In this document: one piece after another, positions 1 to 45,954 of the stretch | How positions within the stretch are numbered: the stretch's first letter is position 1 | Layout of the letters: every line of letters begins with the position of its first letter | Source: a virus | DNA length: 45,954 nucleotides | Strand: one strand, 5' to 3' | IMG/VR virus record: IMGVR_UViG_3300021962_000192 | Coordinates: 1-45,954 of that record | Notes under the pieces: generated by a model | The model's database searches: none | What the model saw: only the letters and a program-made list of their open reading frames with translations | Told to the model about the DNA's origin: nothing | Made by a program: the position numbers and the translations under genes

Positions 1-149
1 GTGGTGGTGGGTCGGGTGTGTGTATTTTTAATTACCCAACATCGTTCACGCCAACTATTGGTGCTGGACTAACTGGTACGGTGACTAACTCAAATGGTAG
101 AACGATTATTGAGATTACTGCAGGTAGCGGAAACGTAAGTTGGGCGTAA
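1..149 (+). CDS. C-terminal end of a glycine-rich virion/tail protein (partial)
   Basis: This reading frame is already open at the window edge (codons start at base 3) and ends at TAA 147-149. The visible 48 residues begin GGGSGVCIFNYP and finish with a repeat-like TITAGSGNVSWA-type ending (here IEITAGSGNVSWA). This is the usual C-terminus of phage proteins with a glycine-rich domain, which are tail-fibre or appendage components. The downstream fibre genes fit that role. Only the tail of the protein is seen, so its size and N-terminal domains are unknown. Confidence 0.7.
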   Translation, partial: GGGSGVCIFNYPTSFTPTIGAGLTGTVTNSNGRTIIEITAGSGNVSWA

Positions 150-150
150 G

Positions 151-1650
151 TCAAGACTTACTTGCTCTTAAAAGTTCAATAAATTCTGTGTTGTCTATAA
201 AGTATTGAGACACTGAATCAAGATACTCAATATGGGCTTCAAAATCTGCCTTTGCAGATTCTTCTTGTCTATACTGTCTTAGTTCTTTCGTTGCAGTTTC
301 TTTAGAGATGTAACCCAAACCAGCAAGAATCCAGTTATATATAGGCACGCCCGCATACCCCATCATTCTGCCCAGTTCATCTTCTAAAATTGCCTTGTGT
401 TTTGATGATTCTAGAATTCTCAAAGCCTGCTCTGTACGTCTTTCCGGCTTCGATATATCTCTCCAAAACTCGCTATCTGTTCTTTGACTTGCGTAATGAA
501 CACTAATAAAGTCTTTGAACCCGTCGTATAAACGACTAATTAATTTATTATAAGAACTTACCGAAGCCCAATTGCAAGTTGACTCAATGTCTGACTTAAG
601 GTAGTTGAGAATGAAATACTGTAGTTGAATTAGCGTCCCATGGATGCTCGTTGCTTCGAGTGGTTCAAGGAATGATGAAGATAGCCCTATGAATAAACAG
701 TTATTCTTCCAAACTTCTTTCAACTTGCCGGTGTCAAAATCTATGAATTTAATTGGTTTAATTTCTTGACCCAGCAAAGTTTCAATTTCTTTTTGTGCGC
801 CCTCTCTGTCCGTGTAGTGAGAATCAAAAACATAACCGCAACCCATTCTTTCTTGGGTTGGCACCATCCACATCCACCCTGATTTTTGAGCGAAAGCAAC
901 CGTTACTGGGTCAATACGGAAACCCTCTTTGTGTTCAAGCAAGAAAGGCATAGCGGTGTTTACTGGTAGATATTTTGAGTACGACTCCCACTCGATGCCC
1001 ATCTTTTTGGGCAGGATTCTACTGAAGCCAGTGGCATCAATAAAAAAATCTGACTTGACAACTTGACCAGAATCCAAAGTAACTGACTCAACATCTCCCG
1101 ATTGAGTTATTGAGCAATCAACTACTTTGCCTTCAATTGCCCTAACTGAATTACATCGTTTTTTAAAATATTGCCCGACCAGATGTCCATCAAAATGAAG
1201 ACCGTAATGATTGTCGCTGACGACATCGTCATCTTTCATGTAAAACGGAGATAAAGATTTATTTGTCAAGTACCCGTTTTTGCTAGCCATATGTATTGGT
1301 ATGTCGTTTTTGACAACATGCATTAATGGGCGATAGGTCCCATACTCGAGTGGTGTGGTGCCGTCGATTGGCGCTATAAATTCGTGATTTAACTGCTTCC
1401 AATTAACGTAATGAATAGAAAGTTTAGGAGTTGCGTCTGTTTCCTTAAAAAAGTCAGATTCATTACATCCGTAATTAAAATCAGAGTTCTTGAGAATACT
1501 GGTAAGGAAGCCTGTACTTGATTCTCCGGCCCCAATTATTCCCACAGCCTTCGATTCAATGAGGGTCACCTCGTGTTCTGGGTGCACCTTACTCACCATA
1601 AACGCCGCCAACCAGCCGGCAGTGCCCCCACCTAAGACGGTTATTTTCAT
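151..1650 (-). CDS. Flavin-dependent tryptophan halogenase-like protein
   Basis: The 499-residue protein has the landmarks of flavin-dependent halogenases: an N-terminal FAD-binding GGGTAGWLAA (residues 7-16), a GAGESST segment (40-46), and the halogenase signature GWMWMVP (258-264, family WxWxIP). Lys76 (in ATPKLSIHYVNW) and Glu332 (in FLEPLEATSIH) align with the catalytic Lys79 and Glu346 of PrnA as I recall them. Length is normal for the family. These enzymes use FADH2 from a reductase, O2 and halide to chlorinate or brominate an indole or similar ring; the substrate here cannot be read from sequence. It is the only minus-strand gene in the left half and is divergent from the tail-fibre operon, as expected for an independently acquired accessory gene. 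No flavin reductase is visible, so the host presumably supplies one. Confidence 0.88.
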   Translation of the reverse strand: MKITVLGGGTAGWLAAFMVSKVHPEHEVTLIESKAVGIIGAGESSTGFLTSILKNSDFNYGCNESDFFKETDATPKLSIHYVNWKQLNHEFIAPIDGTTPLEYGTYRPLMHVVKNDIPIHMASKNGYLTNKSLSPFYMKDDDVVSDNHYGLHFDGHLVGQYFKKRCNSVRAIEGKVVDCSITQSGDVESVTLDSGQVVKSDFFIDATGFSRILPKKMGIEWESYSKYLPVNTAMPFLLEHKEGFRIDPVTVAFAQKSGWMWMVPTQERMGCGYVFDSHYTDREGAQKEIETLLGQEIKPIKFIDFDTGKLKEVWKNNCLFIGLSSSFLEPLEATSIHGTLIQLQYFILNYLKSDIESTCNWASVSSYNKLISRLYDGFKDFISVHYASQRTDSEFWRDISKPERRTEQALRILESSKHKAILEDELGRMMGYAGVPIYNWILAGLGYISKETATKELRQYRQEESAKADFEAHIEYLDSVSQYFIDNTEFIELLRASKS

Positions 1651-1665
1651 TTATTCATATTAGCA
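1651..1665 (-). promoter_or_regulatory. Extended -10 promoter of the halogenase gene, leaderless geometry
   Basis: Read on the minus strand, TGCTAATAT (plus bases 1657-1665) is an extended -10 box. It is followed by six bases (GAATAA) and the halogenase ATG. No Shine-Dalgarno sequence lies between, so the transcript would start at or next to the ATG. Confidence 0.5.
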
Positions 1666-1698
1666 ACAGCCACCCTAGAACCTTAAATAAAAAAAATA

Positions 1699-1707
1699 TG
1701 GGATAAT
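1699..1707 (+). promoter_or_regulatory. Extended -10 promoter of the tail-fibre operon, leaderless geometry
   Basis: TGGGATAAT is an extended -10 box whose hexamer GATAAT (1702-1707) lies seven bases before the ATG at 1715. There is no Shine-Dalgarno sequence. Together with the minus-strand promoter it forms a compact divergent promoter pair. Confidence 0.5.
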
Positions 1708-1714
1708 AACGGCC

Positions 1715-1900
1715 ATGGCTTTTACTTTCCCTGCAAATCCATCTAATGGTGACCGGGTAGTTTTAGCTGGTAAGGAATATCAATTTACGAGTCCTAAATG
1801 GTTGCGTTACAGTTCTGTAGTTATTGATGGTGGAATAAGTACCACATTGATACCTGCAGATGGGCCAACCGTAGATGGAGGAGATTACGATGGCTTTTAA
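1715..1900 (+). CDS. Short virion-associated protein (hypothetical)
   Basis: The 61-residue protein opens MAFTFPANPSNGDRVVLAGK and then has YQFTSPKWLRYSS. Small phage proteins of the form 'MAFTFPxxPxxGxxxxxxGxxYxWxxxKW' are common just upstream of, or at the N-terminus of, tail-fibre genes and are thought to be structural. It ends in a Gly/Asp-rich tail and overlaps the following fibre gene by 11 bases, so the two are translationally coupled. The start is set by the upstream -10 box with no ribosome binding site. I recognise the pattern, not a named family. Confidence 0.65.
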   Translation: MAFTFPANPSNGDRVVLAGKEYQFTSPKWLRYSSVVIDGGISTTLIPADGPTVDGGDYDGF

Positions 1901-3215
1901 GAGAATTCTTCTGCGACGTGACACAGCGGCTAACTGGACATCGGGTAACGCCGTACTTGCTTCTGGTGAAATTGGCTACGAGACAAACACTGGCAAGTTT
2001 AAGATTGGTAACGGCTCTACGGCGTGGAACTCTCTTGGATATTCGATTGCCTCGAACATTTCGTCGGCCACCCTTAACGACCTTGGTGACGTAACTATCA
2101 CGTCTGTTGCTAATGGAGACTTCCTTCGATGGAATGGCACCGCCTGGGTCAACGACGCGGTCAACCTTTCAACAGACACAATTGGCTCTTATGTTGAATC
2201 GCTTGTTGCTGGTACCGGAGTAACTCTTTCCAACAACTCTGGCGAAGGCGCAACACCGACAGTTGCGGTAAATACTTCGGTTATTCAAGCACGGGTCTCG
2301 GGTGTTTCTGATACAGAAATTGGCTACCTCGATGGCGTAACTTCAGCAATTCAAACACAGATTGATGCCAAGGCGCCACTTGCTTCTCCAACATTCACTG
2401 GCACAGTAACTCTGCCAGACAACACAGTTGCACTTGGAACAAAAACAACCGGTGATTATGTAGCCGCAATTACCGGCGGTACGGGTGTTGCTTCAACAGC
2501 CGCAACTTCTGGCGAAGGCACAACGCACACACTGTCGATTGGCCAGGCTGTAGGCACAACCGATAATGTAACTTTTGCTGGCGTAACTGCTGATGCAATA
2601 CGAGTTGGAGTTACTGCTGCTGGCGAAATTGACACAACATCAGGTAATTTGACAATTGATTCAGCAGGCGGAACCGTAACAGTCGATGACAACTTGACGG
2701 TAACTGGAAACTTGACCGTTTCTGGGAGCACAACTTCGATAAATACCGAAACCCTTACTGTTGACGACAACATCATTGTTCTTAACAACAATGTCACTGG
2801 CGCACCAACAGAAAATGCTGGCGTGGAAGTTGAGCGTGGGACTTCGGCAAATGTTTTCCTTAGATGGAATGAAGCTGATGATAAATGGCAACTGACAAAC
2901 GATGGCACAACTTACTACGACATTGCTTCGTCCAACGATGTTGCAATCGCAACAGCTTTGACCGTTGACAACCTCACCGACACAACAATTGTCTCTGCGG
3001 CCAATGGTGACTACCTTAAGTACAATGGCAGCGCTTGGGTTAATGACCCAATCAATCTCGGCACCGACACGGTAGGCAACTATATGGCTGGTGTATCAGC
3101 CGGAGCGGGTATTTCGGTCACCCACACACCAGGAGAAGGCTCAACAGCGACAATCGCAGTAAATACTGCGATTGCGGCAGATGACCAGTTCGTCCTCGCA
3201 GGACAGATTTTCTAG
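1890..3215 (+). CDS. Tail fibre protein with Mtd-type N-terminal domain
   Basis: The start is ATG 1890, which has GGAGGAG 7-13 bases upstream; an in-frame ATG at 1875 lacks a good site. The 441-residue protein begins MAFKRILLRRDTAANWTSGN and continues LASGEIGYETNTGKFKIGNG. This matches the N-terminal domain shared by major tropism determinants and many phage fibres (Mtd_N type). The central part has the fibre-shaft motif EIGYLDGVTSAIQTQIDAKA followed by PLASPTFTGTV, seen in trimeric fibres. A stretch near residues 60-130 (DLGDVTI...NGDFLRWNGTAWVND) is repeated near 365-425 (NLTDTTI...NGDYLKYNGSAWVND), an internal duplication. It probably forms a trimeric fibre or baseplate appendage. Confidence 0.82.
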   Translation: MAFKRILLRRDTAANWTSGNAVLASGEIGYETNTGKFKIGNGSTAWNSLGYSIASNISSATLNDLGDVTITSVANGDFLRWNGTAWVNDAVNLSTDTIGSYVESLVAGTGVTLSNNSGEGATPTVAVNTSVIQARVSGVSDTEIGYLDGVTSAIQTQIDAKAPLASPTFTGTVTLPDNTVALGTKTTGDYVAAITGGTGVASTAATSGEGTTHTLSIGQAVGTTDNVTFAGVTADAIRVGVTAAGEIDTTSGNLTIDSAGGTVTVDDNLTVTGNLTVSGSTTSINTETLTVDDNIIVLNNNVTGAPTENAGVEVERGTSANVFLRWNEADDKWQLTNDGTTYYDIASSNDVAIATALTVDNLTDTTIVSAANGDYLKYNGSAWVNDPINLGTDTVGNYMAGVSAGAGISVTHTPGEGSTATIAVNTAIAADDQFVLAGQIF

Positions 3216-3239
3216 TAACTTATACACAGGAGATAAAAC

Positions 3240-3608
3240 ATGGCAACATTCAGTAAAGAACTACTTTCAGAAAGCACAAACGGCCGGGCAAAAAAAGTTG
3301 TGGCGACAGCAATTGCTTCTTCCCCAACCCTGATTCATACTGGTCCGGTCTCAACAAGTGTTTTGGACGAAGTTTGGATTTATGCACAGAACAATCACAC
3401 AGCGGACGTTGCTGTGCGAATTGGTTTTGGTGCCGCAACAGACCCTGACGACATCATTGAATACACAGTTAAGACAAAAGGTGGTTTGTATCTCGTGGTT
3501 CCGGGCTTGCTTCTCAAGGGCAACGCAACCCCACTAACGGTTGTCGCCGCTGCTGGTACTGCAAACGTTATATCTCTGTCAGGATATATTAACCGCATTA
3601 CGGCATAA
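3240..3608 (+). CDS. Small virion structural protein (hypothetical)
   Basis: The 122-residue protein has an AGGAG ribosome binding site eight bases before its ATG. It is rich in beta-strand-forming residues with alternating hydrophobics (for example DEVWIYAQNNHTADVAVRIG and GGLYLVVPGLLLKGNATP), suggesting a beta-sandwich. Proteins of this kind and size sit between fibre genes in many phages and are assumed to be fibre-associated. No catalytic motif is visible. Confidence 0.6.
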   Translation: MATFSKELLSESTNGRAKKVVATAIASSPTLIHTGPVSTSVLDEVWIYAQNNHTADVAVRIGFGAATDPDDIIEYTVKTKGGLYLVVPGLLLKGNATPLTVVAAAGTANVISLSGYINRITA

Positions 3609-3611
3609 GTT

Positions 3612-4610
3612 ATGTCGGAATTTATTAAACGCGGAGCTGTTAGTCAGGCCGTAAGTGGCGGTCCACTTGCGCCGCGCCACAACAGAAATAATAAAACAGA
3701 CGGTGTATTTGCCTATTGGTTTGCGCAAGGCAAATCAATTCTTGCTGCGTTTATAGATGCATTTACTAGAAGTGATAGTGCAAGTTCTATTGGCGCAAAT
3801 GTTGTTGAATGGATTCCAGAACGTGGGACCTGGGGTATCAGTTCAAACGCCGCAACGACGAGCACTGCCGCTTCTTCATATCCCATCGCCACATTTAATG
3901 CGGGCACAGTAGCCGCAACGGTTAAGGCAACCCTTCCTGCAGTTAGGTCTGCTGGTGCTGGTGTTGCATTTTGGGTTACGGATGCAAATAACTGGTGGGC
4001 TGCAGTTGCTGACAAAGTAGATTTCTCGGGCGCACCATACAATTGCCCAAGTGGTGGTTCAATCACTAGTGGTAGTAATTGCCAATATACATATGGTGCC
4101 GTAGGTGGCGGACCATACACTGCGGGTGGTCCATTTGCTTATTGGGCTTGCGGTTCCGGAACAAATTTTGGCAACGGATGTTGGTATTACGATGGTTATA
4201 CTTGGGTGCGATTTGGAGACGGGTATATTGCTTATGGCTATCAGCCTCCCTATACACAACCCGCCCCTTATAACTACACCCCAACAACAGTAAACTACAC
4301 GGGTACTGCTACAAGCTTTAATCGTTCTGATTTTAAAATTATCAAAAGCACGGCAGGCACAGTTTCTACTGTTTCAAGCCACACGGTAGCCACCCCAACG
4401 GCAACTACATATTTGTCTTACATCCAAGCCCAAACTACGGCTAACGGGGTAACAATTACGGCCGCAGATAGCGCTGCACCAAATACCGTGACCACTGTTA
4501 ATGTCGCCGCTTCGACACCAGTTCCAGCAGAAAAATTTGGAATAGTGTATGCTCCGGCGACAAATTATGCGAACCCCAAGGTAGAACAAATTGAGTACAC
4601 CCCATTATGA
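3612..4610 (+). CDS. Tail/receptor-binding protein with jelly-roll lectin-like domain
   Basis: This is a 332-residue protein. Residues 48-140 read like a concanavalin/LamG-type jelly roll: FTRSDSASSIG, then WGISSNAA, then AGVAFWVTDANNWWA, the 'xF...D..N.W' pattern of carbohydrate-binding sandwich domains in phage appendages. A middle segment (about 140-220) is extremely rich in Tyr, Gly, Trp and Pro with four Cys, unlike the flanks. The C-terminal part is again beta-rich. The gene follows the preceding one by three bases. A role in host-surface recognition is inferred from domain type and position. Confidence 0.65.
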   Translation: MSEFIKRGAVSQAVSGGPLAPRHNRNNKTDGVFAYWFAQGKSILAAFIDAFTRSDSASSIGANVVEWIPERGTWGISSNAATTSTAASSYPIATFNAGTVAATVKATLPAVRSAGAGVAFWVTDANNWWAAVADKVDFSGAPYNCPSGGSITSGSNCQYTYGAVGGGPYTAGGPFAYWACGSGTNFGNGCWYYDGYTWVRFGDGYIAYGYQPPYTQPAPYNYTPTTVNYTGTATSFNRSDFKIIKSTAGTVSTVSSHTVATPTATTYLSYIQAQTTANGVTITAADSAAPNTVTTVNVAASTPVPAEKFGIVYAPATNYANPKVEQIEYTPL

Positions 4611-4770
4611 TTCCTATGCCGTTGAACGTTTGGCAATCTGCAAAGAGTGCCCGCGTTATTTTAAACTTACTTCAACCTGTAAAGAATGCGGTTGCTTTAT
4701 GATAGTTAAAGCACAACTATCTTCATCTAGTTGCCCCTTAGGAAAATGGAGCCCACATGGCACACAATAG
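4591..4770 (+). CDS. Small Cys-rich zinc-binding protein (copy 1)
   Basis: This short gene is easily missed. The frame opens after a stop at 4582-4584, and the only plausible start is TTG 4591 (AAGG about ten bases upstream); it ends at TAG 4768-4770. It gives 59 residues. The core is ICKECPRYF, TCKECGCFM, SSCPLGKW, that is CxxC-x9-CxxCGC plus a later Cys, a zinc-knuckle pattern. The protein encoded at 27819-28061 has the same spacing and the same ending (CPLSKW), so the two are paralogues. Each copy lies just upstream of a 2OG-oxygenase cluster. It overlaps the genes on both sides (20 and 14 bases). Function unknown. Confidence 0.65.
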   Translation: MSTPHYDSYAVERLAICKECPRYFKLTSTCKECGCFMIVKAQLSSSSCPLGKWSPHGTQ

Positions 4771-5026
4771 AACAGTTTCATTTAATACAAATTCAGAAGT
4801 CTTAGGTAAAAAGATTTCGTCTCTTTTGTTTTATGTTGATATTGCCAAAGAGAGAATTATCCAAGACAGTGAGTACCCAGCAACCAACGATATAGTCTGC
4901 TCGATTGATGAAGCCCGCCATTTGTTGCTTGCTTTAAATAATCTTTTCACCGTAGAGCCATCTGAGGTGACTCCGGCGGACAGTTCCTTTGATTTGTTGG
5001 AATTTAGCGATACGGTCCCCCAATAG
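4757..5026 (+). CDS. Hypothetical protein
   Basis: The 89-residue acidic protein has a GGAG site five bases before the ATG and overlaps the zinc-protein gene by 14 bases. It begins with a polar stretch, then has a helical middle (VCSIDEARHLLLALNNLF) and an acidic tail. No recognised domain. Its position in the operon between a tail protein and the oxygenases gives no firm clue to function. Confidence 0.6.
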   Translation: MAHNRTVSFNTNSEVLGKKISSLLFYVDIAKERIIQDSEYPATNDIVCSIDEARHLLLALNNLFTVEPSEVTPADSSFDLLEFSDTVPQ

Positions 5027-5054
5027 CTTTAAGAGATTAGCTAACCAATAGCCC

Positions 5055-5061
5055 TGATAGT
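5055..5061 (+). promoter_or_regulatory. -10 box for the first oxygenase operon
   Basis: TGATAGT at 5055-5061 contains a -10-like hexamer GATAGT, followed nine bases later by ATG 5071 with no Shine-Dalgarno sequence between. This resembles the other leaderless starts in the window. No -35 match is seen. Confidence 0.35.
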
Positions 5062-5070
5062 ATGGGCGCC

Positions 5071-5469
5071 ATGGAAGCAAAAATAATTCCAAGCGCAAAA
5101 GGACCAGTTGTCTTATTTGAAGACTTAGCCCTGCATATGACCGACACCCAAGGACTTACATACGCGGTAAATACTACACCTTTTCTTCTTCAAAACCTAG
5201 AAAAATCTTTGATTGACCATTTCGAATCAGTAACTAATTTTGTAAAAGAAAATTTAAAATCCAAAAATCCACTGCAATCAAATTTAGTTACTGACGCAAT
5301 AGGCGCAATGGATGATTTCTTTAAGTTTGCTTATAAGGACTATATTGGCTACCTAAGACTTCAAGCAATGGATAAAGAGCCGGATTTATCTGGCGAGAAG
5401 TTAGATGCCGCAGTTCGCAGAATTTGCCGAGACGACATCAATCATTTCTATGCGCAAAAAAAATCATGA
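5071..5469 (+). CDS. Hypothetical protein, first gene of oxygenase operon
   Basis: The predicted protein is mainly alpha-helical and has no recognised domain. Two in-frame starts exist: ATG 5062 and ATG 5071 (132 residues). I prefer 5071 because of the spacing from the -10 box at 5056-5061. The C-terminal region is charged (AAVRRICRDDINHFY). It overlaps the next gene through ATGA, which starts a run of four coupled genes. A role as partner or substrate of the downstream oxygenases is possible but unsupported. Confidence 0.6.
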   Translation: MEAKIIPSAKGPVVLFEDLALHMTDTQGLTYAVNTTPFLLQNLEKSLIDHFESVTNFVKENLKSKNPLQSNLVTDAIGAMDDFFKFAYKDYIGYLRLQAMDKEPDLSGEKLDAAVRRICRDDINHFYAQKKS

Positions 5470-6083
5470 GAAGAGAACCTTCCGACGTTAGATACGATAA
5501 GCCAGTAGACAATTGCGTACCACCGTCTGTAGTCGTCTCTGATGTTTTCACTCCAGATGAATGTCGTAAAATTATAGAACTTGGAAATTCCGAGAAACTA
5601 GACGCCGCAAAAGTTAGGGGTGGCGCTGTTATGACTCAAATCAGAAGTTCGGAGTTAAGGTTTATCGAGCCCGTAAATATGAATGAAGTCGGTTGGATTT
5701 TTGAAAGACTCAAAGAAATTATTGACAATGTAAATGACCGAATCTATGAGTATCAATTGCATTATTTTACCCCACCTCAATTTACTCATTACAAAGTTGA
5801 TGATTATTATGACTGGCATATGGACCTACTAATGGGTAAACCATGTGAGGCATTATTTATGAGGAAACTTTCAGCAACAGTATTTTTGTCAAATCCAGAA
5901 GATTTTACTGGAGGCGAATTAATGATAGGTCGTAATTCTGACGGCAGTCATGAAGAGATAATTGAAGCAAAGCAAGGAGCCATGGTTTTGTTTCCTTCAT
6001 TTATTTGGCATAAAGTCAATACGGTTAAATCAGGAGAGCGTTATTCGTTGGTTGTTTGGAGTGAAGGGGATAAATTCAGGTGA
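5466..6083 (+). CDS. Fe(II)/2-oxoglutarate oxygenase, prolyl 4-hydroxylase/PKHD type
   Basis: The start is ATG 5466, overlapping the preceding stop (ATGA). The 205-residue protein is a complete double-stranded beta-helix oxygenase. Iron ligands are His118-x-Asp120 (in YYDWHMD) and His182 (in SFIWHKV); Arg192 (in SGERYSLVVW) would bind 2-oxoglutarate. The conserved FTGGELMI and GAMVLFPS strands are typical of PKHD-type hydroxylases. Such enzymes hydroxylate prolyl, lysyl or other side chains using O2 and 2OG. The natural substrate is unknown; it is close to tail-fibre genes and in an operon with other oxygenase-like proteins. Confidence 0.9.
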   Translation: MRREPSDVRYDKPVDNCVPPSVVVSDVFTPDECRKIIELGNSEKLDAAKVRGGAVMTQIRSSELRFIEPVNMNEVGWIFERLKEIIDNVNDRIYEYQLHYFTPPQFTHYKVDDYYDWHMDLLMGKPCEALFMRKLSATVFLSNPEDFTGGELMIGRNSDGSHEEIIEAKQGAMVLFPSFIWHKVNTVKSGERYSLVVWSEGDKFR

Positions 6084-6865
6084 GCGAAGAACAAAGCGAA
6101 CAAGTAGTTTATTGGGCGCCATGGATAGACAAATCTACTGGTCAAAGAGAAAACAAATCAACGGTTAGCGAATGGCTGTACAAGGAACCATCCAGCGTGT
6201 GGCAGGAGTTGTTGGACAATAAAGACCAAAATATTATTTCCAGCAAATTAACCACTACATATTTACAGTGTCCAGCAACCAGAGAGGCACTTACTAATGT
6301 TTTTGTGGTTAGATGCCCATGTACTTCGACTGCAGAAGTATTAATAAAAGAAAATAGTCAAATTGAAAAAGTAGAGCAAGCCTGGGGCACTCAATCACAA
6401 TGCGAAATAAGTATGGCCCATGCGCCGACGTGCTACGACCAACTTCTCATTATTGTGGGTTACCCTTTTATCTTTTTTAGCGAAGAGTCGCTTTTTATGA
6501 GGTCAACATCACCCTGGTTCCATTCAGCACCACATTTTTCATTAGGAGGCATAGTTCCTGGCCTCTACGATATTGGTCGTTGGTTTAGGCCTTTAAATTT
6601 TGAATACAATCTCTGGCCCAGAAATAATAAATTTACAATTATGGAGGGCGAACCAATGGCTTATTTGGAATTTTCAACAAATAAACCAGTTGTTTTTAAA
6701 AGATTTGAACTTACACAAAAATTGATTGACCTCGCTTCTGATTCAATCCACACTAGGACAAAACAAACAAGAGGTTTAAATGGGTTGTGGAATAGATATA
6801 AGATGTTTGACGAATCTTACGGTAAAAAAATTATTGTAAAAGAAATCAAATCTAATTTAATATGA
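6080..6865 (+). CDS. Conserved hypothetical protein within oxygenase operon
   Basis: The GTG start at 6080 overlaps the previous stop (GTGA), and the stop overlaps the next start (ATGA), so translation is tightly coupled. The 261-residue protein is rich in aromatic residues and Pro (WAPWIDKSTG; SPWFHSAPHFSLGG; YNLWPRNNKF) and has scattered Cys (QCPATRE, RCPCTS, SQCEIS, PTCYDQ). I do not recognise a named fold. Fixed placement between two oxygenase-like genes suggests it acts with them, for instance as a scaffold or substrate-recognition partner. Confidence 0.7.
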   Translation: MSEEQSEQVVYWAPWIDKSTGQRENKSTVSEWLYKEPSSVWQELLDNKDQNIISSKLTTTYLQCPATREALTNVFVVRCPCTSTAEVLIKENSQIEKVEQAWGTQSQCEISMAHAPTCYDQLLIIVGYPFIFFSEESLFMRSTSPWFHSAPHFSLGGIVPGLYDIGRWFRPLNFEYNLWPRNNKFTIMEGEPMAYLEFSTNKPVVFKRFELTQKLIDLASDSIHTRTKQTRGLNGLWNRYKMFDESYGKKIIVKEIKSNLI

Positions 6866-7386
6866 TTTTTCTTGAACGTTCAGAATTTATTGTTAAAAAT
6901 CTTCCCGAGATTGAAAAATCTTTAGAATTTGCTCGCTTTAAATTCAAGGATGTAATGGGGACAACCGAATATACAAAAGCCTACGGTATTTATAATCTCT
7001 TTGCCTTACTTCATTCAGATGCTCTTTTTTATCAAATATTTATCGATTTGCGCGAGCGAGTTAGAACTGTTTTAAAACTGGAGCCGAATCAGCCTCTCTG
7101 GATGCAAGCGTGGATGAACGCTGACAGACCAGAAGGAGTCTTAGATTGGCATGACCATATGTGGCCATGGCACGGGTATATATCTATTGACCCCAAAAAT
7201 ACGAACACAGTTTTTGAAGACAGAGTAGTTAAAAATGTTCCGGGTCAAATTTATTTTGGTGAAGGTCATAATAGACATAAAGTTCAAGTCCTGGAACCGT
7301 ATGAAGGTTTAAGAACAACAATTGGATTTGATGTAACCAACGTAGTTGGCGAAAGGACAAGATATGTCAGTTTTATCCCGTTCTAA
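6862..7386 (+). CDS. Probable Fe(II)/2OG-dependent oxygenase (divergent)
   Basis: The 174-residue protein overlaps its neighbours on both sides. A likely metal site is LDWHDHMWPWHGYI: His97-Asp-His99 (HxH, or Asp98 as ligand), with His139 in HNRHKVQV and Arg151 in GLRTTIGFDV. The order 'first His pair, GQIYFG strand, second His, R-TIGFD strand' follows the oxygenase jelly roll. The acidic ligand of the classical HxD triad is not in its usual place, so catalysis is less certain than for its neighbours. Confidence 0.6.
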   Translation: MIFLERSEFIVKNLPEIEKSLEFARFKFKDVMGTTEYTKAYGIYNLFALLHSDALFYQIFIDLRERVRTVLKLEPNQPLWMQAWMNADRPEGVLDWHDHMWPWHGYISIDPKNTNTVFEDRVVKNVPGQIYFGEGHNRHKVQVLEPYEGLRTTIGFDVTNVVGERTRYVSFIPF

Positions 7387-7984
7387 TTCCAAGGAAGAGC
7401 AATATACGCAAGGCGACCACATCGGCGTATGGGATAATTTTTTTACCCCCGAGCTGTGCAATAAATTTATTGCATTTTATGAATATCGCTCCAAGGTTGC
7501 GTTCAAACGAAACGACCATACAAAGCAAGACTCATCGGTGAATATTGGCACAGAAGAAGCAATGCGACAAATTATGGTCGATAGTTCAATGAGCGATGAT
7601 TTTCTGCCAGAATTTCTAGATAAATTTTGGGGAACTTGTTACCCAATGTACGTTGAGAAACACCCACATTTAACAAATGCAGTTTCTTCGCTTGTTATGT
7701 CAACTATAAAGATTCAAAAAACACTTCCTCAAGAGGGTTATCATGTTTGGCATTGCGAGCAAGCAACGATAGAAACTGGGCGCCGGATGGCGTTTATTAT
7801 TCTTTACTTGAACGATGTTCAATCTGGCGGCGAGACAGAGTTCCTATACCAATCAGCAAGAGTTGAGGTTTCTCAAGGGCGGTTAATTCTCTCTCCGGCT
7901 GCTTATACCCATATGCACCGTGGTAATCCGCCATTAAGCGGGCCAAAATATATTCTCACAGCGTGGCTTGAATTTGAAAAATAG
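7364..7984 (+). CDS. Fe(II)/2OG oxygenase, prolyl 4-hydroxylase-like with HxE motif
   Basis: The start is ATG 7364 (AAAGGA eight bases upstream), overlapping the previous gene by 23 bases; a TTG at 7346 is the alternative. The 206-residue protein carries His130-Cys-Glu132 (YHVWHCE) instead of HxD, the strand SGGETEFL, and the distal His in TYTHMHRG-like sequence (YTHMHRGNPP, His183/His185). Lys195 in GPKYILTAW probably replaces Arg as the 2OG ligand, as it does in prolyl 4-hydroxylases. HxE variants are active in some subfamilies. It ends the ATGA-coupled operon. Confidence 0.85.
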   Translation: MSVLSRSNSKEEQYTQGDHIGVWDNFFTPELCNKFIAFYEYRSKVAFKRNDHTKQDSSVNIGTEEAMRQIMVDSSMSDDFLPEFLDKFWGTCYPMYVEKHPHLTNAVSSLVMSTIKIQKTLPQEGYHVWHCEQATIETGRRMAFIILYLNDVQSGGETEFLYQSARVEVSQGRLILSPAAYTHMHRGNPPLSGPKYILTAWLEFEK

Positions 7985-8083
7985 TTAAACTATAAATTTT
8001 AAAAACCAGCTATAGAAACTATGTGCCCAAGCACAAATAGTGTGTGGCTGGCATGCCTATTTTATTCTTGCGCAAAAAATTAT

Positions 8084-11000
8084 ATGTTTAGGCAAAAACC
8101 GTTTGCGGCACTTTTTTGGCTTACGTGTTTTGTCTGTGCTCTCTTGAGCCTTGGCCTTCCGGCAAGAAACGCCAGTGCTACCGAGTTGTACTACCCATCT
8201 GGACCGCAACTCAATATAAGCAAGTCCACTGTCACCGATGGTGGGTGGTCACTTTGCTACTCGGGAACCTACGGTGCGACTGCTTCGCTAACCACAATTG
8301 AGTCCGACTGCGACGGCGAATACCTCATCCTTGCTGGTGGTCAAACTGGCTCAGACACTCTGATGCTTCTTGCTGCTGCCCCAAGGTCGGATGTGTTCAC
8401 AAATACGACAACAGCCCACCTATCTAACGGGTCGTACTGGTACTACGGACGCGACCATAATTCGTCAATCGGCTTTGCCCCAAATGCCACGATTCAGTTG
8501 AGCAGTGCAGACGTCTATAACACCTCTGACCAATACCGACTCTCCTGGCATACCAACTACTGCGGAGACCTAATGCTCTGCGGTGGGTGGCGTGTCGGTG
8601 CTGTCGTCGGTCTCAACTCAGGCGATTCATACACACGGTATGTGTATGAGTCTTCAGATGGTGCTTCGCCTACGACGACTACGACTACAACTACAACAAC
8701 TACAACAACTACAACAACTACAACTACAACAACTACAACTACAACAACTACAACTGTTCCAGCACCGACTTCCATTGAGGTGACCAACCTCTTGGATGAC
8801 GGCTCCGAGGGAAGTCTTCGCTGGGCGATTACCCAAGCGAATGGAGCCTCTGGTGGAGAAAATGACTCCATCACCTTCGCAGAAGGTCTTGCTGGAACCA
8901 TAACGCTCACATCAAACTTGCCAAATATCACCGACACCCTGACCATTGATTCCGATGACGCAATAACAATTGCTGGCAACTACCAGATGTACATATCAAC
9001 CGGAGTTACCGCAACGGTTAACGACATGGGCTTTAGCCAGTCATACATAACCAACGAGCGTGGAACCCTGTATGTGAACAGTTGCACCTTTACAAATCTT
9101 GGCAACTATGGGGTAGGCAATAAGAATGGTGCGACCCTCACCTACATAGATGGAACCACATTTAATGGTGGAACACGAGGAGTCTGGTCGGACTGGGGAA
9201 ATACGCCAAATCCGTTCACCACGGACGACTCTGCATACCAGAACCGAATCTACGTAACAGACTCAACGTTCCAAAATCTGTCAGTTGGAATAGGCGCGGA
9301 GCGTTCAGTATTTGTTTCTGGCTCGACATTTACCAATAACTCCACTCACATTAATGCGAGAGGAATAAATAAATACAGGATTACCAACAACACATTTAGT
9401 GGTGGAACCAATGGAATAATCACGTTCTCCAACATCCCGGCATGGGAGGGATTCTTTGCCAATAAATCGGTGGATGCAAACAATAGATACATCGCTGGAA
9501 ATACGTTCACCAATGTCTCCAACTATGCAATTTATTTGGACGACTACTACGGCAGTGTTCCGGACCAGCAGGGTGCAACGATTAGGGATAACACATGGGA
9601 CGAGACTGGTGTGTGGGTCAGTTGGAGGAATGCCAACGGAAGATACAACGAAACAGAAGTTGACGGTGGAGATTATCCGTATTATTCGTTGAGCAACACT
9701 TCCAGTGCTCCGCCGCCGACAACCACAACTACAACAACTACAACAACTACTACAACTACTACAACTACAACGACAAGTAGTACTACAACTACAACAGTTC
9801 CCTATCAGCCCGCTCCAAGTCCCAATGATTCTGGTCAATCCGGTAACGGTGGCGACTCACCGCCAACTGGTACCACAGAGCCACCATACATAGCCCCAGA
9901 ACCTGAAACAGAATCCACGGTAACGACGCTTCCAGAAGAAACATTGCCTGAAAACGAACAGCCAGTAGCGACCATTCCAGAAGAGCCGAAACCAACAGAA
10001 ACAACTTTACCCCCAGTAGAAGTAGAGCCCACAGAGCCTGAAACGGTAGAAGTAGATAATCCATCAGATAATTCTACTGACCTTCCAGAAGAATTCAACA
10101 ATTTGCCAGATGACGCTTCTGCCGAAGAAATACTGGAAATCATTACGGAAGTTGATTTCACGGAAATATCTGACGACCGGTTTGAAGCCGTGCTTGACAA
10201 AGTGTTTGAGGACATTTCAGACACAGAAAAAGTCACGGAAGTCCTTACTTCATTGCTGTCCGAAGAATTAGATAAAGAACAACTTGTATCTGTTATGGAA
10301 GCGGTATTTAGCGAAGAGGCATCTGTCGAGCAAATGGGTGCAGTTGTAGACGACCTTTTAAAAGCAGGCCTATCAGGAGAAGAATTGGCGGCAGTTTTTG
10401 ACGCTGTATTTGATGAAGACCTTTCAGACGAAGAAACAATTGAATTGGCTCAAGAGATTCTTAAGGGCGAACTTGACGCAGAAGAATTTGGCACTGTAAT
10501 AGACGCCATCTTTGACGAAGTAGTAACTGACGAAGTTTTGATTGAAACATTTACTGCTGTTTTAGAAACCGAACTTGACGCAGAAAAGTTTGAAGCAGTT
10601 GTTGATGTTCTCGAATCCGAAGTTATTTCCAAAAAACAGGTCGCTGAAGTAGTCACTTTGATTATCCAACAGGAAGGCGGAGTTAATGCCGAACAAGCAA
10701 CAGAACTTGCAACAAGCCCCAAAGTGTTGGCGAGCATTGACGGCGAACAAGCAACGGAGGTGTTTGATGCCGTGGTTGCGTCAGAGGTGTCGCCAGAGGA
10801 TGGCGCCGCAATCGTAGAAGCAGTTCAGGAAGCTCCAGTCGAAGTTAAAGAAGCATTCGAAGAAGAGATAAATGTGTTCGCTGGTGTATTTGACGACTAC
10901 GTAGCTATTGGGTCGACCATCGATGTGGGTTCAAGAAGGACTGTAATGGTTGCGAGTTTGGTCACAGTTGCCGCAGTCAGTATTGGCTTATCAGCTGGTG

Positions 11001-11359
11001 GTACTTCGCCTGCTCCAAATTCAAACCCAACAGGTGGTAATCCAAATAACGAAAGTCAATTTAACGCACGGAAAGAAGAGGAAAGTGAGGCTGCCGGAGA
11101 AATAGCTTGGGATGGTTTAGAATGGATTAAGTATTTGAGCATTTATAAGTACGTGAATGGAGAAAAAGTCTTGGACTGGAAAAAATTCTTTAAAAAGTTT
11201 ACTTACGGTATTTTTGGTTTAGGGTTTACCCTCGCCGGTTCAATCGTGATGTATTTTACGCTTTCTGGCTTTACCCAAAAAGTTGCACTATGGGCGACGG
11301 CCTTTGCCTTCTTGGGTGCGATGTGGCTTCATATGCAAGAGCCAGATTCTAATGAATGA
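8084..11359 (+). CDS. Giant secreted, membrane-anchored protein with poly-Thr linkers and beta-helix domain
   Basis: I start at ATG 8084 because the signal peptide then has a normal shape (MFRQKPFAALFWLTCFVCAL, cleavage near ARNASA); ATG 8021 would add 21 residues. The order is: signal peptide; a Cys-containing N-domain; a poly-Thr run (8672-8755); a right-handed parallel beta-helix (about 8770-9700, opening with VTNLLDDGSEGSLRWAITQA); a second Thr run (9718-9800); a Pro/Glu linker; then about ten acidic helical repeats of 25-30 residues (for example EELAAVFDAVFDEDLSDEE). Last come a transmembrane helix (VMVASLVTVAAVSIGLSAGG) and two more near the C-terminus. Poly-Thr linkers and the acidic repeat block resemble surface proteins of Acidimicrobiia. 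It may be a host-derived surface protein altering attachment or superinfection. Different composition from the neighbouring tail genes suggests transfer. Confidence 0.75.
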   Translation: MFRQKPFAALFWLTCFVCALLSLGLPARNASATELYYPSGPQLNISKSTVTDGGWSLCYSGTYGATASLTTIESDCDGEYLILAGGQTGSDTLMLLAAAPRSDVFTNTTTAHLSNGSYWYYGRDHNSSIGFAPNATIQLSSADVYNTSDQYRLSWHTNYCGDLMLCGGWRVGAVVGLNSGDSYTRYVYESSDGASPTTTTTTTTTTTTTTTTTTTTTTTTTTTTVPAPTSIEVTNLLDDGSEGSLRWAITQANGASGGENDSITFAEGLAGTITLTSNLPNITDTLTIDSDDAITIAGNYQMYISTGVTATVNDMGFSQSYITNERGTLYVNSCTFTNLGNYGVGNKNGATLTYIDGTTFNGGTRGVWSDWGNTPNPFTTDDSAYQNRIYVTDSTFQNLSVGIGAERSVFVSGSTFTNNSTHINARGINKYRITNNTFSGGTNGIITFSNIPAWEGFFANKSVDANNRYIAGNTFTNVSNYAIYLDDYYGSVPDQQGATIRDNTWDETGVWVSWRNANGRYNETEVDGGDYPYYSLSNTSSAPPPTTTTTTTTTTTTTTTTTTTSSTTTTTVPYQPAPSPNDSGQSGNGGDSPPTGTTEPPYIAPEPETESTVTTLPEETLPENEQPVATIPEEPKPTETTLPPVEVEPTEPETVEVDNPSDNSTDLPEEFNNLPDDASAEEILEIITEVDFTEISDDRFEAVLDKVFEDISDTEKVTEVLTSLLSEELDKEQLVSVMEAVFSEEASVEQMGAVVDDLLKAGLSGEELAAVFDAVFDEDLSDEETIELAQEILKGELDAEEFGTVIDAIFDEVVTDEVLIETFTAVLETELDAEKFEAVVDVLESEVISKKQVAEVVTLIIQQEGGVNAEQATELATSPKVLASIDGEQATEVFDAVVASEVSPEDGAAIVEAVQEAPVEVKEAFEEEINVFAGVFDDYVAIGSTIDVGSRRTVMVASLVTVAAVSIGLSAGGTSPAPNSNPTGGNPNNESQFNARKEEESEAAGEIAWDGLEWIKYLSIYKYVNGEKVLDWKKFFKKFTYGIFGLGFTLAGSIVMYFTLSGFTQKVALWATAFAFLGAMWLHMQEPDSNE
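8672..8755 (+). repeat. ACN microsatellite encoding poly-threonine (1)
   Basis: A run of nearly 30 Thr codons written with mixed ACT/ACA/ACG triplets. Being a multiple of three, length change would vary the linker without breaking the frame. A similar run of Thr codons occurs at 9718-9800. Confidence 0.8.
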
Positions 11360-11681
11360 CGTACTAGTCGCCTTAATTACCGCATCCAGCCTTATAAGTG
11401 TTGGATATATGCAATTCGTGTATCGTTCGGGTAAAAAACGAGGGCAAGAAGCTAAGCTATCTCAGGCATTGGCCGAGCAAAGATGGGTCAGCAACAAAGC
11501 GGACCACGATTATGTGGTTACTCTTTTGAATATGACCAATAAAAACATAGACACAATGGGCAAAAACCTGGGCAGGTCTATCGATAGGGTCGAAAAACAG
11601 GTTGATAACAATTATGACCAAATTAAAGTTATTTCCGAAAAATTAGACCGGCACCTATTAAACCATAAAGAAGCCGAATAA
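11352..11681 (+). CDS. Small membrane protein with coiled coil
   Basis: The start is ATG 11352, overlapping the end of the giant gene by eight bases. The 109-residue protein has one N-terminal transmembrane helix (VLVALITASSLISVGYMQFV), then a basic patch (RSGKKRG) and a long amphipathic helix (NNYDQIKVISEKLDRHLL) likely to form a coiled coil. This layout, N-out with a cytoplasmic coiled coil, resembles small actinophage membrane proteins near lysis genes. It could also partner the giant membrane protein with which it is coupled. Confidence 0.65.
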   Translation: MNDVLVALITASSLISVGYMQFVYRSGKKRGQEAKLSQALAEQRWVSNKADHDYVVTLLNMTNKNIDTMGKNLGRSIDRVEKQVDNNYDQIKVISEKLDRHLLNHKEAE

Positions 11682-11699
11682 ACAGTCGCTACTGTCTTT
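11682..11699 (+). terminator. Weak hairpin-T terminator candidate
   Basis: ACAGT (11682-11686), loop CGCT, ACTGT (11691-11695), then CTTTT. The five-base-pair stem is weak, but it lies directly after the stop codon and before a promoter. Confidence 0.35.
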
Positions 11700-11704
11700 T
11701 CTCC

Positions 11705-11713
11705 TGTTATAAT
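11705..11713 (+). promoter_or_regulatory. Extended -10 promoter upstream of helicase operon
   Basis: TGTTATAAT is a perfect extended -10 element (TGn plus TATAAT). It is about 47 bases before the ATG at 11761, which has its own AAGGAG site. No clear -35 box, as is usual for extended -10 promoters. Confidence 0.55.
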
Positions 11714-11760
11714 TCACGACTGGTTAATATTCAATTTTTTTACATAATTAAGGAGCTTCC

Positions 11761-12225
11761 ATGCCTATAGATAAGAATGTGCTTGAAATGGCCAAGCAAG
11801 AATGTAAAGGCACTGCGCCGGAAAAAGATGTTGAATGGCTCCAAAGACCAGAAAATAGATTTGCGTGGTGTCAAGCTTTAATAACGGCATTGTCGGACTG
11901 CGATTCTCAAGTTGCATTTCATAAAAATAGAATCGACCTGATGGCCAAAGATGTAGAGCTCGGGATGCTTAGTGCTGCTGAGTATTTTGAGGAAAAACAA
12001 AAATTTAGTGATTGGGTCAGAAAGTCAATGAGATATCGGAACGGCGTTAGTCAAAGACTTTCCGAAGTCCGGTCACTTTTGGGCGACGACCCAAGAATTA
12101 ACCACGTTGAAGAAATTGAAAAATTAACTAAGGCAATTATTGCTCACCGTAGAGCGTCAATTGAGAATCAATACACTGCGGAAGCCCACGATTACAAACT
12201 ATGGGCAACAGTAATTCAGGATTAA
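11761..12225 (+). CDS. Hypothetical protein upstream of helicase
   Basis: The 154-residue protein has a good AAGGAG site. It is predicted all-helical, with a conserved-looking opening (DVEWLQRPENRFAWCQALIT) and a long central helical region (FHKNRIDLMAKDVELGMLSA). It overlaps the helicase gene by 25 bases, so it may be a helicase partner. No family recognised. Confidence 0.65.
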   Translation: MPIDKNVLEMAKQECKGTAPEKDVEWLQRPENRFAWCQALITALSDCDSQVAFHKNRIDLMAKDVELGMLSAAEYFEEKQKFSDWVRKSMRYRNGVSQRLSEVRSLLGDDPRINHVEEIEKLTKAIIAHRRASIENQYTAEAHDYKLWATVIQD

Positions 12226-14405
12226 TTATTTACGACAACCAGCAACTGGTTAAGTCGATTACCACTATTGCTAATGTTTGCAATGGGGCTTCATCTAGTG
12301 ATGGTGTTGGTTTTAGTCGCTCTGACGCACAACTCGGGCTTCAAATTGCGCTTTTAAATTCTTCTCATTGGACCCAAGCTATTACTTATGAGGCTTGGCT
12401 GCTTTTAGCAAAATATCAAAATCAATTATCTAAGTTTGGCGTTGATTATGATGAGATTAAAGCCCCACCAAGAACTCATTATTCTGCATCCAAGGACCTG
12501 GCTTTAATTTATGAAAGCCGAAAAAAATTAAATAAAAATGCTGTCTACACCAACGATTCGGCCTATATAATAGAAGCAGAATACAACGAACAACTCAATG
12601 AAATTCTTAAAACAATTGAAGGAATCCAGTGGATATCAAGCAACAATGTTTGGGTAGCACCCATGGAAGCTGTTGAGCAAGTGGCTTCTTTGGTAAATAA
12701 TTACGGCTTTAAAGCCGCCGATGGTCTCGCCGATGTATTTGGGCAATATCACACAAGGCTAGAAAATGGCCTTGGTTCAATCACTTTATCCAAGACAAAT
12801 AAATTGATTTTTAATTTTCCTTTTAATGCGCAAATAGTTAATCTTGTCAAATCTATTCCCAACAGAATGTGGGACGTAAAAAAGAAAGTCTGGATTACCC
12901 CAATATCTATTGTTGCCATAGAGATAGCTGACAAATTCAACCTTGAAATGTCTGATGATTTAAGAAAGATAATTTTAGAACAAACCAAAACCGAAACTGA
13001 ATTGCTCGAAAAATCAACTTCAGCTGATGCAGATATTGATGTTCCGACCCTCAAGGGTACGTTAATGCCGTATCAAAAAGCTGCTGTTTCTTATGCTTCT
13101 CAAGTCAGTAGGTGCCTAATAGCTGACCAAATGGGTTTAGGAAAGACTGTTGAGGCTTTGGCTATTGCGGAGTATAAGAATGCCTTTCCGTTAGTTATTA
13201 TTTGCCCAGCTTCACTTAAAGAAAACTGGAAACGCGAAGCCAACAAATGGATGCCTCACAGGACCGTAAATGTTGTTTCCGGAAAATCGGACATAACCTC
13301 ATCGGATATTAATGTTGTCAACTACGACATTCTGTATAAATTTACCGAGGCAATTACACACCTATCGCCAAATGGTTTAATTTTCGACGAGTCACACTAC
13401 GTTAAAAATAGTGCTTCGAAAAGAGCAAAATCAGCAAAAGAAATAGCCAAAACCGTGCCGCGTTCCGGCACCGTGCTTTTATTATCTGGCACCCCAGTGA
13501 CCAATCGACCAGAAGAGCTAGTTAGTCAGCTTGAAATCATGGGCATGATTGGTGCTTTTGGTGGTAAATGGGCTTTTCTTAAAAGGTATACCGCCGCCTA
13601 CCACAATGGATTTGGATGGGATACTAAAGGTGCTTCTAATCTTTTGGAGCTAAATACAAAACTGAGACAAACGTGCTATATCAGAAGAACAAAGGATGAG
13701 GTACTCAAAGAGCTCCCACCAAAACTGAGAAGTGTCATCCATGTTGAGCCGTCTGGGCTTGGTTATAAGGAGTATAAAAAAGCAGAAGTAGACCTTGTGT
13801 CGTTTCTTGCTGAACACGGGTATCGCAAGTCAGACTCTGCAGAACACCTAAGAAGGACCGGAATCCTTAAGCGGCTAGCGGGAGAGGCAAAGTTTGAATC
13901 TGTTACGGAATGGATTGATTCGTTCCTAGAATCATGCGACCGAAAATTGATTGTCTTTGCCCATCATGTTTCGCTCGTAGATAAATTGGCTGAAAAATAT
14001 GGCGGCTTAAGAATTAGTGGTAGGGATTCATTGGAGTCTCGTCAAAATGCCGTCGACACATTCCAAAATGACCCAAAAGCCAGAGTGATTGTGTTGAACC
14101 TTCAAGCTGGTGGCGTGGGTCTTACCTTGACTGCCGCATCAGATGTATGTTTTGTTGAACAAGGTTGGACGCCTGGAGAACACGACCAAGCAGAAGATAG
14201 GTGTCACCGAATTGGACAAAAAAATAATGTACAAGCCTGGTACCTGCTTGGCGCAAATACTATTGACGAAGATATTTACGATTTGGTCGAAGCAAAGAGA
14301 CTTGTCGTTGATGCCGTAACCGAAGGCGACGATGTCGAAAACAAAAGTATTATTGGCGACTTGATGAAGCGCATACTGGACAAACAAAACAAGCCCAGAC
14401 CATAG
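12201..14405 (+). CDS. SNF2-family helicase with HARP-like repeats (SMARCAL1-like)
   Basis: The 734-residue protein contains a complete SNF2 ATPase: Walker A DQMGLGKT (309-316), motif II DESH (396-399), motif III LLLSGTPVTNRPEEL (426-440), and the C-terminal RecA lobe with AGGVGLTLTAA and the QAEDRCHRIGQ arginine-finger motif. Before the motor, two segments (about 130-170 and 205-250) with W..NN.W..P/W..KKKVWITP spacing look like HARP repeats of SMARCAL1, which bind forked DNA. The likely role is ATP-driven annealing or fork remodelling during phage replication or repair. The start at ATG 12201 lies inside the preceding gene. Confidence 0.88.
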   Translation: MGNSNSGLIIYDNQQLVKSITTIANVCNGASSSDGVGFSRSDAQLGLQIALLNSSHWTQAITYEAWLLLAKYQNQLSKFGVDYDEIKAPPRTHYSASKDLALIYESRKKLNKNAVYTNDSAYIIEAEYNEQLNEILKTIEGIQWISSNNVWVAPMEAVEQVASLVNNYGFKAADGLADVFGQYHTRLENGLGSITLSKTNKLIFNFPFNAQIVNLVKSIPNRMWDVKKKVWITPISIVAIEIADKFNLEMSDDLRKIILEQTKTETELLEKSTSADADIDVPTLKGTLMPYQKAAVSYASQVSRCLIADQMGLGKTVEALAIAEYKNAFPLVIICPASLKENWKREANKWMPHRTVNVVSGKSDITSSDINVVNYDILYKFTEAITHLSPNGLIFDESHYVKNSASKRAKSAKEIAKTVPRSGTVLLLSGTPVTNRPEELVSQLEIMGMIGAFGGKWAFLKRYTAAYHNGFGWDTKGASNLLELNTKLRQTCYIRRTKDEVLKELPPKLRSVIHVEPSGLGYKEYKKAEVDLVSFLAEHGYRKSDSAEHLRRTGILKRLAGEAKFESVTEWIDSFLESCDRKLIVFAHHVSLVDKLAEKYGGLRISGRDSLESRQNAVDTFQNDPKARVIVLNLQAGGVGLTLTAASDVCFVEQGWTPGEHDQAEDRCHRIGQKNNVQAWYLLGANTIDEDIYDLVEAKRLVVDAVTEGDDVENKSIIGDLMKRILDKQNKPRP

Positions 14406-14479
14406 TCTGGCTATACGACTCATTCGTTAAGACTTATATCGACCCGCCCGGGTTGAAATATTTATCTTAAGGAGAAAAA

Positions 14480-14710
14480 ATGGGTTCAGCTAAGTCAGCA
14501 CCTGCTAAAGAAGTTAAACTCACCAACCAGCACGTAGACCAAGCAGCAAAAGGTGGTGCTATGGGTGTTGTTGTTTATCTTTGCAACAAGTACAGCGTAG
14601 ACCCGATGCTCACAGCTCTTTGCATGCCAGTAGTGGCTGCAGTTCTGTCGTTTGCAAGCAGCAAAATCGGCGACCCAAAAATCGCTTCGTTTTTTAGCGC
14701 TTCGAAATAA
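14480..14710 (+). CDS. Holin-like small membrane protein (1)
   Basis: The 76-residue protein has a strong AAGGAG site. After a polar N-terminus it has two short hydrophobic stretches (GGAMGVVVYLCNKY and LTALCMPVVAAVLSFASS), a pattern of small class II holins. It is the first of three genes leading to the endolysin. Function is inferred from size, hydrophobicity and position. Confidence 0.6.
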   Translation: MGSAKSAPAKEVKLTNQHVDQAAKGGAMGVVVYLCNKYSVDPMLTALCMPVVAAVLSFASSKIGDPKIASFFSASK

Positions 14711-14724
14711 TCACTAATTGTTGG

Positions 14725-14748
14725 CGGCACTGGGATTTTCTGGTGCCG
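14725..14748 (+). other. Intergenic stem-loop between holin-like genes
   Basis: CGGCAC (14725-14730) pairs with GTGCCG (14743-14748) around a loop containing ATTTTC. It ends ten bases before the ATG of the second holin-like gene, which has no visible Shine-Dalgarno sequence. It lacks a T-run, so it is more likely to affect translation or RNA stability than to terminate transcription. Confidence 0.4.
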
Positions 14749-14758
14749 ACAAACATTT

Positions 14759-15016
14759 ATGAATAAACAAACTTTGACCCAGTTACAAAATGTTGGCCTG
14801 CGAATATTGGCGACCTTTTCCGCAAGCGGACTAGGTGTCATCGGTGCAGGCACTATTGCTGGTGTCCCACTAATAAAAGCAGTCTTCATGGCTGGGATAG
14901 CTGGAGTGGCGACAGTTGTTGAAGGCCTCTCCCGCGCTTTCCTAGATGATGGTAAGTTATCTGTTGATGAAATCAATGGTGTTTTCAAAAAAGTAGATAA
15001 AAAATCAGCTGACTGA
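14759..15016 (+). CDS. Holin-like small membrane protein (2)
   Basis: The 85-residue protein has an N-terminal amphipathic stretch, then two adjacent hydrophobic segments (ILATFSASGLGVIGAGTIAG and VPLIKAVFMAGIAGVATVV) and a charged C-terminus ending KKVDKKSAD. This is the layout of phage holins and of small actinophage proteins found directly before endolysins. The endolysin gene starts 11 bases after its stop. Confidence 0.68.
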   Translation: MNKQTLTQLQNVGLRILATFSASGLGVIGAGTIAGVPLIKAVFMAGIAGVATVVEGLSRAFLDDGKLSVDEINGVFKKVDKKSAD

Positions 15017-15026
15017 AAGATAAAAA

Positions 15027-15869
15027 ATGTCTAATTTGTATATCAAAAAAGTAACAATGCCAACCGACCTTGCCGGGACTACTCCGGGCAAATTGCCGGA
15101 ATCATTGCTGGTCAAGGTGGACGGTGGGAAACTACACCATGCTGCTGCTTATGCGTGGATGGCGATGAAGGCCGCCGCCGCCGCTGACGGCATTGAATTA
15201 AAGCCGACATCCGCCGGAGACCTTTACAGAACATACGACTCTCAACTATCTGCATTTAAAATCCGATATCGAAAAGAGCCAATTGAGGGCGCATCTACTC
15301 GCACTTTTGAAGGTCAAAAATGGTATTTAAAAAAGGGTAACGCTCCACTTGCAGCGCCTGGGACAAGTCAGCACAATAGCGGCTTAGCTGTTGACGTACA
15401 CACCGCTAGCGGCGAAAGACTCAAATGGATGGTTGAGAATTGTGCAAAGTTTGGATTTTCTTGGGAAGTAGTTCCAGAAGAGCCATGGCATATACGTTAT
15501 ACAGAAGGTGATAATACGCCTGAAGCCGTTAAGCAATGGATGGCTGCAAACAATATCGCCGGAAAAGCTGATGCACCAGCAGCAGCCCCGGCAACCCCAG
15601 CAGCCCCAGCAGCAGCCCCTCAAAATGTTTCCGCGCGTGTTCGTCGCGGAAAAGAATTTGCCGCAAGTAATCCAGTTTTGAAATTAGGCAGCAATGGACC
15701 AGCAGTTAAATCTTTACAAACTCTGCTAAATAAATTTGGATGCAAGACAGCCATCGATGGTAGCTTTGGTCCAAAAACAGAAGCGGCTGTTAAGGCTTAT
15801 CAAAAAGCTGTTGGCTTGCCTCAAAATGGTATTGTCTCAAACAAGGTTTGGGCACGCATTAATCCTTAA
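15027..15869 (+). CDS. Endolysin: M15 D-Ala-D-Ala carboxypeptidase-type peptidase plus peptidoglycan-binding domain
   Basis: In this 280-residue protein, the M15/VanY zinc peptidase core has TSQHNSGLAVDV (SxHxxGxAxD; Ser114, His116, Asp123) and EEPWHIRY (Glu152, His155), supplying the His-Asp-His zinc site and the catalytic Glu. An Ala/Pro-rich linker (about 182-198) leads to a C-terminal peptidoglycan-binding domain (LKLGSNGPAVKSLQTLLNKF, DGSFGPKTEAAVKAYQ). It cleaves peptide stems in the host wall. It has no signal peptide, so it depends on the holins for export. A compact two-domain lysin without amidase or muramidase. Confidence 0.92.
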   Translation: MSNLYIKKVTMPTDLAGTTPGKLPESLLVKVDGGKLHHAAAYAWMAMKAAAAADGIELKPTSAGDLYRTYDSQLSAFKIRYRKEPIEGASTRTFEGQKWYLKKGNAPLAAPGTSQHNSGLAVDVHTASGERLKWMVENCAKFGFSWEVVPEEPWHIRYTEGDNTPEAVKQWMAANNIAGKADAPAAAPATPAAPAAAPQNVSARVRRGKEFAASNPVLKLGSNGPAVKSLQTLLNKFGCKTAIDGSFGPKTEAAVKAYQKAVGLPQNGIVSNKVWARINP

Positions 15870-15903
15870 GAGGATACCGTTCCTATACCTTAAATGATGT
15901 AAG

Positions 15904-15930
15904 TATAAATATGTATCTCATAAGAGATAC
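15904..15930 (+). promoter_or_regulatory. -10-like box and palindrome in the leader of the major tail protein gene
   Basis: TATAAA (15904-15909) is followed by a perfect inverted repeat GTATCTC (15913-15919), AT AA spacer, GAGATAC (15924-15930). The dyad falls at the expected transcription start or first bases of the mRNA, so it may be an operator or a stabilising 5' hairpin. Confidence 0.4.
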
Positions 15931-15960
15931 AACTAGCAGAAACAAACAAGGAGTTTTAAA

Positions 15961-16518
15961 ATGCCAGCAGCACTTTCAACAGTCACATTCGATGTGCAGG
16001 ATTGCAAAGTTTATCCAGTTACTGCAGACGCAGCAGGCGGAATCACCTATGGTGCCGCAGTTGATGTTCCTGGTATCCAGGAAGTTTCTGTAGAACCTAA
16101 CTTCATTACCGCAGAACTTAAAGGTGATGGAAAAGTTCTTGCCAAAAAAGGCAAGATTGACCGATTGAATTTCTCAGCAACCTATAGCGAACTCAGCCTT
16201 TCAGTTATGTCAACACTGTTTGGTGGTTCTGTAACGACAACAGGAACTGGAGATGCTGAAGAAGCAGCTTACGAGTTCACTGGTGGAAGTCTTCCATACT
16301 TCAAGATTGAATTCTTGGTCAATGACCTCGAAAACTCTCTTGCAGAAATGGTTTTTGTTTTGTCGAAGTGCCAAATGACTGGTGGAACAATCATGGGTGC
16401 ATCAACAGACAACTTCAGCAGCCCAAGCTTTGACGCAGAAGCAATTCTCCCAGTTGCTACCGGTGTCGGTTTCGGTGAAGTAACATTCCGCGAAACCGCA
16501 ACTGGCTTAAGCGCATAA
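15961..16518 (+). CDS. Major tail (tube) protein
   Basis: The 185-residue protein has a strong AAGGAG site and is followed by a strong terminator, both expected of a highly expressed structural gene. The sequence alternates beta strands (VDVPGIQEVSVEPNFITAEL, NFSATYSELSLSVMSTLFGG) in the manner of siphovirus tail tube proteins, and the gene stands immediately before the tail assembly chaperone and tape measure. Family assignment rests on gene order plus the strand pattern. Confidence 0.78.
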   Translation: MPAALSTVTFDVQDCKVYPVTADAAGGITYGAAVDVPGIQEVSVEPNFITAELKGDGKVLAKKGKIDRLNFSATYSELSLSVMSTLFGGSVTTTGTGDAEEAAYEFTGGSLPYFKIEFLVNDLENSLAEMVFVLSKCQMTGGTIMGASTDNFSSPSFDAEAILPVATGVGFGEVTFRETATGLSA

Positions 16519-16540
16519 TAAGCCAAATAATCTGCTAGTT

Positions 16541-16577
16541 AAAGGCCGGTCCTTAATTGGACCGGCCTTTACTTTTA
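16541..16577 (+). terminator. Strong rho-independent terminator after major tail protein
   Basis: AAAGGCCGGTCC (16541-16552) pairs perfectly with GGACCGGCCTTT (16559-16570) across loop TTAATT, followed by ACTTTTA. This is the strongest terminator in the window and separates the major tail gene from the rest of the tail operon. Confidence 0.9.
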
Positions 16578-16578
16578 G

Positions 16579-16608
16579 TGGACAAGCACAGGGTTTTGGG
16601 TGTATAGT
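16579..16608 (+). promoter_or_regulatory. Promoter for tail assembly chaperone operon, leaderless geometry
   Basis: TGGACA (16579-16584), 18-base spacer, TATAGT (16603-16608), six bases, then ATG 16615. There is no Shine-Dalgarno sequence. It directly follows the strong terminator, so the tape-measure operon is transcribed separately from the abundant major tail protein. Confidence 0.55.
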
Positions 16609-16614
16609 TTCCTT

Positions 16615-17154
16615 ATGGACTACACACCAATAATTCTAAAAAATAAAGGCGTTCCCTGCTCTTTCTCAAAAGTTAAATACATTAATGAGAATCCTCCAAC
16701 GTGGGAAAAAGTATATGATGCGGAAGGCAATATCGTTGCCGAATCATTAAATATTAAATTTACGAACAACAGTATTGCTGATATTGAAACACACTACAAA
16801 GGTCTTGATAATTGGCAAAACCAACTTGAATCATTGCCGGTTAGTTCAATCAGACAAACATTTTCTTTCGTACTGAATCTCCCTGTTAATCAAGTTGGAG
16901 AGATGATGCTTGAAGGCGAATTGCTTCACTATTCAAATGTGATTGGAGCAGCGTGGGCAATCGCTAACGGAGTGGACCCCAAGGTGGCGAGCAGGATGCT
17001 AAGACAGAGCGCCGAGCTCGCCGTAAACCAAAGAAAAACGCTAAACGAAACGCTAACGGAAACGCTGAACCTGGGGACGGAAGACTCCCCTGGCACCAAT
17101 GGTTCCGACTCTGGGTCGAAACCGGCCAGCCGCTCGAAAAATTCTGGGAAATAA
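16615..17154 (+). CDS. Tail assembly chaperone, short form (gpG-like)
   Basis: The 179-residue protein lies between the major tail protein and the tape measure, the fixed place of tail assembly chaperones. It is mostly helical with a polar Ser/Gly/Lys C-terminus (SDSGSKPASRSKNSGK). A second open frame in the -1 register overlaps its end and encodes a protein-like extension, so this is the unshifted product. The start is ATG 16615, set by the -10 box six bases upstream; GTG 16600 would lie over that box. Confidence 0.75.
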   Translation: MDYTPIILKNKGVPCSFSKVKYINENPPTWEKVYDAEGNIVAESLNIKFTNNSIADIETHYKGLDNWQNQLESLPVSSIRQTFSFVLNLPVNQVGEMMLEGELLHYSNVIGAAWAIANGVDPKVASRMLRQSAELAVNQRKTLNETLTETLNLGTEDSPGTNGSDSGSKPASRSKNSGK

Positions 17155-17270
17155 GTCCAGCTCAAGCAGCAATCATCTTTGAATCCAAGGGTTGGATGAA
17201 GCAAAGAGCGGGCAACAAAGACTTGCTTCAATTTGCTCGTGCTTTAGGCATGCCCACTAATAAAAAATAG
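16615..17270 (+). CDS. Tail assembly chaperone, long form by -1 ribosomal frameshift (gpGT-like)
   Basis: The -1 frame continues to TAG 17268-17270 and reads PWHQWFRLWVETGQPLEKFW then EISPAQAAIIFESKGWM, clearly coding and lacking its own start. A candidate slip site is G GGG ACG (17073-17079; CTG GGG ACG in frame), where the GGG tRNA re-pairs perfectly; a slip at CCCCT (17087-17091) is the alternative. Downstream, GGTT-C-CGAC (17101-17109) pairs with GTCG-A-AACC (17115-17123), a stem-loop of the kind that stimulates slipping. The fused product adds about 60 residues that in other phages contact the tape measure protein. Confidence 0.7.
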
Positions 17271-17309
17271 CGTTGTAATTATCATTTAAATTTTTGCTGT
17301 TTGCGTTTT

Positions 17310-17328
17310 TTTTCTCTGTATGAGAAAA
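17310..17328 (+). other. Inverted repeat upstream of tape measure gene
   Basis: TTTTCTC (17310-17316), TGTAT, GAGAAAA (17322-17328): a perfect seven-base-pair stem ending seven bases before the tape-measure ATG, which lacks a Shine-Dalgarno sequence. It may modulate translation of this very long gene or act as a weak terminator on the opposite strand. Confidence 0.4.
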
Positions 17329-17335
17329 TTTTGGC

Positions 17336-20300
17336 ATGTCTAATGCCAGTGGGAGCCTGCCGCTTAACGTAAGAATTACGATTAATACTACTGGCGCGCG
17401 TCAAGCCACAAACAGTATGCGCGCAGTAACGGGCGCGAGCATGGGTATGAGCCGTGGATTGGGCCAAAGCGTCATCTCAATGCGAACACTTGGTGACGCA
17501 ACTCGTCAATCGGCGTCACTCTTGAAGTACACCTTCTTTGGTGCTGCGCTAAATGTCGGCAAGTCGGCACTTCAGATGTCTCGAAATTTTGAAGTTACTT
17601 TTGCTCGAATCAAAGGTTTGGTAAACATTGGCGCGGCCCAAATGGAAATCTTCAAAAAGAGCGTTCTTTCTCTTGCTGGAGAAACAGGTCGAGCCCCAAT
17701 AGAACTTGCCGACGCTTTATACTTCGTCACCTCGGCGGGTATTAAAGATGCTCGCGCACTTCAAGTTTTGGAAAACGCAGCTAGAGCTTCTGCGGCCGGT
17801 CTTGGAGAAACAAAGGTTGTAGCCGATGCTGTTACCTCAACTCTCAACGCTTATGGCGAAGGAGCATATTCAGCCGCAGAAGTAACCGATATTTTGGTTG
17901 CAACAGTACGAGAAGGTAAAGCGGAAGCCGATACATTTGCCCCAGCTTTAGGTAAGGTTTTGCCTGTAGCCGCCGCATTCGGCGCATCGTTTGAGGATGT
18001 TTCAGCAGCAATCGCCGCACTTTCACGTACTGGTTTGTCTGCAGGAACTTCAGCAATTTATATGCGTCAAGTTTTATCTCAATTACTAAAACCAAGCAAG
18101 CAAGCAGAAGAAGCACTCATTGGGGTTGGTACAAGCGCAGAAAAAATCAGACAAAACGTTGCTGATAAAGGCTTATTCCCCGCACTTCAAGAACTGAATA
18201 CTCAACTTAGTGCCAATACAACCTCAACTGCAAAAGTGTTCGGCAACGTTCGAGCTTTAACTGCAGTACTTGCACTTTTGGGTCCAAACGCCGAAGCTAA
18301 CGCAGAAATTTTTAGAAAGTTAAATAACGCCGGCGGCGACTTAGACTACGCCTTTACCGCAGTTCAAGAAACTTTGGACATGAAATTCAATAAGGCGTTT
18401 GCAGCAAGCCAAGCCGCGATGATTAAGTTGGGTGATTCACTCAAAGGTGTTGCTGTCACTTTGCTAAATTTTCAAACTGCAATAACCAGCACGTTGACGG
18501 CATTATTTGGTGCGGATAATGCATTTGGCGGTTTGGCGAGAACAACAGTAAAGGTTGTTGCCGGCTTAGCAATTTTAGGTACGGTCTTTACCGCATTATT
18601 AAGAACTGGTTCGTCGATTATCCGTTTGTATTCGAATATGACTGTCGCCGCTGCGGGCTTTACAAGAGGAGTAATGCTCAATGGCAGGTTTGTTTCAATG
18701 GCGTCAACTCAAACAGGTATTTTTGCAAATGTCGCAAATTCTGCTGGGGTTACCTTATCCAGGTTAGCGCTTCAACAAAATCAGGTTAATTTATCCTCTA
18801 TGAGCTTGGGCCAAGCTCAGAGAGCTGTCGCCGCGCAGTACGCTCAAGCTACTACGGCAACGCAAATTCAAGCCGTTAATACAGGAATTTTAGCATCGCA
18901 GCAACAGGCTGGTGCTTTGACAACCAGAAGCGTAATTTTGGCTCAGATTGGACTTGAAAAAGCGCAAAATAATGGCAACATAGGCTTGTTTAGAAAAATA
19001 GGTCTAACTCAACTTGCTAAAACTGCAGATAACACTTTAGCTATAAGCAGTGCTACGGCTACCGCTCAACAGAATGCGCTGACTGGCGCAACTTTAAGAG
19101 GAGCTATAGCAATGGGTATTTTTTCAATAGCCGTCAAAGGAGTAATGGCTGCATTCGGCGTATTTACGCTTATCTTTTCTGTAGTTTCCATTTTTAAAAC
19201 TTTTAGAAAAAGTAGCGACGATGCATCCACTGGTGTAAAGAAATTAAAAGACAACCTTGAAGATTTGAATGATGTTGGAAATGGAACCGTTGCATGGATT
19301 AAAGATGGGCTAGTTGTCAAGGTAGGTATTGACACAACTAGCGCCGCTGACCAGAAAATCCAAGATGCCCTTCTGGAAGAGCTGGGTGGGGAAGAAGGCG
19401 ATTTTTATAAAGGTTTACAAAAAATAGTAAACGAGAATATCGCTGGCGAAGATATTAGAGCCATCTATGCAAAAACAATTATCGATTCTCAGTTTGGCAA
19501 TCAAACACCTGAAGAACAAGAAGCTGTAAAAAATATTCTTGCTAACGCTTTAAAGGTTGACCCTAAGCAAATTGAAAACGCTACTGCTGAATCATTTACG
19601 GGAGTTCAAGGCGCGGACACAATATTAACCAGGGCATATATCGAATCGTTTACGTCTGCTCAAAAAAAGATTGAAGAGTACGCAACAGATTACGGAATTC
19701 AAATTCCTCAAATTGGCGTAGAGGCTGGCGAGTTCGACTTAGGAAATACTTTCGATGGAATTTCAGATGCTCTGTCTAGATACGCTTCTGGTTCTGCCGG
19801 ATACGGTAAAGCAGAAGAAATTGGCAAAACCATAAGCAGAAACCTAGGCGAAGGTTTTACTGGGGCATTACAAGATAGTGCTTCAGTTTTGCCGTTCACT
19901 AAAGGTTTAGAAAACTTACTTGAAGATACAAGTAAATTAGACCCCGTAAAACAAAGTCAATTTATTCAAGAATTTGTTTCGGGAACATTTGAAGGTCTTG
20001 ATGGAAGCCTCCAGGTATTAAAAGACAAAACCGGCAACTTATCTGAAATTTTTCTTAATTCTGAAAACCGCAGTGCGGCAATTGAACTTATTGTGGGCTC
20101 GCTTAAGGTGAGCTCAGGTGAGGCCGGCCTCATTTTAGACCAACTGCAAAAGAAGTTAGAAAAAGTTCCTAAAGGTCAAAAAGGTGCTGCTGAGGCTGCA
20201 AAAATTACGGCGGAATTTTTCAATAAACAAGTTGTTGCAACAAATAAACTTAATTCTGCTACAAACATCACAGTAAGCGGTCTCAAGGAAACCGAAGACC

Positions 20301-22372
20301 AATTTAAAGATGTATCATCAGCTGTTAGTGACGCAATAAAAGAATATGACGCTGCTACCGGAGCGATAAAAGCTTATTCAGAAGGTCAAGAAGCGCTCCT
20401 TGGTTTGAATAAGAGTGGCGTAGAAGCAGCTATTGATTATCGCGAATCATTAAGCAAGATATCTGATTCGACAGGCAAGGTTGGTAGTGGTCTTTTCTCA
20501 ATGACCGAAAATGCTGATGATGCCCAAAAAGCAATTATTGATTCAGTAGAAAGCTTGCTTGACGCCGCAAATATTAAGGCGGCTGCAGGAGATAAGGAAG
20601 GCGCAATCGCAATGATTGCTGCTGGCTCGGCAGATATTGTAAGCGCTGGTGTTGCAGCTGGAATTAGTTCAGCGGATATCTTTACGCTTTTTGAGCAGAT
20701 TGGGTTTGGTCGGGATATAGCAGAAGCTTTCTTCGATTCCGAGGAAGCAGCGGCTAATGGCGGCAAAGATGTAGGCGCAGCAATTAATAATGGTATGAAA
20801 ACTGGATTACTGGCATCACAAGGCGTGGTGAGCCAGGCCGTCAGTAGCCAAAGCAAGGCTTTACTCCAGCAATTAAAAGATTTTTGGATTATTAAATCAC
20901 CATCCAAAGTTGCGGAAAAAGAAATTGGTATACCTATTGGCGAAGGAATCCAATTCGGCTTAGTTCAATCAGGTAAAAATAATAAATTTGCAAACATTCT
21001 TGGTGGAAAATTAATTAAAAGCATTAATAATGCAATAGGTAAGGCTTCGGAAAAATCACGGGGCAGCATTTGGTCAGCTTTTACTACTTCGTTTATGAAG
21101 AAAAAGGGTGATGTCAAAACACCTATTCAAGATTACGTTAAAGCCGTAGTCAGTAGAATGAAAGAGGTAATTGGTTCTCTTGGTCAATACCTTAACGCCC
21201 AGCTAGATTTCAGCAAAGCTAAAACCGATTTAGCAAAATTGGCTAATACTCAAAGACTTTACGAAAGCAATTTAGCCAAAGCTAGAAGAGCTCAAGGAGC
21301 AAGCGAACTTAAGTTTGGCCTTGAAGGCGGTGCTCAAGTTACGGACTATGAGCAGGCACAAATTGATGAATTGCAAAAATCATTTGAGCAAGCCTCTCGA
21401 GATTATGCGCTTGGTAGAGCAACATTGGTCGACGTAGTAGATGCTGAGATTGCCTTACAGGAAGCTCGAGCGGCTGCCGCAGAAACTAACTCGGATGTAA
21501 TAGATTCACAAAATACAACCATAGATAGAACGAGAGAATTACAAGATAAAAATTTAGAATTTGCGGCTGCACAGGTTGCTGTTCTGGAATCATATGCCGA
21601 TGTTATAGAGGCGTCAATTGAGCTTTATTGGAATTCAAAAGAATTGCCTGGTGTTTTTAATCAACTTGCCGCGGCAGCTGGCGTCACAAACGGGACACTT
21701 CAAATTGGTGGAGAAAAAATTGCCGACATTGGCATCAAGTTTGATGGCCTACTTGAAAAAGTTGGGTTGAACTTAACTGACCCAGCAGGTGAATTTGCTA
21801 CGGCGCTTCAAGGTCTTGGTCCAACAATGTGGGATGCTATTAAAGCTTCGGTATCTGAAGCAATTGCAAAATCTCCATTAACACTTGGATTTGGCTCTGG
21901 CGGAAGCGGTGGCGGCAGTGGTAGTAAAGGCGGCACGCCGTCTAATTCTTGTACAACTTTTCCATGTCCGCCGGGTCAAGTAGGTAAATTGCAAAGTAAC
22001 GGTACTTGTGCTTGCGTTGAGGCACCAAAGTACTCGTATGTCTCTCCGTCTATGGCAGCCTCTTATATTAAAAGTAAATTACCACCGCTACCAGTGGTTA
22101 GAAAAGCTGTTGGTGGGCCAATTTTGTCTGGCAACCCATACATGATTGGAGAAAAAGGACCGGAAATGTTCCTGCCTAATGTTTCGGGAACTGTGGTTAC
22201 GGCTTCTGCTCTTGAGCGCTATACAAGGGTCAGAAGCTCGATGACATCAGGCGGACAACAAGGTGCTGGTAATAATATTGAAGTCAATGTCTACAATCCA
22301 ACCCCAGAACCAGCCGCTGACTCAATTACCCGTCGCATGAAAGTTCTTTCAAATAACGGATTGTTTGGTTAA
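17336..22372 (+). CDS. Tape measure protein
   Basis: At 1678 residues it is the longest protein here. Residues about 80-290 are the TP901-type tape measure core (KSVLSLAGETGRAPIELADA, YFVTSAGIKDARALQVLENA, SALSRTGLSAGT-type segments). A hydrophobic region lies near 590-620 (FSIAVKGVMAAFGVFTLIFS), followed by long helices. Near the C-terminus there is a Gly/Ser-rich linker, a small Cys-rich insert (SCTTFPCPPGQ...CACVE) and the classic GEKGPEMFLPNVSGTVV ending. It sets tail length and may help DNA entry. By the usual 1.5 Å per residue rule the tail would be about 250 nm. Confidence 0.93.
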   Translation: MSNASGSLPLNVRITINTTGARQATNSMRAVTGASMGMSRGLGQSVISMRTLGDATRQSASLLKYTFFGAALNVGKSALQMSRNFEVTFARIKGLVNIGAAQMEIFKKSVLSLAGETGRAPIELADALYFVTSAGIKDARALQVLENAARASAAGLGETKVVADAVTSTLNAYGEGAYSAAEVTDILVATVREGKAEADTFAPALGKVLPVAAAFGASFEDVSAAIAALSRTGLSAGTSAIYMRQVLSQLLKPSKQAEEALIGVGTSAEKIRQNVADKGLFPALQELNTQLSANTTSTAKVFGNVRALTAVLALLGPNAEANAEIFRKLNNAGGDLDYAFTAVQETLDMKFNKAFAASQAAMIKLGDSLKGVAVTLLNFQTAITSTLTALFGADNAFGGLARTTVKVVAGLAILGTVFTALLRTGSSIIRLYSNMTVAAAGFTRGVMLNGRFVSMASTQTGIFANVANSAGVTLSRLALQQNQVNLSSMSLGQAQRAVAAQYAQATTATQIQAVNTGILASQQQAGALTTRSVILAQIGLEKAQNNGNIGLFRKIGLTQLAKTADNTLAISSATATAQQNALTGATLRGAIAMGIFSIAVKGVMAAFGVFTLIFSVVSIFKTFRKSSDDASTGVKKLKDNLEDLNDVGNGTVAWIKDGLVVKVGIDTTSAADQKIQDALLEELGGEEGDFYKGLQKIVNENIAGEDIRAIYAKTIIDSQFGNQTPEEQEAVKNILANALKVDPKQIENATAESFTGVQGADTILTRAYIESFTSAQKKIEEYATDYGIQIPQIGVEAGEFDLGNTFDGISDALSRYASGSAGYGKAEEIGKTISRNLGEGFTGALQDSASVLPFTKGLENLLEDTSKLDPVKQSQFIQEFVSGTFEGLDGSLQVLKDKTGNLSEIFLNSENRSAAIELIVGSLKVSSGEAGLILDQLQKKLEKVPKGQKGAAEAAKITAEFFNKQVVATNKLNSATNITVSGLKETEDQFKDVSSAVSDAIKEYDAATGAIKAYSEGQEALLGLNKSGVEAAIDYRESLSKISDSTGKVGSGLFSMTENADDAQKAIIDSVESLLDAANIKAAAGDKEGAIAMIAAGSADIVSAGVAAGISSADIFTLFEQIGFGRDIAEAFFDSEEAAANGGKDVGAAINNGMKTGLLASQGVVSQAVSSQSKALLQQLKDFWIIKSPSKVAEKEIGIPIGEGIQFGLVQSGKNNKFANILGGKLIKSINNAIGKASEKSRGSIWSAFTTSFMKKKGDVKTPIQDYVKAVVSRMKEVIGSLGQYLNAQLDFSKAKTDLAKLANTQRLYESNLAKARRAQGASELKFGLEGGAQVTDYEQAQIDELQKSFEQASRDYALGRATLVDVVDAEIALQEARAAAAETNSDVIDSQNTTIDRTRELQDKNLEFAAAQVAVLESYADVIEASIELYWNSKELPGVFNQLAAAAGVTNGTLQIGGEKIADIGIKFDGLLEKVGLNLTDPAGEFATALQGLGPTMWDAIKASVSEAIAKSPLTLGFGSGGSGGGSGSKGGTPSNSCTTFPCPPGQVGKLQSNGTCACVEAPKYSYVSPSMAASYIKSKLPPLPVVRKAVGGPILSGNPYMIGEKGPEMFLPNVSGTVVTASALERYTRVRSSMTSGGQQGAGNNIEVNVYNPTPEPAADSITRRMKVLSNNGLFG

Positions 22373-22374
22373 TT

Positions 22375-23256
22375 ATGTCTACTGCATTTCCTAAAGTTCT
22401 TGAATATTACGTAGTTAATGATATTGAATTAGCAACACACGGCTACATGATTTCGAGCATCGAGCGTGGTATTCCCGGAAGAAAAGGTGAGAACTTCACC
22501 TCTGGTTCAATACACGGAGACCAATGGCGGGAAAAAAGATTAACTCCAAGAACTGAAACTTGGACTGTGTGGATTTGTGATGCGCACCCGACAACTGGTG
22601 TCGTTCCATCAACTGATGCTGGTAAAAGGGCCCAATTCAACGAAAACTACGACACGGTATTTAATTTGTTTGGAAGAATGCAAGAGCTTTTAACCATTGT
22701 TCATTACAGAGTAGACCCAACCAACCCAAGCGTTTATTCAACGAGGGTTGGATATGGAGAAGTAGTTTCTTCTATATCTGTCGGGGATAACTCACTACTG
22801 AATTATGTTGAGTTTTCTGTTGAGGTAAGTTTCCCCGACCCACGCTGGTTCTCCCCAACAACTGTAAGTCCAGGTTTAACAGCAACAAAATCTTCTGGTG
22901 ATGCAGTCCCAATTACGTGCCTTGCTGCAGATGTTGGAACGGCCCCAGTCACCTATATGACTATAACTATCACCTCTACTGGCACACTCGTGAACCCACG
23001 AATATCCAATACAACTTATCCTTCTTCGCCTTCGGTTATTGGATTTAACGGAACTCTTACTAGTGGCCAGAGTGTCATCATTAATACTGACGCATTGACA
23101 GTAACCAAAGCTTCAGTCAATTCGATATCTAGCCTGTATCGCACTGGCTCACGGCAATCATGGTTTGAGCTATTCCCAGAAGATAATGATTTGAGTTTTT
23201 TCTCGACCAGCGGGACCGGAACGGTTAGTATTACATATAGGAAAGCATATTTCTAA
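22375..23256 (+). CDS. Distal tail protein (Dit-like)
   Basis: The 293-residue protein starts two bases after the tape-measure stop and ends immediately before the next gene. N-terminal strands (YVVNDIELATHGYMISSIER, KRLTPRTETWTVWI) and a C-terminal galectin-like beta region (about 185-290) match siphovirus distal tail proteins that join the tube to the tip. Assignment is by position and layout. Confidence 0.75.
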   Translation: MSTAFPKVLEYYVVNDIELATHGYMISSIERGIPGRKGENFTSGSIHGDQWREKRLTPRTETWTVWICDAHPTTGVVPSTDAGKRAQFNENYDTVFNLFGRMQELLTIVHYRVDPTNPSVYSTRVGYGEVVSSISVGDNSLLNYVEFSVEVSFPDPRWFSPTTVSPGLTATKSSGDAVPITCLAADVGTAPVTYMTITITSTGTLVNPRISNTTYPSSPSVIGFNGTLTSGQSVIINTDALTVTKASVNSISSLYRTGSRQSWFELFPEDNDLSFFSTSGTGTVSITYRKAYF

Positions 23257-26200
23257 ATGGCTAAAACAACATGGGATGCATGGGTTGTTCTAGCTAACGA
23301 CCCCTTAAATGTAGTTTCCTATATTCCTCGTTGGAAAACAATTGAGTTCTCTGACCAATTAAATGATGTTGGTTCTGGCTCTCTGTCGCATGATTTATCT
23401 GACCCATTTTTTGAAGCATTTGAAACGCAGAATGGAAATAGTTTATTAACCGGCCCGTACGCAATCAAAATTGTGCGAGACGGACAACCAGTATTCACGT
23501 TTTTTATCGAAGATATTCAGGTTGACCGCTCCAGCATAACTCAGCCAATACAAATTAGTGGAAGAGGAATAGCTGCGGCTCTCGAATGGGGAATTGTCCT
23601 CCCGCAGGATTTTTCAAATCAAGCTCGTGCTGTTGCTGGTTCGACACAGAGACCAAAGTTTTTTGACAGATTATTCCCTGGATATTCATATAACGTTCGA
23701 TGCGCAACGACAGCCAATCTTGCTTCAACGTATGCAAATGGTGCTTCAGCCGACATTCCTGGTTCTGGGGCACGATTAACATCAACAAGTAATGGCTCGA
23801 TAAACAACAGCGGTATTGATGGAGTGACAGACCTGGTTGTCGGCGACACAATCCTTGTCAAGAACCAAAGCAATTTAGCGCACAATGGTGTTTACTGGGT
23901 GGTCTATCCTGGTTCACCGACGGCACCATGGGTTCTTCAAAGAACAGCTACTGCAGACGGCTCACCAATCAAAGATTTAGCTGTAGACAATGCTGCGTTC
24001 GTTTTAGAGGGAGTACAAAACGGTTATAAGTCTTTCAAAATAAGCAGCAATGACGGGCTAACGAACGCCAATCAAGTAGGAACAAAAAATATTACCTTTA
24101 CCCAACTATCTATTGGGTCATTTACTGGAATATCGGCGTTTTATGTTTTATTTACGGAGGCTGATAGCGGCTACGAACTAGACACAACAAGAGATAATTT
24201 TGCTCAAGTCCGTACAGAGTACGGTCGAGGTGGTATCGGTTTTGCTGTTGACTGGCCGTTATCTCTTGACTCAACATTGCAAAGCTCTTTTGGGCAGACT
24301 GACTCGAAAGGGAGAGTTGCCCAAGACGGTGGAAACTTCAATGTCGCAGTAGGACGAACACTGCTTGATGTTATTAACGAAGTTGCCAGCAACACTGGAG
24401 TCGATTGGCATGTGAGCCCAGACGGTCTGATTTCAATGTGCATCAGGCCGTTTACGAATCCAACAGTAACCCTATCGACGCCATTTGGAACGGATAGAAC
24501 ATCTGGCTCCGGAGCAATGCTCTTCACCCTACCGATGCTCTCTTCGGCTGAAACAATGACCTCCGTCTCTGAGTTGAGAACAGTTATGTACGGTTCGGAT
24601 GGTTTCAACTTAGACAAACAAATATCTGACAAAACAGGAATTTATGGTTTCCGAGAAGGATTTATTGAGAATACCTCCGACACAGCTCCGGCTGTCGCCA
24701 ACATAACTTCGGCGGCATTGCGAACCGTACGAGATGGCAAACTTCAAATTACGGCAACGTTCCAAGAGCGCGACGGAATGGTCGCTTGGAATAATTTTGG
24801 TCTTGGCGATAAGGTTCTTGTTGAAATTGAAGTTGGCACTTTTGATGAAAGAATTATTAGTGCACTATCTGCTTCTGTTTCTGAAAGCGGAGACGAATCG
24901 GTTGAGGTAACTTTCGGGGATGTTTTCAATGACATAGCAACCGACTTAAGCCGAGCTGCAAACTATGGTCAGGTAACCGCAGCGAATCTTCCAACATTTA
25001 CAGCGCGAGCAACATCTGCAAAGCCTGAAGGCCCGACCTCAACATCTGTCGGCACTGAAGTTCAAGGATTAAGTAATCGCGCAGTCGCAAACTGGGAGGG
25101 CAATGACGCAACCAGCGTTTCACAGTATGAAGCAATTATTTTTAGAGAAAAACAAGTACTCAGTGGTGGAAATTTTATTTCTATCGCTTATGACATTTCA
25201 AATGCTGTCCGAAGCGGGAATATAGGAGCAATAACAACAACCGTCCCCCATAATCTTTCCCCTGGTGATTTGATAAATATTTACGACACCCTTAATGGTG
25301 AATTTGATGGTCTTGTGGTTTTGGTGACCGGATTTATAGATACAACGACATTCACTATTGATTCGCCGGGTCCCGATTATTCAGTGCCTTCAGGTCATAC
25401 TGGCTACGTGACTTTGGTGGCTGAAAGTCATTCTCAATTTGTTGATAGTTCCAAGAAGAGTGTTGTAATCGAAAATCTTGCAGCGCCCGGTCGTGAATAT
25501 TCCTTCACGGTTGTCCCATATGCTCTTAACGGCGGAAGAGGTATACCTTCTGCCCCTGTTGCGTTTACTGCATCGAGCGACCCCCAGGTTCTATTTAACG
25601 GCGCAATTAGGTCAACAAATTATGTTTCCAATACGTCTGGCTGGACTATTGAGGCTGACGGTAATGCGGAGTTCAATGATGTAATTATCCGTAATGGCGC
25701 TTTTGTTCAAGGAACCTTTACTTCTCCATTAATTAGAACAGCAAATACTTTCCCTAGAGTCGAACTTAGTAGTTCTGGAATTATTGCGTACAACAACCTT
25801 GGGGATGCAAAAACAACAATTAGTAGCAGTACCGGAACAATCACTTCAGTCAATGGTAGTTTTAGTGGAGCGATTACCGCTTCCACCATAAGCGGAACCA
25901 CAATTAGTGGTGGCTCAATTTCTATTGGTTCAAACTTTTCAGTTACCAATTCTGGCGTCCTTACTGCGAGCGGCGCCACAATCACTGGCGACATCACAGC
26001 TAATGCTTTGACCGCAAATGTTACAATCACCACCCCAAATATTAGTGGTGGTCAAATTTATGGAACAGAATTAAATATTAATGACGCTTTTATTGTTGAC
26101 GAAAATGGCGCTTTATTGGCTACCGATGCGGCAGTAACCGGAGAGATTGTTGCAACAACGGGGTATATAGGTGGATGGCAAATTGATGGTTCTGGAAGAT

Positions 26201-26895
26201 TGATTTCAAGTGCGGCTAATCCGGCCGACAGAATGATATTTTCGCCATCAGAGAATAGTGGTAAGGGCGCTATTTCCGCAGCTGGAATTTCTATCGGTAA
26301 CGGAGATATTGTCGCAGAACAAATCGAATTAACTAATAAATTGGCTGTATTTTTTACTGGAGCAAGTACTTATTCTGGTCAACCCAATTATGGATTTTCT
26401 TTCTTTTACAACCCAACGCAAGACAAACTTTATGCAATTATTGGGGACAGTATTATTTATTGCATAGAAAAATGTGGAACAACACCACCCGTGACTCCTC
26501 CTGTGACTCCACCTGTGACCCCACCCGTAACACCTCCAGTAACTCCTCCAGTAACGCCGGTGACTCCACCAGTGGTCCCACCAGACGTTCCTGGCGAATA
26601 TAGGTACTGCAGCGAGCTTCAAGTTTCGCTTGGTGAAAACGGTTGCGTAACAACCGGGCAGTGCATTGAGCCTGGCTGGGGTGCAATTTGCACGGCCCCT
26701 GTAACGCCACCGGTGACCCCTCCGGTTACGCCGCCGGTGACTCCTCCTGTGACTCCTCCTGTAACGCCACCGGTAACGCCTCCTGTAACGCCTCCTGTAA
26801 CGCCTCCAGTTACTCCACCGTGCCCTGATTGCGGCGACATTGGGCCGTGTTGTGGAACTTGCGTTGGCGTAAAGGGTGTTTACTCGTGTCAATAG
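23257..26895 (+). CDS. Large tail tip/fibre protein with fibronectin-like region and TPPV repeats
   Basis: In this 1212-residue protein, the N-terminal part (about 1-570) resembles tail-tip (Tal/gp27-like) hub proteins, with strands such as YAIKIVRDGQPVFTFFIEDI. A fibronectin III-like segment lies near 740-780, followed by Thr/Ser/Ile-rich fibre-shaft repeats (TASTISGTTISGGSISIGSN). The C-terminus carries two blocks of TPPV repeats (26484-26580 and 26697-26820) separated and capped by Cys-rich segments (GENGCVTTGQCIEPGWG; CPDCGDIGPCCGTC). The repeats use varied synonymous codons, so the peptide rather than the DNA is being kept. Proline- and threonine-rich repeats are natural targets for prolyl hydroxylation and O-glycosylation, and such enzymes are encoded just downstream. 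Confidence 0.82.
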   Translation: MAKTTWDAWVVLANDPLNVVSYIPRWKTIEFSDQLNDVGSGSLSHDLSDPFFEAFETQNGNSLLTGPYAIKIVRDGQPVFTFFIEDIQVDRSSITQPIQISGRGIAAALEWGIVLPQDFSNQARAVAGSTQRPKFFDRLFPGYSYNVRCATTANLASTYANGASADIPGSGARLTSTSNGSINNSGIDGVTDLVVGDTILVKNQSNLAHNGVYWVVYPGSPTAPWVLQRTATADGSPIKDLAVDNAAFVLEGVQNGYKSFKISSNDGLTNANQVGTKNITFTQLSIGSFTGISAFYVLFTEADSGYELDTTRDNFAQVRTEYGRGGIGFAVDWPLSLDSTLQSSFGQTDSKGRVAQDGGNFNVAVGRTLLDVINEVASNTGVDWHVSPDGLISMCIRPFTNPTVTLSTPFGTDRTSGSGAMLFTLPMLSSAETMTSVSELRTVMYGSDGFNLDKQISDKTGIYGFREGFIENTSDTAPAVANITSAALRTVRDGKLQITATFQERDGMVAWNNFGLGDKVLVEIEVGTFDERIISALSASVSESGDESVEVTFGDVFNDIATDLSRAANYGQVTAANLPTFTARATSAKPEGPTSTSVGTEVQGLSNRAVANWEGNDATSVSQYEAIIFREKQVLSGGNFISIAYDISNAVRSGNIGAITTTVPHNLSPGDLINIYDTLNGEFDGLVVLVTGFIDTTTFTIDSPGPDYSVPSGHTGYVTLVAESHSQFVDSSKKSVVIENLAAPGREYSFTVVPYALNGGRGIPSAPVAFTASSDPQVLFNGAIRSTNYVSNTSGWTIEADGNAEFNDVIIRNGAFVQGTFTSPLIRTANTFPRVELSSSGIIAYNNLGDAKTTISSSTGTITSVNGSFSGAITASTISGTTISGGSISIGSNFSVTNSGVLTASGATITGDITANALTANVTITTPNISGGQIYGTELNINDAFIVDENGALLATDAAVTGEIVATTGYIGGWQIDGSGRLISSAANPADRMIFSPSENSGKGAISAAGISIGNGDIVAEQIELTNKLAVFFTGASTYSGQPNYGFSFFYNPTQDKLYAIIGDSIIYCIEKCGTTPPVTPPVTPPVTPPVTPPVTPPVTPVTPPVVPPDVPGEYRYCSELQVSLGENGCVTTGQCIEPGWGAICTAPVTPPVTPPVTPPVTPPVTPPVTPPVTPPVTPPVTPPVTPPCPDCGDIGPCCGTCVGVKGVYSCQ
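26484..26580 (+). repeat. TPPV-coding repeats, block 1
   Basis: About seven 12-base units encoding Thr-Pro-Pro-Val, with synonymous variation at third positions. A second, longer block follows at 26697-26820 after a Cys-containing spacer. Confidence 0.85.
26697..26820 (+). repeat. TPPV-coding repeats, block 2
   Basis: About ten 12-base units encoding Thr-Pro-Pro-Val, ending in PPCPDCGD. Copy number may vary between relatives through recombination between units. Confidence 0.85.
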
Positions 26896-26902
26896 AGTTA
26901 TG

Positions 26903-26939
26903 CCAGGTCAACCTGGATGAATGGTTATTCAATTATAAT
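26903..26939 (+). promoter_or_regulatory. Promoter with palindrome in place of -35 box (modification module)
   Basis: TATAAT (26934-26939) lies about 44 bases before ATG 26983. Exactly 17 bases upstream of it ends a perfect palindrome, CCAGGT-CA-ACCTGG (26903-26916), which occupies the -35 position. This suggests a regulator-dependent promoter for the GNAT/glycosyltransferase/oxygenase operon. Confidence 0.45.
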
Positions 26940-26982
26940 TGGATAAACCCAGAATCGCCTAAAGAAAAAAGGAGTGATTGCG

Positions 26983-27456
26983 ATGACAGTGAATGAAGCA
27001 TGGTCAGACATAGTCTCATCTGTAGGTGAAGAATTAGTCACAACACTGTGGGACGACATGGTTAATTTGTTTGGTGAAATTGATATTAACAATAAAGGTT
27101 ATTCGCAACAAATTAAAGAAGTTAGGTCTTCTAAGTGGGGTAATTCACAAACGACTAAATCGGTTAGGTATACACTGTTTAGGGACGAGAGTGGGTATTT
27201 AATCTGTCTACATGCGGGCTACTTAGATGAATCGGGAGTACAGCGCCCGTGGTTTATTGTCACTCACCCAAACCATCAACGTCAAGGACACGCAACAAGA
27301 TTGGCAGATTTTATTATAGGCCAAAGAGAAGAAGAGATTGGTGAAAGTTTTCCATACAAAGGCGCTTGGACCAACATTGAAATGACCCCGGCAAGCTCGG
27401 GATTTGCAAACAAATATGCAAAATCAAAGTTAGCAAGTGGTGACACCAATGTTTAG
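26983..27456 (+). CDS. GNAT-family N-acetyltransferase
   Basis: The start is ATG 26983, with AAAGGAG eight bases upstream. The 157-residue protein has the GNAT signature WFIVTHPNHQRQGHATRLAD, where QRQGHA is the acetyl-CoA pyrophosphate loop ([R/Q]xxGx[G/A]), preceded by a beta strand (LICLHAGYLDESGVQRPW). GNAT enzymes acetylate amines on proteins, sugars or small molecules. First gene of an operon that also encodes a glycosyltransferase and an oxygenase, so acetylation of a sugar or of a virion protein is possible. Confidence 0.72.
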   Translation: MTVNEAWSDIVSSVGEELVTTLWDDMVNLFGEIDINNKGYSQQIKEVRSSKWGNSQTTKSVRYTLFRDESGYLICLHAGYLDESGVQRPWFIVTHPNHQRQGHATRLADFIIGQREEEIGESFPYKGAWTNIEMTPASSGFANKYAKSKLASGDTNV

Positions 27457-27835
27457 CGAAGCTGATATTACATTTAGCCCGGAGAGAGATGGATATCCGG
27501 GCATCGCAATTGCTTTTGTTATTGACGAGGAAGTTGTTTACACAAAATCTTTTAAACCCTCATTCGCTAATGACTTTCTTTTATCTTCCCCTTCTTTCAG
27601 CTCCGGCGAAACAGAAAATATTGTTAATATTATTGCCAATGGTAATTCAGTTAAAATTGCCGTCAATGACATGATGGCAGCAATTTTATTAAGCGAGCCG
27701 TTGATAGTTCAGCTAACACTAGAAAATGGAAAGTATGTACACACGGGCTGGAAATACGGCAATAATAAATTTTATACAAAACAAGTTATTAATGGTCAAT
27801 TAGTGAATTATTACGGAGATGGAACAAGTGACTGA
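27449..27835 (+). CDS. Hypothetical protein
   Basis: About 128 residues from ATG 27449 (GTG 27437 and 27440 are alternatives); it overlaps the GNAT gene by eight bases and the zinc-protein gene by 17. The sequence is beta-rich (YPGIAIAFVIDEEVVYTKSF; PLIVQLTLENGKYVHTGWKY) and looks like a small beta-barrel. No motif recognised. Confidence 0.6.
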   Translation: MFSEADITFSPERDGYPGIAIAFVIDEEVVYTKSFKPSFANDFLLSSPSFSSGETENIVNIIANGNSVKIAVNDMMAAILLSEPLIVQLTLENGKYVHTGWKYGNNKFYTKQVINGQLVNYYGDGTSD

Positions 27836-28061
27836 GAAAACACCCTGGCAAAAATATAAAGAGAAAAACGGCGTAACTTTTTTTGATTTATTAAATCCCG
27901 CATCTCAAAAATCAGATTCAATACTCTCGAAAGCAAGGCTTGAAATTTGTGAATCTTGCGATAAGTATATAGATTCAGTAAAACAATGTAAGGAATGTGG
28001 CTGCATTATGCCACTCAAGGTTCGCCTTGCCAATGCTAAGTGCCCGCTATCTAAATGGTGA
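27819..28061 (+). CDS. Small Cys-rich zinc-binding protein (copy 2)
   Basis: The 80-residue protein (ATG 27819; GTG 27828 is also possible) has the Cys pattern ICESCDKYI, QCKECGCIM, AKCPLSKW, paralogous to the protein encoded at 4591-4770 but with an extra 20-30 residue N-terminus. As with the first copy, it lies directly upstream of oxygenase genes. Probably a one-zinc knuckle; partner unknown. Confidence 0.72.
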   Translation: MEQVTEKTPWQKYKEKNGVTFFDLLNPASQKSDSILSKARLEICESCDKYIDSVKQCKECGCIMPLKVRLANAKCPLSKW

Positions 28062-28064
28062 GGG

Positions 28065-28964
28065 ATGATTTTAAAAAACGGAACGTACGATAAACATACG
28101 ATAATCTACGATACCGATGGCCCAATATCGGTATTTACTAATGTAAAAATTAAAAACAATCCTCACAGCAACGACTTTTTCCCTCTTTGCGGGACCTTTG
28201 TACCAATAACCTGCACACCGCACTATTTTCATTTTTTGAAAGAGTATTACGGATTTTATATTTATTTTAAAAATAAATATGATGCGGATGCGAAGTATCT
28301 TAAAATAGAAAATAGTAGCTATTTTTACCCTGCGTATCAAAATATGGCTCGCGTATGTGGATACTGTTATGACCAGATTTCTGATGGGTTTACATTTAAT
28401 GATTTTTCTAACGCTAATTTAGAAATAGAAAAACTTATTATTTTATTCGATTCTCAAAAATGCATTACTGGTTCTTTGTACAGTCAACCTGACTACTTAA
28501 AAACACCTGGAATAAATACGGCGCTGAGAAATAGCGTTCTTTCAAAAATAAAAAAAACTACGCATAGCAAAAAATTATACCTATCGCGCAAAATAGTTTC
28601 AGAGCATTTACCTAATTTTCCTGTTGATGGCTCTAACGAGCGCCTTCAAAACTGGAAAAACGAACAAATGCGCTTGCGATACGTAGAGCCCACGTTAGAA
28701 GACGGAGTAGAGCAAAAATATTATGATGAAGGTTATGAAATTGTCCAGTTATCCGGTATGGATATTTTAGAACAGGCATCTATGTTTTATAATGCTGAAA
28801 AAATTGTCGGTCCAATCGGTACAGCTTTTTATAATGGTATATTTTCAAGCGAGCAAACTGTTTTTGATGCTTTAATGCTTAATCCAAATTATTTTTATGC
28901 TTTTGACGTAGACATAAAAACAGTTCTTCCCAACGCAGTATTTAGGTACAAATATGATTATTAA
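28065..28964 (+). CDS. GT61-like glycosyltransferase (DUF563 type)
   Basis: This is a 299-residue protein. The N-terminal part has HYFHFLKEYYGFYIYFK, comparable to the 'HWxxDxLPRL' region of GT61 enzymes. The central part has KLYLSRK, and the C-terminal part has YEIVQLSGMDILEQASMFYN followed by KIVGPIGTAFYNGIF, the conserved 'xS..eQv.lf..A..ivG..GagL.n' block of the family. GT61 members transfer pentoses or GlcNAc to glycans or proteins. It overlaps the following oxygenase gene by 11 bases, so the two are likely to act together. The sequence is more AT-rich than the tail genes. Confidence 0.72.
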   Translation: MILKNGTYDKHTIIYDTDGPISVFTNVKIKNNPHSNDFFPLCGTFVPITCTPHYFHFLKEYYGFYIYFKNKYDADAKYLKIENSSYFYPAYQNMARVCGYCYDQISDGFTFNDFSNANLEIEKLIILFDSQKCITGSLYSQPDYLKTPGINTALRNSVLSKIKKTTHSKKLYLSRKIVSEHLPNFPVDGSNERLQNWKNEQMRLRYVEPTLEDGVEQKYYDEGYEIVQLSGMDILEQASMFYNAEKIVGPIGTAFYNGIFSSEQTVFDALMLNPNYFYAFDVDIKTVLPNAVFRYKYDY

Positions 28965-30276
28965 AGAAGAGGCTTACCCATTACCTGATTTAGGTGTTGA
29001 GCCGCATCTGGTAAAAAATTTTTTCCCCGAAGATTTATTTTTGAAAGTAAAAAAACAAATTCAAGATACTGGCATGGGCACCGAAAAGGGAACATACTAT
29101 CCAATGATGGGTAGATGGGGTTCTGGAATCACCCCAAGTAAAGACGTGGAAGACTACGTTCTAAACGCAGTAAGAAAAATTTTTAATAATGACACCCTTG
29201 TCCCCGCTTATCACTACACAGTAATGTATCAAAGGAAAGATGGATGTATCCCCAATCTCTGGGAGCATTTAGACCAAAATGGTTCTCAAATATCAATAAA
29301 TATAGCCATAGAAAATACGGCAAATTGGCCGTTAATAGTTGACGGTCAAGAATTTTACCAAAACCCAAATGACGCTGTTATTTTTTGCGGACAACAGCAC
29401 TCACATGCAAGACCTCCATACCCAACAAACGATGAAAATTTGTGCACAACTCAACTATTCATGCATTTCAGCACCCCAAATCATTGGATTCAAAATCAAG
29501 CTTTCGGGACCATTCACGATTATGGGCTAGATGGTGATATAAGGTTTTTTAACAAAAATAGATACTTGCCCCTCCCGGACCCTCCGTTTAACCAACCAAT
29601 AGGAAAAGACCAAGACTATTCCGGGGTTTTGCATTATTACGACTTGATTGTCGGTGATTTTTTTGACACCGAATCAGAGTTGAGTGAATTAAATATTTTC
29701 TCTGTTCAAAAACTAGCTCCAGGTATTTTGCTTTATAAAACATCCAAAAAGTCAGCCCGCATTATAAAAGGTTTAGTTCAAAATGCGATATTTAAACAAT
29801 GGCGTCAAGCAGAAGTTGTTTTTAGCAACAATCAAACAGGAGTTGATTATAGTGCCCGGAACTGTTTCAACTATTTTTTGAACGAAAAGCAAGATGATTG
29901 CCATCCGCAAGACCCAATCGTTAGGGCAAAAAAATCTTTAGAATTAGGGATAAATGCAGTTGTTGAAAATTACAGAAAATTACATCATCTAACTCCTTTA
30001 AATTCTGACTCAACGGTACTTTTGAGATATGAGGAAGGCGGGATGTTTCATAATCATTTTGATGTAGCCCCGTCATTCCCTCGCGTTGTTTCTGTATCTA
30101 TGTTCTTGAACGAAGACTTTACTGGTGGCGAATTAGAATTCAAAGAATTCGGTCTTAAGGTAAAACCGGAATCAGGCGATATTTTGGTTTTCCCGTCATC
30201 TTTTCCTTACATGCATGAAGTACGCCCAGTAACTATGGGAATCAGATATTCAGTGGTTAAATGGTATAGTTTTTGA
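28954..30276 (+). CDS. Two-domain Fe(II)/2OG oxygenase, prolyl 4-hydroxylase-like
   Basis: The 440-residue protein carries two oxygenase folds. The C-terminal one is complete: His368-x-Asp370 (HNHFD), FTGGELEF, GDILVFPSS, His421 (YMHEVRP) and Arg431 (MGIRYSVVKW), typical of prolyl 4-hydroxylases. The N-terminal one has His105-x-Asp107 (LWEHLDQ) and a distal His149/His151 (QQHSHARPPY) but no clear Arg, so it may be a divergent catalytic or substrate-binding copy. It overlaps the glycosyltransferase gene. Hydroxylation followed by glycosylation of the nearby TPPV tail protein is a reasonable hypothesis. Confidence 0.85.
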   Translation: MIIKEEAYPLPDLGVEPHLVKNFFPEDLFLKVKKQIQDTGMGTEKGTYYPMMGRWGSGITPSKDVEDYVLNAVRKIFNNDTLVPAYHYTVMYQRKDGCIPNLWEHLDQNGSQISINIAIENTANWPLIVDGQEFYQNPNDAVIFCGQQHSHARPPYPTNDENLCTTQLFMHFSTPNHWIQNQAFGTIHDYGLDGDIRFFNKNRYLPLPDPPFNQPIGKDQDYSGVLHYYDLIVGDFFDTESELSELNIFSVQKLAPGILLYKTSKKSARIIKGLVQNAIFKQWRQAEVVFSNNQTGVDYSARNCFNYFLNEKQDDCHPQDPIVRAKKSLELGINAVVENYRKLHHLTPLNSDSTVLLRYEEGGMFHNHFDVAPSFPRVVSVSMFLNEDFTGGELEFKEFGLKVKPESGDILVFPSSFPYMHEVRPVTMGIRYSVVKWYSF

Positions 30277-30295
30277 GGCTATAAGCCTTAATTTT
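30276..30295 (+). terminator. Rho-independent terminator after oxygenase gene
   Basis: AGGCT (30276-30280), ATA, AGCCT (30284-30288), then TAATTTT. The hairpin starts on the stop codon of the oxygenase gene and ends the modification operon. Confidence 0.55.
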
Positions 30296-30298
30296 GGG

Positions 30299-30304
30299 TA
30301 TACT
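30299..30304 (+). promoter_or_regulatory. -10 box of the small coiled-coil gene, leaderless geometry
   Basis: TATACT (30299-30304) is six bases before ATG 30311, with no Shine-Dalgarno sequence. It follows immediately after the terminator. Confidence 0.45.
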
Positions 30305-30310
30305 ACACCT

Positions 30311-30466
30311 ATGATACAACCAGACGCCAACGCAATAGTTAATGAATTGACCGCAACAGTAGCCAATTTGGTAAAGGAAAATGCCATCTTGAAAGCGACT
30401 ATCACGGCTTATCAGCAAGAATCCCTTGCAAAAAAGATTAATGAAAAAATGTTGGAACAGCAGTAA
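30311..30466 (+). CDS. Small coiled-coil protein
   Basis: The 51-residue protein starts MIQPDANAIVNELTATVANL. Heptad-like hydrophobics (VNELTATVANLVKENAILKA) predict a single long helix that dimerises. Short proteins of this kind occur near replication genes in phages. The start is fixed by the TATACT box six bases upstream. No function assigned. Confidence 0.6.
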   Translation: MIQPDANAIVNELTATVANLVKENAILKATITAYQQESLAKKINEKMLEQQ

Positions 30467-30481
30467 CCCAACACATATACT
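30452..30481 (+). promoter_or_regulatory. Promoter for DNA-metabolism operon
   Basis: TTGGAA (30452-30457), 18-base spacer, TATACT (30476-30481). It lies inside and just after the small coiled-coil gene. The downstream ATG 30512 has a strong AAGGAGG site, so this promoter has a normal leader. Confidence 0.5.
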
Positions 30482-30511
30482 CGGTATCCACAAACAAGTT
30501 AAGGAGGGCGT

Positions 30512-31363
30512 ATGCCTATAAACTTCGATGATTACCTATCCACCTCAGTTAGGTGGGCTTTATTCAAGGCTGATTGGCCAGATGCGAGTGTTGAATTTTC
30601 TGAAGGTTCAGCTATCGACACGGGAATTCCAGCAGCCTTTTCCAAGAAGGAAGAAAGAGTTTGCATTGCGACGATTACTCGTCATGCAGATGACAACAGA
30701 CCGATAATTGGCTACAAGACAGTATCGGATGCCAAAGTCAGAGATACTGATGGCTGGAATACTCTTTGCTCAAAGGCAATGGGTCGTGCTTTGAAAAAAG
30801 CTGGATATCCAGACACCATGACTGACCTGAAGCTTCTTATGCGATTCCGTGAGGTTAATGGCAAGTCCAGCAATGACGTTGCCACAAATGCAATTACGGA
30901 TGTTTCGGTGAAATCAAATGTTGCAGGGCAAAAGATTGAAACCCCTCAACTCAAGATTGAGTCAAAGGAAAATCCAGTTAAGTCTAAAACTGACTGGCGT
31001 TCCGACAACGAAAGAGAAGAAGCGCACAAATTGTTTAAACAGATGTGCTCAGGCTTAACTCCTGACGAGTTGGAAGCTCTTCGAGATGCTCACGAAAAGC
31101 TAAATAATCGTTTGTGGCCTATGCCAAAAGCAGAACTAAATGCGATGATTGTAAACCTCGAAGGCATCCGTTCAGCCAGCAAAGACAGTTCTCAAATGAT
31201 TGAGACATCGGTCTTGGTGACAATGTTTAATTTCTTGTCAGAGAACGCGAAAGCCATCGTCATCAAATCGTTCGGCGAAATTTCCACTTGGCCTGAATCG
31301 GTAACTGAAAAAGAATACAACAAGATGATGGATGTGTTTGAAACCGCATCCGAGCAAGAGTGA
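30512..31363 (+). CDS. Probable single-strand annealing/recombination-type protein
   Basis: In this 283-residue protein, the N-terminal domain (DDYLSTSVRWALFKADWPDA) and the segment WNTLCSKAMGRALKKAGYPD resemble phage recombination mediators of the Rad52/Sak type, in which '..K..GRALK.AGYP' lies in the DNA-binding core. A polar linker near 125-160 separates it from a helical C-terminal part. The best ribosome binding site in the region (AAGGAGG) implies abundant expression, consistent with a ssDNA-annealing role. The family call is tentative. Confidence 0.5.
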   Translation: MPINFDDYLSTSVRWALFKADWPDASVEFSEGSAIDTGIPAAFSKKEERVCIATITRHADDNRPIIGYKTVSDAKVRDTDGWNTLCSKAMGRALKKAGYPDTMTDLKLLMRFREVNGKSSNDVATNAITDVSVKSNVAGQKIETPQLKIESKENPVKSKTDWRSDNEREEAHKLFKQMCSGLTPDELEALRDAHEKLNNRLWPMPKAELNAMIVNLEGIRSASKDSSQMIETSVLVTMFNFLSENAKAIVIKSFGEISTWPESVTEKEYNKMMDVFETASEQE

Positions 31364-31698
31364 GTGTTGATTCATTAGCGGTAAAAGTAGTCGGGTTATC
31401 TTTTTGTAAGGATTACCCAAACAACATTTTTGGTCTTGCAAAAGACGGGAAAATGGTGTCGCGAAAATGCTCGCTAATTAGAGAACGACATAACCAGCAC
31501 GACACTAATTCTATTCGTGTAGATATTGACGATAAGCAGTTTGGTTATTTGCCAAAACTGATTAGTTCTGTTATTGCCAAGGAGATAGACGAAGGCGCCG
31601 CATGGCGAGCAGAAATTGACTCCTTGCTAGTTTCAGTACAAAACCCAAACCAGCCTGGCTTAAAACTATTTCTTTGGAGAGATGATGCAAATTCGTGA
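31360..31698 (+). CDS. HIRAN-domain protein
   Basis: The 112-residue protein starts GTG 31360, overlapping the previous stop (GTGA). VKVVGLSFCK..., CSLIRERHNQHDTNSIRVD and KQFGYLPKLISSVIAKEID match the HIRAN domain, which binds 3' ends of single-stranded DNA at stalled forks in HLTF and also occurs alone in phages. The SNF2 helicase of this phage (12201-14405) lacks a HIRAN domain, so a trans-acting pair is possible. Confidence 0.75.
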   Translation: MSVDSLAVKVVGLSFCKDYPNNIFGLAKDGKMVSRKCSLIRERHNQHDTNSIRVDIDDKQFGYLPKLISSVIAKEIDEGAAWRAEIDSLLVSVQNPNQPGLKLFLWRDDANS

Positions 31699-32224
31699 CG
31701 CACTAGAACAATCAATAATTATCCTCAAGGAATCAATTGGCTCAACCATTGAGCGTTTAGAAAATGATTCAGAGGAATTTAACCCAAACGAAGCATTTGA
31801 CGGTTTGGTTTTATTCGCTGAGGCCAAAGCCCAATTACGAGAATACGAAACCCGTTTAAACCAATTGATGGTTTTGTATATGCGACAACAGGGCGAGCGA
31901 GCTTTGTTTTTTGGGGATATGGTTGCCGAGCGAAGAATATCGTCGACTAGAAAAAATTGGGAACACAAAACCCTGCTTGAAGCAGTTGTTAATAAATCAC
32001 TTTCTGAGGAATCAGCTTCCGTGGTTGACCCATCTACTGGAGAGGTTTTAGACCTTTCTTACTATGCAAAACCGCTAATTGACAATGTCGTCAGAAACCT
32101 TGCTGTAGCAGCAGCTATTCGTGACTGGCGTGTAACCGCATTGAAGGCAATGATTCCAGGACTCAATCCAGATGATTTTTGTGAAGTAGAAAAAGCGGAG
32201 CGCGTTTCAATTAGGAAGAAGTAA
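31682..32224 (+). CDS. Hypothetical protein of replication operon
   Basis: The 180-residue protein has a GGAGAG site just before ATG 31682 and overlaps the HIRAN gene by 17 bases. It is mostly helical (IERLENDSEEFNPNEAFDGL; AKAQLREYETRLNQLMVLYM) with an acidic middle and basic C-terminus. No family recognised. Confidence 0.6.
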   Translation: MMQIRDALEQSIIILKESIGSTIERLENDSEEFNPNEAFDGLVLFAEAKAQLREYETRLNQLMVLYMRQQGERALFFGDMVAERRISSTRKNWEHKTLLEAVVNKSLSEESASVVDPSTGEVLDLSYYAKPLIDNVVRNLAVAAAIRDWRVTALKAMIPGLNPDDFCEVEKAERVSIRKK

Positions 32225-32226
32225 AG

Positions 32227-32886
32227 ATGTCATTTGAAGTCATGACGACCGTGATTCAAAAGTCAAAATCAAAAAACTCTTCTCGATTAGTGCTTCTTGC
32301 TTTGGCTAATTCAGCTGATTCAAATGGGTGCGGAGAATGGCCTGATGCTGAATACTTAAGAAAGTGGGCCAACTGCTCTAAGATTGTTTTGGACAACTCG
32401 GTTGAGCAGTTAGTGGCCTCTGATGAGCTGCATTTAATTCCAAAGGCTGATGACCCCAAGTCTTTCAAAATTAATCTAGAACAACAAGTTGCGCGGAAAA
32501 AATCCTCAAGCAAGGTTAGTTCGGTGGCAGGAAAATCAATTGAGCGCCCCCGAAATATAATCTGGGACGCAGTTCTTGGGGCTTGCGGAGTTAACCCAAT
32601 GAAGCTGAACACTCACGAAAAAGCAAGATATGGCAAGGTCGTAAAAATGTTGAATGAAAATGGAGCTACGGTTCAACAAATTTTTGAAAGAGCAAAAATA
32701 TTTAAACTTAAATTTTCTTACATGCAGATTTCGCCGATGGTTTTAGCTAGTCGATGGTCTGAGCTTGACCCTGAAAGTAACGCAAATCTTGTTTCTGGGG
32801 AATCAGTTCCAAAATCTTGGGATGTCATTCGTCAGGCGATGGAAGAACAAAACTTAAACGAAGAAAACCCAAAACAGATAGGCTAA
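32227..32886 (+). CDS. Helix-turn-helix protein, possible replication initiator/organiser
   Basis: The 219-residue protein begins two bases after the preceding stop. Residues about 20-75 (RLVLLALANSADSNGCGEWP and the following KWANCSKIVLDNSVEQLV) form a winged helix-turn-helix like those at the N-terminus of phage replication organisers ('ready for a short-lived cell, graded list of conditions'). The second half has a conserved helical domain (PRNIIWDAVLGACGVNPMKL). Location before a helicase-loader-like gene supports a replication role. Confidence 0.5.
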   Translation: MSFEVMTTVIQKSKSKNSSRLVLLALANSADSNGCGEWPDAEYLRKWANCSKIVLDNSVEQLVASDELHLIPKADDPKSFKINLEQQVARKKSSSKVSSVAGKSIERPRNIIWDAVLGACGVNPMKLNTHEKARYGKVVKMLNENGATVQQIFERAKIFKLKFSYMQISPMVLASRWSELDPESNANLVSGESVPKSWDVIRQAMEEQNLNEENPKQIG

Positions 32887-32890
32887 AAAA

Positions 32891-33175
32891 ATGAAATCTG
32901 CCGAAACAGAGCTTAGAAAAAAAATAAACGAACACCTGGAATCAATGGGTGAAAGTGTTTTGCTAATGGACGGATTTGATGAAGCGCTAATCGGGTTCTC
33001 TCAAAGGATAAATGAACCACTCTTGGCCGTTTACTCATGGCAAAAAATGATTGACCTGTGTATGTCTAGGGATAAAATGGAATTTGAGCAAGCAGAAGAA
33101 TATGTAAGCTACAACTGCATAGGCGCTTGGGTTGGCGAGCAGACGCCAATCATAGTAATGCCTTTGGATTATTAG
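32891..33175 (+). CDS. Conserved phage hypothetical protein
   Basis: The 94-residue protein has the pattern MDGFDEALIGFSQRINEPLL, then AVYSWQKMIDLCMSRDKMEF, then VSYNCIGAWVGEQTPIIV. Proteins of this DGFD-ALIG...G-WVGE-TP type are widespread in phages, with no known function. Spacing to its neighbours is four and ten bases. Confidence 0.7.
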   Translation: MKSAETELRKKINEHLESMGESVLLMDGFDEALIGFSQRINEPLLAVYSWQKMIDLCMSRDKMEFEQAEEYVSYNCIGAWVGEQTPIIVMPLDY

Positions 33176-33185
33176 GATTGCTTAT

Positions 33186-33536
33186 ATGAGTCCAACAGAA
33201 GCTTATAAAATTGTTGCTGAGTTAGCCATCTGCTATCCCACTAAAAAAATGGTGGTTGAAGAGGTAAGGCGTTGGGAGTCCAACTTGAGAGATTTTGATT
33301 ATTCGGATGCCCAGCAGGCCGTCAAGAATATTGAGAATAATTCAAAGTTCTTTCCAAGCTGGGCTGAGTTTCGTGAAGAAATTGTTCTGATTCAAAAGAA
33401 GAGGCTTGAAAAGCAAAGATTTTTAGAAATTGAAGCTCAGTCCAAAGACCAACCAGAACAATCCGAAGAAGATAAAGAGAAAATAAGAGAACAGATTAGA
33501 TTGATTAAAGAAATCACTAGTAAATACGCCCGGTAA
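33186..33536 (+). CDS. Helicase-loader/inhibitor-like protein (G39P type)
   Basis: The 116-residue protein resembles phage replicative helicase loaders: YKIVAELAICYPTKKMVVEE, RRWESNLRDFDYSDAQQAVK, NNSKFFPSWAEFREEI matches the 'W...L.d.dy..a..al......kfpPs..e.' layout. The C-terminal third is a charged helix. A role in loading a helicase at the phage origin is inferred. The helicase itself is not in the window. Confidence 0.5.
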   Translation: MSPTEAYKIVAELAICYPTKKMVVEEVRRWESNLRDFDYSDAQQAVKNIENNSKFFPSWAEFREEIVLIQKKRLEKQRFLEIEAQSKDQPEQSEEDKEKIREQIRLIKEITSKYAR

Positions 33537-33543
33537 TTTAGGC

Positions 33544-33549
33544 TATACT
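33544..33549 (+). promoter_or_regulatory. -10 box of the ParB gene, leaderless geometry
   Basis: TATACT (33544-33549) is seven bases before ATG 33557; no Shine-Dalgarno sequence. The following genes up to 37961 overlap or are closely spaced, so this may drive the whole ParB-methyltransferase-CmoA operon. Confidence 0.45.
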
Positions 33550-33556
33550 CTCGGCC

Positions 33557-34903
33557 ATGTCCGAGAATATCCACGTCCAGTCAGAAATTGTAGACATCAA
33601 TAGCCTTAAGTCCTACCCTAAAAATCCAAGGCGCGGTGATGTTGAAGCCATTGCGCAGTCTCTTGAAAAAAATGGACAATATAAGCCCATCGTTGTTAAT
33701 AAGAGAAACAATACAATCCTCACTGGAAATCACACTTGGCGCGCAGCGCGCAGTCTTGGTTGGACAGAAATAGCGGTTTCTTTCGTCGATGTTGATGAAT
33801 TAGGTGCTCAAAAAATTGTTCTTGCAGATAACAGAACTTCGGATATGTCGTCCTATGATGACTTTAAACTCCTAGAACTTCTTGAAACCCTCCCTGACTT
33901 TGAAGGGACTGGATTTAGCCAAGTAGATGTAGACCAGCTTCAGTCAATCCTAAAATCAACAGACTTATTTGATTCGCCCAATAAAACCAGGTCTGGTCAG
34001 ATTGGTGAGAGTGTCAGGGTTTGTGTTGGGACCTATCGAATTATGGTCGATGATGATGCTTATAAGAATTGGGCCGACAGTTTAATTGCTTCTTACAAAA
34101 CTGATGATGCGGTTATAGAGGAGATAAAAAATCGCTTATCTTTGTCTGATGTAAAAGCTGTACCGCCGGCATCCAGAACCAAGAACCCTAAGAAAAATAA
34201 ATCAACTGCGACAAAACAATCGATGCATTCAGTCATCGCCTCAACAGAAAACGTAAACATTAACAGCGTCTTTCCGTACCCTATGAACGCTAGGCAAGGC
34301 GATATCGGGATGATTGCTGATTCCCTAAAAGCCAATGGCCAGTTTCGGCCAATCGTTGTCAATAAGAGAGACAACTCTATTTTGGTTGGTAATCACACTT
34401 GGAAAGCGGCTAAAGCGCTTGGCTGGAAAGAAATCGGCGTTACTTTTGTTGACGTAGATGACGAGGCTGCTGCCAGAATTGTTTTGGTGGATAATAAATT
34501 ATCCGACTTGGGCTCCTATGACCACATAGCTTTAGCTGAAATACTTCAATCGATGCCTTCATTTGATGGTACCGGCTACACCGGAGATGACCTAGATGAA
34601 TTAATGAAAGAAGTCGCTGGTTGGGGCATTAAGACTAAACCAACAAAGGAAGTGGAAAACAACAAACCAAGAAATGTGACTGCGATTGTTGGTAAATGGG
34701 AAATCAAAATGGAGCAACAATATTTTGATGATTGGGAAGAGAAAGCCTTTGTCAATTTTGGCTACTCCTATGATGAGGTTTGCGGTGGAATAGTGGAAAT
34801 GCTCAAGATTCCAGTTGACGCATGGGTCTCGACAAAACAAAGAGAGTCAAAAAGAAAGAGCCCGCGTCGGCTAAAAAATGAAACCGGTACTGACGCCGAT
34901 TGA
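33557..34903 (+). CDS. Tandem ParB-like nuclease-domain protein
   Basis: The 448-residue protein contains two ParB/Srx-like domains in a row (about 14-135 and 233-355). Each has the core pattern: AIAQSLEKNGQYKPIVVNKR, ILTGNHTWRAARSLGW, FVDVDELGAQKIVLADNR in the first; MIADSLKANGQFRPIVVNKR, ILVGNHTWKAAKALGW, FVDVDDEAAARIVLVDNK in the second. The halves are clearly duplicated. GNHT replaces the usual GxxR of partition ParB, which in ParB binds CTP/phosphates. Such stand-alone domains in phages accompany methyltransferases. It overlaps the next gene by 26 bases. Confidence 0.82.
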   Translation: MSENIHVQSEIVDINSLKSYPKNPRRGDVEAIAQSLEKNGQYKPIVVNKRNNTILTGNHTWRAARSLGWTEIAVSFVDVDELGAQKIVLADNRTSDMSSYDDFKLLELLETLPDFEGTGFSQVDVDQLQSILKSTDLFDSPNKTRSGQIGESVRVCVGTYRIMVDDDAYKNWADSLIASYKTDDAVIEEIKNRLSLSDVKAVPPASRTKNPKKNKSTATKQSMHSVIASTENVNINSVFPYPMNARQGDIGMIADSLKANGQFRPIVVNKRDNSILVGNHTWKAAKALGWKEIGVTFVDVDDEAAARIVLVDNKLSDLGSYDHIALAEILQSMPSFDGTGYTGDDLDELMKEVAGWGIKTKPTKEVENNKPRNVTAIVGKWEIKMEQQYFDDWEEKAFVNFGYSYDEVCGGIVEMLKIPVDAWVSTKQRESKRKSPRRLKNETGTDAD

Positions 34904-36425
34904 CCAACTCCATCCTTCGGCGTACAACCCGCGTAAGGCTGACGCCAATCGTTTGGATTTGGTCGAACTATCGCTTTCGAAATTTGGGTGGCTGCTGCCC
35001 ATCTATGCGGATTCGCAGGGCGAAATCCTTTCCGGACATCAACGTCATCTTGTTGCGCAGCGTATGGGTGCCAAGATGGTCCCGGTCGTGAGAACAAATC
35101 CACTTCAAGTGGAGCGGCGTATGGGTATCAACGTTTTGTACAACCGGTCAACTAACGACCTTTATAAAAACAAATCGACTACTGAATTGCGTGATGAACT
35201 GATTGGTGCTCAGCCATTGCTTGAGCGCATCCATGCACTTCCGTCTATCCCGGTCGATTCCGATGCTTGGTATCCAATCATGAGACAAAAACCTGTCTCT
35301 GTCTTGCGCCTTGTAAAATTAAATGAGTTTTGGCCGGAACAGCATGCTGTGGTTATGGCGGGGAAGCTAAAGGCAAATGGCCTACCTCAAATGCCGATTA
35401 TCTGCACTCCTTCCTATCGAATCGTGAATGGCCGCGCACGAATGACGTTTGCAGCTCGTGACAATATCGACGTCGTGCAGTCTGTAACAGTTCCCGAAGA
35501 CCAAGCCGACCTTGTAGAGATAATGCTCAATCTTTTGACTATGGACTTCGACATTCAAGAACGCTACGCCGACCTTTTGCGCCACAATAGTTTTCGTCGC
35601 AAAAATCAGCTTTCAAAAATTTTGACCCCAACATTTCTGGAAGATTTTTTACGTCATTTTATTAACTCAGGTAATCGTGTAGGCGCATTCCAGCTCGACA
35701 ATCCAAAGCATGTCGAAATGTGGAAGGAATACTACGGTACTCATGTCATCGATTTTGGAGCTGGTCTTTGCGATAAGACCCAGATTCTTCGAAACATGGG
35801 TGTTGACGCGGTCGAGTTTGAGCCCTTTTTGCTGTCCGCGGACAACGAGACAATCGATACAGACGCCGCTAGAGCTTTAGTGCATCGGTTTTTAATGCGC
35901 GTAGCAGATGGAACCGAGTGGGATTCAATTTTTATCGCATCAGTATTTAACAGTATTCCGTTTTTGCAGGACCGGCTTCATGTCGTATCAATTGTTAGTG
36001 CATTGTGCTCCGAGCGCACAAAGGTTCATGCCGCCGTTATTGGAACCGAGTCAGACCGCTGGTACAACCACACAAGAGGCGATTTAAGAAAAAGCCACGA
36101 CACCTCAAGCGGCGGCTTTGCCCTTGATTATGAGCCAAGAACTATCATTTCCGATATTGCGTTAAAACCAAAGGTGCAAAAATACCACACGGAAATCGAA
36201 TTTAAGGTTCTTCTTGAAAATGGATTTAAGCATGTCGATACTTTCCTAACTACCAAAAACGGCTTAGTTCAGGCAGTTGCCAAAACTCCAAAGCCTATAG
36301 ATATCGACGCTTTACGAGCAGCAATCGAATTTGAGTTTAATGTCCCGCATCCCAACAATATGAGACTCGATATGGTTGAGCCAGCAAAAAAAGCTTTTTC
36401 TGAAAGATTGAAAATTAAATTATGA
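34878..36425 (+). CDS. ParB-like/methyltransferase fusion protein
   Basis: In this 515-residue protein, the N-terminus is a ParB-like domain (LHPSAYNPRK, GEILSGHQRHLVAQRMG, residues about 5-75). A second, weaker one follows at 140-205 (QMPIICTPSYRIVNGRARMT). The C-terminal part has a Rossmann methyltransferase motif I, VIDFGAGLCDK (290-300), with acidic VEFEPF after strand 2. No NPPY/DPPY amino-methyltransferase motif or PC motif is visible, so its chemistry and target are unclear. It is coupled to the tandem ParB gene before and to the CmoA-like gene after (ATGA overlap). Confidence 0.78.
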   Translation: MKPVLTPIDQLHPSAYNPRKADANRLDLVELSLSKFGWLLPIYADSQGEILSGHQRHLVAQRMGAKMVPVVRTNPLQVERRMGINVLYNRSTNDLYKNKSTTELRDELIGAQPLLERIHALPSIPVDSDAWYPIMRQKPVSVLRLVKLNEFWPEQHAVVMAGKLKANGLPQMPIICTPSYRIVNGRARMTFAARDNIDVVQSVTVPEDQADLVEIMLNLLTMDFDIQERYADLLRHNSFRRKNQLSKILTPTFLEDFLRHFINSGNRVGAFQLDNPKHVEMWKEYYGTHVIDFGAGLCDKTQILRNMGVDAVEFEPFLLSADNETIDTDAARALVHRFLMRVADGTEWDSIFIASVFNSIPFLQDRLHVVSIVSALCSERTKVHAAVIGTESDRWYNHTRGDLRKSHDTSSGGFALDYEPRTIISDIALKPKVQKYHTEIEFKVLLENGFKHVDTFLTTKNGLVQAVAKTPKPIDIDALRAAIEFEFNVPHPNNMRLDMVEPAKKAFSERLKIKL

Positions 36426-37144
36426 AAATGAACGACATAGATAATGTTTTGCCTTCTGATAAGTGGGAATTTAATCGAGAAGTTAGCCATGTTTTCCCAA
36501 ACATGCTTAGTCGCTCCATCCCGAGCTATTCGGGTATGCGTAAATCAATTTCTAGAGTAGCTGTAAAATTTTTGAAAGATAATAAAAACATTTTGGATAT
36601 TGGTTGCTCCCGCGGCGACGCCTTAAAAGATATTTTTGAACGTCACGATAAGCCTAAGGAGCTTTCAGTTGTAGGTGTTGATTCTTCCCAGCACATGCTC
36701 GACCACGCCGCTAGGCAATTTAAAGACTGGGATAACGTTTCTTTTGTCAAAGCCGATGTTTTGGAAATAGGGATAACTCCGGGCAAATACGGGTTAACCC
36801 TTTGTGTGTTAACAGCACAATTTATACCGATTGAGAAAAGACAAAGACTTTTTAAGAATATCTATGAGGGACTTGATTCGAGCTGTGGGGCTTTTATTCT
36901 CGTAGAAAAAGTATTGGGAGAAAATGCATTGATGCAAGACCTACTTGTTGAGCTATATCACGAGCTCAAAAGTGAAAATGGATATTCGTCAGAGCAAATT
37001 GAAAGTAAAAGAAAATCATTAGAAGGTGTATTGGTGCCACTTACAGCTTCAGAGAACGAACGCTTTTTAGAGCAGGCTGGTTTTACAACAATTCAAAGAT
37101 TCTGGCAAGATTTAAATTTTGTTGCATGGCTTGCGGTTAAGTAA
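36422..37144 (+). CDS. cmoA: CmoA-like carboxy-S-adenosylmethionine synthase
   Basis: The 240-residue protein matches CmoA over its whole length: KWEFNREVSHVFPNMLSRSI near the N-terminus (CmoA: WxFDERVAEVFPDMIxRSVP), SAM motif ILDIGCSRGDAL (57-68), and ELYHELKSENGYSSEQIESK followed by RKSLEGVL. Arg197 in the latter aligns with Arg199 of E. coli CmoA, the residue reported to bind the carboxylate of carboxy-SAM. CmoA makes Cx-SAM from SAM and prephenate for tRNA wobble uridine modification with CmoB. No CmoB-like gene is present here; the adjacent ParB-methyltransferase could be the Cx-SAM user. Start ATG 36422 (ATGA overlap). Confidence 0.82.
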   Translation: MKMNDIDNVLPSDKWEFNREVSHVFPNMLSRSIPSYSGMRKSISRVAVKFLKDNKNILDIGCSRGDALKDIFERHDKPKELSVVGVDSSQHMLDHAARQFKDWDNVSFVKADVLEIGITPGKYGLTLCVLTAQFIPIEKRQRLFKNIYEGLDSSCGAFILVEKVLGENALMQDLLVELYHELKSENGYSSEQIESKRKSLEGVLVPLTASENERFLEQAGFTTIQRFWQDLNFVAWLAVK

Positions 37145-37521
37145 TGCCACGCAAAGCAGCTAGAGCCTATTCGGTTTTGGTTTGGAATGAGCTGTGGACC
37201 GTAAATTGGGAAAGAACTAAACATTTTCAGGTACGGGCAAAAAAAATCAAAATTTGGCGTGAAGCCACATGCATTGCCGCGCAAGCTAGAAAAGTTCCAT
37301 TTATGGAAAAAGTGCAAATTACTTTTACTCCCTATGTGGCAGGTAAGCGAAAAATTGATACGGCCAACCACTTCCCTGTCTTAAAAGCCATGGTGGATGG
37401 GCTTGTTGACGCAGGTGTGCTATCTGACGACGGCCCGGATATTGTGCCTATAATTGTCTTCAACGCGCCGGTATTTGCCGGTGAGAATTACGCAAAACTT
37501 GAAATTTTAGAATTGGAGTAA
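37144..37521 (+). CDS. RusA-like Holliday junction resolvase
   Basis: The 125-residue protein overlaps the previous stop by one base (TAATG). KRKIDTANHFPVLKAMVDGL and VDAGVLSDDGPDIV fit the RusA pattern 'DxxNxxKxxxDgLxxxgvixDD', giving the acidic metal-binding residues. The N-terminal strand region is shorter than in E. coli RusA. Its role would be to resolve branched DNA made in replication and recombination. Confidence 0.72.
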   Translation: MPRKAARAYSVLVWNELWTVNWERTKHFQVRAKKIKIWREATCIAAQARKVPFMEKVQITFTPYVAGKRKIDTANHFPVLKAMVDGLVDAGVLSDDGPDIVPIIVFNAPVFAGENYAKLEILELE

Positions 37522-37524
37522 GTC

Positions 37525-37809
37525 ATGATTGAGGACAAATTAAAAGATACGAAAAAAGTGACTGACCCAGTAGAGCGCGCCAAAATTCTCCACTTTGAAC
37601 TTCTCCCATACGTTGTCGAGCTGCGCCGTAGCATCATCGAATCGCGCGCTTTAGCCATTAAGGAGTCTTGCGAGTTTGGCGGAGAAGACTCCGAAGGCTT
37701 ATCGTATTCTGAAATGGCTGGAGAACTTGGCGTATCGAAGCCTCTTATTCAGCAAATGGTTGCACTTGCCCGTAAAATTATTGCCGGTGGTAGGGCTCCC
37801 TTAGAATGA
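37525..37809 (+). CDS. Small helix-turn-helix DNA-binding protein
   Basis: The 94-residue protein has a GGAG site eight bases before ATG. The C-terminal half has a sigma-region-4/HTH motif, LSYSEMAGELGVSKPLIQQM (about 60-79), and the N-terminal half is helical. A regulator or sigma-like recognition protein of phage transcription is plausible. Confidence 0.6.
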   Translation: MIEDKLKDTKKVTDPVERAKILHFELLPYVVELRRSIIESRALAIKESCEFGGEDSEGLSYSEMAGELGVSKPLIQQMVALARKIIAGGRAPLE

Positions 37810-37961
37810 AGACTTGGATTTTTTGGGCTCTATTCGTAATGGGATGGGGCCTGGCTTTTGTATTCTTCTTTTTGTGTTGCCTTTTTAGCTCAACATACAT
37901 TATTGACGAAATGAAAAAGCACGACGACGCATATATGCGGAAAATATTTAGTAAAAAATAA
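37806..37961 (+). CDS. Small membrane protein
   Basis: The 51-residue protein overlaps the preceding gene through ATGA. It has one strong transmembrane helix (WALFVMGWGLAFVFFFLCCL) and a basic cytoplasmic tail (KKHDDAYMRKIFSKK). Function unknown. Confidence 0.62.
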   Translation: MKTWIFWALFVMGWGLAFVFFFLCCLFSSTYIIDEMKKHDDAYMRKIFSKK

Positions 37962-37977
37962 GTGAAAGGGTAAATAA

Positions 37978-38202
37978 ATGGGTGAAATCAACCCATACGA
38001 ACGTCAGCACCGTTTTTCTAAAGCGGTAAAAATGGTAGACAAGATTGAGGAACTTGATTACTCAATCGAATATTTAGAGTCAATGAAATTAGAACAGATT
38101 CTTAAATTCTCTCACGACAACGGTTTTAGACACCCATCCGAGACAACTTGGACAATAGTAAAAGAGCTATATAGAAAGAGGAAAGAACAGCCTTTTCAGT
38201 AA
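37978..38202 (+). CDS. Hypothetical protein
   Basis: The 74-residue protein has GAAAGGG seven bases before ATG. Charged helical sequence (VDKIEELDYSIEYLESMKLE) with a short C-terminal part. No family recognised. The next coding frame overlaps its stop codon. Confidence 0.58.
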   Translation: MGEINPYERQHRFSKAVKMVDKIEELDYSIEYLESMKLEQILKFSHDNGFRHPSETTWTIVKELYRKRKEQPFQ

Positions 38203-38450
38203 AGGGTGATGACGCTAAATACTGGCAGCAAATTTATAATAGCGCCGTAGTTATCACCCAGTCTTTACAAAGCTACGGAGTTGACCCACAAGAATGCCCT
38301 TTGTTTTCTGACGACGAAATTCACCTTATCTGTGTGTCAAATAAAGTCTTTAGTTTCGATGAAAATTTAATTTTTAAACTTGCTTCTGCAATGTTGCAAG
38401 AAAGACACCACTGGTCATATAGTAATGGCACGACGAAAGGAATTCAATGA
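38199..38450 (+). CDS. Coding frame without a standard start codon
   Basis: An open frame runs from 38175 (after TAG 38172-38174) to TGA 38448-38450. It reads KGDDAKYWQQIYNSAVVITQ, then QECPLFSDDEIHLICVSN and QERHHWSYSNG. It overlaps the WhiB ATG through ATGA, as real genes here do. Yet it has no ATG, GTG or TTG before about residue 35. The natural start position is GTA 38199. Options are a non-standard start, a -1 slip from the upstream gene at CCTTTTC (38191-38197), or a recent start-codon mutation (GTG to GTA). Product about 83 residues, function unknown. Confidence 0.5.
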   Translation, partial: VKGDDAKYWQQIYNSAVVITQSLQSYGVDPQECPLFSDDEIHLICVSNKVFSFDENLIFKLASAMLQERHHWSYSNGTTKGIQ

Positions 38451-38956
38451 TTAAAGGCGAACCGCTCGATTCAGTTGCGACAACAAAACGAGATAGATTC
38501 TTACAGCAAAACAATTACTTAACCGAAACAGTAAGCCCGCCGCTTGAAGGAGCAGCCTGTAAAGGTAAACCAGCGAACTACTGGTTCCCCAAACTTGTCG
38601 ACGATTCAAAAGCCAGAGATTACAAAGACCGAGATAAGGGAATCTCGATTTGTAGAGAATGCCCAGTCAGGAAAGACTGCCTCTTGTACTCCTTGGAGTA
38701 CGAGCCTTTTGGAACTTGGGGTGGTTTCACCGAAATCCAAAGAATGGTTTTGGGTCTCTTTTGGAAGATAAAGCCAAAGCGGACCTCACACGTAAAGGCA
38801 GCCTTTTGGCATTACCGCGATATACACGACTATATTAATAATACGGAAGACCAAAAATTTATTTCAAGGATAGCTCGTGAAGAAAAATACCCAGACCCAG
38901 AATTTGTTGAACCAACTTACAAAAGGTATTACGCCACGCGCCGCATCAAAAATTAA
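38447..38956 (+). CDS. WhiB-family iron-sulfur transcription regulator
   Basis: The 169-residue protein contains the WhiB signature: Cys38 (GAACKGK), Cys69, Cys72 and Cys78 (ICRECPVRKDC) to hold a [4Fe-4S] cluster, then the WhiB turn GTWGGFTE. WhiB proteins occur only in Actinobacteria and their phages and act with the housekeeping sigma factor. The C-terminal extension of about 70 charged residues after the WhiB domain is longer than in most family members. It overlaps the previous frame through ATGA. Confidence 0.9.
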   Translation: MIKGEPLDSVATTKRDRFLQQNNYLTETVSPPLEGAACKGKPANYWFPKLVDDSKARDYKDRDKGISICRECPVRKDCLLYSLEYEPFGTWGGFTEIQRMVLGLFWKIKPKRTSHVKAAFWHYRDIHDYINNTEDQKFISRIAREEKYPDPEFVEPTYKRYYATRRIKN

Positions 38957-38965
38957 GGGCAGCTA

Positions 38966-39166
38966 ATGGGCAAGAAAAAAGGAAAAGGCGGCTCCAAGTC
39001 GAGTACAGGCAGGACCCGAACAAATCCTTTGACTGGCCAAATCGAAACAATTTCCGGAACTAAAGCAGGCAAGAAAAGACACCGCACTTCAATGGGCGAC
39101 CCTCTACGAACTCACGACCTTCATGGTCCTGTCGGAAAACCAAAAAAGAAAAAAGAAGAGTTTTAA
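38966..39166 (+). CDS. Small basic protein
   Basis: The 66-residue, strongly basic protein starts MGKKKGKGGSKSSTGRTRTN and ends GKPKKKKEEF. Probably disordered and nucleic-acid binding. It converges with, and overlaps by four bases, the minus-strand oxygenase gene. Confidence 0.55.
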   Translation: MGKKKGKGGSKSSTGRTRTNPLTGQIETISGTKAGKKRHRTSMGDPLRTHDLHGPVGKPKKKKEEF

Positions 39167-39939
39167 TTTTTCCCGAATTGGGTAATTACAACATCACCGG
39201 ATAGGTGTTGTCTTGGAATGGCATCACTACTAATTAAGATTCTCTGGAGCCATCTATCTGTGCCGTCGTAACGAGCCACGAATGGTTTGCGCCCATGAAT
39301 TGTATTCCGGTTGTCAATAACCAATAAATCCCCGTCTTCCAAGACAATCTCTTTTATCGACGCCCGCACAGCTTCTGAGAATTTATCTAGTGCTGCTTGT
39401 GCTTCACTGTCGGCCCCGCGCATCAATGCTTCGTCATAGACCATAGACCACCGCTTGTCTCGACAAATCAGTACAGAAGTAAACAGTTCACAATCTGGTT
39501 GCCCCTCTAATCTGAAACTGTCGTCAAGGGAGGTTATAAATACCGGTTGTTGTAAAATCTTGATTGTTTCTTGGTCGAGCTTCCCTAATATGTCCTCAAG
39601 CTCGGCATAGGTAGTAATTGCGTTCTTGTCGCCGCGCAAACAATAAAGCATCAAGTGTGTTGGCTTGTAGGGATGGAATGCGGTCTCGGTGTGTAGCTGC
39701 AGTTCAGTCTTTGAGGATGTAGATATTTGTTTAAGTTCCGTTTTTTGAATCGGGATAATGTTTTGAATCAGTCGCCCGTTCTGTTCTTGTTTGTACCCAA
39801 CTACCCTGCCTAAAGTCCCCCCGAATTTAAGCAACTTATCCCGAAGAGAAAATATCTCGGGTATCTCAGAATTTAGGTCTAATGGGGTAGGCGGAATAAC
39901 CTCCCCACCAAAAAAATTTTTTACGAGATTGACAGTCAT
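39163..39939 (-). CDS. VioC/AsnO/clavaminate synthase-like amino-acid oxygenase
   Basis: The 258-residue protein has the clavaminate-synthase-type 2OG site: His83-x-Glu85 in LHTETAFHPY (family 'xHTEDAFHPYR'), the adjacent LMLYCLRGD strand, distal His215 in DNRNTIHGRKPFVARYDGTD, and Arg229 in DRWLQR, 14 residues after the His as in CAS. VioC, OrfP, AsnO and CAS hydroxylate free Arg, Asn or related amino acids at C3. The protein is about 70-100 residues shorter than these, mainly at the N-terminus. It is paired with another oxygenase on the minus strand, apart from the plus-strand operons. Confidence 0.82.
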   Translation of the reverse strand: MTVNLVKNFFGGEVIPPTPLDLNSEIPEIFSLRDKLLKFGGTLGRVVGYKQEQNGRLIQNIIPIQKTELKQISTSSKTELQLHTETAFHPYKPTHLMLYCLRGDKNAITTYAELEDILGKLDQETIKILQQPVFITSLDDSFRLEGQPDCELFTSVLICRDKRWSMVYDEALMRGADSEAQAALDKFSEAVRASIKEIVLEDGDLLVIDNRNTIHGRKPFVARYDGTDRWLQRILISSDAIPRQHLSGDVVITQFGKN

Positions 39940-39953
39940 AGGTATTTGACATT

Positions 39954-40562
39954 TTACCTATATGGCTGTCCGTGCGCCCAAGCAACCAAGCAGTAACGAA
40001 CGCCACTTGTAATTGGCTTGACCTCGTGCAATGTCCATGAAGGCCAAATACTGGCAACCCCCGCTTCCCGACTTATCTCAACTTCATCGGGCCCCGCATG
40101 AATAACCACGTCCCCGCCCTCATAGCTTTCAGACTTGCTCAACTGGACGCTCATGGAAAGTTTCCGATTTATCCCCGCCCCACTAGACCAATCGGTATGC
40201 CGCGCATATTTCCCTCCCTGCCGGTATTCGAGCATCCGGATTGAAGGAATCTCTTCATAGGAGAGCCCAATGAAGTTACCCCGATTAAAAGCCTCGTAGA
40301 GCCTTCCAGTTACGTTCAGACCGTCGGAAAAGGTAATCCCTCGTAGGTCAGCCAAATATTCGGTACAGACCCTTATATCGCCTCCTGACGACTTATCTGG
40401 CCCGTGAACCATCCCTTTTTTAGATATCCCGTAGGAAAGGCAGTAGTCAATGATTTGTTGGCACTCAGCCTCCGAGAAGACCCTAAGCCATGAAAATAAG
40501 GAGTTGTTCTCAGCTTTATTCATACCAGTCCTAAATGTGCCGAAATCCGCGCTTAAATCCAT
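39954..40562 (-). CDS. PKHD-type Fe(II)/2OG hydroxylase
   Basis: The 202-residue protein is canonical: His122-x-Asp124 in GGKYARHTDWSS, strand EGGDVVIH, distal His179 in SWTLHEVKPITSGVRY and Arg189. The N-terminal FSWLRVFSEAECQQIIDYC is the family's usual opening. A ribosome binding site AAAGG lies six bases before the start. With the VioC-like gene 14 bases downstream it forms a two-gene oxygenase operon, the third oxygenase site in the window. Confidence 0.9.
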   Translation of the reverse strand: MDLSADFGTFRTGMNKAENNSLFSWLRVFSEAECQQIIDYCLSYGISKKGMVHGPDKSSGGDIRVCTEYLADLRGITFSDGLNVTGRLYEAFNRGNFIGLSYEEIPSIRMLEYRQGGKYARHTDWSSGAGINRKLSMSVQLSKSESYEGGDVVIHAGPDEVEISREAGVASIWPSWTLHEVKPITSGVRYCLVAWAHGQPYR

Positions 40563-40580
40563 CCTATACCTTTGAAGTTA

Positions 40581-40610
40581 CTGACACAATACATACCCTT
40601 CACATACAAT
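40581..40610 (+). promoter_or_regulatory. Promoter of the SprT-like gene, leaderless geometry
   Basis: CTGACA (40581-40586), 18-base spacer, TACAAT (40605-40610), seven bases, then ATG 40618; no Shine-Dalgarno. It lies between two divergent genes only 55 bases apart, so the opposite-strand promoter must overlap it. Confidence 0.55.
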
Positions 40611-40617
40611 AACCCAC

Positions 40618-41157
40618 ATGCCTACCTCCGCCCTCAAACAACAGAGAATCCCACAGTGGCTAAAAGAATACCTGTTTGTATTACAATGCGAAATGAAACT
40701 TAATCACTGGAAGATTGCTTTCGAAAAATACCCATGTCCCGAATCTTCTCTAGCCGAGATAGACATAGCCCCGGCACAACACTACGCAACTATCTCTCTA
40801 TCCCCTCATTGGCGTAAATGGAGTAAGTCTGAATTGCGCGCAACACTCACCCATGAACTCATGCACTGCCATCTTAATCCTCTAAACGAAATCGCTCTAG
40901 AGTACATGCCTAACGATAAAAGTCTAGAAGCAAAGCGTATCGCTCTAGATTATGTAAACGAAAGAACAACCGACAGCTTATCAGAACTCCTCTGTGAGTA
41001 CTTAACACTCCCAGGCCATGTCAGTCATGAATACAACCGAACTGTGGATAACCTTGTGATGATTAATGGTAAGAAAGCTGCCAAGAAAGTCTCAAAGAAT
41101 AAAAAGACGACAAGAAAAAAGTCCAATAAGCGCAAGAAGTCGGTAGCAAAGCGGTAG
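40618..41157 (+). CDS. SprT-like zinc metallopeptidase
   Basis: The 179-residue protein has the zinc motif LTHELMHCHLNP (HExxH). Tryptophan-rich sequence before it (LKEYLFVLQCEMKLNHWKIA) fits the SprT-like fold used by DNA-protein crosslink proteases. The C-terminal 30 residues are almost all Lys, Ser, Thr and Arg, probably a DNA-binding tail; its end is written over a tandem repeat. A second HExxH protein is encoded at 41790-42395. Confidence 0.75.
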   Translation: MPTSALKQQRIPQWLKEYLFVLQCEMKLNHWKIAFEKYPCPESSLAEIDIAPAQHYATISLSPHWRKWSKSELRATLTHELMHCHLNPLNEIALEYMPNDKSLEAKRIALDYVNERTTDSLSELLCEYLTLPGHVSHEYNRTVDNLVMINGKKAAKKVSKNKKTTRKKSNKRKKSVAKR

Positions 41158-41171
41158 CAAAGCGGTAGCAA
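41142..41171 (+). repeat. Three 11-base tandem repeats over a stop codon
   Basis: GGTAGCAA occurs at 41142-41149, 41153-41160 and 41164-41171, joined by AGC, giving an 11-base period, one DNA helical turn. The repeats span the stop codon of the SprT-like gene and enter the AT-rich intergenic region, so they may be a binding array such as iterons. Confidence 0.7.
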
Positions 41172-41451
41172 TCAGCCATACGGCTTACCTGATACACACA
41201 CCATACACATCAAGTTATACAACCGTTTTGTAGTACAACATATTCCTGAGATTGTTTATACGGGTAGAAAGGTACCCAGAAAACTAATTAGACAAAGTTG
41301 ATTGGATTTATCGGGATTAAGCCAGATTGAATGAAAATGTTACCCAGAACCTGGAAAAATAAAAGAGAAACAGGGCTTTTGGTTAAAACTCGGCTCGTGT
41401 GTGTGCAAAATATTTTTAAATATATTGCAAATTATTTTATCGATAATCAAT
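41172..41451. other. AT-rich intergenic region with inverted repeats
   Basis: About 280 bases without a convincing gene. It contains GGGTA..TACCC (41260-41275), a repeated TACCCAGAA (about 41273 and 41341), a 26-base near-palindrome TGCAAAATATTT-TT-AAATATATTGCA (41404-41429, one mismatch), and CGATAA..TTATCG (41441-41461) that may also terminate the minus-strand gene. Together with the 11-base repeats it looks like a regulatory region or replication origin. Confidence 0.45.
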
Positions 41452-41793
41452 TTATTTATCGGTACCCCACCTGGCTTCGGCACAAGCAGCGTTGCGTCGA
41501 GCAATTTTTTTCAGCTCAGCCTTCTTGAGTACTTCACTACGCTTGCGGACTGCTTCCATCCCCATAGGTGTAATAAACCAACCATTCTGATTCTTAGTTA
41601 GGTAGCCTTGTTTCAATCTTTTATTAAATATCGAGATGGATTTATCTAAAGCAATCGCCCCAAGCTGGAACTTGACATACTTGTATGGGTCAATACCATT
41701 TTTATTGGATATGGCGTAATAAAGAACCACCCATTCGTGGGGGATTTTCTTTTGCAATTTTGCTTGGCCTGGGTATTGGCGGGGTTTTTTCAC
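41452..41793 (-). CDS. Probable winged-helix DNA-binding protein
   Basis: The 113-residue basic protein overlaps the upstream metallopeptidase gene by four bases (ATGA), which supports its reality. The part AIALDKSISIFNKRLKQGYL followed by NQNGWFITPMGMEAVRKR looks like a winged helix with a beta wing. Possible regulator of the minus-strand pair. Confidence 0.55.
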   Translation of the reverse strand: MKKPRQYPGQAKLQKKIPHEWVVLYYAISNKNGIDPYKYVKFQLGAIALDKSISIFNKRLKQGYLTKNQNGWFITPMGMEAVRKRSEVLKKAELKKIARRNAACAEARWGTDK

Positions 41794-42395
41794 TGATTTC
41801 TACTTTCTGAATCCTTAATTCCATTCAATCTATGCTTCAACATTTCTTTTTGCTCCGGCGTTATCGGTCCCGACCAAGGCGAATGAGCTTTTCCGTACTT
41901 ACAGTTGGCTTTCTTCATGCTTTGCTTAAGCTTTCGCTCTGTTTCGCGGCCCAGAATGATGCGCGTGAGGTACAAATAGGTCTTACAGAACTCCCTTCCA
42001 TGGCTCTCGACGTTGTCGGCGGTCAGTATATGGGCCAATTCGTGCAAAATTGTCTGTTTATTTCGGTAGCGGCGCGGAAAGGTGACCAAATTAGTGTGGT
42101 ATACGCCGTTTGGGACCATGAATACATACGGGAACCTGCTTCCGGGCCCCTTCCGGATACGAAATTCTTCTTCGCCGCTCATTAGACGGACTGCTTTGGG
42201 ATATTTTTTCGCAACGTGGCGGTTAGATAATACCGCGTGAATGAATTTGACCATTTTTTCCCAGTCCTTGAACTCTTCTTTGTACTTTCCAAAGCAAAAA
42301 TATTCCGCCGCGTACAGTTTGCTGCGCTGGCGGTCTCGAGGGCGCGGGTTTTCCTTGAAGCCCGGAAAGTTTTGGTGCAGATGTTCGAGTGTCAT
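41790..42395 (-). CDS. Zinc metallopeptidase, TIGR04338-like
   Basis: The 201-residue protein has RDRQRSKLYAAEYF near the N-terminus and TILHELAHILT...SHGREFCKTYL: HExxH followed by a distal His in HGREF. Both features match the mycobacterial/actinophage 'putative metallohydrolase' family (TIGR04338). Basic overall, with a Lys-rich C-terminus. Substrate unknown. It points to an actinobacterial host. Confidence 0.78.
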   Translation of the reverse strand: MTLEHLHQNFPGFKENPRPRDRQRSKLYAAEYFCFGKYKEEFKDWEKMVKFIHAVLSNRHVAKKYPKAVRLMSGEEEFRIRKGPGSRFPYVFMVPNGVYHTNLVTFPRRYRNKQTILHELAHILTADNVESHGREFCKTYLYLTRIILGRETERKLKQSMKKANCKYGKAHSPWSGPITPEQKEMLKHRLNGIKDSESRNQ

Positions 42396-42409
42396 AAGGA
42401 AACGGCTCG

Positions 42410-42434
42410 AGCATATATTAAATCAATATATGCT
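42410..42434. repeat. Perfect 10-base inverted repeat
   Basis: AGCATATATT (42410-42419), spacer AAATC, AATATATGCT (42425-42434). It lies 15 bases upstream of the minus-strand metallopeptidase start and touches the 26-base repeat block beginning at 42435, so it is a candidate operator for the divergent genes. Confidence 0.65.
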
Positions 42435-42460
42435 GGAACACCATTTTTTTGGTCAGGGGA
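42435..42460 (+). repeat. 26-base intergenic repeat, copy 1
   Basis: Begins GGAACACCATTTTTTTGG and ends CAGGGGA; identical to the copy at 44373-44398 at 24 of 26 positions. Both are in AT-rich intergenic DNA 100-160 bases upstream of plus-strand genes. Role unknown. Confidence 0.65.
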
Positions 42461-42617
42461 ACATTTTAAAAATATATATCGGAAATAATAAAATATTTTA
42501 GAGAAATCCTGAAAAAAAGTTTTCTCGGAGGGAAGTTTGCGCGCTAAATATTTTTTATCGAGGTTGTGGCGGGCCGGCCGCAGCGGTAAAATGAATACAA
42601 CACAATTTAGGAGGGTT

Positions 42618-43130
42618 ATGAGAAATAGATTCGGCTTTACCCAGTACTTTGCGCTTTGGATAACGGCGCTCGTTGCTTCTTCAGCAGCTTTAAACCCATA
42701 CAACTCTTGGAGCGGACCCCTGTGGCTCATCATCCTGAGTATACCGCTGTTTGCGTTCTGCTATTGGATGGCCAAGGTTTGGTTGTTCTCAATGTTGCCT
42801 ACCCCATTCGAGATATTCCGCGTTTTTTCAAGACTGTGGCCTCATTTCAAGGCGGGACCAACACATTCTCGAGTGTCGACGTCAACACCTACAGCTGGTA
42901 CCCAGTCAACATCTAATCAGGCGCCTGGTTACTCGTACACGGTGCATGTAAGTCAGGGTCGCGTGTCTTGTGATGCGTGCGCAATGCCAACCGCTGTGCT
43001 CTATGAGCATGATGGAGGCCCGGCTCTGTGCCCTACGTGCAGTGGTGTGCCTGGAACTGGTGACGACCTTTATAGAGCTGCGGTGATAAATGGTTTATTC
43101 TCTAACGGGTACGACAATGGAGGAATTTAA
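42618..43130 (+). CDS. Membrane protein with C-terminal zinc ribbon
   Basis: The start is ATG 42618, with AGGAGGG directly upstream; ATG 42591 is a weaker alternative. The 170-residue protein has two transmembrane helices (YFALWITALVASSAALNP; PLWLIILSIPLFAFCYWMAK), a Ser/Thr/Pro-rich linker, and a CDAC...CPTC zinc site (SCDACAMPTAVLYEHDGG, ALCPTCSG). Function unknown. The stop overlaps the next start (TAATG). Confidence 0.65.
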   Translation: MRNRFGFTQYFALWITALVASSAALNPYNSWSGPLWLIILSIPLFAFCYWMAKVWLFSMLPTPFEIFRVFSRLWPHFKAGPTHSRVSTSTPTAGTQSTSNQAPGYSYTVHVSQGRVSCDACAMPTAVLYEHDGGPALCPTCSGVPGTGDDLYRAAVINGLFSNGYDNGGI

Positions 43131-43291
43131 TGGCACGGTTGAAGTTCGAATGGGAATGTCCTGAATGCAAGATGCGAGTCGAGACACTGGCTGGCATCTA
43201 TCCGCCGGTGTGTGGTGATAAATCGCACTCGACAAAGCAGATAGAAATGGTCAACATTCGAGGCCTGGGTCCAGAAGATGCTCCACAATAG
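43130..43291 (+). CDS. Small zinc-ribbon protein
   Basis: This 53-residue protein is encoded between two longer genes. GGAGG lies six bases before ATG 43130. Sequence MARLKFEWECPECKMRVETL, then YPPVCGDKSHS: CxxC plus a later Cys, a simple zinc ribbon like those that accompany transcription or replication factors. It overlaps the genes on both sides. Confidence 0.6.
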   Translation: MARLKFEWECPECKMRVETLAGIYPPVCGDKSHSTKQIEMVNIRGLGPEDAPQ

Positions 43292-43730
43292 ACAGCGCAT
43301 CGTCCTGATGGATTTGAATGTGGCATTGTCTTCTAATTTCCATGACATGAAAAATTATGGATTCGAGGATTTCGTAAAAAACCACGAAACCTACAGAAGT
43401 AAGACAATCGATTTGTTGCGGCCGGAGTTTGTTGTGTTAATTACGGCTCGAGATGTCAAGTGGGGCGTTCATACGCTTTCTCGAATCTGGAAGACCACAC
43501 AGTGGACGCCAAACGATGCTTTGTTTAATGACACTGGGATATCCGGGCAGAATGCGCCACTAATTAAGAAAACTCAAATGCTCAAGAAGGTGTATAGCCG
43601 CTACGGCGACAATCCAAAACAGTATTACGCAATCGAGTCAAACAAAAATACACGCGACATGTACGCGAGTCTGGGTATACAGGCCTACGACTGCGACCGC
43701 GAAGATTGCTGGACAACGCTTCCTTTCTAG
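43278..43730 (+). CDS. HAD-like protein with altered first motif
   Basis: The 150-residue protein has the order of HAD phosphatase motifs: a first strand IVLMDLNVAL where DLN replaces DxD, a second-motif strand VVLITAR, a basic residue region (IKKTQMLKKV) and a fourth-motif-like YAIESNKNTRDMYASLGI. The missing second Asp may reduce or change activity. The layout resembles phage polynucleotide 3'-phosphatases or nucleotidases. It overlaps the zinc-ribbon gene by 14 bases. Confidence 0.55.
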   Translation: MLHNRQRIVLMDLNVALSSNFHDMKNYGFEDFVKNHETYRSKTIDLLRPEFVVLITARDVKWGVHTLSRIWKTTQWTPNDALFNDTGISGQNAPLIKKTQMLKKVYSRYGDNPKQYYAIESNKNTRDMYASLGIQAYDCDREDCWTTLPF

Positions 43731-43756
43731 TTACTTGCATTGACCGTGCTCGGTGA

Positions 43757-43765
43757 TGCTACACT
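43757..43765 (+). promoter_or_regulatory. Extended -10 promoter of the RNA candidate
   Basis: TGCTACACT is an extended -10 box (TACACT at 43760-43765). TTGCAT (43735-43740) or TTGACC (43740-43745) lie upstream but with imperfect spacing. Transcription would begin near 43772. Confidence 0.5.
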
Positions 43766-43771
43766 CCTAAC

Positions 43772-44008
43772 CGCAATCCACGGTCGTACACCCCTTGCAA
43801 GGTGCGGGACATTGAACACTCGGGAACGAGGGTAGTCCTCCATGTCATGTGGAGGGGCAGCGTGAACAACGTACAAGTTCAAACAAGGTGTCGGCTAAAA
43901 ACTCGGCCACGGCAACCGGATATCTTTTGGATATCAAATCGTGGGGGAGCCTTCAGACAAAAAGCTTTGTAGACATTCGAAGTTATTAGTGCTTCTTTTT
44001 TTTCTCCG
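43772..44008 (+). ncRNA. Candidate structured non-coding RNA, unknown class
   Basis: About 240 bases with no convincing reading frame and many helices: CCGCA/TGCGG (43771-43775 with 43803-43807), CTCG-GGAA-CGAG with a GNRA loop (43819-43830), CCTCCA/TGGAGG (43837-43842 with 43850-43855), TGAAC/GTTCA (43863-43881), CCACG/CGTGG (43907-43911 with 43940-43944) enclosing GATATC-TTTTG-GATATC (43919-43935), and ACAAA-AAGC-TTTGT (43957-43970). It ends at a small stem (GAAG..CTTC) and a run of eight Ts. An extended -10 box precedes it. It does not look like tmRNA, RNase P, 6S or a group I intron. Confidence 0.6.
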
Positions 44009-44071
44009 TTTTTTTTCTAACTAAAGCAAACAATTTCTAGACGCTACGTTTCTTTTACAACTCCGGTGGCT

Positions 44072-44077
44072 TATGAT
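44072..44077 (+). promoter_or_regulatory. -10 box, leaderless geometry
   Basis: TATGAT (44072-44077) is six bases before ATG 44084; no Shine-Dalgarno sequence is present. Confidence 0.4.
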
Positions 44078-44083
44078 GCTGCA

Positions 44084-44335
44084 ATGAGTTACATCGTCTT
44101 CGCCGCAGAGCTACCGAAGTACGAAGATTGTTTGACGCTCGCGTCGGTCGCTCGAGAAATAGATTTCGAGGCCGCAGTGTTAATCCACGAAGGCCGCAAC
44201 AGTAAGTGGCCATGGTTCATCCAAGCCCGCTTCGAAAATGTTTCAGAAGAACCGGGTATGGCTAAAGACTTGTGTGACCTTATCGATTTCCATGCGCGCA
44301 AAGCCGGTGGCCGCTGTGAGGCCAAGCCGGCTTAA
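44084..44335 (+). CDS. Hypothetical protein
   Basis: The 83-residue protein starts at ATG 44084 (GTG 44066 would lie over the -10 box). It begins MSYIVFAAELPKYEDCLTLA and has VAREIDFEAAVLIHEGRNSK. It looks like a compact alpha/beta protein. No family recognised. Confidence 0.55.
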   Translation: MSYIVFAAELPKYEDCLTLASVAREIDFEAAVLIHEGRNSKWPWFIQARFENVSEEPGMAKDLCDLIDFHARKAGGRCEAKPA

Positions 44336-44372
44336 AGAAACGCCGCGCCGCAATAATAAACCCATATACCAA

Positions 44373-44398
44373 GGAACACCATTTTTTGGGGCAGGGGA
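44373..44398 (+). repeat. 26-base intergenic repeat, copy 2
   Basis: GGAACACCATTTTTTGGG to CAGGGGA, 24 of 26 positions identical to 42435-42460. The following 100 bases are very AT-rich with a run of eight Ts (44419-44426) and lead to the promoter at 44468. Confidence 0.65.
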
Positions 44399-44467
44399 TA
44401 AAAATAAACGGGAGGGCTTTTTTTTGTCTTTTTTATTGTTTTACAAAAATATATTAATCGAATAGGG

Positions 44468-44496
44468 TTGTTGCTTGTCTAACAAGACGATACACT
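44468..44496 (+). promoter_or_regulatory. Repeated early promoter/operator, copy A
   Basis: TTGTTG (44468-44473), 17-base spacer, TACACT (44491-44496), six bases, ATG 44503 without a Shine-Dalgarno sequence. The spacer CTTGTCTAACAAGACGA is shared with copies B (44778-44806) and C (45728-45756). Inside it, TTGT-CTA-ACAA forms a dyad, a probable repressor site. Confidence 0.65.
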
Positions 44497-44502
44497 TGAA
44501 GT

Positions 44503-44769
44503 ATGACAATTAAACTCAATGACCAAATCAAATGCGATGAAGAATGGTGGGTGTGCCATTGCGGCAACCAACCAAACTACGAAGGCTTTTATAGCTGTAC
44601 AACCGAAGGAAAGATTATTTCTCCACAGTTGGGTGGGCTGTGGGACGGAATCAAGTATGTCTGCTATCGGTGCTACCGCATAATCAATGGCGACACTTGC
44701 GAAGTTCTGGGCAAGGCAGTTCCCTCGGCTATCGAATACAACGAAGAATACGACTGGGCAGATTACTAA
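44503..44769 (+). CDS. Cys-rich hypothetical protein
   Basis: The 88-residue acidic protein has two Cys pairs, WVCHCGNQP and YVCYRCYRI, consistent with a zinc ribbon whose halves are 40 residues apart, and a strongly acidic tail (YNEEYDWADY). The first ATG lies six bases after a -10 box. Function unknown. Confidence 0.6.
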   Translation: MTIKLNDQIKCDEEWWVCHCGNQPNYEGFYSCTTEGKIISPQLGGLWDGIKYVCYRCYRIINGDTCEVLGKAVPSAIEYNEEYDWADY

Positions 44770-44777
44770 AAAATAAG

Positions 44778-44806
44778 TAGCAATTTGTCTTACAACCCGA
44801 TAAGCT
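44778..44806 (+). promoter_or_regulatory. Repeated early promoter/operator, copy B
   Basis: TAGCAA (44778-44783), TTTGTCTTACAACCCGA spacer, TAAGCT (44801-44806). Weaker -35 than A and C, but the TTGT-N3-ACAA dyad and spacing are kept. A start-stop ATGTAA follows at 44811; the real gene start is 44842 with GAAAGG. Confidence 0.55.
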
Positions 44807-44841
44807 GTATATGTAATTAACTCAATGAAAGGTTAAACACA

Positions 44842-45087
44842 ATGGAAACAAAACAAATGAAACTAAGCGACTGGACAGACAGGTATTTAAAGCCAGTCGT
44901 GGCACACGCAACCAATCAAGCTCCAGCAACACAAGAAATGGAAGACGGTTTTGCTGGCTTTATTCTCGACGGCATTCTCGCTGTCAAGGACATCGCTGGC
45001 GAAGAAGCCAACGATTGGGAATGTGTGGAATTAGTAGAAGAACTAATCAAGCACGCCCAAATGTGCGTGGAGGAACTCTATGCCTAA
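44842..45087 (+). CDS. Hypothetical acidic protein
   Basis: The 81-residue, helical, acidic protein (METKQMKLSDWTDRYLKPVV; WECVELVEELIKHAQMCVEE) overlaps the next gene by eight bases (ATGCCTAA). Uncharacterised; its small size and drive by a repeated promoter suggest an early host-takeover protein. Confidence 0.55.
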   Translation: METKQMKLSDWTDRYLKPVVAHATNQAPATQEMEDGFAGFILDGILAVKDIAGEEANDWECVELVEELIKHAQMCVEELYA

Positions 45088-45724
45088 TTGGTGCTACCAA
45101 AACCTACAAGTCTCTGGGTCGAATGCCGACCTGAATACTTTTGTGAAAGCCACAAAACAGGTCGGCGCAGAAGGCAAGACCTATTACGGACTTAATCATC
45201 TTTTTCCAGTTCCTCAAGAATTGGTAGATACTAAAGCTGGTTGGTTCTCTGACCAAGAAAAGCAAGCAGAGCAAGAAGCCAAAGAAAATGCGAATCTTGC
45301 TAAATACGGCTACAAAGATTGGTACGACTGGACCAACGCTAATTGGGGCACCAAATGGGGTGCTTGCGATTTTGAATGGAACGACACTGATGATGATGAC
45401 ACCATCACTTGCTTTAGTGCCGACCTAACAAGCGCTTGGGGTCCAATAACCAATCTGCTTAGAAAGATATCTGAGGATTTCCCAAAACTGGTTTTCAGTT
45501 TGGTATTTACGGAAGAATCTGACGCTTTTGCTGGCTACGAGGTTTTCTATAAAGGCGAAATCGTCGGCAGTAACGGCGAGGTGCCGAATGTGCCGGAAGA
45601 ACTCTACAAAAAAGTCGACGAAGAGCCATGGCTCTTAGATGACTGGCGAGATGACATCAGAGGGAAGTACGAACAAAGTGCTTCCTTGGAAGTAAGCATG
45701 GTTTTACAAGAACTTGACAAATAG
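45080..45724 (+). CDS. YubB/Api92-type ferredoxin-like domain protein
   Basis: In this 214-residue protein, the start MPNWCYQNLQVSG, the middle WYDWTNANWGTKWGACDFEW, the strand LTSAWGPITNLL and EDFPKLVFSLVFTEESDAFA are the hallmarks of the 'ferredoxin-like domain in Api92-like protein' family found in phages and plasmids. Function unknown. Its start is coupled to the preceding gene. Confidence 0.75.
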   Translation: MPNWCYQNLQVSGSNADLNTFVKATKQVGAEGKTYYGLNHLFPVPQELVDTKAGWFSDQEKQAEQEAKENANLAKYGYKDWYDWTNANWGTKWGACDFEWNDTDDDDTITCFSADLTSAWGPITNLLRKISEDFPKLVFSLVFTEESDAFAGYEVFYKGEIVGSNGEVPNVPEELYKKVDEEPWLLDDWRDDIRGKYEQSASLEVSMVLQELDK

Positions 45725-45727
45725 AGG

Positions 45728-45756
45728 TTGTGGTTTGTCTAACAAGACGATAAGCT
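45728..45756 (+). promoter_or_regulatory. Repeated early promoter/operator, copy C
   Basis: TTGTGG (45728-45733), TTTGTCTAACAAGACGA spacer, TAAGCT (45751-45756). The spacer is identical to copy A except for its first base. Confidence 0.65.
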
Positions 45757-45788
45757 TAACTATGACCAAAACGAAAGGAGACAACACA

Positions 45789-45954
45789 ATGAATACGCAA
45801 TTAATTATTAATGATGAACTCAGACTTGAGCTTATTAAGTTCTCTGACAAAGTCTTAAACAGATTGAGTCGAGCAGGAGAGTATCTCGGGAACGGTTTCG
45901 ACATGTGGGAAGCACATAGCGACGACTGGGATGTGAACTTCTGTACATACGAGG
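45789..45954 (+). CDS. Hypothetical protein (runs off the window)
   Basis: ATG 45789 has AAAGGAG nine bases upstream. An in-frame ATG at 45762, five bases after a -10 box, could give a leaderless product nine residues longer. The 55 visible residues begin MNTQLIINDELRLELIKFSD and include EYLGNGFDMWEAHSDDWDVN. No family recognised. Confidence 0.55.
   Translation, partial: MNTQLIINDELRLELIKFSDKVLNRLSRAGEYLGNGFDMWEAHSDDWDVNFCTYE

Follow-up and report, generated by a model that had tools for sequence, protein, structure and literature searches.

Which molecule would be the target of a flavin-dependent halogenase that a phage carries on the strand opposite its tail-fibre genes? The question is raised by IMG/VR record IMGVR_UViG_3300021962_000192, which we analysed over its full stretch, positions 1-45,954 (hereafter, the window), a linear viral record that is probably a fragment. 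Phage halogenases as such are already known, as with VirX1 of cyanophage Syn10, and the novelty here is the genomic context. Our preferred reading is that the window halogenase has its substrate among the products of the receptor-binding tail cassette of the phage itself, a proposal to which we give nearly even odds (a probability of roughly 0.48). The gene and the sites within it are the following.

151-1650, minus strand: flavin-dependent halogenase of 499 amino acids (open reading frame with an ATG start; PF04820; PHROG 2928; PDB relatives)
1615-1632, minus strand: FAD-binding GGGTAG, residues 7-12 (alignment)
1423-1425, minus strand: catalytic Lys76, equivalent by alignment to RebH K79 and PyrH K75
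859-876, minus strand: tryptophan motif WMWMVP, residues 259-264, a variant of WxWxIP (alignment)
655-657, minus strand: active-site Glu332, equivalent by alignment to RebH E357 and PyrH E354
646-654, minus strand: Ala333-Thr334-Ser335, against Ser-Thr-Gly in characterised enzymes (alignment; motif from PMC8407142)

The reading frame is complete and occupies exactly these positions, and its product matches the Pfam family Trp_halogenase (PF04820) with 302 bits against a curated cut-off of 21 bits (E 7.5e-90) as well as the 'tryptophan halogenase' group PHROG 2928 (1.8e-105); relatives with solved structures are RebH, PrnA, PyrH, Tar14, BrvH, SpH1 and VirX1. A reading of the letters alone, made earlier and without database searches (the sequence-only reading), had placed a flavin-dependent halogenase here, and the two profile matches together with the motif alignment bear this out: judged by its sequence, the gene is a halogenase of the tryptophan-halogenase family with catalytic residues that look intact. 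The same gene is present in six further viral contigs (L002-L007) at 72-100% identity, and comparison of the window copy with that of the 94% identical relative L003 gave dN 0.032 and dS 0.98 (dN/dS about 0.03), which means that the gene is maintained by strong purifying selection. This selection and the motifs make enzymatic activity plausible. The window genes scanned include no recognised flavin reductase, from which we infer that FADH2 would have to be supplied by the host.

To examine the active site, the window halogenase was aligned with RebH, PyrH, Tar14, SpH1 and VirX1. Its GGGTAG agrees with the GxGxxG pattern, the position of Lys76 is invariant across both alignments of relatives (18 and 19 rows), and that of Glu332 is nearly invariant within the viral clade to which the enzyme belongs. 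In the tryptophan motif (GWMWMVP at residues 258-264) Val replaces Ile, with WMWMTP found in the contig L031; a motif of the WxWxIP type has been suggested to block monooxygenation (PMC8407142). The earlier description of the FAD motif, the WxWxIP-type motif, the Lys and the Glu as intact is thus confirmed throughout by alignment to solved enzymes, including on the point it had singled out for careful alignment, a possible loss of Lys or Glu, since both are retained.

The tunnel motif FxxPxxSxG, a later diagnostic that lies outside the PF04820 family definition, has been reported as a mark of active halogenases in which a change at the G is tolerated (PMC8407142). The window enzyme departs from it, reading FLEPLEATS (Ser to Ala and Gly to Ser), a difference that goes unmentioned in the sequence-only reading, and conforms to the broader motif FX[DE]PX[EFL]. 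The form 'PLEATSI' is the commonest among viral rows (84), with cellular rows mostly carrying PLESTSI (86) in a scan that used the pattern EPLEAT, so that any bias runs toward the viral form. Because PLEATSI is so common among viral rows, the change from Ser to Ala is not the decay of a single gene, and FLEPLEATS reads as a signature of the viral clade of the window halogenase. We know of no assayed EPLEATS enzyme, nor of any assayed member of this clade. In cyanophages S-PM2 (L014:5001-6476), Sf-CH3 (L015:5001-6455) and Syn1 (L020:4001-5437) the active-site Glu is itself replaced by Gln (FLEPLQATSIH), a residue that reportedly inactivates a related enzyme when it stands at this position, and these three halogenases may be impaired or altered; the halogenase of actinophage DSL-LC01 has Asp at the Glu position in the alignment of relatives.

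The same alignment bears on the substrate. Halogenases of groups A and B bind free tryptophan through the motifs Trp1, Trp2 and Trp4 (PMC8269204). In the window enzyme SSTGFL stands in place of ATxPxL or ATFSxx, APID stands in place of HxFG or HPFE, and YAGVPIYN only partly resembles YHGLPPYS. With these motifs missing, free tryptophan is an improbable substrate, and we disfavour it as the target.

We built two quick-mode trees, of 237 and 143 rows, in both of which the window halogenase falls apart from the tryptophan halogenases, from the SpH1 group and from the clade of VirX1 (PDB 6qgm, which is Syn10 gene CPUG_00131 at 100% identity). It belongs to an all-viral clade with the halogenases of L078 and L079 (46-50% identical), both of which sit inside tail-fibre operons, one of them behind a collagen/S74 fibre; this clade lies within a large and mostly viral one, in which cellular members are nested (Rhodobacterales, Devosia and a few others). 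We also considered whether the gene had been picked up from a present-day host and rejected the idea, as the closest cellular sequences that the searches returned, from Rhodobacterales and Devosia, share 32-39% identity with it and group in a single side clade surrounded by viral rows.

Compared with characterised enzymes, the window halogenase resembles VirX1 in its Pfam family, its carriage by a phage, its catalytic Lys and Glu and its WxWxIP motif, but differs from it in clade (the two are about 27% identical), in reading EPLEATS rather than EPLESTG, and in setting, an actinobacteriophage-like tail array as opposed to a T4-like cyanophage. VirX1's own clade, on the other hand, includes the halogenases of L039 and L245, which occur at the same tail cassette as that of the window. 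RebH, PrnA, PyrH and Tar14 share the fold family, the FAD motif, the Lys and the Glu, but the window enzyme, unlike these, lacks Trp1, Trp2 and Trp4 and has Ala-Thr-Ser in place of Ser-Thr-Gly. Group C halogenases, BrvH included, are likewise without the Trp4 motif (PMC8269204). SpH1 (6y1w, EPIESTN) and 9luq (EPLESTS) come near the viral EPLEATS but retain the Ser, and the type represented by BrvH (6frl) and SpH1 forms a separate, mostly cellular clade. A precedent for the role proposed here is offered by MibH (5uao), of the same family, which halogenates Trp within a lanthipeptide and not free Trp (PMC8269204), although its profile match is weaker than that of any other solved relative listed and it serves in antibiotic synthesis rather than on a virion.

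If the target is not free tryptophan, the neighbouring tail proteins come into view, all of them on the opposite strand.

1875-3215, plus strand: tail fibre with a major-tropism-determinant N-terminal domain (PF18454, E 1.5e-12; tail PHROGs)
3240-3608, plus strand: small tail-array protein of 122 amino acids, which recurs in relatives within their tandem fibre array
3612-4610, plus strand: predicted receptor-binding tail protein, a CBM66/lectin-like jelly roll (AlphaFold2 model; VIA matches)
4029-4310, plus strand: residues 140-233 of this protein, an insertion into the jelly roll that is rich in Tyr, Trp and Cys and modelled with low confidence (composition; AlphaFold2 model)

The AlphaFold2 model of the 3612-4610 product, built from 15 sequences and with a mean pLDDT of 67, consists of a confident jelly roll split by the low-confidence insertion. 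VIA matched it to CBM66 4b1m (Z 16.1), to the central fibre gp20 of phage Douge (8zdp; Z 16.0) and to the receptor-binding domain of TM4 gp23 (9n6a; Z 15.2), with an rmsd of 2.9-3.2 over 169-174 residues for the two phage proteins, a likeness of fold that does not by itself establish function; Foldseek alone gave a weaker match (E 7.6e-3). On this model, the protein is most likely a receptor-binding tip of the lectin type, and the earlier suggestion of a jelly roll next to the halogenase is supported. Its predicted fold is thus shared with mycobacteriophage fibres (Z 15-16), but the link to modifying enzymes is seen in the window and its relatives, Douge and TM4 being likened to it by fold only. 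The sequence-only reading had also pointed to a Tyr/Trp-rich segment of this protein as a hint at the target. The stretch is real, with a peak of 14 Tyr or Trp in 60 residues, but the argument built on it is weak: Tyr/Trp content is 8.6% in tail proteins accompanied by a halogenase and 7.8% in those without one, and we rejected this richness as an unspecific sign of a halogenation target. In L002, L003 and L004, modules made of an Mtd_N-type fibre, a protein of about 122 amino acids and a glycine-rich adhesin-like protein are repeated in tandem, in diverged form, around the halogenase.

Downstream of the lectin-like tail protein, the window continues with a run of genes that we call the cassette.

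4757-5026, plus strand: cassette protein c4757, 89 amino acids (order conserved among relatives)
5062-5469, plus strand: cassette protein c5062, 135 amino acids (order conserved among relatives)
5466-6083, plus strand: 2OG-Fe(II) oxygenase (PF13640, E 2.2e-14; phrog_61); the frame opens at 5424, and the ATG at 5466 was chosen to match the length of relatives
6080-6865, plus strand: cassette protein x6080, 261 amino acids, the gene directly before the halogenase in L040-L046, L244 and L253
6862-7386, plus strand: cassette protein y6862, 174 amino acids (match to phrog_2696; conserved in relatives)
7346-7984, plus strand: second 2OG-Fe(II) oxygenase (PF13640, E 1.9e-8), in a slot held by a halogenase in L039-L046
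8021-11359, plus strand: large cassette-closing protein of 1112 amino acids, the conserved downstream gene in L035 and L040-L046

This order (c4757, c5062, oxygenase, x6080, y6862, second oxygenase, large protein) is largely conserved even where the tail protein of a relative is only about 40% identical. The product of x6080 (window 6080-6865; also L093:15655-16389) has an invariant CPA and a near-invariant DIGxW motif, and its fold gave a moderate dUTPase-like match only (Foldseek E 1e-3, Z 8.8, 9% identity). In Syn10, VirX1 and a homologue of y6862 (L018:7977-8531) lie 2.4 kb apart, and homologues also lie near several other viral halogenases. In a window-like locus, L237:151-9547, x6080 is surrounded and followed by about eight 2OG-Fe(II) oxygenase-like genes within 9.5 kb, of which Pfam confirmed four.

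Halogenases are found at this cassette in three arrangements. In the window, L003, L004, L007 and L031 they lie upstream of it on the opposite strand, being flanked on both sides by tail-fibre-type genes in L002-L004 and L007. In L005 and L006 they lie downstream, again antisense, with an oxygenase on either side. In L039-L046, L244, L253 and L245 they share its strand, within or just behind the operon, and in L040-L046 the halogenase start codon abuts or overlaps the x6080 stop. An invertible segment carrying the antisense halogenase was considered and rejected, no convincing flanking inverted repeats being present in the window, L003, L007 or L005, and so was a dedicated halogenase promoter, for which consensus matches were at chance level only.

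To count these associations, tail proteins from viral contigs were clustered at 65% identity. All four tail clusters with the full cassette have halogenase-bearing members, against none of 15 clusters without it, and one further cluster has x6080 without a halogenase (Fisher p 0.001, with this last cluster counted and shared ancestry ignored). Whole contigs with more distant tail relatives carried a halogenase in 0 of 23 cases. One subgroup of a cluster (L034, L035, L038) bears the cassette without a halogenase in the 31.6 kb searched, so the halogenase is a frequent but optional member. Most records are fragments, and many loci represent the same virus taken repeatedly from one sampling series. 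As Fisher's test ignores shared ancestry, the main argument is borne by the halogenase lineages, of which the four clusters hold four: that of the window, that of L040 and L244, that of L043 and L131, and that of L039 and L245 in VirX1's clade. A single clade uniting them is rejected (AU test on a 55-row tree, p-AU 2e-51, for a group named after the first tree had been seen), which means that unrelated halogenases were recruited or swapped into the same cassette about four times. Such recurrence suggests that the recruited enzymes serve to modify the receptor-binding apparatus, and the repeated linkage to one receptor-binding tail family makes a virion target much better motivated. Our literature search found no published report of a phage halogenase tied to tail modification.

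Could the tail locus instead merely tolerate the gene as cargo, a moron in a permissive site whose enzyme targets some free metabolite of the host, for instance an indole, a phenol or a signal? The window gene is antisense and could be expressed independently, the position relative to the same cassette shifts from upstream in L007 to downstream in L005 and L006, many other phage halogenases, cyanophage relatives among them, lie in metabolic regions beside psbA, hli or talC, and VirX1 accepts many free aromatics (PMC8407142). We nevertheless consider this explanation rather unlikely: three of the four lineages share the strand of the tail genes and stand within the cassette or immediately after it, mostly abutting or overlapping its genes, all four occur at one tail type with none at the 15 related cassette-less clusters, and the motifs for free Trp are lost.

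Two further explanations concern the reaction itself and its destination. The altered tunnel motif, in which Ala has become fixed for Ser in most of the viral clade and Ser stands for Gly on the halide side, might turn the halogenase scaffold into a flavin-dependent oxidase or monooxygenase, one hydroxylating Trp or Tyr for example, in company with cassette partners that are oxygenases; we regard this as improbable given that the catalytic Lys, the Glu (nearly invariant in the clade) and WxWx(V/I)P are retained and FX[DE]PX[EFL] is present. It is more doubtful still that the cassette alters the host envelope or a glycan, for instance through an exported aromatic or a glycolipid, and that the tail protein reads the change. 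The tail protein is indeed lectin-like, and a glycosyltransferase 61 and a TauD dioxygenase are also encoded in the window, but these two lie more than 20 kb away and no envelope-synthesis gene was recognised within the conserved cassette.

On our preferred reading, that of an enzyme acting on the phage's own receptor-binding apparatus, FADH2 supplied by the host would react with O2 to a flavin peroxide, attack by a halide would yield hypohalous acid, and this would pass through the tunnel to Lys76, which with Glu332 would direct halogenation of the electron-rich aromatic side chain of a Trp or a Tyr. The catalytic steps follow what is established for PrnA and RebH and what reviews describe. 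The likeliest substrate would be the lectin-like protein encoded at 3612-4610 or an adjacent fibre, the linked 2OG-Fe(II) oxygenases would hydroxylate in parallel, and the outcome could be changed binding to an actinobacterial surface or changed stability of the fibre tip. A broader version, which we advance only tentatively, holds that the 2OG-Fe(II) oxygenases, a halogenase of changing ancestry, x6080 and y6862 form a modular oxidative-tailoring cassette that halogenates and hydroxylates the phage's own receptor-binding protein and so tunes attachment. To our knowledge, post-translational modification of this kind has been described for no virion. If the proposal is true, phages edit their own attachment proteins chemically by adding halogens and hydroxyls; host range would then be controlled at one more level, and enzymes that halogenate whole proteins would become available. 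One review reports VirX1 activity on test aromatics only (PMC8407142), and the recurring tie to one receptor-binding tail family offers a concrete candidate substrate for viral halogenases.

Beyond this tail family, up to four different halogenases are interleaved with several 2OG-Fe(II) oxygenase genes in L081, L089, L093, L096 and L099, which are large contigs of aquatic phages, some of them near a GroEL gene, and x6080 occurs without the tail protein in two such halogenase arrays (in L093, between two halogenases, and in L099). Viral halogenases may therefore be associated with 2OG oxygenases quite generally. In the window itself, the glycosyltransferase 61 (28065-28964) and the TauD dioxygenase (39163-39939) are accompanied by two further 2OG-Fe(II) oxygenases (28954-30276 and 39954-40562).

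As for the phage and its host, searches of phage records with the tail protein, x6080, the helicase and the tape measure returned no close relative. The window encodes a WhiB protein (PF02467) and an Arthrobacter-phage-like helicase, and Pontimonas phage phiPsal1 is the top match of its tape measure among the matches listed; these features, together with the mycobacteriophage-like tail fold, point to an actinobacterial host, presumably among freshwater actinobacteria. Actinomycetia phage DSL-LC01 (L013, OQ999401.1) carries a distantly related halogenase that closely follows collagen-like fibre genes, with a WhiB gene in the vicinity, and is a possible experimental system.

Follow-up and report, generated by a model that had tools for sequence, protein, structure and literature searches.

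A candidate cassette for hydroxylating and glycosylating a repeat-bearing tail protein in an actinobacterial-type phage

What are a prolyl-hydroxylase-like oxygenase and a glycosyltransferase doing downstream of a phage tail gene whose product ends in proline-rich repeats? The question is raised by a linear IMG/VR virus record (IMGVR_UViG_3300021962_000192), whose full 45,954 nucleotides constitute the window analyzed here. An earlier note had proposed that this phage modifies its own tail protein. The presence of a WhiB gene at 38447-38956 (PF02467, E 1.6e-10) marks the phage as actinobacterial-type, and no close relatives at the DNA level were found among GenBank phages. The features of the region are as follows.

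17336-22372, + strand: tape measure (PF10145, phage tape-measure family, E 1.3e-26)
22375-23256, + strand: Dit-like tail protein (PF22768 SPP1_Dit, E 2.6e-8; phrog_5577, minor tail protein)
23257-26895, + strand: tail-tip-like protein of 1212 aa, the proposed substrate (phrog_110, minor tail protein, E 1e-5)
26481-26555, + strand: first TPPV array (TRF)
26701-26816, + strand: second TPPV array, then the terminal cap CPDCGDIGPCCGTCVGVKGVYSCQ (TRF, translation)
26974-27456, + strand: GNAT-like protein, an optional module member (Pfam Acetyltransf_7, E 0.006, below cut-off)
27437-27835, + strand: 132-aa protein, a conserved module family (84 ORFs adjoining DUF6171)
27819-28061, + strand: DUF6171 zinc-ribbon-like protein, the module marker (PF19668)
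28065-28964, + strand: GT61 glycosyltransferase (PF04577, E 2.8e-10)
28954-30276, + strand: two-domain 2OG-Fe(II) oxygenase, prolyl-hydroxylase-like, 440 aa (PF13640 in the C-half, phrog_2954 in the N-half)

The tail protein and the genes behind it

The genes run from tape measure to Dit-like protein to the 1212-aa protein, whose tail-tip-like assignment follows from this position; the Dit-like gene directly upstream places the proposed substrate at the tail tip. All genes named in the earlier note lie where it put them, on the + strand, and both translation and TRF bear out its description of a protein ending in two Thr-Pro-Pro-Val blocks with Cys-rich caps. The protein contains 14 Cys and, in its C-terminal part, 16 TPPV units, with the arrays separated and closed by Cys-rich segments. 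The 16 units are encoded by 14 different 12-base sequences in which codon positions 1 and 2 are fixed and the third is scrambled. Variation limited to the third position indicates that constraint acts on the peptide repeat and that the array did not arise recently by DNA slippage.

A 78-base gap separates the tail-protein gene from the operon, for which the note had listed a GNAT acetyltransferase, a zinc protein, a GT61-like enzyme and a 2OG oxygenase. The genes are there and the last three assignments stand, but the GNAT match is weak (17.3 bits against a Pfam curated cut-off of 27) and the gene for the 132-aa protein had been overlooked. The GNAT-like family is present in few of the modules surveyed below, and its other members (at L002, L016, L036, L138, L200 and L202) occur where GT61 was undetected, in some cases with short downstream sequence. 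With a match below cut-off and such relatives, the suggestion that the GNAT-like protein acetylates the added sugar is unsupported and was dropped.

The 132-aa protein and the DUF6171 protein are the constant companions of these modules and may act as adaptors or assembly factors. The DUF6171 protein passes the PF19668 cut-off (30.6 bits against 27), and its CxxC...CxxCGC pattern is kept across 16 aligned copies. Bacterial genomes yielded only 7 DUF6171 relatives of the module type, all in MAG contigs and two of them actinobacterial, which indicates that the module is essentially phage-borne. The window's 132-aa protein matched nothing in Pfam or PHROG, and its AlphaFold2 model (pLDDT 94) gave no significant fold match in the PDB; the sole lead toward a phage-fibre relative, 7ypx_a at E 1.4, was too weak to keep.

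The glycosyltransferase clears the curated cut-off of PF04577 (41 bits against 27), a family matched by 15 of 15 of its relatives. Residues H56, R175 and R205 are invariant in 15 sequences and the Asn position is variable; by eye, the invariant His and two Arg could correspond to the catalytic His and part of the N-R-R constellation of EOGT. The Asn is reportedly missing from proteobacterial GT61 as well. No GT61 homologues were found among GenBank phages, and comparison of GT61, and of the GT60 enzymes introduced below, with PDB sequences gave nothing useful.

As the note had stated, the oxygenase gene overlaps the GT61 gene; the overlap measures 11 bases. Its C-half belongs to PF13640 (E 9.4e-16) and its N-half to the phage 2OG family phrog_2954 (E 1.1e-14). 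All 16 fused oxygenases compared keep both iron triads, H105/D107/H151 and H368/D370/H421. The basic 2OG-binding residue of the C-domain is R431 (Lys in 2 of 16), while the N-domain has a Thr near the corresponding place and no obvious arginine there. The AlphaFold2 model is of moderate quality (pLDDT 77), and its TM-scores to hydroxylases span one domain. Its top Foldseek match in the PDB is the algal prolyl 4-hydroxylase with (Ser-Pro)5 (3gze, E 5.3e-11), followed by 2jig, Tpa1, the P. putida P4H, Dictyostelium PhyA (6t8m) and PBCV-1 vCPH (5c5t), with PHD2 and LH3 also among the matches. By sequence, the best PDB matches are PiuC and prolyl hydroxylases.

The reading that best accounts for this region, to which we assign a probability of about 0.7, is a self-contained tail-modification cassette in which the repeats would be hydroxylated by the 2OG oxygenase and then glycosylated by GT61, giving a decorated stalk.

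Repeats and enzymes across phages

The survey of relatives that the note had called for was anchored on the repeat. Viral contigs were scanned with a DNA pattern for TPPVTPPVTPPV, which represents three TPPV units alone and makes no use of the enzymes, and at least 120 loci were obtained; duplicates and loci with less than 1.5 kb downstream were left out. A protein counted as Cys-capped if the 110 residues following its last TPPV include 4 or more Cys. Among the matches listed, 26 proteins are Cys-capped and 41 are uncapped, the latter serving as an internal control because they carry the same repeat. DUF6171 and 2OG genes lie within 5 kb downstream on the same strand at 26/26 capped and 0/41 uncapped loci (Fisher p 3.7e-19, here as in the comparisons below for repeat and cap classes set after viewing the data and loci that are not independent within one lineage). 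Together with the enzyme switch inside one backbone described below, this split strongly supports the proposal that enzymes and repetitive tail substrate travel together. The note had stated that enzymes commonly found away from any Pro/Thr-rich virion protein would speak against it; wherever upstream sequence is available, the fused 2OG-GT61 cassette was never found without a Pro-rich protein, and only distant 2OG relatives (L128-L137) cluster where no repeat protein occurs.

GT61 is present at 8 of the 26 capped TPPV loci among the matches listed and missing from the other 18. Addition of a sugar to the repeats, as the note had proposed, is thus plausible here but not obligatory: judged from gene content, tail-repeat glycosylation is likely in the window phage and optional elsewhere. 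L001, a phage whose upstream genes are unrelated to those of the window, has a GT61 copy 92% identical to the window's; its genes run FN3-TPPV-Cys protein, DUF6171, GT61 and two-domain 2OG. At L002, APVI and PPFF repeats with Cys caps precede GNAT, DUF6171 and a 2OG of the same type, and there is no GT61. This locus prompted the rule that GT61 needs Thr in the repeat, which was ruled out by L156, where GT61 adjoins a VVPP array with almost no Thr. Instead of Thr, GT61 could therefore use hydroxyproline or the cap as its acceptor.

A second scan was anchored on DUF6171, and its best 80 of about 600 loci gave 58 modules with enough flank. In this set the tail protein upstream of DUF6171 is usually Cys-capped and carries TPPV, VVPP, PTPT, PTPVA, SPAAPVA, FFPP or poly-Thr repeats. 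Among the 58 modules, again from the best 80 of about 600 loci, 2OG genes accompany 35/38 Pro-rich substrates and 6/20 others (p 1.7e-6), the latter six following tail proteins without a clear Pro repeat, while GT61 is limited to PPV repeats (7/22 versus 0/36, p 5.7e-4). L010, a Pro-rich module scored as lacking 2OG, has an N-type 2OG by direct comparison. Within the same best 80 of about 600 loci, DUF6065 tracks FFP repeats (p 3e-4), GT60 tracks poly-Thr (p 8e-5) and an epimerase tracks PTPT/APV (p 3e-5). FFP-type modules in this set have C-type 2OG genes only, whereas PPV, PTPT and APV modules mostly have N-type genes too, a difference suggesting that the N- and C-type domains may serve different residues. 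An apparent second module of this kind lies near the start of the window.

3612..8010, + strand: apparent second module (DUF6171, 32 bits; PF13640, E 1.9e-14 and 2e-8)
3612-4610, + strand: its tail-like protein
4591-4770, + strand: its DUF6171 protein (32 bits)
5424-6083 and 7346-7984, + strand: its 2OG genes (PF13640, E 1.9e-14 and 2e-8, respectively)
6862-7386, + strand: a possible oxygenase without a Pfam match

The enzymes might instead act on the Cys-rich caps, hydroxylating Asp, Asn or Pro in a small disulfide domain and O-glycosylating it in the manner of EOGT. Every enzyme-bearing TPPV protein among the matches listed has caps, GT61 includes EOGT, which acts on Ser/Thr of Cys-rich EGF domains (PMC13123520), and GT61 is found with the almost Thr-free VVPP array. 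The enzyme set, however, follows the repeat motif: L016 and L138 have nearly the window's cap together with TPPV repeats, yet no GT61 lies within 8 kb, and among the best 80 of about 600 DUF6171 loci, non-repetitive Cys-rich tail proteins upstream of DUF6171 are often without these enzymes. Modification of the caps is therefore unlikely, and modification of the repeats remains the preferred reading.

Scans anchored on the glycosyltransferases point the same way. PF11397 was matched by 12/12 of the GT60 proteins tested. At 46 GT60-anchored loci with upstream sequence, among the matches listed, a poly-Thr tail-like protein is present in 35/46, DUF6171 in 41/46 and a nearby 2OG in 11/46; GT60 occurs together with 2OG in the sister modules L126, L163 and L190. 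An alignment of 15 GT61 sequences was too diverse for the contig scan, so a subfamily was used. Among the matches listed, PPV repeats are present at every GT61-anchored locus where a repeat protein was found (6/12); the remaining 6/12 are without one, in most cases because the contig begins only a short way upstream.

When 70 modules were clustered on the upstream proteins they share, they fell into 26 backbone groups. Within the largest group (20 loci), 2OG accompanies 7/7 Pro-rich and 0/11 poly-Thr tail proteins (p 3e-5) and the poly-Thr loci have GT60, a comparison whose GT60 half is biased, most poly-Thr loci having been fetched via GT60, and whose 2OG absence is unbiased. The 30 Pro-rich modules span 12 backbone groups, placing the cassette in phages with unrelated upstream genes.

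These comparisons bear on two further explanations. The repeats could be inert spacers linked to the enzymes by descent or by hitch-hiking of one co-inherited cassette, whose copies have clearly moved between phages, as the L001 GT61 attests. Such co-inheritance is very improbable given several repeat types with several enzyme sets in at least 12 backbone groups, the joint switch of repeat and enzymes within one backbone, and the conservation of the repeats despite their scrambled third positions. Alternatively, the enzymes could modify a polysaccharide on the host surface or some small molecule, and their genes would then lie beside the tail genes only as co-residents of a hypervariable locus for host interaction. 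In cyanophages, gene clusters that combine glycosyltransferases and 2OG oxygenases with cupins and a halogenase have been read as modifying capsular polysaccharide or secondary metabolites (PMC7824862), and glycosyltransferases adjoining pelagimyophage tail fibres as acting on host LPS (PMC7029224). Genes whose target is independent of the tail, however, should neither split capped from uncapped TPPV proteins, as they do completely among the matches listed, nor switch with the repeat inside one backbone, and the nearest folds of the oxygenase are protein hydroxylases, all of which makes a target outside the tail improbable.

Beyond the window, the balance tips modestly toward a modular decoration system shared by aquatic tailed phages. 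A Cys-capped stalk of one repeat type would be inherited with repeat-matched enzymes, namely prolyl hydroxylases for Pro, GT61 for some PPV, multiple 2OG plus DUF6065 for FFP and GT60 for poly-Thr. The DUF6171 and 132-aa pair would couple substrate to enzymes, and the chemistry of the stalk would be swappable as a unit.

A model for tail modification

The fold of the oxygenase, its intact iron ligands and its co-variation with the repeat make the proposed hydroxylation of the Pro repeats a well-supported prediction; from sequence and model, the window phage probably hydroxylates prolines of its own tail repeats. Around this prediction we infer which modifications occur and in what order, which residues accept them, which sugar is added, what the adaptors do and how the phage benefits. 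The end of the tail-tip protein would consist of rigid TPPV stalks, rich in proline, with small disulfide-type caps closing them. In the infected cell, at assembly, the two-domain oxygenase would hydroxylate prolines of the repeat, and each of its domains may serve a different proline per unit. GT61 would next add a sugar, most likely to the hydroxylated repeat on hydroxyproline or Thr, while DUF6171 and the 132-aa protein, as probable adaptors or assembly factors, would join enzyme with substrate. The resulting stalk would be stiff, resistant to proteases and decorated, and would present a variable Cys-rich tip to the host.

Known systems and significance

One parallel in chemistry is found in plant extensins and AGPs, whose Pro-rich repeats are hydroxylated by P4H and then glycosylated, and the top fold match of the phage oxygenase is an algal enzyme of this kind. 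Plant hydroxyproline-rich glycoproteins are cell-wall and not virion proteins, and the known plant hydroxyproline glycosyltransferases belong to other families. Eukaryotic viruses are known to encode prolyl hydroxylases, and mimivirus hydroxylates and glycosylates its own collagen by means of L230, a collagen hydroxylase/glucosyltransferase. L230 and PBCV-1 vCPH resemble the window enzyme as viral hydroxylases, with vCPH (5c5t) and human LH3 among its fold matches, but they belong to eukaryotic viruses and concern collagen Gly-X-Y substrates rather than tail proteins. The mimivirus and PBCV-1 hydroxylases are not known to be accompanied by repeat-matched enzyme sets.

The Skp1 pathway of Dictyostelium and Toxoplasma (PhyA, then the GT60 enzyme Gnt1) shares with the window a 2OG prolyl hydroxylase of the same fold (6t8m), there followed by a sugar on hydroxyproline, and shares GT60 with the sister modules. 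Its substrate is a single proline of a cytosolic cellular protein, unlike the repetitive tail protein proposed here. A GT60 search of the window gave no match; the window has GT61 instead, so it lacks the Skp1-type pairing of P4H with GT60. For GT60 enzymes, GlcNAc transfer has been described both to hydroxyproline of Skp1 (PMC6939170) and to Thr of T. cruzi mucins (PMC9472816), and their presence in sister modules therefore fits known chemistry. TcOGNT, which acts on Thr-rich mucins, parallels phage GT60 beside poly-Thr tail proteins; it is a eukaryotic Golgi enzyme, however, and the parallel covers the sister modules rather than the window. Among phages, Che8, Corndog and Myrna are described as modifying capsid and tail tube with their own glycosyltransferases (Freeman et al. 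2023, as summarized in PMC12363180). These mycobacteriophages resemble the proposal in directing phage-encoded enzymes at their own virions and differ from it in that the summary reports neither an oxygenase step nor a Pro/Thr repeat stalk.

A search of the open-access literature found no description of a repetitive tail substrate coupled with enzyme sets that match its repeat. That the enzyme set changes with the repeat across phages suggests a virus-borne version of the chemistry used on mucins and on proteins of the plant cell wall. Near the tail genes of phages from aquatic metagenomes, 2OG oxygenases and glycosyltransferases are common, and guesses at their targets have named host polysaccharide or nucleic acid. 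The survey offers those enzymes a specific, testable protein target, and the repeat type predicts which modification to expect. If the model is true, the compact pairs of enzyme and substrate would allow hydroxylated or glycosylated Pro/Thr repeats to be made in bacteria. The adhesion organ of a phage would then bear hydroxyproline-like or mucin-like decoration, a chemistry associated with plants and animals, with a bearing on host adsorption, tail stability and evasion.

Exchange of caps and repeats

The terminal cap CPxCGDIGPCCGxC.GVK is nearly the same in the window (26817-26892) and in L202 (5950-6258), another of the compared loci. The stalk beneath it is built of TPPV repeats in the window and of FSPP-type repeats in L202; therefore, caps and repeats recombine.

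An apparent second module and a halogenase

Window 3612-8010 appears to be a second DUF6171 module, with the following features:

within 3612-8010: tail-like protein containing Cys and Pro/Thr stretches
4591-4770: DUF6171
5424-6083 and 7346-7984: two PF13640 oxygenases
6862-7386: possible oxygenase, without a Pfam match

Its oxygenases are immediately followed by a 1112-aa protein (8021-11359) with long poly-Thr stretches and an apparent N-terminal signal or TM segment. GT60, a glycosyltransferase of some sister modules, is absent from the window.

Three further enzymes are encoded on the minus strand:

151-1650, minus: flavin-dependent tryptophan halogenase (PF04820, E 7.5e-90)
within 39163-40562, minus: TauD-like dioxygenase (PF02668)
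within 39163-40562, minus: PF13640 2OG oxygenase

The TauD-like and PF13640 pair is distant from the tail genes, and the halogenase gene adjoins the tail region. Halogenases are also present in cyanophages, in clusters that contain 2OG and cupin genes (PMC7824862), so the window halogenase might, by analogy, be part of the same modification arsenal.

Enzymes in other loci and cultured relatives

Several modules in other loci contain radical SAM-SPASM enzymes adjoining 2OG and GT61/GT60 genes, hinting at additional peptide chemistry on the tail proteins:

L090 5078-5947: radical SAM-SPASM
L040 354-1211: radical SAM-SPASM
L141 3005-4006: radical SAM-SPASM

In loci L130-L133, small 2OG oxygenase genes are arrayed in tandem, four to eight per run, with no DUF6171 or repeat proteins nearby.

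DUF6171-like matches occur in 132 GenBank phage records. In the cultured cyanophage Synechococcus phage syn9 (L225), the match (record 20321-20488) adjoins the gene for gp29, and genes annotated as structural fibre proteins lie downstream of it. These phages, syn9 included, are a source of cultured material for mass spectrometry.

What the first reader, a model, noticed from the sequence alone, without database searches (positions are those of the whole stretch)
39163..40562. VioC/AsnO-like amino-acid hydroxylase paired with a PKHD hydroxylase on the minus strand
The HxE motif LHTETAFHPY, the IHGRKPFVARYDGTDRW block and the 14-residue His-Arg spacing match clavaminate synthase-like enzymes that hydroxylate free Arg or Asn in antibiotic pathways. 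A phage version is unusual. It may hydroxylate an amino acid within a phage protein, or alter host amino-acid pools. It is not near any peptide synthetase.
Basis: partly seen in the sequence, partly recalled or inferred. Interest (0 to 1): 0.73.

Follow-up and report, generated by a model that had tools for sequence, protein, structure and literature searches.

The report
Actinophage lysine-hydroxylase-like enzyme
A virus of actinobacteria carries a shortened enzyme of a kind known from antibiotic-making bacteria that adds a hydroxyl group to a free amino acid, most likely lysine, and hundreds of uncultured virus contigs carry the same gene with an unchanged active site, although what the virus gains is unknown.

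Summary
The 258-aa minus-strand ORF at 39163-39939 is a genuine clavaminate-synthase-like (CSL) Fe(II)/2-oxoglutarate oxygenase, not a TauD/gamma-butyrobetaine enzyme. Its closest solved relative in sequence and predicted fold is KDO1, an L-lysine 3-hydroxylase (Z 31.0, 253 of 258 residues; gamma-butyrobetaine hydroxylase 18.8). Every side chain that binds lysine, iron or 2-oxoglutarate in KDO1 is present here and in all 70 distinct homologues examined (69 viral, one from a chlamydial MAG). The viral proteins form one clade (support 100/98), lack about 95 N-terminal residues of bacterial relatives, and are under purifying selection (median dN/dS 0.08). At least 264 IMG/VR contigs carry a relative, against one of 50,697 deposited phage records. 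WhiB genes in 24 of 31 records point to actinobacterial hosts. No peptide synthetase accompanies the gene. The adjacent PKHD gene is real but ordinary, and the pairing is not conserved: the complete phage DSL-LC01 has the CSL gene and no PKHD. Chemistry is well supported by homology. The exact substrate is inferred, and the biological role is speculative.

The parts
39163..39939 (-). CSL-family Fe(II)/2OG oxygenase, 258 aa, predicted free L-lysine (basic amino acid) 3-hydroxylase
39685..39693 (-). proximal iron ligands H83-T-E85 (KDO1 H178, E180)
39784..39786 (-). E52, equivalent to KDO1 E147 (position P2, alpha-amine binding)
   Evidence: PMC6224419
39721..39723 (-). S73, equivalent to KDO1 S168 (P6, substrate carboxylate)
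   Evidence: PMC6224419
39517..39525 (-). lid D139-D-S141, equivalent to KDO1 D234/S236 (P12, substrate side-chain amine)
   Evidence: PMC6224419
39433..39435 (-). D169, equivalent to KDO1 D268 (P15, substrate side-chain amine)
   Evidence: PMC6224419
39295..39297 (-). H215, distal iron ligand (KDO1 H314)
39241..39255 (-). R229 (2OG, KDO1 R328) and R233 (substrate carboxylate, KDO1 R332) in RWLQR
   Evidence: PMC6224419
39954..40562 (-). PKHD-type (PF13640) 2OG-Fe(II) oxygenase, 202 aa, upstream in the same two-gene unit; a common phage protein, not a conserved partner
38447..38956 (+). WhiB-like regulator; host-lineage marker (Actinomycetota)

Best explanation
The gene encodes a compact CSL-family Fe(II)/2-oxoglutarate oxygenase that binds a free L-amino acid with a positively charged side chain, most likely L-lysine, and hydroxylates its beta carbon (C3), turning O2 and 2-oxoglutarate into CO2 and succinate. 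E52 and R233 (with S73) hold the alpha-amine and alpha-carboxylate. D139 (on the lid) and D169 hold the side-chain amine. H83, E85 and H215 hold iron, and R229 and T109 hold 2-oxoglutarate. It belongs to a viral clade found mostly in phages of Actinomycetota and acts as an auxiliary metabolic (moron) gene on the infected host's amino-acid pool, without a peptide synthetase and without needing the PKHD neighbour. Shown: family, intact catalytic set, invariant pocket, clade, purifying selection, WhiB-bearing genomes. Inferred: lysine as the substrate and C3 as the site. Speculative: the benefit, either making 3-hydroxylysine for a surface or glycan product or shifting the lysine/2-oxoglutarate balance.
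For: PDB best hit KDO1 by single sequence (4.5e-34) and by profile (9.9e-48). AlphaFold model pLDDT 89.4, pTM 0.87; the KDO1-lysine complex is the top structural match, Z 31.0, rmsd 1.8 A, 253 residues. The KDO1 contacts named in PMC6224419 (E147, S168, H178, E180, T204, D234, S236, D268, H314, R328, R332) are identical in 70 of 70 distinct homologues of 230 aa or more. The combination E-S-D-S-F-D separates KDO1, the viral set, L037 and one Streptomyces protein from Arg-type (Q at P2, His or Tyr after the lid Ser) and AsnO-like (E-K-N-P/S) enzymes. Viral clade support 100/98. Median dN/dS 0.082 over 84 pairs. WhiB in 24 of 31 records; NRPS condensation domain in 0 of 31.
Against: No viral member has been assayed. 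KDO1 is the only characterised enzyme here with this exact pocket, so lysine rests on one reference. VioC (30.4) is structurally tied with KDO1 (31.0), and NCBIfam ranks GntD (enduracididine) first. About 95 N-terminal residues present in the characterised CSLs are missing, possibly part of the dimer interface, so activity cannot simply be assumed. Gene neighbourhoods offer no pathway that would use hydroxylysine. P16 (A171 here) varies across the clade (A/S/T/F/D), so the pocket floor is not uniform. The alignment used to read the residues was sequence-based, not structure-guided.
Confidence: 0.6

Rival explanations
1. Same chemistry, different basic amino acid: the viral enzymes hydroxylate L-arginine, L-ornithine or an arginine derivative, as VioC, OrfP or GntD do.
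For: NCBIfam GntD 7.5e-56 and VioC 1.4e-46 are the best family models; VioC structural Z 30.4 is within 1 of KDO1; the D-x-S lid and P15 Asp are shared with VioC and OrfP.
Against: VioC, OrfP and GntD have Gln at P2, His after the lid Ser and lids of 46-53 residues; the viral proteins have Glu, Phe and mostly 30-31. The Asp that contacts guanidinium in VioC (P16) is Ala here and variable in the clade, although OrfP lacks it too.
Confidence: 0.22
2. The enzyme supplies a hydroxylated amino acid to a phage-encoded glycan or surface-decoration pathway.
For: In one lineage (28 loci) the gene is directly upstream, often by a few bases, of glycosyltransferase and methyltransferase genes. DSL-LC01 has a methyltransferase and a mannosyltransferase divergently next to it. 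Hydroxylysine does occur in some bacterial peptidoglycans (PMC11555704).
Against: That lineage is one clade, so it counts as about one event. Other lineages sit among replication genes (PolA-RecA, RNR-ThyX, MazG). The window's own GT61 is 10 kb away.
Confidence: 0.15
3. It modifies lysine within a phage or host protein.
For: PKHD oxygenases and glycosyltransferases, typical of protein modification, are frequent in these phages; loss of the N-terminal part might open the active site.
Against: The Arg and Glu that bind the free carboxylate and amine are invariant, and the CSL enzymes described in PMC6224419 act on free amino acids and their derivatives.
Confidence: 0.07
4. CSL and PKHD are a dedicated two-enzyme system.
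For: Adjacent, co-directional, 14 nt apart, against the strand of the neighbouring genes.
Against: No PKHD of this kind within the fetched flanks of any other CSL locus; DSL-LC01 (complete) has CSL and no PF13640; 18 relatives of this PKHD have no CSL within 4 kb.
Confidence: 0.04

Closest known systems
KDO1, L-lysine 3-hydroxylase of Catenulispora acidiphila (PDB 6F2A; PMC6224419)
   Same: Fold (Z 31.0, rmsd 1.8 A over 253 residues), iron and 2OG ligands, all lysine contacts, similar lid length (30 against 34)
   Different: 31-33% identity; lacks the first ~95 residues; P16 is Ala rather than Asp; viral, not cellular; activity untested
VioC, OrfP and GntD (arginine-type beta-hydroxylases)
   Same: CSL family, acidic side-chain pocket, RxxxR motif
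   Different: Gln at P2, His after the lid Ser, longer lid, part of antibiotic or toxin pathways
AsnO and AsnO-like plasmid enzymes
   Same: CSL family, Glu at P2
   Different: AsnO has Pro at P12 and Asn at P6 (PMC6224419); the viral enzymes have Asp and Ser
Actinomycetia phage DSL-LC01 'TauD/TfdA family dioxygenase' WJZ48424.1 (OQ999401)
   Same: Viral CSL homologue, 45% identity, WhiB-bearing phage with a tryptophan halogenase
   Different: No PKHD in the genome; beside a VanY peptidase and a glycosyl/methyltransferase pair
PKHD-type hydroxylases of cyanophages (phrog_61) and PiuC
   Same: The 202-aa neighbour belongs here
   Different: A different oxygenase family; no functional link to the CSL enzyme shown

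Membership tests
Clavaminate synthase-like (CSL) oxygenases | HxE...H iron triad | tested here: met
   H83/E85/H215; identical in 70 of 70
Clavaminate synthase-like (CSL) oxygenases | Arg P18 for 2OG and Arg P19 for substrate carboxylate | tested here: met
   R229 and R233; 70 of 70
Clavaminate synthase-like (CSL) oxygenases | Closer to CSL than to TauD/gamma-butyrobetaine enzymes in sequence and fold | tested here: met
Clavaminate synthase-like (CSL) oxygenases | N-terminal part of about 95 residues / conserved dimer interface | tested here: inconclusive
   The residues are absent (alignment starts at KDO1 residue 96; the open frame is only 264 aa), but which interface helices they hold and the oligomeric state were not tested
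KDO1-type lysine 3-hydroxylase | Substrate contacts E147, S168, D234, S236, D268, R332 | tested here: met
KDO1-type lysine 3-hydroxylase | Turnover of free L-lysine at C3 | not testable with these tools
   needs an enzyme assay
VioC-type arginine beta-hydroxylase | NCBIfam TIGR03946 curated cut-off (418.6 bits) | tested here: not met
   159.1 bits
GntD enduracididine beta-hydroxylase | NCBIfam NF041363 curated cut-off (345 bits) | tested here: not met
   189.8 bits
AsnO-type asparagine oxygenase | No Asp at P12 (PPSD pocket), Asn at P6 | tested here: not met
   D139 and S73 in the viral proteins
TauD / gamma-butyrobetaine oxygenases | Best match among family models | tested here: not met
   carnitine_bodg 22.6 bits against a cut-off of 414.75
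PKHD-type hydroxylase (neighbour) | PF13640 gathering score | tested here: met
   52.6 bits against 27

The most novel reading that the evidence does not exclude
Actinophages share a virus-specific, N-terminally reduced free-lysine beta-hydroxylase that makes 3-hydroxylysine in infected cells as a building block (for envelope, glycan or protein) or to divert lysine, a phage-borne metabolic reaction for which I found no earlier description.
Probability: 0.3. Interest if true: 0.72.

Novelty: new variant of a known kind. Interest (0 to 1): 0.55.

Why it matters
Enzymes of this family that hydroxylate free amino acids are best known from antibiotic and toxin pathways, where downstream enzymes use the product. 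A large viral clade that keeps the whole amino-acid pocket unchanged but has no such pathway implies a use for a hydroxylated basic amino acid during infection. Phage genes labelled 'TauD' may hide this activity. The clade also gives compact (about 260 aa) candidates for biocatalytic lysine hydroxylation and a direct, simple assay.

Tried and rejected
(1) TauD/gamma-butyrobetaine identity: rejected. (2) Mis-called start as the cause of the short N-terminus: rejected, since the open frame is 264 aa and nearly all viral relatives are short too. (3) Missing N-terminus supplied by a small upstream ORF (c17, c41, c96, c38, c16): hhalign found no similarity. (4) Peptide synthetase partner: no condensation domain in 31 records. 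(5) Phage lysyl-tRNA synthetase that would load hydroxylysine: 0 of 22, with positive controls. (6) DNA hypermodification kinase HMUDK: 0 of 22, but no control rang, so uninformative. (7) Conserved halogenase partner: 3 of 31 records. (8) Cellular relatives by the viral motif: one Rhabdochlamydiaceae MAG contig; the scan sees only the motifs used, so it does not show that CSLs are rare in bacteria (116 plasmid records match). (9) Promoter and terminator scan: no more sites than in shuffles. (10) No CSL-named viral model among the best BFVD matches, which are TauD/gamma-butyrobetaine types at 10-18% identity. (11) Paper searches found no report of a phage CSL enzyme in the open-access library; this is not proof of absence. 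(14) The S. clavuligerus plasmid locus L133 gave no usable ORF in the script and was left out of the tree.

Full report
WHAT IS THERE. Two minus-strand ORFs, 39954-40562 (202 aa) and 39163-39939 (258 aa), lie 14 nt apart between plus-strand genes for a WhiB-like protein and an SprT-like metalloprotease. The window is an IMG/VR virus record of 45,954 bases, classed linear.

FAMILY OF THE 258-AA PROTEIN. Pfam gives only the broad TauD family (5.2e-14). The PDB sequence search ranks KDO1, an L-lysine 3-hydroxylase, first (4.5e-34), then OrfP, VioC, CmnC, NapI, AsnO and clavaminate synthase. A profile of 17 viral relatives again puts KDO1 first (9.9e-48). NCBIfam puts GntD (7.5e-56), VioC (1.4e-46) and clavaminate synthase (1.9e-37) far above gamma-butyrobetaine dioxygenase (4.6e-5); none reaches its curated cut-off. 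The AlphaFold model (pLDDT 89.4, pTM 0.87) matches the KDO1-lysine complex best (Z 31.0, 1.8 A, 253 residues), VioC 30.4, AsnO 29.7, KDO5 26.3, human gamma-butyrobetaine hydroxylase 18.8. KDO1 and VioC are tied by Z, so the fold proves the family, not the substrate.

SUBSTRATE. The KDO1 structures (PMC6224419) name the residues that touch lysine (E180, R332, D234, D268, S168, S236), 2OG (R328, R332, T204) and iron (H178, E180, H314); the paper also says that P2, which binds the alpha-amine, is Glu in KDO1, and the alignment places it at E147. All are identical in the window protein (E85, R233, D139, D169, S73, S141, E52; R229, T109; H83, H215) and in all 70 distinct homologues of at least 230 aa (this set is 69 viral proteins, the window's included, and the chlamydial MAG protein L037). 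In a comparison with plasmid-borne CSLs, the set E(P2)-S(P6)-D(P12)-S-F-D(P15) occurs in the viral proteins, KDO1, L037 and one Streptomyces protein, whereas VioC, OrfP, GntD and two related Streptomyces proteins have Gln at P2 and His or Tyr after the lid Ser, and AsnO-like proteins have E-K-N and no P12 Asp. According to PMC6224419 the two Asp (P12, P15) form the pocket for positively charged side chains, and P19 Arg binds the free carboxylate. I therefore predict a free basic amino acid, lysine first. This is inference: one reference enzyme carries the exact pattern.

A VIRAL CLADE. One scan found 34 viral loci and a profile-based scan 264 contigs (80 kept); both are lower bounds. Among 50,697 phage records only DSL-LC01, a lake metagenome-assembled actinophage, has one (45% identity). 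In 84,980 bacterial and archaeal genomes the viral motifs found a single relative, a full-length 350-aa protein in a Rhabdochlamydiaceae MAG; this scan is motif-bound. Thirty-five viral representatives form one clade against bacterial CSLs (100/98). They carry 48-63 residues (two exceptions, 78 and 94) before P2, against 113-141 in full-length bacterial relatives (80 in one short Streptomyces protein), and the model aligns from KDO1 residue 96 onward. Purifying selection is strong (median dN/dS 0.082, 84 pairs). WhiB genes occur in 24 of 31 records tested.

CONTEXT AND ROLE. Neighbourhoods differ between lineages: PolA-RecA-Cas4-like; RNR-ThyX-MazG; primase-WhiB; and, in one clade of 28 loci, directly upstream of glycosyltransferase and methyltransferase genes. 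No NRPS condensation domain (0 of 31) and no class II tRNA synthetase of the LysRS type (0 of 22) were found. So the gene looks like a moron/auxiliary gene that uses host lysine; what follows is unknown. A surface-glycan or envelope use, or a shift of lysine and 2-oxoglutarate, are guesses.

THE PKHD NEIGHBOUR. It is a PF13640 oxygenase with relatives in 297 phage records, mostly cyanophages, and in 18 IMG/VR loci without a CSL gene within 4 kb. PF13640 occurs in 17 of 31 CSL-bearing records, up to 11 per genome, but not in the complete DSL-LC01. The pairing is local.

VERDICT. A new, virus-specific, shortened variant of a known enzyme family, with a firm family assignment, a reasoned substrate prediction and an open role.

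Noticed in passing
window 151-1650 (-): Flavin-dependent tryptophan halogenase (PF04820, 7.5e-90). DSL-LC01 and the record of L043 also have one; 3 of 31 CSL-bearing records in all.
   Followed up: partly
window 5424-6083, 7346-7984, 28954-30276 (+), 39954-40562 (-): Four PF13640 (PKHD-type) oxygenases in one 46-kb record; related records of 134-174 kb carry up to 11.
   Followed up: partly
window 28065-30276 (+): A GT61 glycosyltransferase gene overlaps by 11 nt a 440-aa gene with a C-terminal PKHD domain, which suggests a hydroxylation-glycosylation pair.
   Followed up: no
window 33557-36425 (+): Two successive genes with ParB-like domains, the first with two ParB-like halves, the second fused to a large part of unknown function (phrog_5475).
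   Followed up: no
L043:8824-12771, window 8021-11359: Very long proteins clustered by similarity; the one of L043 has a legume-lectin-type domain and a threonine-rich linker.
   Followed up: no
L037:4617-5669: Rhabdochlamydiaceae MAG contig encodes a full-length KDO1-pocket CSL just downstream of a gene that looks like a threonine dehydratase.
   Followed up: partly
plasmid collection: 40 Klebsiella plasmid records hold a CSL-like match to this protein; not examined.
   Followed up: no
window 40618-41157 (+) and 41790-42395 (-): Two genes with weak SprT-like metalloprotease matches (below Pfam's cut-off) lie just beyond the PKHD gene.
   Followed up: no
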